Source of the DNA: Neocallimastix lanati (nom. inval.)
Taxonomy: Eukaryota > Neocallimastigomycota > Neocallimastigomycetes > Neocallimastigales > Neocallimastigaceae
Length of the DNA: 64,000 bases
Assembly (NCBI GenBank): GCA_016946835.1
Contig: JACVTC010000071.1
Location: 601,001 to 665,000, forward strand
Direction of reading: 5' to 3'
In this document: positions 1 through 64,000 of the stretch, piece after piece
How positions within the stretch are numbered: position 1 is the stretch's first letter
Layout: each line of letters starts with the position of its first letter
Notes under the pieces: generated by a model
What the model was told of the DNA's origin: nothing
What the model saw: the letters and a program-made list of their open reading frames with translations, nothing else
Databases searched by the model: none
Made by a program: the position numbers and the translations under genes

Positions 1-704
1 TTCACTATTTATTTAATTTTTAATTTTTATATATATAGATTTATTACTTTAAAAATGAAAATACTAACATAATAAACTAAATATAATAAATAATATATAT
101 AATAAAATTTATTATATGTATTATATGTGTAATTAATTAATTAATTAATTAATAAGTATTTTCCTATTTTCCATAATTAATATAAAATAAATAAAATTTA
201 AGTTTTAATAAATCTATTTTTTAATAAACCTTTTTTAGAAAATCACAAATTTCAATAGAAATAATATGATTTATGATTTATAATTAATGCTCTAGAAAAT
301 TTTCCATAGATTAATACAATTTGGATTAATATACTTGTTTTAAATTATTATTATTAATATTCTCATTTCTTTTAGAAAATTGTAAAAAAAAAAAAATAAT
401 AATAATGAAAAAATAACATATATAAATATTTATAATTTTTTATCAGAAAAAAAGTAAATAAATAAATCAATATATATTAAATAAATTATATTATATATAA
501 TTATAATTAAAAGATACTTTTTTTTATGCTTTTTTTTGCTTTTCATTTTATTATTATTATTATTATTTTTGCTTTTTGTTTTGTTGCTTTTGTTTTTCAT
601 TTTGATATTTTTGTTAAATCTTTAATATAATTTTTTCTCTATTTTTTTTTTTACTTTTTTTATAAAAAGAATAATAAAAAAAAAAAAAAAAGAAAAAGAA
701 AAAA
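1..704. other. AT-rich intergenic DNA upstream of first 7TM gene
   Basis: No coding frame is supported. The stretch is almost pure A/T with short TTAA runs, a T-rich block around 510-660, and an A-run directly before the ATG at 705. The T-rich then A-rich switch just ahead of the start resembles the leaders of the other genes here and probably contains the core promoter and 5' leader. No specific element can be named. Confidence 0.6.
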
Positions 705-1838
705 ATGCAAAAGCTTATAAATTTAGCTGAAGGAACTTTTAATGGTATTGTCTTTAACGATGGTACTTTCTTTTTTAATGAAAGTAATTCTCATAACATG
801 TATCCTGATATAAAATTTCAAACATCTGATGCACTACAATATGTAATTGATGCCTACTTAATTAATATGCATTTTCCATGGATATTTTTAATATTAATAT
901 TAAATGGAAAAAATTGGTATAGGCCAATTAATCTTGTTTTAATTGTTCATTGGTTTTTACGTTCTACAGGAGATCTACTAAGAAATACTATGCAATTAAG
1001 AACATTTGAACCCTATACCTATTGGCCTTTTTCACAGAAAAATTGGTATATAAGTAATGCTATTGCTCATATATTTTGGTTATCAGGTGAAATTGTAGGG
1101 GATTGGTATCCACTAATTAGAACAAAAGTAGTAACCAACAATTCTAAAAAAATTAAAATAATCTATTTTTTTTGCATTATATATAATTCAATAAAATTTT
1201 TTGGTATGTATACTTATTTCATGAATAATCCAATCAACTTAAAAAAACAAGTTAATAGCGATATCGTCTCCAATACAAAAAATGATATAGTTAAATATAA
1301 TATAGTATGGTGGTCGACCGTAGTAGTAATAAGTATCACCAGTATTTTATACGACATTAGTATTATATTAGTTTTAAAAAGTCATCTTTTTAACGAAATA
1401 AATGGGAATAATCTATATGAAAAGAATTCCTTTATGGATAAATTTAAGCAGATATCTGAATTTCGTATTATTTTTTCTATGACAGCAAACTTAATTTTTC
1501 TTCCTTTTGTAATTATTTTTGTTATTTTTCTTTTATATGGCTATAAATATAATAACGTCAGTAATATTAATTCAGATTCAGAAATAGAACTATTTCGTGA
1601 AACCGTTCTTAATTTCAATTATACTTTTATGTATATGGACCAAATTTTACTTAGAAGTTTTGTAAATGATGACCAAAAAACTACAAGTGCTTTTTTTAAC
1701 ATTTCAGTTAATAACATTGAAAATAATAAATATAAGAACTTAGATTCAACAAAAGATAGAGTTGTATACGATAATATAGCAATTAATAATTCAATGACTT
1801 CAACACCTTCTAATCATAAAGATATATTAGAGAAATAG
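705..1838 (+). CDS. Seven-helix membrane protein, family copy 1 (377 aa)
   Basis: I do not recognise a named family. The uninterrupted frame shares a core with the genes at 5846 and 15888. Hydrophobic segments lie near residues 48-68, 74-92, 114-136, 150-172, 200-225, 254-280 and 299-319. Conserved blocks include FPW before helix 1, RPINLVLI (helix 2), YWPFSQKNW (loop 2-3), AHIFWLSGEIVGDWYPLIRTK (21 residues split here as AHIFWLSGEI and VGDWYPLIRTK, helix 3), VWWST (helix 5), KFKQISEFRI (entry to helix 6) and MYMDQILLRSF (helix 7). Basic residues concentrate in loops 3-4 and 5-6 and after helix 7, which suggests N-terminus outside and C-terminus inside. The start is supported because all three paralogues begin MQ-x-x-I. 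The C-terminal tail (about 55 residues, Asn/Ser rich) is the shortest of the three. Receptor-like function is an inference from topology only; a transporter or scaffold is equally possible. Confidence 0.85.
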   Translation: MQKLINLAEGTFNGIVFNDGTFFFNESNSHNMYPDIKFQTSDALQYVIDAYLINMHFPWIFLILILNGKNWYRPINLVLIVHWFLRSTGDLLRNTMQLRTFEPYTYWPFSQKNWYISNAIAHIFWLSGEIVGDWYPLIRTKVVTNNSKKIKIIYFFCIIYNSIKFFGMYTYFMNNPINLKKQVNSDIVSNTKNDIVKYNIVWWSTVVVISITSILYDISIILVLKSHLFNEINGNNLYEKNSFMDKFKQISEFRIIFSMTANLIFLPFVIIFVIFLLYGYKYNNVSNINSDSEIELFRETVLNFNYTFMYMDQILLRSFVNDDQKTTSAFFNISVNNIENNKYKNLDSTKDRVVYDNIAINNSMTSTPSNHKDILEK

Positions 1839-2099
1839 ATATTTTTAATTTCAATTCACTAATATACAAAATTTAATTATAATTTTATCGAATATAATTA
1901 ACAGAAAGGTTTAAATAAATTTGAATATAAAAAATTAAAAAAATAAATATATACATATTTATATATAATACTACAAAAAAATGATAATAAGTCAAAAGTG
2001 TTATAATAATAATTAATAATTATAATATAAAAATAAATAATAAAATTAATTACTTTATATCAATATTAATACTATAAAAATTTATTTTCTAAATTACTA

Positions 2100-2600
2100 G
2101 ATAAAAATAGAGAATACTCAACAATCTTCTCAATTAATACCGATATTTCATCTAATTATAATGATGCATATAGAGAGAATTGGATTAATCAGAAACAAGC
2201 AATCAATAAGGAATTAGATAATTTATATAAAAATAAAGTTATGATATTTGTTGATAAACACTAGAAAATAACATTACATCGAAATGAATGCTTAAAATTA
2301 AAAAAGATTCAAATAACAAAATCATTAAATATACAATAGACAAAGAAGTATATATAACAATTCTCAAAGGAGATATAGATTATAGTAGATGATATTGGCT
2401 TAAAATAATCAATTCAAAAATTAGAATTCTACAATATCTTCATTCCTAATTAAAATTGAATTTAATTAATACAAATCTGAAGAAAAATTGGCCAACATTT
2501 TAACTAAAAACGTAAACTGACCAAAACTGACAAATTTTACCAACTTAATATTTGATAATAAATATAAGTTTGGAGGGAAGTGAAAGAATAAAGTTTTTAT
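2100..2600 (+). mobile_element. Ty1/copia polyprotein relic (RT start fused to RNase H end)
   Basis: Translation from 2100 gives a copia-type reverse transcriptase entry block (AINKELDNLYKNKVMIFVDK, near 2190-2260), then stops, then remnants of the following TIKRDSNNKI-like segment. At about 2466 the frame resumes as the typical end of the RNase H/C-terminal region (KSEEKLANILTKN, then TNFTNLIFDNKYKFGGK). The run GGAGGGAAG at 2572-2580 followed by TG looks like a polypurine tract at the start of a 3' LTR. Almost all of RT is missing, so this is an internally deleted dead copy between two 7TM paralogues. No LTR pair could be delimited by eye. Confidence 0.75.
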
Positions 2601-3392
2601 AATAAAATTAAATTATCAATAAAAAAAATTTATATTACTAATATTTTAATTCGTAATTTAACGCCCCACATTTTTAATTTTTTTTTTTTTTAAATAATTA
2701 TAAATAAATAAATAAATAAATAAAACTTGAGATAATATGAATGAGTTAATTTTTTTTTATTTATTTATTTATTTATTTAAACATCAACAAAATTTTCTCA
2801 AAAACACTTAATTTATAATTTTTAAAAAAAAATAATAAAAAAAATTAAATAAAATTAAATAAATAAATAATAAAAAATTAAATTAATATAAATAAATAAT
2901 AAAAAATTAAATAATAAAAAAAATAAATTAAATAAATAAATAAATAAATTTTAAAAAATTACATATATTTTATTGTTAATTATTAAAAAAGTACGCCACA
3001 TTTCAAATAAATATTTAATTCATAATATTAATTCATAAATAATATTTAATTTTGATGATAAATTTTATTATTTTTTGTTAAAATAATAATATTTAATAAT
3101 ACTTAATTTTTAAAGATATATTTTAATATTTTTTGTTGAAATAATAATAAAAGATTTTATAATATTTAATTCTAAAGATAAATTATATTTATATTTTTTA
3201 TTTATAATAATTTATTTTTTTGATTTATTTGTTTCACTTTTTCAATTTTTAGATTTTTTTTTCCATTTTTTAATGGTTAACAATAAAATATATGTAATTT
3301 TTTATAATTTATTATTAATTTAATTAAAATTTTTATTATTTATTTTATTTATTGTTTATTTAATTCATTTGATTCTTAATATCTTAAAAAAA

Positions 3393-3423
<31 letters not shown>

Positions 3424-4580
3424 TTATTTATTTATTTACAATTAATTTAATAAAGATATTGAAAATGTGGTGCTTTAAATTAAGAATTAAATTTTTATTT
3501 ATAAACTACATTCCGAAATTCAACACATTCATTAAAACTTTTAATTTTTATATTAATAGAATGTATTTTTTTTTAAGAATATTTTATTTTTGAGAATATT
3601 TAAAATAAAAAAAGAACATTTAAAAATTAAAAAAGTTTATATCTTAAAAATATAAAAAAAAATTTTTTTAAATATATTCTAAAGATATAAACCTTTTTAA
3701 TTTTTTAATATTTTTTTTTTAAATACTTTATATAAATTTCATGAGTATTTTATTTTTTTTTTTTTAAATATATATATAATGAAAATTTCAATAATATTAT
3801 ATTTTTTTAAATAATATTTTTTTTACTTTTTTTAAAATAAAAAAAAAAAAAAAAAAAAAAAAAATTTAACCTTAATTTGACATGATTTATTAAAATTATT
3901 TATTTATTAATTTATATAATAATTAATTTATAATATTAAAATTGTGAAATGCCTCATTTAACGGAATGCAACTTTGTGAAATGAAACGATTCGGTTTTGT
4001 AATAATATATTCATTAAAAAAAAATAATAACAATAACAAAGGTTAACAATCTGAATTTAAATAATTTTTATTTCCTTATGAATTAAAGAGCAAAAAAGTA
4101 ATTTAATATAAGATTTTTTGAAAAAAAAAAAAAAAAAAAATTAATTATCTATTTAGTAATTAATATTAAAAATTCTTTATTTTATTTTATTTTTATTAAT
4201 ACTTTACTCTTTTATACTACTTCACTTTTATTATATTTTATTTCATTTCAAACTTTATTTAATCTCTTCATATATATAAATCCATTTAAATATATTTCAA
4301 TTTATATATATATAAAACTAAAAAAAAAAAAAAAAAACTTTAATGACAATTTTAAAAATACAATTGTTCTATAATAATTATATCTGTATATAATAATATT
4401 AAAAATAAAGTATCTATTATCAATTTATATAATAAGATTATTTATTTATTTATTCATTTATTTAAGCATTTATTTATTCGTTTATTTATGTTGTTATTTA
4501 TTTATTTATTTATGTTGTTATTTATTTATTTATTTATGTTGTTATTTATTTATTTATGAATATGTGTATTTATTTATTTT

Positions 4581-4634
<54 letters not shown>

Positions 4635-5845
4635 AAGATAAAGAAAAAATTATTTCCCTTTATTAATAAATTAATTATTCATTTTTATAAATAAGTAAAT
4701 TTAATATTTTCTTTAAAAAAATTTTCCCATTTTAATATATTAATAATGAAAATTTCTCTTAATGTATACAAAGAAAATTAATTTTAATAGATTAAAAAAG
4801 AATTAATCTCTAAATTAAATATTCAAAAATGATAAATTATTTTCCATAATATTTATATTATTCTCTATTATAGAAAATTAATAATAAATATATATAAAAA
4901 AAAAAAACTTAAACCCAAAAAAGACATTTATGAAGGAAAGAAAATTAATTACGAAAAGTGAAAATGGATTTTTTTTTTCGATAACTAAAAAAAAAATCCA
5001 TTTTTGAAAAATTAAAATAAATTTTACTATATTAATTATTCAAAAACTAAAAAAAAATTTTTTATTATTATTTTAAAATATACTCTATATATAACAAAAA
5101 TTTGAACTGTATAAATTGTTACAAATTAAATAATAATATCAACATTATAAATTAAATAATAATATCAATATTATAAATTAAATAATAGTATCAATAATAA
5201 TATAACTAAAAAAAAAATAAAAAGGAAAAGGAAAAATAAAAAGGATAAATTATAGTAAAACAGAATAAAAAAAATATATTAAACGGATGATAAATAATAT
5301 AATTACATTAGTTTTTTTCTTATTTAATTAATGCAATTTAATCAAATAGTATTTATTAAAAAGTAAATCATTTCCGAATTAATTAAAATATCAAAGAACT
5401 TTAATTAATTTATAAATTTAAATTAAATAATAATAATAATACCAAAATTAAAAAAAAAAAAAAAAAAATAAATAAAAAAAAAAATAAAAAATAAAAAATA
5501 AAAAAAAAAAAAAAAAGAAAATAGAAAAAAGAAAACTAAAATTATATAAAATGAAAGTTTCTTTCCTTTTTTTAATTTTTTTCTTTTTTTTTTTTTTTAA
5601 ATAAAAAGATATTTAAATTATAAATAGAATAAATTAAAATAAAAAATAAAATAATATTTATATAAATTATATTTAATTATAATTTATATAATATTAATAT
5701 ATAAATATTTATTATCATAAATATTTATTAGAATATATATATGTAATAAAAAATAAAATAAAATAAAATATAATTATAAAAAGTATATGTATATAATTAA
5801 ACATATATATATTATAAAATAATATAATATATAATATAAAAAAAA
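2601..5845. other. AT-rich intergenic spacer with simple repeats
   Basis: No gene is supported over 3.2 kb. It holds TAAA/TTTA runs (2700-2780, 4440-4580), several long A-tracts (one of 51 A at 4582-4632), an isolated member of the CTTTACTC minisatellite family (4179-4240), and a 26-bp unit repeated about three times (5124-5200). A slightly GC-richer patch at 3945-4005 contains two GTGAAATG words but no convincing reading frame. Confidence 0.6.
4179..4240 (+). repeat. Single unit of dispersed CTTTACTC minisatellite
   Basis: The core TTAATACTTTACTCTTTT followed by ACTACTTCACT and flanking TTTTATTTTA is the same unit that forms arrays at 20.4 kb and 35.8-36.9 kb. Here it occurs once, in the same orientation as those arrays. 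Confidence 0.7.
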
Positions 5846-7189
5846 ATGCAAGATATTATAAAGTATGGTTTAAATCGTTCACCATATAATGTATCTATTG
5901 AACACATAGATGGCTGGCAAAATATAATAAACTCCTTTATAAAGAGTTCATATTTTCCTTGGGTATGTCTAATATTAATTATAAATGGAAGAAACTGGAA
6001 AAAACCAATTAATTTAATTTTAATTGGAAATTGGTTTTTCAGAGCCATTGGAGATATATTAAAAGCAACAATGGAGTTAAGATCTCATGATCCTAATACT
6101 TTTTGGCCATTTTCACATAAAAATTGGTATATTGGTTTTGTATTAGCCCATGTTTTTTGGTTTCTTGGAGAAATAATTGGAGACTGGTACCCTTTATTAA
6201 GAACAAAAATAGTTACAAATAATAAAAAGAAAATGATATGGGTATATATTACTTGTATTTTTTATAATTTTGTAAAAGTTCTTGCCATGTTTTGTGGATT
6301 AATAAATTATCCTATAGATTTAAAAATTACTGATGAAAAAGCAGTAACAACAGAAGATTTAATTCAGTATAACATTGCATGGTGGTCAACTATAGCTTTA
6401 ATGCAACTTGCAAGTTGTTTATACGATTTTTCAATTATTAATGCATTACATTCATATCTCTCAGATACAATAAAGGATTTTAAGGCCAAAGGAACCAATA
6501 TATTTTTGGAAAAATTTAAACAAATATCAGAATTTCGTATCATTTTTTCAATGTTAGCCTCAATCATTTTCTTTCCTATTGTTACTATTTTTGTTGTCTT
6601 TCTTATTATAGATTACAGAGATGAAAATTCTAGATATCATCAAAAATCAGATGCAGAAATTGAACAGATGAGAATTGCAGTTCTAAATTTCAATTATGCA
6701 TTAATGTATATGGATCAAGTATTGCTACGATATTTCATAGAACGTTCCAATGGAAAATCCATAGTTAGTTCAAAAAAATTGACTTATTCGGATTCACATT
6801 TTAATAGTTCCCAAGAAAGTAAGAAAATTTATGACAAAAAACATGATTCATTAAAAGAAATAACATCTCAACAAAATACTATAGATAATGGTGAAACTAA
6901 TTATTATCAACAAAATAACATTAATTATAAATTATATTCCATTAAAAACCCTTCCTTTTCTAATGCTCGAAATAGTTTATACAATGATTTTACTCAAAAT
7001 AATATTCATGATGATAAAACAATAATATATAATACTAATATGTTTTATGAAATTAATAATTATGATCAAAATGATAATTATTTTCAGATATCAAATAAAA
7101 ATAAAAACTTAATTAACTACCCCATAAAATCCACCTATTACTTAAATAATTTAAGATGTTCAATAGAAAAAAACTCAACTGAAATATAA
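5846..7189 (+). CDS. Seven-helix membrane protein, family copy 2 (447 aa)
   Basis: Paralogue of the genes at 705 and 15888; no named family recognised. N-terminus MQDII, then a short presumably external segment. Hydrophobic helices lie near residues 28-48, 54-72, 94-115, 130-152, 176-202, 230-255 and 275-297. Family signatures present: YFPWVCLIL, KKPINLILI, FWPFSHKNW, LGEIIGDWYPLLRTK at the end of helix 3, IAWWST, KFKQISEFRI and MYMDQVLLRYF. Loops after helices 3 and 5 carry Lys/Arg clusters (TNNKKKM; KDFKAKG...EKFK) and the loop between helices 4 and 5 is acidic, consistent with an N-out/C-in seven-pass protein. The tail of about 150 residues is Asn/Ser/Tyr rich, low complexity, and shares no obvious similarity with the tails of the other copies. 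A single open frame with no intron needed. Function unknown; a surface receptor is plausible but unproven. Confidence 0.87.
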   Translation: MQDIIKYGLNRSPYNVSIEHIDGWQNIINSFIKSSYFPWVCLILIINGRNWKKPINLILIGNWFFRAIGDILKATMELRSHDPNTFWPFSHKNWYIGFVLAHVFWFLGEIIGDWYPLLRTKIVTNNKKKMIWVYITCIFYNFVKVLAMFCGLINYPIDLKITDEKAVTTEDLIQYNIAWWSTIALMQLASCLYDFSIINALHSYLSDTIKDFKAKGTNIFLEKFKQISEFRIIFSMLASIIFFPIVTIFVVFLIIDYRDENSRYHQKSDAEIEQMRIAVLNFNYALMYMDQVLLRYFIERSNGKSIVSSKKLTYSDSHFNSSQESKKIYDKKHDSLKEITSQQNTIDNGETNYYQQNNINYKLYSIKNPSFSNARNSLYNDFTQNNIHDDKTIIYNTNMFYEINNYDQNDNYFQISNKNKNLINYPIKSTYYLNNLRCSIEKNSTEI

Positions 7190-8277
7190 AATTAAAAAAA
7201 AATAAATATATAAATAAAAATAAAAATAAAAAAAAAAAAAAAATTAAAATTAAAATATAAATAAGAAAAAAAATCTTGATATTATTATTATTATTATTAT
7301 TTTCTTAATAATATTTAAATAATATTAATCAATATATATCCCCGAATGTTTAAATATTGTATGTGAATCAATAAATTATATATTTTAAATTTCTTTTTAA
7401 AATATTTTATATATATATATATTTTCTTTTTTTTTTTTTTTTAAAAAAAAAATTTTTTATTAAAATATTAATTTTAACTAAAAGTTTAAAAATTTTTATT
7501 TGCAATTTTTAATAATTTTTTAAAAAAAAAAAAAAAAAAAAAATCGTTAATACACTAAAATTGAAATATATAAAATAAAATAAATTGAAGATATATAAAT
7601 GTAATTTTCTAATAACAATTATATACGATAATTTTTAATCCTTAGTATTATATGTTATATTGTTTATATTATTAAATTTAAATTTTATATATAATTTAAC
7701 TCTTTTAAAATATTTTAAGTAAAAATTAGAAAAAAAAAAATAATTAAATAATAAATAATAATATAACAAAAAAAAATAAATAAATAATAAATAATAATAT
7801 GACAAAAAAAAAAAAAAATTAACATAAAAGTTCATATTTAAAAAAAAAAAGTGGGATAATTTTTAAATTAAATATAAATATATATGTAGTAAAAAATATT
7901 AAATTTGTATATAAAAATAAAGAAATAATTAATCAATAAAAATATAAAATTAATAACTTGAATTATATAAAAATTTAAATAAATAATAAAAATTTAATTA
8001 AATAATAAAAATTAAATAAATAATAGTAATTAAATAAATATATCAATGAAAAAAAGAAAAAAGAAAAAAGATATAAATTAAAGTTTATTAAAAAAGATAT
8101 AAATTAAAGTTTATTAAAAAAATATAAATTAAAGTTTATTAAAAAAGATATAAATTAAAGTTTATTAAAAAAAAAATAGAATTTTTATTTTTTAATTTTT
8201 ATTATTTATATTTTATTTTATTTATTTATTTATTTAAAAGAATATTAAATTAGAATTAGAATTAATATTTAATTTTT
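7190..8277. other. AT-rich spacer
   Basis: No coding signal. Contains A-tracts, TATA runs and a 26-bp tandem repeat near its right end (listed separately). A minus-strand frame at 7635-7835 is Phe/Tyr-rich translation of A-rich DNA and is not taken as a gene. Confidence 0.6.
8064..8170. repeat. 26-bp tandem repeat, about 4 copies
   Basis: The unit AAAAAAGATATAAATTAAAG plus TTTATT recurs four times with only a small change in the third copy. It lies just left of the GC-richer island at 8278. Confidence 0.85.
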
Positions 8278-8425
8278 TTTAGACTTTCCCTTGTAAATGA
8301 TCATATTATACCAGCCACAACAGACTACTAATATCAGACAAACTTTATAGAGGGTGTGTATCAGGATATCTACATAAAGTGCTCCCATGTCAGTCAGAAC
8401 CACAAGATTTGGATATGATTATGAT
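8278..8425. other. GC-richer island, possible decayed coding fragment
   Basis: About 140 bases stand out sharply from the AT-only surroundings. The plus strand, third frame, can be read for about 30 codons (for example DKLYRGCVSGYLHK then VLPCQSEPQDLDM) but there is no start, no stop context and no recognised family. It does not match a tRNA, 5S rRNA or spliceosomal RNA that I know. A remnant of a gene or transposon is the simplest reading. Confidence 0.35.
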
Positions 8426-9663
8426 ATATAAAATTTAAAGTTTTTTTTTTATTTTAAATATATATATTTAAAGAGAAAATAATTGTATGACAATTAAAAA
8501 AACTTTTTTTCTTTAAAAAAAAAAAAAATAAAAAAAAAACATAAATATTTAAACGATTGCATAATATTAATTTATTATGAATCTTTAACATTTCTTTAAT
8601 TATTTATTATCAATTTTTTATATTTTATTTATTATTTAATATATTTTAAAAAAGTTAATGGAAAATTGGAAAGAAAATTCATTTTATTTATATTATATTA
8701 CATATATGGCTAAAAGCAACATATTATGATTTAATTAAAAAAAAAATTTAAAGAACTAACATATTTTAAAATAAAATAAAATAATAGATATAATATTTTT
8801 TGTATAATATTAATTAAATAGTACAACCTATATTATTTTATCATAGTTTAATCTTTTTTATATAATTATAATTACCTGCACTATTTGTACTAAAGATATT
8901 CAACAATAAATTATGTTTTGCTTTATTTTACTTTCATCTTTTTATTTTTTAAATTTAAGATATCTTTATATACATTTATTACTATTAATTAAAAGATAAA
9001 GATTTAATTTTATTTTTTTTTTTATCTTACTTTTTTTTTGTAAATTTAATTAAAAAGAAAAGAAAAGAAAAAAGAATTAAAAATTTAATAAATAAAGTTA
9101 ATTATAATAGAAATAGTTGAAAGATTATTTTAAATTTATAAATTAAATATTATAATATTTTAAAAAAAAAAAAAAAAAAAATTTGAACTTGTGTAACTTT
9201 GATATTCAAATTAAATATAAATATATATATATATATTTAATTTATAAAATTTCTCCCTGAAAAATACATATATTAAAAAATAAAAAAAAAAAAGTAAAAA
9301 ATATTTAACATGATATTCAATATATATATTTTACATCAATAACAGTTTTTTTTTTTTTTTTTTAAACTTTTATATATATCCATATATACATATATGACAC
9401 TCTTCTTTTACACAATACCATATATATATTTATATATACTGAGTACAACCTAGAGTTGTATCAACAACAGTCAAAAAATAGTTAAATTTTTAATATTTAA
9501 CTTTATTTTTAAAAAAAAAAAAATTGTATAATAAAATTTAATACCATATATTATATATATCCAAACTGTTACTTAAATAATCAAAATATTTAAAATAAAA
9601 TATATTAATATGTATTGAAGTACATATGAAAAAAAAAATAACTTTAATTTGAAATATTTAATA

Positions 9664-9707
<44 letters not shown>

Positions 9708-10134
9708 TATTGTGGTTCTTTTTTAAATACTCATTAAAGAATGTTTAAAAATATTAATATTTATATTTAAGTTTAAATTATAAAAATATATATATCTATT
9801 ATTAGTATATTGATACAAAAATTTATATTATATTATTTAATAAATTTTTGTATATATTGGTGAAAATCAGTTTTTCCCCGGTGAGTGGTATATTGTTCTT
9901 TGATGGGATATTTTATCTATCATTAGTAATATTTTAAGGGAAGAAATTTCGATAAAGAATAATTAAAATTCCTTTTATTTATATTTAAATTTTATTTATT
10001 ATTATTTTAAAATTATATAAAAAAAATGTTATTAAACTCCAGAAATATATATTTAAAATTCATAAATATATTTTAGAAAACAACCTTTCTTAGAGAGAAT
10101 TATTATTATCAATTTATAATATAAGAATTTATAA

Positions 10135-10224
10135 AAAAAAGAATTTTATAACTTTTATTTATTTTTATAAGAATTAAATATAATTTTTAATTAAAAATAA
10201 ATAAAAGTTATAAAATTCTTTTTT
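10135..10224. repeat. 33-bp perfect inverted repeat with 24-nt loop
   Basis: The left arm 10135-10167 and right arm 10192-10224 are exact reverse complements over 33 bases, separated by 24 bases. Arms contain GAATTTTATAACTTTTATTT on the left and its complement on the right. It could be a fold-back (MITE-like) element or a hairpin-forming transcript. No flanking target duplication is clear. Confidence 0.85.
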
Positions 10225-10755
10225 ATATTAAGTTAGACTCATATCAAATTTAAACTTTAGAATTATTTTTTAAATAATATTTATTATTTATAAAATAATT
10301 ATATATATTGTATATCATAAAAAAAAAATTACAAAATTTTGTTATAAAATTTTTTGTATAAATTAATTATAATAATAATAATAAAAGTAGCTAATATTTA
10401 AAAAATACTCGTAATTCTTTTATTTTTAAATTATGACTGTTTTTTTTTTTTTTTTTTAGTTTTTTATTTTTGTACTAATATATACAATATTGAAAAATAA
10501 TTTATTGACAATATAATTATTTTTATTTTATTTTTTATATAGCTTTTTTTAAATTACATTTATTTTTTTCTTTTATTTCATTTCTTTTAAATTACATTTA
10601 TTTTTTTTTTTCTTTTATCTCATTTCAAATGATTTTAAACTATATTAACAAAAAGTAGTAGTTGTCGTAGTAATAAATATAATAATTATAAATAGTAGTA
10701 GCTATAATACTAGGTATTATAATTATAATAAGTATAATAATAAATAAAAGTTATG

Positions 10756-10785
10756 ATTTCCTCTATTTTATGAAATAGAGGAAAT
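10756..10785. repeat. 13-bp perfect hairpin with TATG loop
   Basis: ATTTCCTCTATTT (10756-10768) and AAATAGAGGAAAT (10773-10785) are perfect complements around a 4-nt loop. The stem holds G/C pairs, rare in this spacer, so a chance AT palindrome is less likely. Confidence 0.8.
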
Positions 10786-11019
10786 TCACTGTTTTTATGT
10801 TAAAAATTTTATACTATATATGGAGTATAAAAAATTGAAGGAATATATTAATGTTGATATAAAACAAATACGTAATTTAGTGTATTAATACATTATTCTC
10901 AATATTAAATTCATACATTTTTCTATAATATTAATTATTTTTTATAATATACATTAATGTAATTGTACTATAATTAATGTAATACAATTATAATGTAATT
11001 AGTAATTTTATGTTATTCA

Positions 11020-11345
11020 TAATTCAATCACCTTAGAGAGTGTCTACTTTCCCAAATTCAGATTTTGTGGGGCTTGCGGAATTCCTTATCAATATTATAC
11101 CTATTGTGATTAGTGATTTTTGCACTATGATCAATTTGTATTGCCAATAGACCTACCGTTATCAAGAGCGTCGATGTCGACACGACAAGGCAAAGAAGAA
11201 ATTCTGACACGTATTTGAATGATAATTTTTACCCACATGGAGTTATCATCAATGAATGGGAGGAGTAAGAGGTCATTTCATCCTCAAAACTTATAATGTA
11301 GTTTTTTAATATTAATGTAAAAAAATTCATGTATTTTATTTTTAT
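11020..11345 (+). mobile_element. 5'-truncated LINE 3' fragment
   Basis: On the plus strand this matches the last roughly 85 codons and the first part of the 3' UTR of the LINE at 47563-52503. Matching words include TTTTGTGGGGCTTGCGGAAT, AAGAGCGTCGATGTCG and GGCAAAGAAGAAATTCTGA. The frame is broken by indels and a premature TAA where the intact copy reads EEWEELEAF-like sequence. An old, dead 5'-truncated insertion of the same or a sister family, opposite in orientation to the other LINE copies here. Confidence 0.88.
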
Positions 11346-11850
11346 GCATTTTATATATATATATATTGCTTAGAAACAATAAATATTATAGTAATAATGT
11401 GAATGTAATCTAAAATAAGCTTACCGCAAAAGGTTCTTGTATTGATATTTTGAGAATTAAAAGAGAGCCGTAGTTATCAGTTTATTATTAGAAATAAATA
11501 AAAGTGTTTAAATAAAAATAATTAAAATTTTTAAAATTTAAACCCATATTTATATGTATATCATGATATATTTTTTAATTAATATAAAATAAATTTTCTA
11601 TTTGAATAATAATAATAATTTATAATAGTAGTTTTAGTAACAAATCCAATATCATTAATTCCTACAAAGGTACCATAAATAAAAACATTCTAATATATAT
11701 ATTTGAATTATCTTAATATGACAATTCAAATATATGTTAATTATTCTTTACTTAATTATCTTTTTTTTTCTTAATTATTTATAATATATCAATATATTTG
11801 TTGCTTTAATGAAAAAATTATAATACGAAAAAAGAAATAATTAAAAATTA

Positions 11851-11898
<48 letters not shown>

Positions 11899-12427
11899 TG
11901 TGGTGCATTAAGCAATCGTACATTTCGAAATATAGCTTATAAATATATTTTATAATAAAGTCATACATTTTTAAGATATTCTATACAAACATAATAAATA
12001 TATAAATAATTAAATAATTAAATAATTAAATAATTGAATAAAAAAAATGTAATAAACATATTTAAATAAATACCAAAAAAAATTAAGATGAACTAATGAA
12101 ATAAATGCCTTAATTAAATATTACAAAAATATAGAAATTCCATTAAAAAAAGAAAAAAAAAAAAAAATGAATTCGTTGAATTATGGTTGAAGTGTTTAAG
12201 ATATTTAAATATTAAAAATTATTAATTAAAAAATAAATAATTAGTATTTAACGAAAAAATGACCAAATGAAAATGATCAATAAAATTTATCGAATTACAA
12301 TTAATTAATAGTTAAAATAATTCATAATAAAAAAAAATAAAAATAAGTAAATTGGATTTTTTAATTAATTAAAATAATTGTTTAAAATTTTAATATTTTT
12401 AAATAAATATTCATGATTATCTTAAAG

Positions 12428-12600
12428 GAAATAATAATATTTTTTTACAATTAAATATTTTTAAATAATTATTTCAAAAAAAATAATAATATATTTTTGC
12501 TATTAAATATTATTAAATAATTATTTCAAAAAAAATAATAATATATTTTTTCAATTAAATATTATTAAATAATTATTTCAAAAGAAATAATAATATATTC
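12428..12600. repeat. 52-bp tandem repeat, about 3 copies
   Basis: The word AAATAATTATTTC recurs at 12463, 12515 and 12567, exactly 52 bases apart, with AATAATAATAT and TTAAATAT between. Copies differ by a few substitutions. Confidence 0.8.
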
Positions 12601-12715
12601 TAATAAAAAAGAATTTTACAAAATTAATTTTTTTATAAAAAATTATTTTTACAATTGAATATTAATAAATTATATATAAAAAAGAATATTTATTATTTAT
12701 TTAATTATTAAAGAA

Positions 12716-12755
12716 CAAGCCACATACGAAAATACGCCACATTGGAAAATGCACA
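12716..12755. other. GCCACAT / ACGCCACATT motif patch
   Basis: CAAGCCACATACGAAAATAC then GCCACATTGGAAAATGCAC is a GC-bearing patch in near-pure AT. A closely similar composite occurs in reverse complement at 59966-59992, and shorter forms (ACGCCACATT, AAGCCACATT, AATGTGGTGC) at about 2992, 3466, 11896 and 60294. Could be a transposon terminus or a protein-binding site. Confidence 0.4.
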
Positions 12756-15700
12756 AATGCAATATACCCTATATATATATATTAAAATAATAAATAATAA
12801 TTTAAAATATATAAATGGGTTAATTATTTTAAATATTAATCATCAAAAATAAAACACTATTATAAATACTAATTATTTCATTAAAAAATCTGAATAGTTA
12901 ATATTATTTTATTCAAAATAAGCAACTAAATAATTAATAAATAACAAATAATTATAAATATAGCTAATAAAAATAATAAAAATAATAAAAGAATAAATAA
13001 CTAAATATTAATAATAAATAAATAAAATTTTATTTAACATTTTATATATATATCAGTTAACATTAAACTGAAAAATTAATTATTCAGAATTAAAATAATT
13101 AGATTAATAGAATTTTTTAAAAAATAATAAAAATAATACATATTATAAAGATCAAAAAAAGAATACTTATCTTATAATGATTACTAAAGGAAAATTGGAG
13201 AAATTTAAAAAAAATATATATATATATATATATATATTAAGAAGAACTAATGAATTTAATATGTTTTAATTGGAAATTACAAAAATAATGATAGGTATTG
13301 TTGAATTATAGTTTAATCAATTCAAATGATATAAATACTAATTTATAATAAATAATTAAAATAATAATAATAATAATAATAAACAAATAGAAAATTTATT
13401 AAAAATTTCTTAATATTTTTAAATAGTTATGAAATTTAAAATATATATAAATATATATTAACATACTTTCATAATTAAATATTATTAATTATTTTATTAT
13501 TATTATTATTACTACTATATTTTTATTAATATCTTATTCAACGTAATTTATTTATTTACTTATTAATTAATTAATTACACAAAATTATTTATTTTAAAAC
13601 GACACTTTTTATAATAACTAAATATATTTACACACAAAAAATTATATATATATATATAATTATTTAACATAATTTCGAAATATCAATTAAGAAAAATCGA
13701 TAAAAAAAATTTTTTTTTTTAGTTTTTTGTTTTGTTTTGTTTTATTTTTGGTTTTTTAAAATAAATAATATAAATAATATATATTAAGATAAAAAAAAAT
13801 AGTTAAATAGTTTTAAAGTTTCAATATTAATTAGATGGAAAAATGATCTTTATATAAAAAAAAAAATGAATAAGCTATTATATTTTTACTTTTCTATTGT
13901 GACGTGACTTGTTACATACATTTATGAATGTTTAAAAGAATGATTATAAATAATTTACAAAGAAAAATTGTTACTAATTAATAAAATATCATATAGTAAT
14001 ATATATAAATAGAAAATAATAAAATAAAATAATAATAAAAATACATAAGTACTAATTCATATATAAATAAGTAAAAACTTTATTTGAATTTTTTTTTTAA
14101 ATATTAAATAATTTTATAATTTTAATTTAAATTAAATATAAAAAAAATAAAAATAAAATAAAAAATATTTAAATAAAAATGAGTAAAGAATTCTCATATA
14201 TACATATATATAAGAACAATAACGATGACGATTATGTAAATAATAATGATAATTATATTTAAAATTGTTATTTGCTAAATATTTTATAATTTTAATGTTA
14301 AGAAATAAAAATGCACATAAAAAAATTACAAAAAAAAAAAAATACAATAAAATAAAAATAAAAAAATAATAAGACAAATAGTTGAAATAATATATTAAAA
14401 TAAAATATAATAAAATTTATTTATATTTTATATATATATTTATTTACTTACATATATATTATTTATTTATTTATTTATTTTATTAATTTACTAAAAATTT
14501 TTTTAATTTGTTTTTCTGTTTTTCTTTATATTGATTTAGTACTATAAAATTTTTAATTTGTTTTAAAATTCAATTAGATCTACTCAAAAAAAAAAAAAAA
14601 CGTATTAAGTACAATTGAATTCAATAATATTTAAAAAATTAAAATTTAAATAATGTAACACAAATTAATACTTGACATTACACAAATTTATTAGATTAAT
14701 TAGAAAATTATGTAAAAAAAATTTAAAATTTAAAATTTAAATTTTATTTTTTATTTATTTTAAAAAAAAAACAAAAAAAAAAAAAAATAGAAATTATTAA
14801 TAATAACAATTTTTATTAATAATAATCTTTTAATTTTTTTTTTTTTTTTTTTTAACATAAAATTGTAAAAAATTCAAAATTTTAAAAATTGATTAATATA
14901 TTAATATATATAATATTAGTAAATTGCAATATATAACAATAATTTAATCAATATTTTTATTTAAATTATTAATTTAATAAAAAAAAGAATGTAAAGATTT
15001 TATGGCAAAATTTTATTTTTTTTTTATATTTTATGTTTAAATTCAAAATTTAAATTTAAATTAAATATATTATTTTTTAATTAGATATTTATTTAAAGTA
15101 AAAAAAAGTTTTGAAAAGAACTCTAATATATATATCTTTCCTTTTCTTTTTTTTTTTTTTATCTTTTTTTTTTTTCTTTATCTTTTCATTTTCCTTTTTT
15201 ATCTTTTGTAACTAAAATTTTTATTCATTAAACTTTGAAATATGAAATTATTTATATATTTATGGTATTAATATTACAATATTATAACAATAAAATCAAT
15301 ATTATATTTAAAATTTTAATTGATAAACAATTTAATAAGGCAGAAACTTTCATATTTTTAATTTTAATTGATAATTTAATTAACATTTATATATTAGTTA
15401 AAATGAAAATAAAAAAAAAATTTATAATAAAAAAAAAAAAAAAAAAAAAACAATAAAAATAAAATTTTATAGTAATCATAATAAATATGGAAATAACTAA
15501 TTTAAAATTTGAGTGGTTTAATAGGGTAGTAATGTGTTCTAATATGATTTATTATGTTTCAAAATAGATATAAATAAAAAAAGATTTCCTTTAAATAAGC
15601 AATTTCATTTTTTTTTTAATAAAAATAAAAAGTAAATATATTTTTAATAGTGTATATATAATTATTGTAAATATTTAAAGATACATATATTATAAAACAA

Positions 15701-15887
15701 ATAATAATTTAAACTTTTATAGATATACATTAAAAATAAATTTATTATATATGAACTTACTAAATAATTAAATAATAAAATAATAATAAAATAATAATAA
15801 AATAATAATAAAATAATAATAAAATAATAATAAAATAATAAATAAAGTGAATTAGAGAATATAGAAAATAGAGAATAGAAAAAAAAA

Positions 15888-17366
15888 ATGCAAGATATTA
15901 TACATTATGCCGAAAAGGCTTATGTTAATGATACAGCTGTATTTAATGTTGATGCATTAGGTCCTAATGTAGAAGTTTATGAAAATAAATTGGTAGATAG
16001 TTATCAAGGTATTATTAATTCTTACCTATGTAGTCCTTTTTTTCCATGGGTATGTTTAATTTTATTGGTAGGTGATGGTTCCTGGCATAAACCAGTTAAT
16101 CTTGTATTAATAGGGCATTGGTTATTTAGAGCAACTGGTGATTTTTTAAGAGGTTTAATGAATTTAAATCCAAAAGTCAATGATTATTATTGGCCATATT
16201 CATCAAAAAATTGGTTGATAAGTAATGCTATTGCTCACATCTTTTGGTTAACTGGTGAAATTATTGGTGACTGGTATCTTCTATTGAGAACAAAGGCAGT
16301 AACAAGGAATAAAAACAAAATAAGACTAGTTTTTTGTACTTGTATTCTCTTTAATTTAACAAAGGTAGTTGGAATGTGGACTTATTTCATTCATAATCCA
16401 ATGGATTTAAGAATAAAAGATGAAAATGACAAATTAGTTCTAGATTTAAATAATTATAATATGGCATGGTGGACAACAGTGTTCTTCATTGAAGTAGCAA
16501 GTTGTTTGTACAACTTAGCTGTTGTATACACATTAAAAAAGGGAGTTTTATATAAAATAGAAAAAACAAGGAGATACTTAGCAAATCCTTTCATTGAAAA
16601 ATTTAGACAAATATCTGAATTCCGTATTATTACATCTATGATAATATCCATTGTCTTTTTACCTTTTGTTGCATTCTTTGTTGTAATGGTTATCAATGAA
16701 TATGTGGGTGATAATGGAAATAAGAAACATATCATGACAGATAGCTCAGTAGAACAACTTCGCCAAGTTGTACTTAGTTTCAACTATTCTTTTATTTATA
16801 TAGATCAAATATTACTTCGTCGATTTGCTAGAAATAATAAAATTGTTGCTTCTAATTTTTCCAATCCTAATACCTCAGTTAGTCACCTTAAATCTTACAC
16901 TAAAATGTCTTCAGATTATTGTGAAGTAGCACCATATGGCAATATTTATTCCAATTCAAATTCAACTACCTCAATTCCTGATACTTTATTTTTATCCAAA
17001 AATAATAATGATTCCTCGGATAATTATAATACTAGTTCTACATATAAGGATTCTTACGGTTCATTAATATCAAAACAACCATTAAATTCATTTCCTTCAA
17101 CTACGAGTCAACAGGAATCATCCACAACTTCAAAAAATCAAATAGGTTCTAAAAGTTCACAAAGATCAAAATCTTTCTCATCAAAACACCCACCATTTAC
17201 AAATTATATGGATAATTCATCCTATAATCCTGATGAGCAAAAATCAATTAATAATACACCCAAAATTTCTAAAGTTTCTGGTATTCGAACATATAATTAT
17301 AATTATACTAATTATGAAAACTCAAACAATTCGAAATATTATTACGTTAGTAACTATAATAAATAA
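15888..17366 (+). CDS. Seven-helix membrane protein, family copy 3 (492 aa)
   Basis: Largest member of the local family. After MQDII and about 40 presumably external residues come helices near 42-62, 68-87, 107-130, 140-165, 190-214, 245-268 and 290-310. Family motifs: FFPWVCLILL, KPVNLVLIGHW, YYWPYSSKNW, TGEIIGDWYLLLRTK, MAWWTT, KFRQISEFRI and YIDQILLRRF. Inner loops are strongly basic (RTKAVTRNKNKIR; KIEKTRRY...EKFR; RRFARNNK) and the loop 4-5 is acidic, the pattern expected for N-out/C-in seven-pass proteins. The tail of about 180 residues is Ser/Thr/Asn/Tyr rich and would be a good kinase substrate. Codon use is slightly GC-richer than in copies 1 and 2. Leader ends in an A-run directly before ATG. 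No known receptor signature was recognised; the assignment is topology only. Confidence 0.88.
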   Translation: MQDIIHYAEKAYVNDTAVFNVDALGPNVEVYENKLVDSYQGIINSYLCSPFFPWVCLILLVGDGSWHKPVNLVLIGHWLFRATGDFLRGLMNLNPKVNDYYWPYSSKNWLISNAIAHIFWLTGEIIGDWYLLLRTKAVTRNKNKIRLVFCTCILFNLTKVVGMWTYFIHNPMDLRIKDENDKLVLDLNNYNMAWWTTVFFIEVASCLYNLAVVYTLKKGVLYKIEKTRRYLANPFIEKFRQISEFRIITSMIISIVFLPFVAFFVVMVINEYVGDNGNKKHIMTDSSVEQLRQVVLSFNYSFIYIDQILLRRFARNNKIVASNFSNPNTSVSHLKSYTKMSSDYCEVAPYGNIYSNSNSTTSIPDTLFLSKNNNDSSDNYNTSSTYKDSYGSLISKQPLNSFPSTTSQQESSTTSKNQIGSKSSQRSKSFSSKHPPFTNYMDNSSYNPDEQKSINNTPKISKVSGIRTYNYNYTNYENSNNSKYYYVSNYNK

Positions 17367-17532
17367 TTAAAGAATTAAAAAAAAAAAATAAAATTCTGCC
17401 ATACGACCATATAATTATAATTTAATTTCCATTAATAATTTTTGAAAAATCAAAAGAAAAAAGGAAAAAAAAAATTTTATAATTCTAAAATTTTTAATAT
17501 AAATTATAAGTAAGAAGAAAAAAAATAAAAAA

Positions 17533-17566
<34 letters not shown>

Positions 17567-20410
17567 CAAATGATATTTGTAAAATTTTATTTAATTTAAA
17601 ATTAATAATAATAATTTAAATGAAGATAGATGCTAAATTGTGAATAATTATATATATTTAATATTTATATATAAAAATTATTTAACATAAAATTTTTTAT
17701 TCTTTATCTATAATAAAAAGATATAATCCTAAAATAATAATTATAATAAAATATTATATAAATTTGTACACATATAATAATATTACTTTATTTACTTATA
17801 TATATTTTTATTAAAAACGTTCAAAAAAAAAAAAAAAAAAAAAATAACAAATTGAAATCAAAAAAAAAAAAAAAAAAAATAACAAATTGAAATAATTAAA
17901 AAATATATTAATTTTTAATTATTTAATAAATTTAAAAGTATATAGAATAGAAAATAAATAATTTAATGAAAACATTAATAAATATTACAATTAGAAAAAA
18001 TATGTATATTATATAAAAAGAATATAACTTGAATTAATATTCATTTCATAACAAATATACAATAGAATTCTTTGAATATAGATAGATAAAACAAAAAGAT
18101 ATGTTAATAATAATAATAATATAGATAGATAAATAATAAAAAGATCAGTTAGTAATAATAATAATAATAGTAATAATAATAATAATTATTTTATATAATT
18201 CAAACTTTATATTTATTTTTTTACTATTAAACTTATTTTAATAATTAATAAATATATTAAATAAATATATATATATATAAATTATCTAATAAATTACGGA
18301 TTATGAATTTTAAAACTTTTAATATGTATATTAAAAATCTATAATAATTAAATTTTTATAATAATTAAATATACATAATATTAAAGTATTAAAATATAAT
18401 TATGTAGTGATGTAACTTTTTTAGTTTTTAATTTTTTCTTGATATTTTTATTAATTAATTATTAAACTATTGTATTAGTTTTGATATTAAATTAAAATAA
18501 AAATATAGGTACAGAGTAAATTAACAAAAAGCAAACTTCGACTAATGTGCAAAAGTATAATTATTATGAAATATATTTGTGTAAAATAAATTGTTTAAAA
18601 TAAATTAAGCAAATTAAACACCCTAATTAATAATGTATTCTTATGATATAAACTTTTTTAAAATATATAGCATATAAATATAAATATAATAAAAATATAA
18701 TATTAAAAGCATAATAAATACATATTAAAATTTTAAATAAAAAATATTTATATAAACTATTAACAATAAATTTATGTTATAACATAAGTTTATTTTATCA
18801 TATTATATCACGTACTAAAATTAATTAAGGTATTTTATTAATAATTAAAGTTTATAATTTCCTTTTATATATCAATTATATTAAAAAATATTAAAATAAA
18901 AATGATCGATCAAAACTAAAATTAAAAAATTGAAGTTTTTTTTTTTTAATATTAATGAATTTTTATAATACAATTTTGTTTTTTTTTTTTTTTTTTTCGT
19001 TATTTAGATTTATTTCAATTTTTCCAATCATTGAATATAATTATAAATTATAAATTTATAATTATTAATGTTGTTTATTGATAGAATAAATAATAATAAT
19101 ATTGATATTATTAATATTATATGATATTTAAGAAAAATATATATGTTCTTCACTTTTAATTGTTTTTAAATTTTGATGTTGTATAACTAAACACAGTAAA
19201 ATTTTATAATAAAAATAAAATTAAAATGTATTTTAAACTTCTAGAATTGATATATCTCCCATTCAACTTTTCCTGTTTTTGAAAAAAATTTTATTTCTAT
19301 ATTATATTTACATAAATATGTATTTATTAATATATTTGTATTTATCTGTATTTGTATTTGTTTATTTGTTCATTTATTTATTTATTTATTTATTTGTTTT
19401 ATCTATTTATGCATTTATGTATTTATGTATTGATATTAATGAATTAATTTTTATATATTTTGATCTATATTACGAGTATGGAAATGAAACTATGAACTCC
19501 AATTAAAATTTTTGTACATAAAATTATTATAAAATAAAATAAATATTGTGAACACCATGAAAACCTTATTATTACATTATATTCTAAACTATAATCATAA
19601 CTAAAACTTATTATTAGATAGCTTAATTAGTTTTTTATTATTATTATTATTTATTATTATAATTTCATTTATAACTAAATCATAAAAATTTTATTAATAT
19701 TATTATAGAATAATATAAACAGCATACTTAACAAATCATTAAATTTCATTAAACTCTTAAAACACAATCTAAAATATAAACTTTAAATATAATGTAAAAA
19801 TTATCTTTGTATTGTATTTAAATAATAAATAAATAGATAAATAAATTTTTAGATCGACTGAAATTAATATAATAAAAAATATCTCCCTTATTCTAATCAA
19901 AGAATAAAATTCACTAAAAATATCTCCCTCAACCTAATCAAAAAAAAAACAAAATCTAAGCAAAGATCTCTTCCTTAAACCAATCAAAGAAATAAATTGT
20001 TAAAAGATATAACCAATATCTTAATAAATTGAGATATTATTTGTATTTATATTTATATGACTTAATAACTTTTTTTTCGATTAATTGAATTATTAAAAAA
20101 AAAAAAATTAAAGTTTTTATTAAAAAAAAAAACTTTATTTTATATAAAAATATTAATGAACTTTCTACTATGAATTTCATTTATTTCATTTAGTAAAAAA
20201 ATTTATATATATATATATATATATAATTTACTTACGATGTATATTTTTTATAACTTCATTCTTCTATGTAATTTGGTAAATCTATAGATAAACGTTAAAT
20301 GATTATTATATATATATCTATATATATATTTACTTAAATACAATAAAACCTTAATAATACAATATTAAATATTGAAATGTTTTTCGAATTTCATTTTTTT
20401 CAATTTTGCT
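17367..20410. other. AT-rich spacer
   Basis: No gene is supported. There are A-tracts (17538-17565, 17824-17843, 17862-17879), AAT runs near 18100-18190, a TTTA-rich patch (19300-19420) that produces a spurious 75-codon frame, and a loose set of about three diverged units of roughly 40 bp around TCTCCCT/CCTAATCAAA at 19880-19990. Confidence 0.6.
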
Positions 20411-20650
20411 ATATTTTATTTTATTTTTATTAATACTTTACTCTTTTAAACTACTTCACTATTATATTTATTTTATTTTTATTAATACTTTACTCTTTTA
20501 AACTACTTCACTATTATATTTATTTTATTTTTATTAATACTTTACTCTTTTAAACTACTTCACTATTATATTTATTTTATTTTTATTAATACTTTACTCT
20601 TTTAAACTACTTCACTATTATATTTATTTTATTTTTATTAATACTTTATT
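20411..20650 (+). repeat. 52-bp CTTTACTC minisatellite array (about 4-5 copies)
   Basis: CTCTTTTAAACTACTTCACT recurs at 20441, 20493, 20545 and 20597, exactly 52 bases apart, separated by ATTATATTTATTTTATTTTT and ATTAATACTTTA. The family also occurs at 4.2 kb and as a large array at 35.8-36.9 kb. Confidence 0.92.
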
Positions 20651-20735
20651 TTTTTTTTATTTTTAAAAAGATTAAAATTTAAAATGAATAAACCTAAAAT
20701 AAAAATAAAATAAAAATAAAATAAAATAAAATAAA

Positions 20736-20800
20736 ATGAAATAAGATAAAATAAATAGTGAAGTAGTATAAAAAAGTAAAGTATTACAATAAAATAATTT
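20736..20800 (-). repeat. Inverted unit of the CTTTACTC minisatellite
   Basis: AATAGTGAAGTAGTATAAAA followed by AAGTAAAGTATTA is the reverse complement of the unit forming the array 100 bases to the left, so the two face each other. A run of 42 A follows at 20828-20869. Confidence 0.8.
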
Positions 20801-20820
20801 TAAATAAATAAAAATAAAAT

Positions 20821-20869
<49 letters not shown>

Positions 20870-20870
<1 letters not shown>

Positions 20871-21326
20871 GATAACACAATAATATATAATTTTAATTTA
20901 TAAAAAAGTAGTAGTACAATAATATCATAATTTTAATAATTCTACTTTGTAAATTATTAGAATATAATAATTATAAAAAACCTCTTCAGGATAAATTAGA
21001 GAAAAAATAAAATAGATAAATAATAGAGGGAGTTAATTATTATTATTTTTTTTTATATTTATATTATTTTTATCATTTTTTTATATTTTTATTATTTTTA
21101 TTATTTTTGTTATTTTTATTATTTTTATTTTTTATTTTATATTTATATTTTTTTTTTATATTTATATAGTTTCTTATTTTTTTTTATTATTTTATGTTTT
21201 ATTTTATTGTTAACATTTTTTTTTTATTTTTTCCTTTAATTTTTGTATTTATTTTAAAGTTAATTGATACAGTTATGAGTAGAAATTTTATTACCTTTAT
21301 TTTATAATAATTAAACTCTGAATCCT

Positions 21327-21363
<37 letters not shown>

Positions 21364-22539
21364 AAGAAATTTTTTTCTTATTATTAGAAATAATCTTTTT
21401 TAAAACTTTAATAAAATAACAATTCCAGTACTTTAATTACTTTTTATTAATATTTAAATATATTAATTAAACTTATAAATAAAAATGCATTATAAATATA
21501 TGATTTAAATTGAAATATTATGTAAAAAATAAAATTAAAATAAATAAATATAATAAAATTTTTATAAAAATAAAAATTAATGTAATATTATAAAAATATA
21601 ATAAATAGTTTTTAGAGTAATTTTAAGTATCACAATATATATGTAATTATTTTTACTTTAAAAAAAAAATTAATAATATAAAATATAAAAAAAAAAAAAT
21701 AACTTCAGTAAAGTTGATTATATATCGTTCACTAAATTCTCCTCTAAACCAAGAGAAATATTATTAGGAGATTCAATTCCAATAAATTTTAAAAAAAAAA
21801 TTTTTTTTAATAATGAACTTGAAAAACCAGTAACAGAATAAGAAATTTATCTTTGCAACATCTATTAAACGCTGACTTTTGTATTAATGAATGCTTTTTA
21901 TTATTATTATTATTATTATTCTATTATTATAATATCTCAAAAGTAATAACTAATGATTTGATATAGTTTTTGTTAGATAATCAATAATTTTACTTTATAA
22001 GGAACATTGGAAACCCTAAACTGGTTTAAAATTTCATATAATTTTATATTAAGAGTTTAAAAAAATAAAATTCTTAATAAATTTAAATATATATATATAA
22101 ATTAATAAATAATTAAATATTTTAATAATAAATTTAAATGAATATCGAATTATTTTTATTTTTGTATAAAAATTATAATTCCAATCTGCAAAAAAAATCC
22201 TTTCTTTTTTTTTTTTTTTTTTTTTTATTATTGTCTAATTGACCTTTCTTTTGGAATAAAAAATTTCTTTTAGACCTTGAAAAGAAGGCATTTCCATTGT
22301 TTTATTTATCCATTATTAAAATAATTTAAATATTGATTACATTAAAAATAAAAAAAAATGTAATTATAACCTAAACAAAAAATTAGTAATTTTACATCTA
22401 TGATTGAATAAATTTTAGTGTGAATGAACTTTGGTTTTATCATAATTTTTTCCTTTAATATTTTTTTTGTTTTGTCATTATATCTAATTAATACACTGTA
22501 ATAACATTATAAAAAATTTTTTGATTTTTCTTTCGTCTT
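20870..22539. other. AT-rich spacer with a possible coding relic at 21690-21900
   Basis: Mostly A/T with long T and A tracts. At 21700-21890 one frame reads FSSKPREILLGDSIPINF then FNNELEKPVTE before a stop, with GC and codon use above background. No start, family match or continuation was found. A second GC-richer patch at 22240-22310 is too short to interpret. Confidence 0.35.
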
Positions 22540-23180
22540 GATTTTTTCTTTATAAGGAGTATGATCCATGAATATTGACTCATAATCGGAATATATTTAA
22601 TATGATTTTTTATAATGAAACTTCTAGATTTTATTCATTTACAGAAGCATTTAATTTACAATCACCAACATAAACTGAAAATAAGGGAAAATAAGAAGGT
22701 CTCGAGAAAGGACATAAGTACTAATAGTAAAATTTCTTTTAATGTAACTTTTACAAGATAAAACATTCTATGATTTATTGATTTCCTAATTGATATTATG
22801 AGATGAACCAAGACACCATAGCATATCAGTATTAATTAAAAATTGAAAACTCCTAATAAGAACTTTACTGGAACCAGGTAAAGAGACATATTTGTGAGCT
22901 CTATTGATAATATATGATTGTAAATATGTTTTTTTAAAAAAAATTAAAAGGTAACCTTGTTGCTCATTAAAAAAATTGAAGAATGAGAATAAAGATTTCT
23001 TAACTATATATTGGATATTAAATATAACTGGTTGAAGTAATAAATCATTGCTGAATTGAATTCCAAAACAATTATATCATAAAATCATGGGAGTAGAGAA
23101 CATATCAAGACAAGAAGAAGGATTTTAATAAGAATGATATTTAATAAAGTAAAAAGATTTAATTACCATTGTTTTAATTA
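22540..23180 (-). pseudogene. Unassigned decayed coding region
   Basis: Base composition is clearly less AT-biased than its flanks. On the minus strand one frame runs about 85 codons with a few stops (for example RAHKYVSLPGSSKVLIRSFQ, then LINTDMLWCLGSSHNIN, then a Cys/Lys segment). Other readable patches lie on either side in other frames, as expected after indels. I cannot assign it: it does not match the LINE or copia proteins seen elsewhere. It was the landing site of the LINE tail at 23193. Confidence 0.4.
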
Positions 23181-23192
23181 ATGAAATTTCAA

Positions 23193-23391
23193 GATTTTTT
23201 TTTTTTTATTTTATTTAGACTAGGAATAAATTTCATTTATTAATATTTAACTAAAAAATACATCCTAAAAAAAAAAAAAAAAAAAAAAAAATTAAATGTA
23301 ATTTTTTATATTAATATATTTATAATAATAATAATAAAAATAATAATAAAAACAACAATAATAATAATAATAATAATAAAAATAATAAAAA

Positions 23392-23422
<31 letters not shown>

Positions 23423-23528
23423 TATAGACAATTTAATTTTTTTTTTCTAAAGGCAGCAAATTTGTTCCATCTTTATTAATTAAATAGTTGATAAAATACA
23501 TGTAATAAAAAGAAAAAAAGATAAAAGA

Positions 23529-23589
<61 letters not shown>

Positions 23590-24700
23590 AAATAAAATAA
23601 TGGTATAATGTATTCTAGTTTCATTTAATTAATATCAGTAAGACCTCACAAGGGCATAATTATACTGTAGTATAATAATTATTTTTGACTTCACAATATT
23701 AATCATAATTTAAGATATGAAATTATGATCTTGGAATATTATTAACTAAATAGGAAATAATACAATTTGAATCTTTCCATTTTTCAAAACATTTGATTTG
23801 AAACAAAGCACACTTCGCTGACAATAGAGGAATATTTAAATCTTTTGAAATAGAACATACAGTAATAAAAAGATTTGGCTTTGTATAAACCTGCAATCCA
23901 TCTTAATCATTTATTAATTAACTTCTGAGTATTATTTGTTCTCTCTTTATTTGAACCAAGTAAAGGTGCAAAGTAAGAGAATTTACTAAGCACGTAGGAG
24001 TTAATTATAATCTTTTTAAATAGAAGAGGAATTTTGGAATTTGAAAGAAATTTACTAACAGAAAAGAGAGCTTTGGTGACGTTAGTGTTAAGTAATTTAA
24101 CAATAGGGTTCAATGATAAGCTTTTTTTATCAAATGGTATACCTAAATAGGTATAAAATTTTAGTTATTGGGATTAGTTGACCAACAAGATGAAATTTAG
24201 GATCTCTTTTATTTTGAAAAAGAGGTGTGTCTGGTCGAATCACCATCGTTTCACACTTGTTAATTCCAAAATTCGTTATATTAAATTTAGCCCCTTCATT
24301 TATCTTCTTAAGCATTTTTTTTTATTTTTTTAAACTTAGTTCTTGACAGGGCGCATAGAACAATATCATTTACAAAGAGTCCACCACAACATATTGATTC
24401 GCCTAAAGGAATTCCAAGTTCTGAAAAATCATTAATAATGTCATTAATAAATAGATTGAAAAGAATTGGTGATAGTGGATAACCTTGTCTAACACCTTTC
24501 ATAATACTAAAAGATTCCGAATATTGATCATCAATTTTAACACTGGCTTTGAAGGTCAAATATAGTTTTTTTTATAAATTGATAACAATTACCTCTAATA
24601 CCTAAAGCATCTAATTTATATAAAATATTACCTATTGGAACAGAATCATATGTCTTTTTCAAATCAAGAAAAGCAAGATAAGTTTAGAAAATTTAATGTA
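23193..24700 (-). mobile_element. Decayed LINE copy (RT palm/thumb and 3' end)
   Basis: The 3' end at 23207-23265 (T-run, TAGACTAGGAATAAA, then TTTATTAATATTT and AAAAAATACAT) matches the 3' UTR and poly-A of the intact LINE at 47563. From 23700 to 24700 the minus strand encodes broken pieces of RT: GVRQGYPLSPILFNLFINDI, CCGGLFVNDIVL (the FADD active-site box mutated to FVND), INKCETMVI, and thumb-region words such as LLGSNKERTNNTQK. Several frameshifts and stops make it dead. Between the two matching parts lie A-tracts (57 A at 23531-23587) and trinucleotide repeats, so part of the C-terminal coding region was lost or replaced. Confidence 0.88.
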
Positions 24701-25911
24701 ACAAAAATAAGTTCAGATGTTAAAAAAAAAAAAAATTTCGGTGTGATGTATACAATATGTAGTGACATGATCATCCTTTAAATATGAAATAAAGATTTTA
24801 AACATCTTTTAAAATAGATAAGATGGTGTTCACAAAGCTCTCCTCTAAAAATTCATATTAAAATTTTAATACATCATCAAAATATTAAGTTTCTTAACAA
24901 AATCAGTTATAAAAATAGGATACACTATTAAATAATAAATTTCAAAATTTTCCTTTAATTATTTTATATATTATATATTTAATAATTTTTATTTACGAAA
25001 TTATAAATAATAATATAACCAAATTATATTATTATTTGTTTTATTTTACTATACATTATTTAATTTATTGTAATAAATTGTGATTATACTATTCATTAAT
25101 TTTAACTTTTTTTTTTTTTTTATAATTAAAATCAAAATTAAATTACATATTTCCCTTGGATTTTGGTATTACAATTATTCTTAATGAATTTAATAATACC
25201 TTTATATATCATTTCTTATTATTTTAATATTTCAAAAATAAAAAAAAAAAATTTTTTTTCTTATTATTTTTGTTAATATTAATTATCTAACAAATAAGTT
25301 TTTTTTTTTTTTTTTCTATATATATTCCTCTCTTCATTTTTCTTTCTTTAACTCTATTAATTATTTTTTTAAAATTAAAATAAAAAAAAAAAAAAAAAAA
25401 AGGGAGTTTATATATCTAAAATATTTTTATTAAGGTTATTATGTTTTTTATATTATGATTCTTAAATTATGATATTACATATAATATATTACATGTTTTT
25501 ATATATATATAAATATATATAGAAAAATATGTTTTCTTTTTTCTTTTCTTATCTTTTTTTTTTTTTTTTTTTTTTTATTTTAAAAAAAATAATAATAAAA
25601 ATTATTAAAAATTTTTCTTAAAATAAAAAACAAAAAATTTTTTAAAGAAAAAAAAAAAAAATCAATGAAATTGTCAATGTTTTTTTGATTATATGAACTT
25701 TTTTTTATATAAATATGGGAACTATTTAAGTAAAAATTTTATATATATATATATTTTTTTAATGGAAATTCTAATTATCTTTTTAAAAAAATTATTTAAT
25801 TTAAAAAAAAAAAAGGTCTTCCATTTTAACCATTTTATTTAAATAATTAGTTTGATATGAGTTTGAAAAAATGTTTGTTTGTTTTATCCAAAGATAGTAT
25901 ATTTAATCAAT
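24701..25911. other. AT-rich spacer downstream of hexokinase
   Basis: No gene seen. The part next to the hexokinase stop contains T-rich and A-rich tracts that probably include its 3' UTR and cleavage site on the minus strand. Confidence 0.55.
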
Positions 25912-27632
25912 TTATTTGTCAGCAAGAGCAGCAATAACGGCAGCACCAATACCAGAACCATCCTTACCTAATTGAAGAGAAACATTTTCAGAGAACATAC
26001 CGAAAAGTTCGTGAAGAGCATCTCTCATTCTGTTGTCGAAGTGTGGGTAATGTTCATAGACAGAACCATCAATGGCAACAGTACAACCAGTGTCAACACG
26101 GTTCATCTTAGTAACAACAGCAGCAACACCACAAGCAGCAAGACGAGCAGCACGGATGGCAACAAGTTCACAGATACGACGGACAATACGACGATCACGT
26201 GGAGCAACGTATGGAATCTTTAAGATTTCTTGAAGAACCATCTTAGTATCAGTCAAATCAGCAGTATGATCTCTTTCAATACGAGACATGTAAGCAGTTT
26301 CGAATTTTCCTGGAGTATCCATTTCAGTAGAGCTAATACCACCGAAAAGAATCTTTCTTTCAATAAGATCCTTACAAACTAAACGAACAATTTCACCAAG
26401 GTACATACCAGAGATCATCTTTTCGTAGGTTTGTTTACCTGGGTTAGTAGATTGTTCATCTTGTTGTTGATCATATTTAGTCCATGGAAGAACCTTTCTT
26501 TCGTTATCAAATGCTCCCCATTCGGAGTTGATGATCATTTCATTAGACTTAATTGGTCCACCTTTCCACTTTGGAATAGCATCAGCAGATTCAACGTAAG
26601 CAGCGTTTGTTCCGGTACCAAGAATAACACCAACACATGTACCTGGGTCAACGTAAGCATGGGACATAAGAGTACCAACGGTATCGTTAACTAAAGCAAC
26701 AACATTAACCTTCAATTGCTTACGATTTAAAGCTTCAGATAAAAGAGTAACAACATCCTTACCAATAGAGTTGGCACAGTTGAAACCCTTGTTCCATAAT
26801 AAGATAGTACCCTTGTTTAAGGCAGTTTGTTGAACTGGGAATGAGAAAGTGAAACCAAGGTTAATATCGTTTTCAGTGTTGATATTGTATTCCTTTATGA
26901 AAATAGCAATTGATTCAGCTAAGAAATCGAAAAGAACTGATTGATCGGCAGTCTTAGCAGAATCTGGAATAGTGAACTTCTTGGCTCTAAGTCTAACCTT
27001 AGATTGACCTTCTAAATTAATTTCACAAACACGGAAATTAGTACCTCCAAGATCAAGAGCAAGGTAAGTACCGACTTCCTTACCAGTTGGACGGTTGGTG
27101 ACAAAAGATGGAATCATCTTTAAGGTACAATCATCACTCTTTAAACCATTTTCCATTTCCTTAACGAAAACCTTGCAAATATCACGTAATCTCTAAAAAT
27201 TTTTATTCACAAACAATTATAAAAAAAAAAAAAAAAAAAAAAATATATTAATTTTTCATTCAATTAATTCTTAACAATACTTTTTTTTTTTTATTCTGTA
27301 TTTTTCCAATATGTTCTAACTTTTTTATACAATTTTTTATTACTCATTTAACTTTAATAAATATTTGTTTTATTAAATTACTACTAAATCTTTCTTTCTT
27401 CAATTATTTTTTTTTTTAATTGTTTATTTTATTTTATCTCTAATATTTAATTTAAATAACATATTTATTTAAAATATATAATATTTACTTGTGGACTAAG
27501 GATAAAAACGTCTTCAAGTTCAGAGTAAACAGTACTTTCGTCAATTTCTCTGTAGGTATATTTACCATTAACTTGAGAAGGGTTTTGGTGAAGAATTTCA
27601 CGAAGAGCGTTAATATCGAAAGGCTTTTCCAT
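25912..27632 (-). CDS. HXK: Hexokinase (two exons, 474 aa)
   Basis: ATP-dependent phosphorylation of glucose and other hexoses, first step of glycolysis, cytosolic. Exon 1 is 27632-27489 (48 codons from ATG); a GT-AG intron of 296 bp spans 27488-27193; exon 2 is 27192-25912. The junction reads SPQ-RLRDICK in frame, a usual hexokinase N-terminal helix. Signature blocks: LDLGGTNFRV at about residue 94 (phosphate-binding), GFTFSFPVQQ (sugar-binding region) near 161, VALVNDTVGTL near 213 with catalytic Asp about 218, GVILGTGTNAAY (sugar/phosphate loop), NSEWGAFD, VAIDGSVYEHYPHF and GSGIGAAVIAAL (adenosine side). Length matches single-domain fungal hexokinases. Codons are strongly biased to C/G third positions (ATC, AAC, GTC), unlike neighbours, suggesting high expression. 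An in-frame ATG at 27156 in exon 2 would give a 414-aa protein lacking the N-terminal helices and is disfavoured. Glucokinase specificity cannot be excluded from sequence. Confidence 0.97.
27193..27488 (-). other. Hexokinase intron
   Basis: Donor CAA|GTAAAT and acceptor TTTTTAG|AG, phase 0, 296 bp, almost pure A/T. Removal joins two coding frames that complete the hexokinase N-terminus. No clear branch-point consensus stands out. Confidence 0.93.
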
Positions 27633-28077
27633 TTTAACTTATTTGTATAATTAAAATTTCCTCAAAAAAATTAATTATATAAAAAAATTGATAATTTTTT
27701 TTAATAATTATAATTATATAAAAAAAAGTTACAAGGTTTGTTGTTAGAAAAAATTTTTTCACGCGAAATTATTTTCTTTTATATGTTTTTTTTTTTTTTT
27801 TAATATTTGTAGCTTTTAGAATTGAAAATAATTAATAATATTAAAATTAATTATTTTTTCATAATATAATTAATTTTAATAATATTTAAAAATTAAAATT
27901 ATATTTTAATAATGTTAAAAAATGTTATAATATATGACACAATATAAAATGTATTGATTTTCACTTAGTAGTACGTAATATATTTTAATATATACAACAT
28001 ATAGAAATAAAATATTAATTTATTAATTAATTTATTCTATTTGTTACAATTTCAATAATAATTTTCTTTTATTTATG

Positions 28078-28109
<32 letters not shown>

Positions 28110-28142
28110 ACTTTAATATGTAAATTTTTGATGTATTAAATA
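27633..28142. other. Hexokinase 5' region
   Basis: Nearly pure A/T upstream of the hexokinase start, with one GC-bearing word (27757-27768, listed separately) and an A-run at 28079-28108. It presumably carries the promoter. No TATA or initiator can be singled out because TATA-like words are everywhere. Confidence 0.5.
27757..27768 (-). promoter_or_regulatory. Candidate SCB/MCB-like site upstream of hexokinase
   Basis: TTTCACGCGAAA is a near-palindromic 12-mer and the only GC-dense word in the roughly 450 bp before the hexokinase ATG, about 125 bp upstream. It combines elements resembling fungal ACGCG (MCB) and CRCGAAA (SCB) boxes and E2F-like sites. Functional use is an inference. Confidence 0.35.
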
Positions 28143-28864
28143 TTTATTTATCTAATTATTTATTATTAATTAATTATTATTTATTATTCATTAATAAATA
28201 CTCTTATTATTTATTATTACTTATTATTATTTATTAATTATTAATTATTATTTATTATTTATTATATATTATTTCATTATTCCATTATTTATTATTTATT
28301 ATTTATTATTTATTATTTATTATTTATTATTTATTATTTATTATATATTATTTATTATATATTATTTCATTATTCCATTATTTATTATTTATTATTTATT
28401 ATTTATTATTTATTATTTATTATTTATTATTTATTATATATATTATTTCATTATTCCATTATTTATTATTTATTATTTATTATTTAGTATTTAATTATTT
28501 ATTATTTATTATTTATTATTTATTATTTATTATTTATTATTTATTATTTATTATTTATTATTTATTATTTATTATTTATTATTTATTATTTATTATTATT
28601 ATTATTATTTATTATTTATTATTTATTATTTATTATTTATTATTTATTATTTATTATTTATTATTTATTATTATTTATTATTTATTATTTATTATTTATT
28701 ATTTATTATTTATTATTTATTATTTATTATTTATTATTTATTATTTATTATTTATTATTTATTATTTATTATTTATTATTTATTATTTATTATTCAATTA
28801 TTTATTATTTATTATTATTTATTAATAAATACTCTTTTTTTTATTATTTATTTATCTATTTATT
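28143..28864. repeat. TTATTTA heptanucleotide satellite array
   Basis: About 700 bp dominated by a 7-bp unit (TTATTTA in any phase), with interruptions such as TTTCATTATTCCATTA repeated three times. Its right edge (28792-28864) is almost identical to the right edge of the array at 30755, differing by one T in a T-run. Confidence 0.95.
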
Positions 28865-30754
28865 TATTTGTTTATGTGTTTATTTATTTATATACTATAA
28901 TTATATAATTGTTTAAAACAACAATAATAATTCCATATGACAATACCCAATAAAAATTTGAAATTCAAATAAAAAATAAAAATTTTCCATCAATTTTCCC
29001 CCTTAAAAGAACAGCTGAAATAGTTAATAATATCATATAAAGTTCAAAACATGAATTAGTAAAAAATATAAAAATAAATTGAATTTTTAAATTATTACAG
29101 TATAGAATAACATATGATACACATTAAAAGTAATATATGTGTATATATATGCATATAATTTCTCTATTTAATAAATATATATATTATATTATATAATATA
29201 TTTTATTATAAAAAAACAAAAAGATAATTTAAGCATCGAATCAAAATTAAAAAAATATAAAAATGATGAACTTTTTATTTAATAAATGATTATATTGCAA
29301 TATAATTATCCATAAATTATCAATATTTTCAATTATATAATAATAAACTTTAAAAGAATACTAAGTCGAGTTTTTTAAAAGTTTATTATTAATATATGTA
29401 CAAATATATTGATTTGTGTATTATTAATAGGATATTTTGAAATAAAATTAAAAATTAACAAATAAAAAAAGATCCGAATTTCAAAAAATTCCTTAAAAAA
29501 CCTCCTTAATTAGCGAATGTTTAAAAAAGGGATAAAAAAGTTATATTTGTTATAACAAATAATAATAATAATAATAATACACAATCATTTATTATATAAA
29601 TCATTAAAATATTATAAAGGTAATTTAAGCTTATGAATATCATAATATCATTATATATTAATATTATTGATATTTCTCTTTATCTCTTTATATATTTATT
29701 CCTTCACATTTATTTTTATCTTTTTTTTCTAAATTATTAATATTATTGTCAATATTTATAATTATTTATATCATTATTATTAGTTCTTATTTATTTATTA
29801 ATATTGATTATAATAATCTTATTAATATTTATTACAATTAAAAGTTATTAATTGATATAATAAATATTTTATAAAGTATACGATATGAATAAAATAATAA
29901 GCATTGGTGATAATTTAGCTATTTTAAGAATATTTATTTTAAATATTCAATATATTGTCTTAGCATTAGGTTTGTTTTGTATTATTAACAGTTTTATAAT
30001 TATATTAAACCAACACGTTCGTTATTTATACAACTTCCAAAATAGTACTTAAATAGTATATTTAGATATATATAAAATCTTTAGTTAATATTTAATATAT
30101 TATTATATTATTAAATTTTATATAAAAGCATATTTTATTAGATTAACAAAAAAAATATTAAATGGTATTATGATAAAGTTAAAAATATCTCTAATTATAC
30201 ACTGCAACTATTTCAATAACTGAAGTCAATTATTATTTAATTATCTATAATTATAGCTTTTAAGTTCTAAAAAAAAAAGAGGGAGAGTTTTATAATTTAA
30301 TAGAATAATCACTACATTTTAATTTTTCTTCAAATATTAACAAATTTTTACAAAAAGATAAAGTTTAATTTTTTTTTTTTTTTTTATATTTTTGATTTTA
30401 ATTAATGTTTATTTAATTTATTTACTTAGTAATCTTTATTTTAATATATAATATTCTAAATCAAATTCAATATATATTGGCAATACACTCTTATTAAATC
30501 ATTGACTTTATTAATATATTATAAAATATATTGATTTTATTCAAAAAAATTTTATTATTATATTATAAAATATATTAATTTTATAAAAAATTTAAATTTC
30601 ATTCATTTATAAAAAGTCTTATGAATAATATTTTAATTAATGATTGGGCAATTCATCTTATGGATTATTACATTAATGATTGGATTTCCAAAGTATGTTA
30701 CACAAATATTTTTATTTTCTATTTATTATTAATTATTATTATAATAAAATAAAT
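28865..30754. other. AT-rich spacer between satellite arrays
   Basis: No gene supported. A short direct repeat of ATTAATGATTGG-like words lies at 30640-30690. Otherwise A/T sequence with small TA runs. Confidence 0.55.
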
Positions 30755-31450
30755 ATTTATTATTTATTATTTATTATTTATTATTTATTATTTATTATTT
30801 ATTATTTATTATTTATTATTTATTATTTATTATTTATTATTTATTATTTATTATTTATTATTTATTATTTATTATTTATTATTTATTATTTATTATTTAT
30901 TATTTATTATTTATTATTTATTATTTATTATTTATTATTTATTATTTATTATTTATTATTTATTATTTATTATTTATTATTTATTATTTATTATTTATTA
31001 TTTATTATTTATTATTTATTATTTATTATTTATTATTTATTATTTATTATTTATTATTTATTATTTATTATTTATTATTTATTATTTATTATTTATTATT
31101 TATTATTTATTATTTATTATTTATTATTTATTATTTATTATTTATTATTTATTATTTATTATTTATTATTTATTATTTATTATTTATTATTTATTATTTA
31201 TTATTTATTATTTATTATTTATTATTTATTATTTATTATTTATTATTTATTATTTATTATTTATTATTTATTATTTATTATTCAATTATTTATTATTTAT
31301 TATTATTTATTAATAAATACTCTTTTTTTATTATTTATTTATCTATTTATTATTTATTATTTATTATTTATTATTTATTATTTATTTATTATTTATTATT
31401 TATTATTTATTATTTATTATTTTTTATTATTTATTATTTATTATTTATTT
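30755..31450. repeat. TTATTTA heptanucleotide satellite, long pure array
   Basis: From 30755 to about 31281 the 7-bp unit repeats essentially without interruption (about 75 copies), followed by an edge with ATTCAATTATT and AATAAATACTC that is shared with the array at 28143, then more degenerate units to about 31450. The plus-strand 285-codon frame here is pure YYLLFII repetition from the satellite and not a gene. Confidence 0.95.
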
Positions 31451-31489
31451 ATTACTTATTACTTATTATTCATTTATTATTTATTATTT

Positions 31490-33436
31490 ATTTTTATTAA
31501 AGGCTATTGTTATTACAAGCAATTTTTAATATTTTAATTTTTATTTTTATATTATTAATTATTGTATTTAATTTTTATTTATTAATTTATAACAAATATA
31601 ACAATTTTTATAATTTAAAATTACTTTATATGGTTAATTAATATTACAAAAATATATCAATACTATTATGGAATAGATTATAGGAAAATTATAGAATATT
31701 TAATATAACAATTAAATCACTTGAATCTCACAAATAATTTTCCTAAAATAAATAAATATTATTATAATAAAAATTTAATACATACATAAATTAATATATA
31801 ATAATTGTTTATATTTAAAATAATGAAAAATTATAAAAAATGGAGAGTTCTTTTATTCTTTTATTGTTAGTAAACTAAGCAGGTAATTCAATATTAAAAT
31901 GGAAAGTGGACTAAATTTTAATTATATATAGACTTATTATATTTATTTGTTATTTACTTATTAATTTGTTTATTTATTTCTATTTACTTTCTTTTATTTA
32001 TTTTTATTTACTTTTATTTACTTTTATTTATTTTTATTTATTTTTATTTATTACTATAATTATTATTTTATTATTATTATTATTTATTATTTATTATTTA
32101 TTATTCAATTATTCAATTATTATTATTCAATTATTTATTATTTATTGTTTATTATTCAATTATTTATTATTTATTATTTATTATTTATTATTTATTATTT
32201 ATTATTATTTATTATTTATTATTTATTATTTATTATTTATTATTTATTATTTATATATATTTATTATTTATTATTTATTACTTATTTTTTTTAGTAATCC
32301 ACAAAATTATATTTTAATTAATAATTAATTTATTATTGATATTTACATTGTACTAAATAGGATATATAGGATGAGGATATTGGAAAACTATTTCAATTGA
32401 AAATTTAAAATTTTTTAAAATTTATATTTACAGTTTAATTAATTTTAATTAATTTAAATAATTTCTTTTTTAAAAAAATAAAAAATCGGATATAAATAAT
32501 TTGTAATTAATATCAAAAATATATTAAATATATTAGTTCAAGGTTATATAAATTAAATGGAAGATTATATTATTTATTTTTTTTGAATAGGATAATTGAG
32601 AATTTTTAGGTAATTAAAATAAAGCCTTTTTATTTTCAAATATTAACTTCTCTTTTTCATTTAATAACTGTAACTAACCAAATTAATTTTTAATAAAGAA
32701 ATGATTCTATAATATATATATTTATCCTATATATCTTTTTATTTATATTTATATAGAAATATAATATTTAATGAATAAAAATTTTTAATATAAAATAGTT
32801 AAGAAATAAATAATAAAATTATAGTATAGTTTAAATGTTAAATAAAAAATAAATAGATATTATTATCTATATTGAATAATTTTTTTTCTTTGTTATTCAA
32901 AATAAATGTTAAAAAAAAACTTTTTTATAAATAACTTTTTTAAATATTATTAAAACTTTATATATTTAAACTATTTCAGTCTATATAAAAATAGTAATTT
33001 TGTATATTTAATTACTTTCAATTATATATAGGATATAAATAATATAATATATGAATAAACATCATTTTTATACTCAGTTTTATAATCTTTTTTTTTTCTT
33101 TTTTTTAAACTTTTAGTCCCATGAATAATAATGATTATGATTAATAAAAATAAAAATTTTAAACTTTGATCATATATTAATGTTAAAAAAGTTAATCAAT
33201 AAAATTTCTAATTATTTTAATAAAAATAATAAAATATGATTTATATATTAATATAAAAAATATGAAAAGTAATATCTTTAAATAAAAAAAAAATTTTTAA
33301 AATTATGTAATGATATTTGAAATTTAAAATATTTTTATTTATTTTATTTTTTTGTAAATCATCATTTTATGAAATTTTAATAAAATAAAATAAAATATAT
33401 TGATAAATATATATAGATATATATATTTTTTTTGAA
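31490..33436. other. AT-rich spacer with minor heptanucleotide array
   Basis: No gene supported. A smaller TTATTTA array sits at about 32075-32285, next to a TTTTTATTTAC-type run at 31975-32050. The remainder is featureless A/T. Confidence 0.6.
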
Positions 33437-33604
33437 GTATTTATTATAATTTTATAAAATATAGATGGTTTTCAATTATTTTAATTTTTGTTTTTGTTTT
33501 TGTATTTGTTTTATTAATAAGTATTTATTATAATTTTATAAAATATAGATGGTTTTCAATTATTTTAATTTTTGTTTTTGTTTTTGTATTTGTTTTATTA
33601 ATAA
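33437..33604. repeat. Perfect 84-bp tandem duplication
   Basis: 33437-33520 and 33521-33604 are identical over all 84 bases, beginning GTATTTATTATAATTTTATA and ending TTTTATTAATAA. Perfect identity in such unconstrained DNA indicates a recent duplication. Confidence 0.95.
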
Positions 33605-33882
33605 ATTAATTTTTTTTATAGTTCTTTAATTATGAATATTATTACAAATAGGATTCAGTTATGACAATTAATTTTATATTATTTATACTAAACGGAATAT
33701 TGAAATAATTATACTTATTATAATAATATAATACATAAAATATTACACCTTTTTCTCTTCGTTAAAATCAGTATTATGTGAAAAGTCTTATATTTTATAT
33801 ATAAAAGTATATATATCAATTATTGTTATTTTTACTATCGTTACATATATTATTATTATTATTTATTATTTATTATTTATTA

Positions 33883-33926
<44 letters not shown>

Positions 33927-33985
33927 TTATTATTTTATTATTATTGAGTATGATCAATAAATAATTTAATTGTTTATTTGTTTAC

Positions 33986-34094
<109 letters not shown>

Positions 34095-34416
34095 ATTAAA
34101 ATGTTAATTATTAAATTTTGTTTAATGATTTTCTTTAAATTAGTGATAAATTTTAATTATTATTTATTACTTTTAATTATAAAATTCTTCATGATAAACA
34201 AATAATATAATTTCTTTTATCAAAATGGCTTGTTATTATCCTTATTTCATGAAATTAAAATTATAATACTCTTATAAATTATTGATTTATTAATCACCTG
34301 AAAATTACGTATTATTACCTTTTTTTGGATAAACTTTATTTATAAGTATTGATTGAAAAAATACATAAAAAAAATTGCATGAATTTTTTTATATTAAAAT
34401 TAATAAAAATATATTT

Positions 34417-34690
34417 AGGCCTCTAACTCTTCTCATTCATTGATGATAGCTCTTTATGGATTAATATAATCATTCGAATCTCTATCAGAAGTTCTTTTTT
34501 AGCTTATCGTTTCGATTTCTACACTTTTGATAATGTCTAATGATATTAATCATAGTGTATAAATCACTAATCACAATTAGCATAATTTTAATAAGGAATT
34601 TCTCATGTCCCATAAAAAATAAAATCAGAAAAGAAAGCTCTTTGTAGATGATTGAAAAATATTATTAATAAATCTACTACATATTATTAC
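34417..34690 (-). mobile_element. LINE 3'-coding fragment
   Basis: Matches the complement of the final roughly 90 codons of the LINE ORF (compare 47715-47985), with shared words AGGCCTCTAACTCTTC, ATCATTCGAATCT, AAAAATCAC-like and GATTGAAAAATATTATTAAT. It carries many transitions and small indels, so it is more decayed than the fragment at 11020. No poly-A junction is clear. Confidence 0.87.
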
Positions 34691-34899
34691 TAAATTCTCT
34701 CAATGAAATGCATATATATAAATATATATGTACATATTTAAAGATTTTTTAATTATCTAAATTTTTATATGATAATATTATATATATATAATTTAAAAGT
34801 AATATTAAAAAGTTTAAAGTATATGTAAATGTAATTTTTATAAATTAAAAGAATAATAAAATAAAATAACTGTACAAAAAATAAATAAATAATAAAAAC

Positions 34900-34943
<44 letters not shown>

Positions 34944-35589
34944 TTTAAAAGTTGTTTTTTAATATAATAAATGTGATTTATATTAATGCATTAACAATAT
35001 TTAATTATTTATAGTGTTTTATATACATATTTGCTTTTTATTCATTTCTAAAATATTAAACTTATATTTGTTAATATTATAATAACAAAATAAAAGAAAC
35101 TCATTTAAAAAAAAAAAAAAAAATATTTTTTTTTATTCAAATATTTTTACTTTAGTATTTACTATAGATTATACAGATTTATAATAAATTAAATATTGAA
35201 ATATTCTATATCATTTTGAATTTATGAATTTTTCTTTTATAATAGTTAATTCTACTTTATTTTTTTTTAAAGTTATCATTTTATTCTAATATATGAAATA
35301 AAAAAAAAAGAATTAATTTATCATATAATTTATATTTTGTAGTTATATATTGATATTCTCTTCAAACATGCAAACAAGAAAAAAAAATTCTACTTAATTT
35401 TATTTAAAAGTTATCATTTTATCCTAATATATAAAATAAAAAAAACTCTTAAATAAAAAAAAAAAAAAGAATTAATTTACCATATAATTTATAGTTTATA
35501 GTTATATATTAAAATTCTCTTCCAACAAACAAAAAAGAAAAAAAAATTATACAATAACAAAAAATTTTAGTTATGCTTTTGAGTATCTT
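34691..35589. other. AT-rich spacer
   Basis: No gene. Contains a run of about 36 A near 34903-34938 and a loosely duplicated segment: ATTAATTTA(T/C)CATATAATTTATA-type sequence at about 35312 and 35470 in similar contexts. Confidence 0.5.
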
Positions 35590-35697
35590 TTATTTAATAA
35601 GGAGATCACCATCAAAGACACCTACTTGATCATACCTTAAAGGGAAAATCTTGAATTTATTAGTCTTTCCTAGGAATTGGATCACATCGAGGCTACT
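35590..35697 (-). pseudogene. Orphan 35-codon coding tail, family unknown
   Basis: On the minus strand 35697-35590 is an open run ending in TAA, containing SSLDVIQFLGKTNKFKIF and LRYDQVGVFDGDLLIK. Codons are GC-biased (CTC, ATC, GGT, GTC) like the hexokinase, unlike spacer DNA. No start and no upstream exon could be found; upstream lies an A-run and a minisatellite array. It may be the last exon of a gene whose body was lost, or a transposon tail. I do not recognise the protein. Confidence 0.35.
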
Positions 35698-35748
35698 TAT
35701 TGTAGTTAATTATAATAATTATCTACTTTCAGGCATAAAAGGGAAAAT

Positions 35749-35785
<37 letters not shown>

Positions 35786-35815
35786 ACATTCAATTTATTC
35801 TACTATATTTTGTTT

Positions 35816-36960
35816 TATTTTTATTTTATTTTTATTAATACTTTACTCTTTTATATTACTTTACTATTTATATTATTTTTATTAATACTTTACTCTTTTA
35901 TATTACTTTACTATTTATATTATTTTTATTAATACTTTACTCTTTTATATTACTTTACTATTATATTATTTTTATTAATACTTTACTCTTTTACATCACT
36001 TCACTATTTATTTTATTTTTTCTATTTTTCTATTTCTTTTATTTTTATCAATATTTTACTCTTTTATATTACTTTACTATTTATTTTATTTTATTTTCAT
36101 TAATACTTTACTCTAATATACTACTTCACTATTAATTTTATTTTATTTTATTTATATTAATACTTTACTCATTTTCACTATTTATTTTATTTTATTTATA
36201 TTAATACTTTACTCATTTTCACTATTTATTTTATTTTATTTATATTAATACTTTACTCATTTTCACTATTTATTTTATTTTATTTATATTAATACTTTAC
36301 TCATTTTCACTATTTATTTTATTTTATTTATATTAATACTTTACTCATTTTCACTATTTATTTTATTTTATTTATATTAATACTTTACTCATTTTCACTA
36401 TTTATTTTATTTTATTTATATTAATACTTTACTCATTTTCACTATTTATTTTATTTTATTTATATTAATACTTTACTCATTTTCACTATTTATTTTATTT
36501 TATTTATATTAATACTTTACTCATTTTCACTATTTATTTTATTTTATTTTATTTTATTTATATTAATACTTTACTCATTTTCACTATTTATTTTATTTTA
36601 TTTTATTTTATTTATATTAATACTTTATTCATTTTCACTATTTATTTTATTTTATTTTATTTTATTTATATTAATACTTTACTCATTTTCACTATTTATT
36701 TTATTTTATTTTATTTTATTTATATTAATACTTTACTCATTTTCACTATTTATTTTATTTTATTTTATTTATATTAATACTTTACTCATTTTCACTATTT
36801 ATTTTATTTTATTTTATTTATATTAATACTTTACTCATTTTCACTATTTATTTTATTTTATTTTTATTAGTACTTTACTCTTTTATGTTATTTTACTACT
36901 TATTTTATTTTATCATTTTTAATACTTCACTCTTTTATACTACTTCACTATTTATTTTAT
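35816..36960 (+). repeat. Large CTTTACTC minisatellite array
   Basis: About 1.1 kb of one family. The left part has units with TTATTAATACTTTACTCTTT and TATTACTTTACTATTTATA. From 36168 a 44-bp subtype (core TTAATACTTTACTCATTTTC) repeats about 15 times; nine in a row at exactly 44-bp spacing, then expanded by one or two extra TTTTATT-type insertions. Same family as 4179 and 20411; preceded by an A-run at 35752-35783. Confidence 0.95.
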
Positions 36961-37439
36961 TTTTTTTATTTTTATTTTCTTTTTTCTTTTTCTTTTTCTT
37001 TTTTTTTTTTTAAAAAAATATATATATATATAAAGTAAATTATTTATTGCTATTAACTATTTATTAATTATATAATTAAACATATTTTAAATACATTAAT
37101 TGTAGTGTATATCAAAGTATATAAAAAATGTTAAAATTAGTAAAATGGATATAGTAAAATTATTGCATATATATCATAATGTTAGAAGATAAAAATAAGT
37201 TCATTATATATTAACCAATTATAATGAATAAATTTATATTAAATAATATTTACATGTATAAAAGAATTGATAATCTTAAGAAAAATAAAAAACACCTTTG
37301 TGTATAATTAAAGAAATATAATAAATAAAATTTGCCTTCTAAAATATAACTATATAAATATATTTAAAATAAATTTCTAAAATGAATAGCATTATATATT
37401 GACATATTATGATATAAACCATTCATTAAGAATTTACTA

Positions 37440-37700
37440 CATATTATTTCTTAAAGAACTTGTAGATCAATGTTACACTCCTCTCAAATCAAGTGGAACC
37501 AAACTGTTAACCATACTTGACTCATATGTAAGTCCTAACTTAGTTAAGCTCAGAATATTCTATTAAATGCAATGGGAATATCTCATAAAATTTTACGATA
37601 ATAATTTGACCCTATAGTCCTAAAATAATTATATATTAATCTACAGTTGTATTTAGAACCATACAATGTTAATGTCTAAACTAAAATTTTATATTAAGTA
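37440..37700 (-). mobile_element. Possible LTR-element fragment
   Basis: A GC-richer patch. On the minus strand GATTTGAGAGGAG followed by TGTAACATTG (junction near 37477/37478) looks like a polypurine tract plus LTR start, as at 2572. Upstream coding cannot be read confidently and no second LTR was found. An alternative is unrelated relic DNA. Confidence 0.25.
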
Positions 37701-37858
37701 GAATTTGAATAAATAGTTAAAATTTTAAGATAAAATGCAGACTGAATAAAATAAAGTTAAAATTATAATTAAATATATACTAATAATAATTACAAATAAA
37801 TAAAAATAAATTATATTTAATTAAAATAAAAATAAAATTATAATATAAAATAAAATAA

Positions 37859-37894
<36 letters not shown>

Positions 37895-40086
37895 TATTAT
37901 AATTAATTATTTTAATAATAATATTTTAATCTAATTATTATTATTGTACAGAGTATTTTCACCATATTAATTTAATATGTATAACAAAAGTCTTTCATAT
38001 TTATTAAAGCATTTTTAAAGATAAAAATATTTTTCTAATATTTTTATATTTTATATATAGTTTTTTTTTTTTTTTTTTTTATTAACATATTAATTTATTG
38101 TATTATTTTTTTAAAATTTTGTATAGAGTTTACTTTTCTTCATTCAATATTTGTATAAAAATAAATTGTTATCTCAAAACTTTACAAAATTTTATATCAA
38201 CAACTATATGAATAAATAATTATAATCATATTTTCATTATTTATATGTTAAAAAAAATAATAACAATGATAATAATAAAATAAAATAATATTTTTTAATA
38301 ATATAATACCATTATTCATTTATTATATCTTTTAATATTAAAATATAATGAAAGGAATGAGTAATGTTATGTTATATAATTTCTCTTTATTAATATATAG
38401 AAAATTTTATTATTATTATTATCACATGGCACATTAATATAAATTAATTTTTTATTTATAAAAAACGATATTTTTTATCATATCTAATATTAATATTTAT
38501 TACTATACTATTATTATAATAATAAAGGGTATTAATATTAAGAGATTAAACTAAATAATAATAATAATATTATTATTATTATAATTATTAAATTTAGCTT
38601 ATTCATTTAAAAATAATAAATAATATAATATCATAAAGTAGTTAATAGCTAATTAAATATATTATAGTAATAAACATATAATTACTGTTTGTACCTACCA
38701 TTGTTTTTTTTTTTTTCTTCTATTATTTAAATATTTTTTTATAATAATAAAAATAAAAATTTAAACGTAACCATTTCTATTAATATAAATTATTTTATTA
38801 TTAAAATTTCTATAAAAATATTCATCTATTTTTTCAATTATAGAAATTACATTATAAAATGAAGAACAATATTTCTTAAATTTTTATATTTATTTGTAAA
38901 AACGGTATATCTAATTTAATAATATATATATATTTAAACTAACATTTAAAATTTATTTATATTTAAAAATAAAAACTAACTTAATATAATAATAATCAAT
39001 TATAACTTTAAAAAAAATTCCTCCTCTTTATTTCCCAATTTTTTAATTTTGTTACAACATTTTTTTTTTTTAAATTTTTTTCTGTGTTGATTTGTTTTTA
39101 TTGTCCATTTATTAATTTCTAATAGAAAGGTTAATCATATTTTAATCGAACTGTTACACAAATTTAATATTAATGAATTTTAAATTAATAAAAATTAAAT
39201 TTTATTATTTTTATTATAAAAAAAGTATATTAAATAATAAAACTTTTCTTATTCCATATCATAGTAGTATATAATGTAATAGAATATATAATAAATAAAT
39301 AATAATAATACTTTAATTATAAATATTACACTATACAATATGATATATTAATTAAATATTAGTACTTAATATTAAATAAAATCTTTTTTTTTTTTAAATT
39401 AAAAAAATCTTATTTTCATTTTTTAAAATATATTTTTAAATATATATCAAAATTATGAAAATATATTTATTATATATATAATAAATATAATTACATTTAT
39501 TATCTTTTTTTTTTTTTGTATATATTTTTATAATGTAAAACAGCATATAACATTAATAAAAACTTCATTTATAATATGGATAAAAATATTAAGGCAAAGA
39601 ATTATAATATTTTGAATTATATATAATAATTAATAAATTTGAATTTTGTTAAAAAAGATTTTAATAATTTTTATTAATATAAAAAATTCTTTTTTTTTTT
39701 TTTTTTTTCTTTTTAAAAATAAAAAGAAGAAAAGAAAAAAAAAGAAAATTAATAAATAAATAAATAAAAATAAAAATAAAAATAAAAATTAAAACAAAAA
39801 TAAAAATTAAAATAAAAATTAAAATAAAAATTAAAATAAAATAAAAATAAAATAAAAATAGAAAAAGAAATGCCAAGTTAAAAAAAAAATAATAATAAAC
39901 ATAAATAAAAGGCATTAAAATAAAATTAAAAAATAATTTAAAATAAAATAAACAACATAGATAATAAAATGAATTAATAAATAAATAATAAAATTTTAAT
40001 AGATAAATAATTGAAAATAAATCAATCATCTTTTTTTTTCTTTTAAAACAAAATTACAAATTAATATAACTTTTAAGAGGGAAAAA

Positions 40087-40117
<31 letters not shown>

Positions 40118-41051
40118 TTTCAATTATTTATAAATATATAATACTATAATTATAATTATACTTATTATTCATAACTCATATTGAACATTGAGAAAAATAA
40201 TATGTATTAATTCAATAAGATATATTTATGATAATAAGCGTTAATTAAAATTATAATATTTTTAAAAGTTTAAAATTAATGATTAAATATAAAAAAAAAA
40301 TAATCATGTTATATAATAAAACCTAAAAATAAAATTAATAATCAAAAAAATTTTTTATTATAGAAAAGAAAATTATTTTATTGATATCTTAAAAAATAAA
40401 AGTGTATATTTATCAATAAAATAATATATATGTTTTAAAAACTTTTTATTTAAACAAAAAAAAACAGTAATTATAAATAAATAAATTAATAAAATCAAAA
40501 ATAAATAGTATTTATTATACCAGTTTATAATTTATTTATTAAAAATAATTAAAGTCAATTTAAAACATCAATACAAATACATAAAAATACTTTATTAAAG
40601 ATAATTTTAATAATCATAATTTTTTTAATTTTCATTAATCAATGCTTTTATTAATATAAAATATATTTATATCATTTTAAAAGTATTTAATATTCTTATT
40701 CTTTTCTATATTTAAAAAATTAATAATAATAGTAATAAAAATAATAAAAAATAAATAGAATAATAAAATAAAAATTAAAATTAATAATTCTAATAACTAA
40801 AACAATAATAAATCAATATTATTTAATTACATTTTTAATTTTATCTCATATAATTAAATAATAACAATTTTATTTATTCTATAAAAATTAATATAAACTT
40901 CTAATTCCTTTTTTTTTTCCTTTTTTTTATAGTAAAAAATAATTTCAAAATATATTTATTTATATATATATTTTTTAATATATCTTGAAATTTTATATAA
41001 AAATAGCTATAAAAATTTTTCTATACTATTTATTTTTAAATTAATAATAAA
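37701..41051. other. AT-rich spacer upstream of SH3 membrane gene
   Basis: No gene is supported over 3.3 kb. A 122-codon minus-strand frame at 39661-40029 is low-complexity Phe/Tyr/Ile translation of A-rich repeats. AAT runs near 37870-37895 and 38560-38580, and T-tracts, are present. Confidence 0.6.
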
Positions 41052-44000
41052 ATGTCATCTTTTTTAACAACTATTTTTTTAATATTAAACAGTTACATTG
41101 AATTAATTCAATCAAAACCAGTAAACAAAGATAATAATAATTATAAAAGAAACGAAAATGGAGGAAATAATAATAATACTTTAAAAGTATTTCTTATTAT
41201 AGTATTATTGTTTATAATTGGTTCTATTTTATATTTTACAAAATCTTTATGGTACAATTGTATTGAGAAATTGTTTGTAAAAGAGAAAAATGATCCAAAA
41301 CCTTCAGATTCAGATATAGACATAACTGATAAAACATTTGAAAATATTCAATTTGATAGTATAAACTTTTCAGAGATACATGGTAATTCATATCTATCTA
41401 TAGACATTACAAATATAATTGAAAAATATATTAATACTAGTAAAGATAGTACATCTTTATCTTCAATTATTGAACTTGGTTCAATATCACAAAGTAGCAC
41501 ACCTAGACCAAATAGTAAAACATTTATAAATATTAGCAATAATTATTCATCTCCAAATCTTGAAAACTATAATATCTTTGAAGATGAATTAAATAATTTA
41601 AAGACACAAGAAATTACTGACTCAAAAATCCCTATCGAAACTTCATATATTGAAAATTCACCAAGTTTCCTTAATGGTATATATTTTTTTTATATTTTTT
41701 AATTATATATTCTTAGTTGTATATGTATATTTATATATTTAATTAATCATACATGAATACAACAAATTATTTATATTAAAATTATTAAATAATTTTCTTA
41801 TAATAATTATTATATTTATTATTTATTATAATTTAGATGAATCTTCTTCAATTTCCAAGAAAATTTTAATAGGTATTAATAATATTGAAGTTAAGCCTAA
41901 TATTAAAATAGAATCATTAGAAAATCAAAATTCTATTGAAAAAGAAAAATGTGAATCAGTGAAAAGTAAAAAATCTATAATAAATGAAAAGAGTCATAAA
42001 AATGAAAATCAAAAAAATGGTGATGAAAATGAATCTATAAATAATACAGGTATAAATATTAATGATGAAAAGACATTAATTAATAAGAGTTTAAAGCCGT
42101 TATCGTTGGATGGTGATACTTCTATTCAAGAAAATAATCAAAAATTATCGAATGATTCAAATTCATCTAATGAAAGTAAGGAAAATAATAAAGAACAATC
42201 ATCTGATGAAATACAAATTATAACTCAAATAGAAAATGAAGAGCCAGTATCTTCGGTTCAAGATAATGATTTAATTATTTCATCACAGAATCATGATATT
42301 TCTGTTACTCATTCATCGTCATTAAAAGTAGAAAATCAATTTAATGGTAGTGAAGAACTTTCTATCAGTAGTTCTGAAGAAAGTATATCAAATATTGGTG
42401 CCAAAATAGATCCAATTGATACAAATGATGATTCAATGAGTAGTCTTGATTTAGAGGAAGTTAATAGTTCACAGGAAGATGAGGAATATATTGAAGATAT
42501 AAACCAATCTAGTGTTGAATCATTAGAAGTTTTAGAATCAAATAATAATTCTCAATTATTATCTATTCCAGTTCCTGAAAAATATTACGAAAAGAATCAA
42601 GAAAGTCAATCCTTTGTAATTATCAAAGATAATAAACCAGTAGGAGGTATTGAAGTTATTATTACTCCATCTCCAGATGAAACTGAAACTGAAAAACCTT
42701 CTACTGAAAATATTGAACCAATAACTGAAGTTAAAAACATTAAAGCTGACATTGAAAATGAAATTAAGATTGATGAAACCGAAAACCCATCATCTGAAAT
42801 TGAAGCTGATGCTAAGGTTGATGAAACCGAAAAACCATCCTCTGAAATTGAAGCTGATGTTAAGGTTGATGAAACCGAAAAACCATCCTCTGAAATAGAA
42901 GTTAATGCTAAGGTTAATGAAACCAAAAAACCATCCTCTGAAATTGAAGTTGATGCTAAGGTTGATGAAACCGAAAAACCATTCTCTGAAATTGAAGTTG
43001 ATGCTAAGGTTGATGAAACCGAAAAACCATCCTCTGAAATTGAAGTTGATGCTAAGGTTGATGAAACCGAAAAACCATCCTCTGAAATTGAAGTTGATGC
43101 TAAGGTTGATGAAACCGAAAAACCATCCTCTGAAATTGAAGTTGATGCTAAGGTTGATGAAACCGAAAAACCATCCTCTGAAATTGAAGTTGATGCTAAG
43201 GTTGATGAAACCGAAAAACCATCCTCTGAAATTGAAGTTGATGCTAAGGTTGATGAAACCGAAAAACCATCCTCTGAAATTGAAGTTGATGCTAAGGTTG
43301 ATGAAACCGAAAAACCATCCTCTGAAATTGAAGTTGATGCTAAGGTTGATGAAACCGAAAAACCATCTTCTGAAATTGAAGTTGATGCTAAGGTTGATGA
43401 AACCGAAAAACTATCCTCTGAAATTGAAGTTGATGCTAAGGTTAATGAAACCGAAAAACCATCATCTGAAATTGAAGTAGGTGAAATTGAAAAATCATCT
43501 TTTGAAATCATTAAACCATCAACAGAATTTGAAAATGGTGAAGTTAAAGCTGATACTAAGGTCGATGAAATTGAATCATTAAATAAAATTGTTCATTCAA
43601 CAGAACCTAAAATTGAAAGAGTAGATTTACAAAATGATTCAGATGTTGAACCAATAGATAAAAAGAAATTAGAAGTTGATAACCAAAAACTTCAAATGGA
43701 AAAAATTGAAGAAAATATTCAAACAATTCAAGCATCATTAGAAAATGAAATTACTGATATTAAACCACCGTTATATGAAATTAATGATGATGCAAAGAAA
43801 TCAACCGAAGAAAATAACAAAGATGAAGATGAAACTAAGTCAGTTATAAAACTTAACAAAAGAACATCTTCATTAAATCTTCATATTAAGAAAAGAAGAG
43901 AATCAATAGGTTCCAAAGCTAACTACTATTCTTCCAAGAAAAATAAGCAAAATAAAGCAAAGAAAATTCAACAATCAATTAATGAAGAAATTGAATCTAT

Positions 44001-44862
44001 TGCAAATGAAATAGATAACGATTCTATTAAAGAAAAATTTAATGATTATGTTGAAAAAAGAAATAGTATTCAATCCGATACTTCTGTTAATTCATTGAAT
44101 AAAAGAAGATCATCCGCTCTATCTACATATATATTACAAAATGAAAATTCAGAAATTTCTCATGATGACTCTAAAAGTAAAATTGAAAAATCAAAAAATA
44201 ATATCCAATCCTCAAAATTAGCACTTAATATTGATACATCGGTAGATGATATTCAACCATTTAAAGAAGATAATACCCCAGATAAACAAAGTCCATCAAT
44301 CACTCCATCTTCTTTTACTGCTTTCCAATTGCATAATCAACTTAGATCTCCAACTCCAACAGGATTTTACAATAATTATAGTCATAGTATATCACCTTCA
44401 CTATCAACAGCATCAGATTCAGATTCTTTACGTGATCAATGTATATCCCCAACACCTTCTGAAGATTCTACCATTTCTAGTGGATCTCATTCTTATTCCA
44501 TTGGCAAAATTAGTAGACATAAGCAATTTGAAGTTGTTTATGATCATAAACCACAATTACCTGATGAAATTCCATTAAGGAAAGGTGATATAGTACAAAT
44601 TAAACAAGTATTTGAAGATGGCTGGGCATATGGTATTGTTAAAAAGAAACGTATGGATGGTATTTTCCCAATTCAATGTTTAGGTGAAGAAATTGAGCCT
44701 TCTCGTAATGGACGTATGGTTCCAAGATTAGTACGTGTTTATCAAGCAAGATTAGAAGATGAAGAACAAGAAAGACAAGAAGAAGAAGAATTCAAAAAGA
44801 AGGTAACTGATCAAGCTCGTAAAAATCTTCTATTGAAACTTGCACTTTCACATCCAAAATAG
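41052..44862 (+). CDS. Single-pass membrane protein with SH3 domain and 16-aa repeats (1216 aa, two exons)
   Basis: Exon 1 41052-41676 and exon 2 41837-44862 join in phase 1 across a 160-bp GT-AG intron; both reading frames are needed. Layout: signal-peptide-like 1-21, a short Asn-rich external stretch, one transmembrane helix about 44-64 (LKVFLIIVLLFIIGSILYF), then a long Ser/Glu/Asn-rich cytosolic region, fifteen repeats of consensus VDETEKPSSEIEVDAK (about 520-759), a Lys-rich Ser segment, an SH3 domain about 1104-1160 (VVYDHKPQLPDEIPLRKGD, then EDGWAYGIV and DGIFPIQCL), and a charged C-terminal helix with EDEEQERQEEEEFKKK. SH3 domains bind proline-rich partners. One membrane pass with a C-terminal SH3 recalls yeast Fus1 in layout, but the sequence likeness is limited to the SH3, so an orthology claim is not made. 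Likely a cortical scaffold. Confidence 0.9.
41677..41836 (+). other. Intron of SH3 membrane gene
   Basis: Donor AATG|GTATAT, acceptor ATTTAG|AT, 160 bp, almost all A/T. Without splicing, exon 1 would stop at 41700 and exon 2 would have no membrane anchor. Removal restores one frame of 1217 codons including stop. Confidence 0.88.
42769..43488 (+). repeat. In-frame 48-bp minisatellite, 15 units
   Basis: Fifteen 48-bp units lie inside the SH3 gene and encode 16-residue acidic repeats. Central units are identical at the DNA level while outer ones carry substitutions (for example EADAK, EVNAK, TKKP, KPFSE), the usual sign of expansion from the centre by unequal crossing-over or slippage. Confidence 0.96.
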
Positions 44863-44907
44863 TAATATAGCTCTTAAAAAGAAAATTATATATATATTAG
44901 AAATTAG

Positions 44908-44947
<40 letters not shown>

Positions 44948-46047
44948 AGGAAAAATAAAATATTAGAAAAAGTTTTAAAAATAATAATAGCTCTAAAAAT
45001 TTTCTATTTGATGATACTTTTTTTTTTTTTTTTTTTTTTTGGTTTGTATTCTTTAAGATGTTTAATTTTTTAATAAAAAATCCGAGTAATACAAATAATA
45101 AATATCAACTTTTTATGAGTTGATATAATTACCATCTTTGTTTATTGTTAAATTTTTTATATCTTTTATAAAATAAAATAAAAAAAAATAAAAAAAAAAA
45201 AAAAAAAAAAAATATGAAACATATATAAATTAATAAATAGAATATTAAGTATAAATAGAATAAATAAATGTTTATAAAAAAATAAAATAAAATAAAGTAT
45301 TTAATAAAAAATTATAAAAATAAAATAAAAATAAAAGAATAAGAAAAAAAATTATTATTAAATAAATAATAATAAAATATAAAAAAATTATAAATACATA
45401 AGTAAATAAAATATATTTAGAAAAAAAATATATAAACAAGATACATAAAAAAAAATTATAAATAAAAAATAAAAGAAAAATAATTGTATCTTTTTTTTTA
45501 AAAAAAAAAAAAAAAATTGAGAATTTAATATTACTAATTTTTATTAAATAAATGTTTATAATATTTTTAATTGAAAAAAAAAAAAATTATATTTAATTGT
45601 ATTTTTTTTTTTTTTTTATAAATAAATCAAAATAATATAAAAAAATATAAAAAATTATTAATATGAAAAAAATAATAAATTAGTAAATAATTGAATTTTT
45701 TTTTTTTTATTGAAGTTAATACATATTTATATTTAATATTTATTTATTTTTATTTTTTTATTTTTTTCTTTTTTATTAAAAAAAAAAAAAAAAGAAAGAA
45801 AAATAATAGTAATAATAATAAAATAACAATATTAAATATTTCATTATTTATACAAGAGTTGTAATTATTGCAAAGTAAGAAAAAGGTATTTATTTAACAT
45901 TACCTTTTAAAATATGCACTTTTTTTTTTGTTTTGTTAAATTATTTACAACTATGTAATCTAATGTTTATTGTTTTTTTGTTTTTTGTTTTTTAACCTAA
46001 TATTAAATATTAAATATTTAATTTTAATATTAATAAAATAAATATAA

Positions 46048-46140
<93 letters not shown>

Positions 46141-46202
46141 TATATTTAATAATTATATTTCTTTTTTTATTATAAAAGTTTTTTCAAATTGTTATTGAAT
46201 AA

Positions 46203-46241
<39 letters not shown>

Positions 46242-46309
46242 CTTTAAAATAATATAATATTATATATATATATATATATAATATTCATTCCTGTTTTTTT
46301 TTTCTATAT

Positions 46310-46348
<39 letters not shown>

Positions 46349-46399
46349 TTACATTAATATTAAAATACTGCGTACACATCTGAAAAAAAAAAAAAATTA
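44863..46399. other. AT-rich spacer downstream of SH3 gene
   Basis: No gene supported. It holds several A- and T-tracts (44910-44944, 45020-45040, 45190-45211), an (AAT)n run, (AT)n runs at 46211-46236 and 46261-46280, and (TTTA)n at 46310-46350. Confidence 0.6.
46048..46140. repeat. (AAT)n microsatellite, about 31 copies
   Basis: Uninterrupted AAT repetition. Confidence 0.95.
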
Positions 46400-46933
46400 T
46401 AGCACATACATCTGATGCCTAATTGATGAATACATTAATAATAGGAACTGAGTCATATGTTTTTTTAAAGTCCATAAAGGCAAGATAAATATCTTTATTT
46501 TCAAAAATTTTTTGTCTCTGACATATAATTCTTAATGAAGTGTAAAGACTTATACATTTTTACTAAGAAATACTCACAGTTTACTAACAGACTATGATTG
46601 AAGATCATGAATAAAGATAAGAATGAAATCTTTATTCTGAATACTGAATCTTCGAAGGCCTCGCCGTAAAACAGGTATAGTTGCTGTATTTGAAGAAGTA
46701 TTATCTATTTCGAAGAAAGCCTAAAAAAATAAAATAAAAGAAGTATAAAATAAAAAATGATAATAAAAAAAAAAAAAAAAAAAATTTATCTATTTTTATT
46801 ATTTTTTTTAATATATATATAATAAAATAAAAATAAAATAATAAAAGAAAAAGAAAACTCCCTTTAAATAGTATTAAAAAAAAATTGTTAGTGTTGAATA
46901 TATGAAAGCTTGAAATATATCGTTGTTCTTAAT

Positions 46934-46997
46934 GATTTTGTAATTGTTTGATTTTGTAATTGTTTGATTTTGTAATTGTTTGATTTTGTAAATAATT
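46934..46997. repeat. 16-bp tandem repeat in LINE A leader
   Basis: GATTTTGTAATTGTTT starts at 46934, 46950 and 46966, and a partial fourth unit at 46982. Absent from the corresponding leader of LINE copy B. Confidence 0.9.
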
Positions 46998-47550
46998 GAT
47001 TTTATCCGGTATTGTTGTTATAATATTTATAATTTTTCACAAGGGTTAGAAAGTTATTAATACAAAACTACTTATATATACTGTTAAAATGAATAATCAT
47101 TTCTTTTTATCTTTTTGAATGATTGTAATTCTTTCAATTAATAAAGCTCTTAAAAAGGTTAAAAGTTTTCTTTTGAATAATCATAAATTAGCTAAAAGTA
47201 GATTTAAAAAAAATAAAAAAAAAAAAAAAAGAAATATTAGTAGTGAAAGACAATAAAAAGATTCCCATCCATTAAAAAATATCTTAAACACAAGCTTTGG
47301 AGTGAATCGATCTCCTACATTTCCATTTTACTATAGCTACATGAGAGTTTAAATAATACTATAGAAAAATACATATACAAAATAATGCTAAACAATAGAT
47401 TCATTATAATGATAATATGTAAAAACTACATGATATTATTAATTATACAACTTCAATGTCACTACATATCCAGTTTAAAACAATATAAAACATCAGGTTC
47501 ACTTTCAACAGTCTTCCAGTATTCCAATTTACTCTCTTCCTACTCAAGAA

Positions 47551-47560
47551 AGGATAACTA

Positions 47561-47562
<2 letters not shown>
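47551..47562. repeat. Target-site duplication, 3' side of LINE B
   Basis: AGGATAACTATC directly abuts the T-run (poly-A tail of the minus-strand element) and is repeated exactly at 52504-52515. Confidence 0.9.
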
Positions 47563-47600
<38 letters not shown>

Positions 47601-50600
47601 CTAGGAATAAACTTTATTTAATAATATTTTTTTTAAAAAATACATGAAATTTAAATACATGAAATTATTTTTTATATTAATATTAAAAAACTACGTTATA
47701 AGATTCGAGGACGAAAAGGCCTCTAACTCTTCCCATTCATCGAAGATAACTCCATGTGGATGAAAATTATCATTCGAATCTGTATCAGAATTTCTTCTTT
47801 GCCTTATTGTTACGACGTCGACGCTCTTGACAACGGTAGGTCTAACACTATACAAATCGATCATGGTGTAAAAATCACCAATCACAATAGGCATAACGTT
47901 AGTAAGGAATTCCGCAAGCCCCACAAAATATGAAATCGGGAAAGAAGACTCGTTCGAAGGTGATTGAAAAATATTATTAATATATCGCCTTCTTTCCCCC
48001 GAGCCGATCTTTAAGATTTCAAATACTGCATTTCCGCCAAGAAGGAGACACAGCACGTAAAAATTGATATTATCATCAAAATCTTCCTCTTTATCATCAG
48101 GAATGTTCAATGATTTCTCATGAACAATAAGAGAAAAATTAATAAAAATTTCATCAACAAAGGGAATGAAATGTTGCCTAAATTCTTCAAATTTAGGACA
48201 TAAAAGTATCCAGTGTGTAAAACTAGGAATGCTGTTACTCTCACCACAACAAGGGCAGTATGTTGGGCAATTTTCTGATACTAGATTACTTTTAACATAC
48301 GTTTTTACATCAAATTTGAATCCACATTTAATTCGTCCAATCCAAAAAAATCCAAGAGAAAATTGTGAAAATTTAAGTGATAGACGTTGAATAAATTTTT
48401 TAAAACCAAATTTAAATTTCTTGTATTTTGTAGATCTGATCGCAGGAGTGCTTGAATAATGAATATTTTCCCAGTAAAACTTCCTTATTTCTCCAGGAAG
48501 TTTATTATTGTGCTTGTGTACTGCTAAACTCCGTGCTTTTTTCGTCCATGAATAGTGAGAAAGTGTAGGTATATTTTTGACTAAATGAGAAATAATACAA
48601 GAAGAATCTTTCCACTTTTTAAAGCATCGAATCATCGCCTTAGCACAAAAACTAGCTATAGGAGGTATAGAAAGTTCCTTAGACATATTGTAAATTGAAG
48701 TATTGGAGGTTTTATTTTTAAACCCGAAACTCCAATACAAACCTCGATTAAAAGCAGTTTGAGCTTTTTCAGTATTCTTTTTATTTGAACCAAGTAAGGG
48801 AGCATAATAAAGAACTGAACTAAGGACAAAAGAAACTAGTATACGAGTTTTAAAGTAGAAAGGAACATTCCTATTGGTTAAAAATCTAAAGAAAGAGTTA
48901 ACTGTATAATTAATTTTACTATTCATCTTAGCAATAATAGGTTTTAAATCCAACGATTCATTAAAAGGTATACCAAGATATGTATATTGATTAGTGCTTG
49001 GTATATAGTTCATACCAAGTCTAAAAGTAGGATTTTCATAATGTCTTGAAGGTATAAAATTCTTTGGTTTAACAACTAGTGTAGCGCATTTATTGATTCC
49101 AAAGGTCATTTCATTTTTAATACCCCAATCATGAGCAATATTCAAAAGGTTTTTAAGTGAAGATTTTGTAGGAGCTAATAATACAATATCATCAGCAAAT
49201 AATCCACCACAACACTTTTTCTTTTCAGTAATCACACCATAACTTTTACATTTATCAAAAATATCATTGATAAATATATTGAATAAAATAGGTGAGAGAG
49301 GACACCCTTGGCGAACACCACGGTGTATTGGAAATTCTTTTGAAAGTTTACCATTAAAGTTTGCACGAGCTTTCGAGGTAAGGTATAGATTAGTAATGAA
49401 TTGAAGGCATTTACCACGAATACCAAGATAATTTAGTTTAGTAAGTATATTGTAAATTGGAACTGAATCATAAGCTTTTTTAAGGTCAAGAAAGGCAAGA
49501 AAGGTAAATTTATCCTTAAATTTTCTTCTTTGACAAATTTCACGAATGGATACAAATAAACTAATACATTCTTCTTTATTTCTAAAACCAAACTGTTCTG
49601 GTCTAATTATTCCATTAGAAAAAGCATAGTCCGATATTCTTTTAGTGACAATTTTTGATAGAATTTTTAAACCTACATTGATGAGTGAAATACCACGATA
49701 ATTATTACAATCTGAAAGATCCCCTTTTTTAGGAATAGAAACAATAGAAGCAGAGTTCCATTCATTAGGAAAGTCACCATCCCAAATTTTATTAAAAAGT
49801 AATAACAGACACTTTGCACAATCGGAATAAGTAACCTCTTGATTAGAGTCATCCTGAGAAGAATTTCTACTCTCAGAATTAAAAAATGCTTTAAAAAATT
49901 CTGTAGGTATACCATCAGGACCAGGTGCTTTGTTATTTTTCATTGAAAGAACAGTTGAATGAATTTCTGACATGGAAATAGGTTGATTAATATCCCATGA
50001 TTCCTGAGGAGTAGAAGAATTATTAAGTATTCTTTTCCAATAATTTTCATTAAGACTGTGACCAGTTATATCAGAAGCAAGTTCTTCATAGTGTTCTGCA
50101 AAACGATTGAGTTGATCTTCTTGGGATACTAGAACATTACCTTCTTTATCTTTAATGTATACAGGTGATTGGGAAGGAGAGTAAGAAGGTTTAGAAATTT
50201 TCTTAAGTCCAGACCAACCACGCTGGGCATCATTTTTTAAGAAACATTCGCCGATGGAATGAATCAAATTTTTAAATCTAATATTCCTAATATTTCTTTT
50301 AATACTAATGATATAATCAGAAAGAACTCTATATTCTTTTGAGAGATCACAAAATTCTTGAAGATTTGACAAATCATTACTAAGTTTAAAATTTTTAATC
50401 CTTTTATAAAATAAATGTTTTTCATGTGATAATTTCTTAATATAAGCAGGACAATGGAACGCTGAACCCTGTAAATTTGTAGGAACTCTTGCATGAATGT
50501 CATCGCCTATTTTATTTGCTGTGTCAAGAAGTTTTTTAACCATTGTATTAGAGTCTAGATTATCATTATGTTCAAATTCATCCAGTAAACATGTGAATTT

Positions 50601-52503
50601 ATTATGAGAGAAGATTGCTTCACGTTTATCCCTACAAATTCGATTAGACCACTTAACTTGTTTATCCCGAGGGGGAGTAACAAAACCATCAGGAGAAATT
50701 TTTTTACAAGAAAGAATAAGTGGTAAATGGTCAGAGATGTCATTAAAAGAGTAGCATACAGAAGCAATATTCAGATAATTTCTTAATTTATCGTTCACTA
50801 TTATAAAATCAATACAAGAATTCTTTCCACCATTAGACCAAGTAAATTGATGACCAACCATATCCATAACAAACCATTGAGGGGAAATTCTAAGAATAAG
50901 ATCTTTGAGTTGTTGCTTAGTCATGTTGAAATCACCAACAATAGCCGAAGGGTTATTCTGATGGTTCTTGAGCCAATTAGCAAAATCAGTTTCCGCTTTT
51001 TCTCTAGAGTCTTTGTGTTTTTTGCTAGGGATGTAAATGTTCCCTAAAGAACATCTGACACCCCAAAAAGAGAATATATTTACTGAGAGTATATATCTAT
51101 ATTCAAAATCATCATTAGTGAATTGGCAGGAGGAGTGCACACCTATATAAAGGCCCCTCATACCAGGGATTTTTTTGTCCGCACGTCTCAGTACTGTTCT
51201 ATAATGATTAAGGAATGGATATGAGTTAGAAAAGGAGTTAAGGAATGAACTATTACCGACTTCTTGAAGACAAATACAAATAGGATTAAAGATTGAATTA
51301 AAATTGGTAAGTCCGTCACGTTTTTCAGAATTCCAACCATTTATGTTCCAGCTAATACAGAGGTTGAAATATTTAGTATTCGAGAAAGGGTTAGCATACA
51401 GGAGGCTTTCAGAAATGGGGATTGAGGGTTCAGAATAATACCTGGTTCTATTATGATTAACATTGCTAAATGTGCGTATCCTTGAAGTAATCTTCCATTT
51501 TATTCTTTTAACAGGTAAGTGCTTAGTAATCAAATAAATAACCTTCAAATAATCAGTACAATTATTATAGTTAACTCTTAGGATGAAGTAGTTTTCCATA
51601 TTAATATAGTGTTTTTTAACGATTCCATGAACAACTTCATTACAATTTGATATCTTTTTGCTTAAAAATTCCCATAGTCTACTTTCAGTCCAAGATTCAA
51701 GATCATGAATGAAAATTAAAACAAATTTATCATGGTCAGGACCATAAAGTCGCAGACCTCTTCGTATAGTTGACATAATAAAATAAAAAACTTATCTGTA
51801 TTAATAAAAGGTAAGTGTAATATAAAAATAAAAAAATAAAATTAGTAAAAAATTAAAAAATTAAAAAAAAATAAAAATTTATTGCTGTTGTCTTCTCTTT
51901 CGTGTATATTGTTTGCTAAAACTTGTTTGTTTTTCTTTCTTTTTGTGTTGACTAGTTTTTAATTAATGATTTTCAATTATAAATTCCTGTTTTATGTAAA
52001 AATTTCTGTAAAATAATCATATATAATATAAAATTTAAATGTTAATGAAATAATAGTTGTGAAAAACTATAAAAAGATTCCCATCCGTTAAATAATATCT
52101 CAAACACAAGCTTTGGAGTGAATCAATCTCCTACATTTCCATTTTACAATAGCTACATGAGAGTATAAATAATACTATAGAAAAAAACATGTACAAAATA
52201 ATGCTAAAGTAAAAAATACAATAGATTCATTACAATGATAATATGTAGAAACTACATGATATTATTAATTATACAACTCCAATGTTACTACATATCCAGT
52301 TTAAGACATTATAGAACGTCAAGTTCACTTTCTACAGTCTTCCAGTATTCCAGATTTCTCTCTTCGTACTAGAAGCCACTTAGAAAGGATAACCATTGAT
52401 TATCATCAGAATCACAGAAAGCTGTAATTAGTACACCTGATATAGGTTATTCCTTTTCCATCAACCCTCCATGGACCTGGAAAAACAGTCCACTTCATTG
52501 GGG
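47563..52503 (-). mobile_element. LINE copy B: apparently intact non-LTR retrotransposon (4.94 kb)
   Basis: Bounded by a 12-bp target-site duplication. On the minus strand it comprises about 0.7 kb of 5' leader (52503-51777), one 1361-codon ORF, a short 3' UTR ending at TTTATTCCTAGTCT and a 35-nt poly-A tail (T-run 47563-47597). The duplication sits inside the 5' region of LINE copy A: joining 47562 to 52516 restores an alignment with B's own 5' region. Intact ORF, long tail and perfect duplication mean a recent insertion, potentially still competent. The 5' end may be slightly truncated, since copy A extends further. Confidence 0.93.
47691..51776 (-). CDS. LINE polyprotein: endonuclease and reverse transcriptase (1361 aa)
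   Basis: Self-mobilising enzyme of the non-LTR element: nicks DNA and primes reverse transcription at the target. Residues about 1-100 look like a beta-alpha-beta-beta-alpha-beta (RRM-like) fold by eye (inference). APE-type endonuclease about 138-357: ISWNINGW, ICLQEVG, VGDFNM, TWSNGGKNSCIDFIIVND and SDHLPL supply Asn, Glu, Asp and the terminal Asp-His. RT about 605-905: NNKAPGPDGIP, IPKKGDLSDCNNYRGISL, PEQFGFR, LDLKKAYDSVP, GVRQGCPLSPILFNIFINDI, FADDIVLL (active-site Asp pair 862-863), FGINKCATLVV and YLGIPF. After a thumb region comes a Cys-His box (C1174, C1177, H1188, C1193) typical of LINE C-termini. No RNase H domain is seen. No frameshift or stop. Clade placement (L1/Tad-like versus others) needs a tree. 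Confidence 0.95.
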   Translation of the reverse strand: MSTIRRGLRLYGPDHDKFVLIFIHDLESWTESRLWEFLSKKISNCNEVVHGIVKKHYINMENYFILRVNYNNCTDYLKVIYLITKHLPVKRIKWKITSRIRTFSNVNHNRTRYYSEPSIPISESLLYANPFSNTKYFNLCISWNINGWNSEKRDGLTNFNSIFNPICICLQEVGNSSFLNSFSNSYPFLNHYRTVLRRADKKIPGMRGLYIGVHSSCQFTNDDFEYRYILSVNIFSFWGVRCSLGNIYIPSKKHKDSREKAETDFANWLKNHQNNPSAIVGDFNMTKQQLKDLILRISPQWFVMDMVGHQFTWSNGGKNSCIDFIIVNDKLRNYLNIASVCYSFNDISDHLPLILSCKKISPDGFVTPPRDKQVKWSNRICRDKREAIFSHNKFTCLLDEFEHNDNLDSNTMVKKLLDTANKIGDDIHARVPTNLQGSAFHCPAYIKKLSHEKHLFYKRIKNFKLSNDLSNLQEFCDLSKEYRVLSDYIISIKRNIRNIRFKNLIHSIGECFLKNDAQRGWSGLKKISKPSYSPSQSPVYIKDKEGNVLVSQEDQLNRFAEHYEELASDITGHSLNENYWKRILNNSSTPQESWDINQPISMSEIHSTVLSMKNNKAPGPDGIPTEFFKAFFNSESRNSSQDDSNQEVTYSDCAKCLLLLFNKIWDGDFPNEWNSASIVSIPKKGDLSDCNNYRGISLINVGLKILSKIVTKRISDYAFSNGIIRPEQFGFRNKEECISLFVSIREICQRRKFKDKFTFLAFLDLKKAYDSVPIYNILTKLNYLGIRGKCLQFITNLYLTSKARANFNGKLSKEFPIHRGVRQGCPLSPILFNIFINDIFDKCKSYGVITEKKKCCGGLFADDIVLLAPTKSSLKNLLNIAHDWGIKNEMTFGINKCATLVVKPKNFIPSRHYENPTFRLGMNYIPSTNQYTYLGIPFNESLDLKPIIAKMNSKINYTVNSFFRFLTNRNVPFYFKTRILVSFVLSSVLYYAPLLGSNKKNTEKAQTAFNRGLYWSFGFKNKTSNTSIYNMSKELSIPPIASFCAKAMIRCFKKWKDSSCIISHLVKNIPTLSHYSWTKKARSLAVHKHNNKLPGEIRKFYWENIHYSSTPAIRSTKYKKFKFGFKKFIQRLSLKFSQFSLGFFWIGRIKCGFKFDVKTYVKSNLVSENCPTYCPCCGESNSIPSFTHWILLCPKFEEFRQHFIPFVDEIFINFSLIVHEKSLNIPDDKEEDFDDNINFYVLCLLLGGNAVFEILKIGSGERRRYINNIFQSPSNESSFPISYFVGLAEFLTNVMPIVIGDFYTMIDLYSVRPTVVKSVDVVTIRQRRNSDTDSNDNFHPHGVIFDEWEELEAFSSSNLIT

Positions 52504-52515
52504 AGGATAACTATC
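52504..52515. repeat. Target-site duplication, 5' side of LINE B
   Basis: AGGATAACTATC, identical to 47551-47562. What follows (GATTATCATC...) is the continuation of LINE copy A, as shown by alignment with 52406-52503 of copy B. Confidence 0.9.
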
Positions 52516-52760
52516 GATTATCATCAAAATTACAGAAAATTGTAATTAGTACACCTGATATATAGGTTATTCCCTTTTCATCAACCCTCAAGGGACCTGA
52601 TAAACAGACCATTTCATTTTTTTTATTAAATACTTCGTTACTTCTATCAGAATCAGTAATTGATTCTATATTATTCTTTTTTTTTTTGATGTTAGGGAAG
52701 AACAAAAAAAAAGGTAAATTGATCATTAAATTTTCCTCTTTTGAAAATTTCAGGACTTGA
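52504..52760 (-). mobile_element. LINE copy A: displaced 5' part with coding-like stub
   Basis: 52504-52620 aligns with 52393-52503 of copy B (shared words GTAATTAGTACACCTGATAT and CATCAACCCTC). On the minus strand a 71-codon frame (52726-52511) reads through it: SITDSDRSNEVF, then NEMVCLSGPLRVDEKGITYI and SGVLITIFCNFDDN. With one or two indels copy B gives similar words (GPWRVDGKGITYI, SGVLITAFCDSDDN). This may be the end of an upstream first ORF of the element, or host sequence picked up by the ancestor. Confidence 0.55.
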
Positions 52761-53394
52761 GACTTTAAATTGTTATGAAAAAAATACTGAACAATTTTAA
52801 ATTTTCAATAAAAAAAAAAAAATTCTTTAAAAGTGAAATTAATCAATATACATATACATTTTATTTTGATAATAAAATTAAGCTAGATCCCACAATTAAA
52901 TACAATAAATTTAATCAATATAATAATATTACTTATTTCATATTAATATAGGTTATTTACATTTGTTTTATTTTTATTTATAATCATTAATAAATTCAAA
53001 TTTTTTATTAATATTATTTATATTATAAATTTTATTTAAATTTTATATTAAATTTATTAATTAATTAATTTTATTTTTATTTTTTTATTTTTTATTTTTA
53101 TTTTTATTTTTATTTTTATTTTTTTCCATTTTCTTATAAGCTATTAAATTTTTTTTTCCTTTTTTTAACATTCGTTCTTTTTTTTATTTTTTTTCTTAAT
53201 AAATTTATTTTATCATTAATTCTTTTTTATTCATTCATTCATTAATTTATTGACTTTTAATTTATATTTTCTTTTTTAAATAAAAAATAAAAAATAAATT
53301 AATTTTATCATTATTTCTACTTTAAAAATGAATTATTAAACGTATTAAAATTATGTTTATTCATAATTATTTACATTGTTAATCAAATTTTAAT
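52761..53394. other. Spacer between LINE and xylanase
   Basis: AT-rich, with TTTTTA runs at 53070-53125. It probably includes the xylanase 3' UTR next to 53394. No gene. Confidence 0.55.
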
Positions 53395-55923
53395 TTAAAG
53401 ACATTGTGAATACCATTCATTAACAAATTGGCATTGAGAACCACTTTGACAGCAAGTTGGACCATTAAATCCATTACCACCACATTGACCCCATTTAGCA
53501 GCACAATTACCACCACTTTGGTTCTGACCACCTTGAGTTGGTCGTGATTCAACAGTAACAGTAACAGTAACCCTTTGAGTAACAGTAACAGTGGATGGCT
53601 TACAATTGGAACCTCCTGGAAGTGTCTTGGAGGTCTTTGGAAGGGTCTTAGAACCTCCTGGAAGTGTCTTGGAGGTCTTTGGAAGGGTCTTAGAACCTCC
53701 TGGGAGTGTCTTGGAATTTCCTGGGAGTGTCTTGGAATTTCCTGGAAGGGTCTTGGAATTTCCTGGAAGAGTCTTGGAATTTCCTGGAAGAGTCTTGGAA
53801 TTTCCTGGAAGAGTCTTGGAATTTCCTGGAAGAGTCTTGGAATTTCCTGGAAGAGTCTTGGAATTTCCTGGAAGAGTCTTGGAATTTCCTGGAAGAGTCT
53901 TGGAATTTCCTGGAAGAGTCTTGGAATTTCCTGGAAGAGTCTTGGAATTTCCTGGAAGAGTCTTGGAATTTCCTGGAAGAGTCTTGGAATTTCCTGGAAG
54001 AGTCTTGGAATTTCCTGGAAGAGTCTTGGAATTTCCTGGGAGTGTCTTGGAATTTCCTGGAAGAGTCTTGGAGGTCTTTGGAAGTGTCTTGGAATTTCCT
54101 GGGAGTGTCTTGGAATTTCCTGGAAGAGTCTTGGAGGTCTTTGGAAGTGTCTTGGAATTTCCTGGGAGTGTCTTGGAATTTCCTGGAAGAGTCTTGGAAT
54201 TTCCTGGAAGAGTCTTGGAATTTCCTGGAAGAGTCTTGGAATTTCCTGGAAGAGTCTTGGAATTTCCTGGAAGAGTCTTGGAATTTCCTGGAAGAGTCTT
54301 GGAATTTCCTGGAAGAGTCTTGGAATTTCCTGGGAGTGTCTTGGAATTTCCTGGAAGAGTCTTGGAGGTCTTTGGAAGTGTCTTGGAATTTCCTGGGAGT
54401 GTCTTGGAATTTCCTGGAAGAGTCTTGGAATTTCCTGGAAGAGTCTTGGAATTTCCTGGAAGAGTCTTGGAATTTCCTGGAAGAGTCTTGGAATTTCCTG
54501 GAAGAGTCTTGGAATTTCCTGGAAGAGTCTTGGAATTTCCTGGAAGAGTCTTGGAATTTCCTGGAAGAGTCTTGGAATTTCCTGGGAGTGTCTTGGAATT
54601 TCCTGGGAGTGTCTTGGAATTTCCTGGAAGAGTCTTGGAATTTCCTGGAAGAGTCTTGGAATTTCCTGGAAGAGTCTTGGAATTTCCTGGAAGAGTCTTG
54701 GAATTTCCTGGAAGAGTCTTGGAATTTCCTGGAAGAGTCTTGGAAGTCTTTGGAAGGGTTTTGGAATTTCCTGGAAGAGTCTTGGAATTTCCTGGAAGAG
54801 TCTTGGAATTTCCTGGAAGAGTCTTGGAAGTCTTTGGAAGGGTTTTGGAAGCTCCTGGAAGAGTCTTTGAATTATTAGGTAAAGTCTTAGACTTAGAGTT
54901 ACCTTGAATAGTCTTAACAGAAGATGAAGCTGGTCTGGCACTAGTCTTTAAAATATTAAGAAGAGTATTGTAAACAGGCTTTGGTTGATAGTTACCATTA
55001 AACAAAAGAGCTTGTTCATTGGCACCTAACCAACTATCATTATCACCAACACCCCAAACAAGGAAAGCCTTACAACATGAATTAGCAAGACAAGCCTTTA
55101 AAGCATTAGAGAAGGCTTGAGATTGACCATTTTGGTCACCTTGTAGTTTAACATCAAGTTCAGTAATATGAACTTCAAGACCTAATTTACAGTAACGACC
55201 AATTAAGTCATTAATTTTATTGTATGATGGTTGTTCTCTAGCACCAACATGATATTGTAAACCAACACCATCAATTGGAATATTACGTTTCTTTAAATCG
55301 CTTACAAAGTTATAAATAGATTCAGCCTTGGCATATACACCTTCAGCATTATAATCATTGTAGAAAAGTTTAGTATTTGGTGAAACCTTACGGGCTGTTT
55401 GGAAAGCGAGATCAACAAAGTTTGGAACCTTATTGTAAAGGAAGGACCTACGCATATTCCATCCATTACCATTAGAATTATCATCAATGGCTTCATTAAC
55501 AACATCCCAAACCTTAATTTTACCTTCGTAATGTTGTAATGTTTTAGTAATATGATCAACAATAGCATTTTTTAAAGTATTAGCATCAGCATTTTGAAAC
55601 CATGATGGTTGATATGAATGCCAAATAAGACAGTGACCACGGAATTCCATACCTAATTCCTTAGCTTTGTTGTAATGATTATCACAACCATTAAAGTTGT
55701 AAACACCCTTTTGCTGTTGAATACCTGAGAGTTTACAATCATTTTCAGCAACCATCATATTGAATGCTTTCATAGCATTAACATAGTTACTATTACTAAA
55801 TCTCATAGAATTAGCAGCAACACCAACCTTTAAATCACCAGCATAATCTTTTAACAAATCATATGCATTGGCGGATGCAACTAAACTTGAAAATAAAATT
55901 TTATTCGCTGTGCTAAATTTCAT
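53395..55923 (-). CDS. xynB: Secreted GH10 endo-1,4-beta-xylanase with 61-unit linker and CBM1 (842 aa)
   Basis: Hydrolyses internal beta-1,4 bonds of plant xylan outside the cell. Signal peptide 1-20 (ends ASANA). GH10 barrel about 25-328: substrate-site words [16 protein letters not shown], acid/base Glu144 in WDVVNEA, QYHVG, nucleophile Glu255 in [10 protein letters not shown], and [13 protein letters not shown] linker of exactly 61 heptads, mostly SKTLPGN, with SKTLPKT and SKTLPGG variants, covers 345-771. Then a Thr/Val bridge ([14 protein letters not shown]) and a cellulose-binding CBM1 at 806-842 (WGQCGG...GPTCCQSG...YSQCL) with the usual Cys set and aromatic Trp/Phe/Tyr face. No CBM10-type dockerin is present, so the enzyme is probably free, not cellulosome-bound. 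The layout matches what is reported for Neocallimastix patriciarum xylanase B, with its long TLPG-repeat linker. No intron. Start ATG at 55923 is required for the signal peptide. Confidence 0.96.
53611..54891 (-). repeat. In-frame 21-bp minisatellite, 61 units
   Basis: 1281 bp = 61 x 21 bp within the xylanase gene. Most units are near-identical at the DNA level; the KT-type variant recurs singly and in mixed blocks, suggesting multi-unit duplications. Because 21 is divisible by three, several other frames stay open across the array; these are not genes. Confidence 0.97.
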
Positions 55924-59596
<3,673 letters not shown>

Positions 59597-59956
59597 TTAA
59601 TAAAACTTTAATTGTAAAGATTTTAAAAATTTTTTTTAAAATTAACAAATTTTATTTTTATCTACGGTCAATACAAAGAATGTTTCAAAATATTAAATTT
59701 TTTTAAACTATAATATTTATAAAAAAATATATATATATTCAGTAACCCTAAATATGATAAATAAATTCCGTTCAATAATAACATTTGGGAGAAATTTATA
59801 TTAATTTCTTAGTTTAAATCTTTATTTATTTCTATTTATTTATAACTGTTATAAATTAAAGTTTAATACTATTAATTAATAAAAAATAAATAAATAATTT
59901 AAATATATTTAATATTAGTTTTATTATACAATAATGAATCTATTTCTAAATCATCA

Positions 59957-60186
59957 ATTTCACAATATGGCGTATTCTTGAATGTGGCTTGTTTTTTTAC
60001 AATTATATATAAATAAATAATAATTAAATAAATAATTAAATAAATAATAAATATTCTTTTTTTTATATATAATTTATTTTCAATTGTAAAAAAAATATAT
60101 TATTATTTATATATTTATGATTGTATAGAATATCTTAAAAATGTATGGCGTTATTTTATTAATATTTATAAGCCATATTGTGAAAT
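59957..60186. mobile_element. MITE-like element with 15-bp terminal inverted repeats
   Basis: ATTTCACAATATGGC at 59957-59971 is the exact complement of GCCATATTGTGAAAT at 60172-60186, enclosing 230 bp of non-coding AT-rich DNA with further inward GGCGT/AACGCC-like words. A small non-autonomous DNA transposon is plausible. The flanking target duplication is not clear, and no transposase was found in the window. Confidence 0.5.
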
Positions 60187-60725
60187 ACATAATCCCCTAT
60201 AATAATACTATATATAAATTTGTTATGTATTAGCAATTAGCAACATTACAATTATACTTTATATAATAATATAATATCTATATTATATAATAAGCCACAT
60301 TATGAAAATGTAAATTATTTGTATTAATTAATCTATATTGAAAATGTGATATAGTAATTACATTCTTTAAGATTCTCATTTACCTAACGAACTTATAAGC
60401 AATAAAAAATATTAAAATAAAATATAACAATCTTGTTATAAATTAACTATTAAAGATATATTTAAAAATTTAAAAATTATTGTAATTATTGAAATTAAAA
60501 GTCAAATTAAAATTTAAAATTTAAAATTTTTTATAATTAATTAAATTCCAAAATTTTCAAATTCCAATATGATAATTAAAAAAATCAGGAAATTTTAAAG
60601 AAGTAAATAGCATTACAAAACAATAATTATGAAAGTTAATAATACGTAAATAACAATTTTAAGATTTTAATAAATTCAAAAAAAATGTAAAAATTAAAAT
60701 TATATATTCCAAAATCAAAAAAATA
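60187..60725. other. AT-rich spacer
   Basis: No gene. Contains another GCCACATT word at 60296 that may belong to the same motif set as the neighbouring MITE-like element. Confidence 0.5.
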
Positions 60726-62996
60726 ATGAGAAACTTAATAAGAGAAAAGCTTACTACCTTTCCAACAAATCAGTATTTAATGATCAGAACTTTAAATTAA
60801 CCATAGAAAATTTCCCAAGATTGTACAAAGCATTTAAGCGCCACCTAACTGCTCTAGACCACATTGAATTTATAAGCTATAAAATAGATCTTGAAAAAAC
60901 GAATGAAAATGAACTTAAGAACCACTATGCTATCCGATCCATTATTAAAAACAGCATACTGATAAATTTATTGAAGGTTGTGATACCTCTTATGAAATGA
61001 TAAAACAACTTGAAAATCATTTTATGTAGTTTGGACCATGAGAATTATATATTAAATTAAATATTAAATTAAAACTTTAGAAATCGAAAACGATGATATT
61101 AAATTATATATAAATAAATAAAGTTATTTTATTCGCCCTTCATGATAAGGAATTTAAAAAATGCGGAAAAAATAAAATTAGAAGAAGAAACAAGAAATCT
61201 TATTTTCAACTGAAGAAATTATCAAATTTGGAGTCCATCTAACACTTTTAATTGAATAAAAGACTTTTGATCAAATAAAAAGATGTATAAAGATATATAG
61301 AGGACTGATGATAATAACGAATCCTCAAAAAAACTTTCAATCAATAGAACTCGAAACTATAAATAATCATATAAATTTAATGATGATTCTGAAAAAAGCC
61401 AAAAAAAAAATAAACGCTGCCATATTTGCCACAGACATGGTTACACTACAGATGAATGCTTCTTAAACCCAAGAAGAAAATATAATAAAGGAAATAAGAA
61501 TCCACTAAAAGAAAATATAAAATATCAAGAAAGTAACAATTTATCAAAAAATAACTCAAGAAATAAGAATTATCGATCAAAGAACGTTGAAGGAATTAGA
61601 AATATTAAAGAATTAGAAGAATCAGATGATCTTAGCGAAAATAAATTTTCTCAGGATTTTCAAGAAATATTAACGTTAATATTTTTCGCAATGACATATC
61701 GAATACTAGTCAAACAAAGGAAGTCAAAGATCAAGATGATACAAGATAAAATTATAACTTACCCAGACGACGAATTAAAGAAGTAGGAACTTATAATGAT
61801 AATACTAATGATTTTGATTTTATTTTATCAAAGGTTAACTATGCACCTAATATCAAAAGAAATCAATCTCAATTCATTATCTTATCAATTCACAATTATT
61901 ATTGATTACAATGAATATTTAAATGAAGATAGACTTCGATTATTCAAAGATAATAAACTAATTGCAAAGAATTTATTCCAATAAAAAAAAATATCTTCTC
62001 ATTATATACTACTCTTTTTAAAACCCATAAAACTTAAATATTACCAATTTCGATTATTAACTTTGTCACACACGATTAGGCCATTTCAACAATACAAAAG
62101 ATATTCAAAAATTTTGTATCAACAGCAAGAAGGATTGTTCTCTATTTAAAATTAGCAAAATAAGAAGAAAATAATTTTATATTTAAAAAAAATAGTAATA
62201 CTCAACCTCTACAACTTGTACATTCCGATGTAGTTAGTAAATTAAAAACATCATATAATGATTTTAATTATTATTTAACTTTTATGGATAACTATAGTAG
62301 AAAATGTTGAATCTACCTCATTAAAAAATAAAATCTGATGTTTATAATGTTTTTATTAACTTTCACTAATTAATGAATAATACTATTGAATTTACAATTA
62401 AAACTTTAAAAACTGATAATGGAACCTAATAAACAAACGAAAATTTCAAAAAGTTCCTTTCAAAAAATGCTATTAAATTAATTCACTCAAACTTCAGGTA
62501 ACCCTCAATAGTATGATCGTAGCAAATCAACCAAACTTTTAATAGTTGTTTTTACAATCTCAATCCCCATCAAGGTAATGATTCAAAAACCCAAAATGAA
62601 GTCTTTTTCAACAAAACTATTAATATCTCATACCCACGTGTTTCTGATTGCAGAGTGTGTTTTTACAATTTATGAAAATAATAAATTTGAAAATAATTCT
62701 AAACCTAGAACTTTTCTTAGTTATATCACGGATTCTACTGGTTATCGTATTTTAGATCTATCTTTAAACAGCATGATTTTAACTAGAGATGTCTATTTTT
62801 GGAAAATATTCCTGGAATTATTAATACTACCTTCCTTTCAGAAGTATATATAAATTCTATTTTTCTTTCGAATTACTCAGTTGAGGGGGAAAAGAATAGT
62901 AACAGTCAATTAAATAATTTAAATAATTTAAATAATATAAAAATTCTAACATTAGTAATCAATAAATTATTAATAGCAATAATATGTACTAATTAA
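60726..62996 (+). mobile_element. Decayed Ty1/copia element A (gag to integrase)
   Basis: In order on the plus strand: a gag-like (UBN2-type) segment about 60790-61030 (RLYKAFKRHLTALDHIEF, NHYAIRSIIKNSI, SYEMIKQLENHF); a CCHC-type zinc knuckle at 61418-61459 (CHICHRHGYTTDEC) with Tyr in the usual His position; a pre-integrase zinc box near 62065 (CHTRLGHFNN); the integrase core from 62200 (QLVHSDVV, LTFMDNYSRK, KTLKTDNGT), giving two acidic active-site positions; and the integrase C-terminal part 62640-62990 (KPRTFLSYITDSTGY; RDVYFWK; NYSVEGEKN). Stops and frameshifts separate these pieces, so it is dead. RT and RNase H of this copy are absent; element B follows instead. LTRs were not delimited. 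Confidence 0.85.
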
Positions 62997-63240
62997 AATA
63001 ATGTATTTGTTATTAACATTTATTTAGTTAATAATATTTTAAGAGATTATTAATAAAAGAGAGTTATAATAAAGTAAATTCTTTTTAAAATTATATTTAA
63101 ATTAATTGTGTGTTTGTACTTGTGTTTGTTATTTTTTGGGGGTTTATTATAATCTGTTATTATTACCTTTATGAGGAACTATAAAGATTTTGTACAAAAC
63201 AAGGTACCCTTTGAGGTGTAATAAAAGAAAAAAGACAATT

Positions 63241-64000
63241 ATTCTAAACATTGTTGTCAAGCCTTTTATTTTATTCATAAACAATTTAGAATAAGTTTAC
63301 TAACTTTACCTTTTCGGGAATTTTTCTTGGATACGATACAAGCCCATCTGTCTCTCGTACTTATGATTCAAGTAATAATAAAATTAAACTTTCAAAAGCC
63401 CTTGTGTTCTTCGAAGATTATTCTGCTAATATATTTGTTCCTTCATCTCTTCCTGATATTTACAATTTTATATCGATAATCATTCAGAGGATTTTAATAC
63501 TAATAATATTATAAATAATATAAATAATATAAATAATATAAATAATATAAATAATATAAATAATTTCAATAATAATAATAATTCGAACAATAAAAGTAAT
63601 TATATTAATAATACCTATAATGATAATAATACTAATAATAACTTCATTAATGAAAATAGAAGGAACATTAATTATAATAAAAATAATTTTAAAAATATTA
63701 ATTATTTAAATAATTCGGACCAACATATTAATAATATTAATCAATATAATTTTAAATCAAAATAATAAATTAAATTTTCATAACAATAATATAATATATA
63801 AAATGTATCAAAAGATCATAAAATGTACAAAAAAGGTATACTCAAATTAAATAAAGCATTATATGGTCTGAGGCAATCGAATGTGGAATAACAAATAAAG
63901 TATACCACTAATAGGATCAAACTTTATTATATTAATTAGTGAATCTTGCTTGCATGTGAAGAAAAATAACTATAATAATATAATTTATTTTCTAGATGTA
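63241..64000 (+). mobile_element. Decayed Ty1/copia element B (integrase end to RT, runs off window)
   Basis: A second integrase C-terminal block at 63317-63460 (SGIFLGYDTSPSVSRTY; KALVFFEDYSANIFVPSS), an Asn/Ile-rich linker at 63500-63770, and the RT block LNKALYGLRQS at about 63858, then CLHVKKNNYNNIIYFLDV, where the catalytic YVDD-type box would begin at the window edge. Stops lie between. It repeats a domain already present in element A, so the two are separate insertions or a recombinant, not one element. Confidence 0.82.

Follow-up and report, generated by a model that had tools for sequence, protein, structure and literature searches.

A large orphan family of candidate seven-pass receptors in an anaerobic gut fungus

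Three genes in a 64,000-nucleotide stretch of Neocallimastix lanati DNA (G000:C677:601001-665000, here called the window) belong to a family of predicted seven-pass proteins with 81 distinct loci on 35 contigs. The evidence leans toward a large group of orphan GPCR-type receptors at the cell surface, with GPCR-like chemoreceptors as the reading we favor. The window is very AT-rich and comes from a genome of 199 Mb in 762 contigs. All three genes are intact open frames, running from an ATG in an A-rich context to a stop codon (Table 1). Their pairwise identity is 44 to 49%, with 51% for gene 1 versus gene 2 in a genome search using gene 2 as the query (E = 3.6e-91); the nearest paralogue of gene 2 in that search, at 74% identity, is G000:C135:1309119.

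Table 1. Family genes of the window and segments of gene 2, in window coordinates
Feature	Position	Strand	Description
Gene 1	705..1838	+	Single exon; predicted 7TM protein, 377 aa; C-tail 60 aa
Gene 2	5846..7189	+	Single exon; predicted 7TM protein, 447 aa; C-tail 152 aa
Gene 3	15888..17366	+	Single exon; predicted 7TM protein, 492 aa; C-tail 181 aa
Gene 2, TM3 cytosolic end (residues 109-120)	6170..6205	+	E-I-x-G-D-W-Y-x-L-x-R-T
Gene 2, TM6 cytosolic start and middle (residues 228-244)	6527..6577	+	S-E-[FY]-R-I ... P
Gene 2, TM7 cytosolic end (residues 290-295)	6713..6730	+	D-Q-[IV]-L-L-R
Gene 2, predicted cytosolic tail	6731..7186	+	Hydrophilic, Ser/Thr/Asn-rich, fast evolving

A sequence-only reading of the window had proposed a local, lineage-specific expansion of surface receptors from these three genes; the expansion stands, but it is not local. 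The genome-wide total pools searches with gene 2 (81 matches) and with a member of a second gene type, group 2 (80 matches), with matches less than 1.6 kb apart merged and interrupted and partial loci counted. Same-strand arrays account for six members at 576 to 618 kb of contig C677, of which three lie shortly before the start of the window, and for seven members at 1279 to 1323 kb of contig C135. In the tree, five C677 members each pair with a C135 member, and the order along the two arrays agrees (576/1279, 581/1285, 594/1290, 607/1309, and 617/1322 kb, the last joining gene 3 to its C135 partner); four of the pairs have strong support, and the first has values of 86/67. No collinear partner exists in the tree for gene 1 (602 kb) or for the members at 1302 and 1314 kb of C135. 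Because synonymous divergence is at least 0.55 in the C677/C135 paralogue pairs, they are not alleles. The likeliest explanation is that one array was duplicated, with gains or losses afterwards.

The genes are real and under selection: dozens of paralogues share common motifs, and their cores are under purifying selection, so the open frames did not arise by chance. Group 1, which includes the window genes, is single exon. Group 2 forms one clade (support, 100/100), and in all 19 of its loci examined a separate upstream frame carries the N-terminus, TM1, and the start of TM2 (hmmsearch against upstream translations, E = 2e-14 to 3.7e-9). A GT donor directly after this upstream exon and an AG acceptor at the start of the second exon, within TM2, were located at 11 of these loci, the pattern having missed the boundary in the other 8; an intron at one conserved place argues for genuine genes. 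Across 10 hand-picked paralogue pairs the core dN/dS was 0.09 to 0.30, indicating purifying selection in every pair, while the tails gave 0.21 to 0.88 in nine pairs and were saturated in the tenth. For example, gene 2 and its C135 paralogue differ with a dN/dS of 0.57 in the tail versus 0.20 in the core; one further pair, which joins gene 1 to a C135 member (1314 kb), is non-sister in the tree and has a dS of 1.5. The tails of the three window genes have a Ser/Thr/Asn content of 36 to 46%, bearing out the long hydrophilic tail described earlier.

A seven-helix core is probable. Hydropathy of the aligned family shows a clearly hydrophobic first segment and weak TM3 and TM7 segments, while AlphaFold2 models of genes 2 and 3 contain six long helices and a low-confidence first helix that is short or broken. 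Taken together, the two make seven segments likely, in line with the seven hydrophobic segments that the three genes had been said to share. By the positive-inside rule, the N-terminus is predicted to lie outside and the C-terminus inside, as had been proposed: across 26 single-exon members, net charge is positive in loop 1-2 (24 of 26), loop 3-4 (26 of 26), and loop 5-6 (25 of 26) and negative in the N-terminus (21 of 26), loop 4-5 (14 of 26), and loop 6-7 (16 of 26). Loop 2-3, net positive in 15 members, runs counter to this pattern. The earlier observation holds with small exceptions, which within the window are gene 1 (loop 4-5, +2; loop 5-6, 0) and gene 3 (loop 1-2, 0).

Conservation is highest on the predicted inner face. 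In an alignment of 26 group-1 members, the cytosolic half was the more conserved in seven of seven helices (mean of 1.22 versus 1.89 bits for the outer half; P = 0.0001 from 10,000 permutations of positions, with helix limits set by hand from model and hydropathy). A 30-member alignment that includes group 2 gave 1.30 versus 1.91 bits, with the cytosolic half more conserved in all six helices tested. In gene 2 numbering, E109, G112, D113, W114, Y115, and R119 of TM3 are invariant in the 26-member alignment, and E109, D113, W114, Y115, and R119 are so among the 30 members as well. Both alignments also share S228, R231, and P244 in TM6, D290 and Q291 in TM7, C137 in TM4, and Y193 in TM5, and most members end TM5 with the motif Y-D-x-S. 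GPCRs keep an activation lock at the inner ends of their helices, and the invariant charges, acidic and basic, on the inner side of TM3, TM6, and TM7 may represent something similar.

Known families were searched for at the sequence level. In a Pfam scan that admitted E values up to 10, none of the 45 members examined (26 from the first alignment plus 19 more from the second) hit a GPCR model, in agreement with the sequence-only reading, which had recognized no known family. Any single Pfam model matched at most 2 of the 26 or 30 scanned members, and no GPCR is among the models that did match. One candidate, DUF6796, had matches in 2 of the 30 members (best E = 0.00035, below its cut-off) and was set aside as chance because model positions 43 to 92 of 225 aligned with TM6, a single helix and out of register. 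NCBIfam returned five models for the 30 members, each in one member. Searches of PDB chains, two of them by profile, gave no match beyond chance; all five matches to the first profile were peptides of the HIV envelope (V3 loop; E of at least 0.028), in which a short stretch, G-[ED]-I-I-G-D, coincides by chance, and the one match to the second was also judged to be chance. Pattern searches of viral contigs and prokaryote genomes gave 57 and 105 matches, none confirmed by tblastn. Class A (rhodopsin-like) receptors carry D/E-R-Y at the end of TM3 and N-P-x-x-Y in TM7; these motifs are absent from the family consensus, which reads D-W-Y-x-L-x-R-T and N-x-N-Y-x-F-M-Y-I-D-Q at the corresponding places.

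Structure comparison, which had been suggested as a check for a GPCR-like fold, gave a mixed outcome. GPCRs made up 34 and 42 of the 50 VIA-align rows listed for the two models (counted by eye; both models are weak and of low confidence), while Foldseek gave no match at E ≤ 0.001 for either model. Against viral proteins, the top Foldseek match was a herpesvirus GPCR (E = 0.46).

The family could instead consist of seven-helix transporters, channels, or membrane enzymes, a reading that we consider unlikely. Conserved inner loops are possible in transporters too, and the invariant charges in or near the membrane (E109, D113, R119, R231, and D290) could serve coupling, but these charges sit toward the predicted cytosolic ends. 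Transport models do appear among the weak matches (MdtM, an MFS transporter, E = 0.015, and phn_DUF6, E = 0.0034, each in 1 of 30 members; ECF_trnsprt, E = 0.43, in 1 of 26). Neither kind of finding named earlier as speaking against receptors was obtained: no transporter or enzyme model reaches beyond isolated members, and the predicted topology does not place the C-terminus outside. According to one review, some fungal proteins with seven passes and PQ loops that had been listed as GPCRs are now regarded as transporters of the vacuole (PMC13308352). A long tail combined with tens of diverging tandem copies would be a better fit to receptors than to transporters.

Among receptor classes, a remote kinship with the class D (Ste2) pheromone receptors, followed by expansion in this fungus, is rather improbable for the family. 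Ste2 likewise has seven TMs, an outer N-terminus, an inner C-terminus, and a long cytosolic tail, and Ste2 structures (PDB 7ad3, 7qbc, and 7qa8) head both VIA-align lists, yet Ste2 is missing among the 50 Foldseek matches listed for model 2, and loop 5-6 appears by eye to be longer in the present family. Profile alignment with Ste2 was insignificant (hhalign probability, 0.16%; score, 13.5, against 13.4 on average for 60 local shuffles), its best local match lying on TM6 of both sides, and a TM-anchored alignment scored z = −1.08, a value that 71 of 80 shuffles equaled or exceeded. PF02116 matched none of the 45 members; a profile search of the genome with this model was likewise empty, as were its controls. 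One review restricts Ste2-like receptors to Ascomycota (PMC13308352).

Divergent class C (7tm_3) receptors that have no ectodomain are far less probable still. The genome holds 131 matches to the class C model PF00003 (counted by eye; 101 over the curated cut-off alone and 6 more with their neighbors). Seven TMs and expansion are common to both families, and the cytosolic motifs of TM3 and TM6 look loosely similar by eye to those of class C. Against this, PF00003 matched none of the 45 members, hhalign of the family with 20 class C domains taken from this genome reached a probability of 1.15% over 18 columns, and TM-anchored alignments to 20 sequences (25 shuffles each) gave z values of −1.25 to 2.50, compared with 18.5 to 51.8 for three group-2 members used as positive controls. 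Membership in either class is therefore unsupported by sequence. No class C structure occurs among the 50 VIA-align rows listed for either model, an absence that carries no weight against the class. A hidden ectodomain was considered for the sole very long member frame (2,142 aa, at C665:156322) and rejected, as the frame owes its length to a run of N downstream. Gut-fungal class C GPCRs are described in one study as having large ectodomains (PMC5168858), whereas in the present family the N-terminus is short, and no profile similarity links the two. The 131 matches exceed the 51 given in available parts of that study for a Neocallimastix transcriptome, although exon-wise matching may split genes. 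Elsewhere in the genome, a class C receptor match lies about 3 kb from a family member (G000:C554:2064987 and 2068856). Last, a microbial-rhodopsin-like sensory protein without retinal is scarcely credible, as the TM7 consensus N-x-N-Y-T-F-M-Y-I-D-Q-I-L-L-R contains no conserved Lys, where microbial rhodopsins bind retinal, and no Pfam match in the members scanned points to one.

The favored reading, GPCR-like chemoreceptors, has possible signaling partners in the same genome. Co-occurrence with G-alpha genes, suggested earlier as a check, is seen here: exon-wise matching gave 51 G-alpha matches spread over 19 contigs, many of them containing inner stops and some falling below the cut-off, and RGS gave 26 matches. 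We infer a surface location, ligand binding, G-protein coupling, and a regulatory tail, which would fit together as follows. The short N-terminus and outer loops, variable among paralogues, may bind different external cues; the conserved inner ends of TM3, TM5, TM6, and TM7 would carry the activation switch and could bind a common partner, in the likeliest case one or several of the G-alpha proteins; and the Ser/Thr/Asn-rich tail might be phosphorylated and mediate desensitization. Such receptors would give the fungus a possible means of sensing its surroundings. As a presumably lineage-specific fungal 7TM expansion, the family resembles the Pth11-like receptors, but those are confined to Pezizomycotina in the passages available (PMC12842992), and the present members match no Pfam GPCR model.

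According to two publications, fungal GPCRs currently comprise 17 classes (PMC13308352 and PMC12842992), and the searched open-access literature (PMC), as far as its text was available, yielded no description of the present family. More tentatively, the family may be a new class outside those 17, possibly kin to Ste2, and would then count among the largest sets of sensory receptors in an anaerobic gut fungus, with zoospore homing to plant fragments or cell-cell recognition as conceivable roles. Accessible text of one survey reports no reliable Ste2, Ste3, or Git3 homologues in Chytridiomycota (PMC3251606), and a review, in excerpt, places Ste3-like receptors in most early-diverging fungi (PMC13308352). 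If the family were related to Ste2, the origin of that class would shift from Ascomycota to a point preceding the divergence of the zoosporic fungi. A published count, seen in part, of about 100 class C GPCRs across three gut fungi relied on annotation keywords and TM counts (PMC5168858), an approach that would therefore miss a family without a Pfam model. If the proteins are receptors, the gut-fungal sensory repertoire has been underestimated by a family similar in order of size to the class C set, and the paralogues offer a panel for ligand finding and for the study of outer diversification around one inner switch.

The remainder of the window carries several unrelated features. A GH10 xylanase with a C-terminal fungal CBM1 (53395-55977, minus strand) has a very long linker of tandem 7-residue units (S-K-T-L-P-G-N type) between the two domains; Pfam takes this linker for a beta-roll ice-binding repeat, probably via the repeat pattern. 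An uninterrupted LINE-type frame of 1,366 aa (47691-51791, minus strand) has endonuclease and reverse transcriptase domains, and a hexokinase is encoded at 25912-27192 (minus strand). On the plus strand, a 1,039-aa frame with a C-terminal SH3 domain (41743-44862) contains, by eye, at least 12 copies of a 16-residue acidic repeat, E-T-E-K-P-S-S-E-I-E-V-D-A-K-V-D; the frame directly upstream (41040-41702) has, by eye, a signal-like start and one TM and may be part of the same gene. Long simple repeats at 28238-28825 and 30680-31537 (plus strand) yield open frames of Y-Y-L-L-F-I-I units that are probably not genes.
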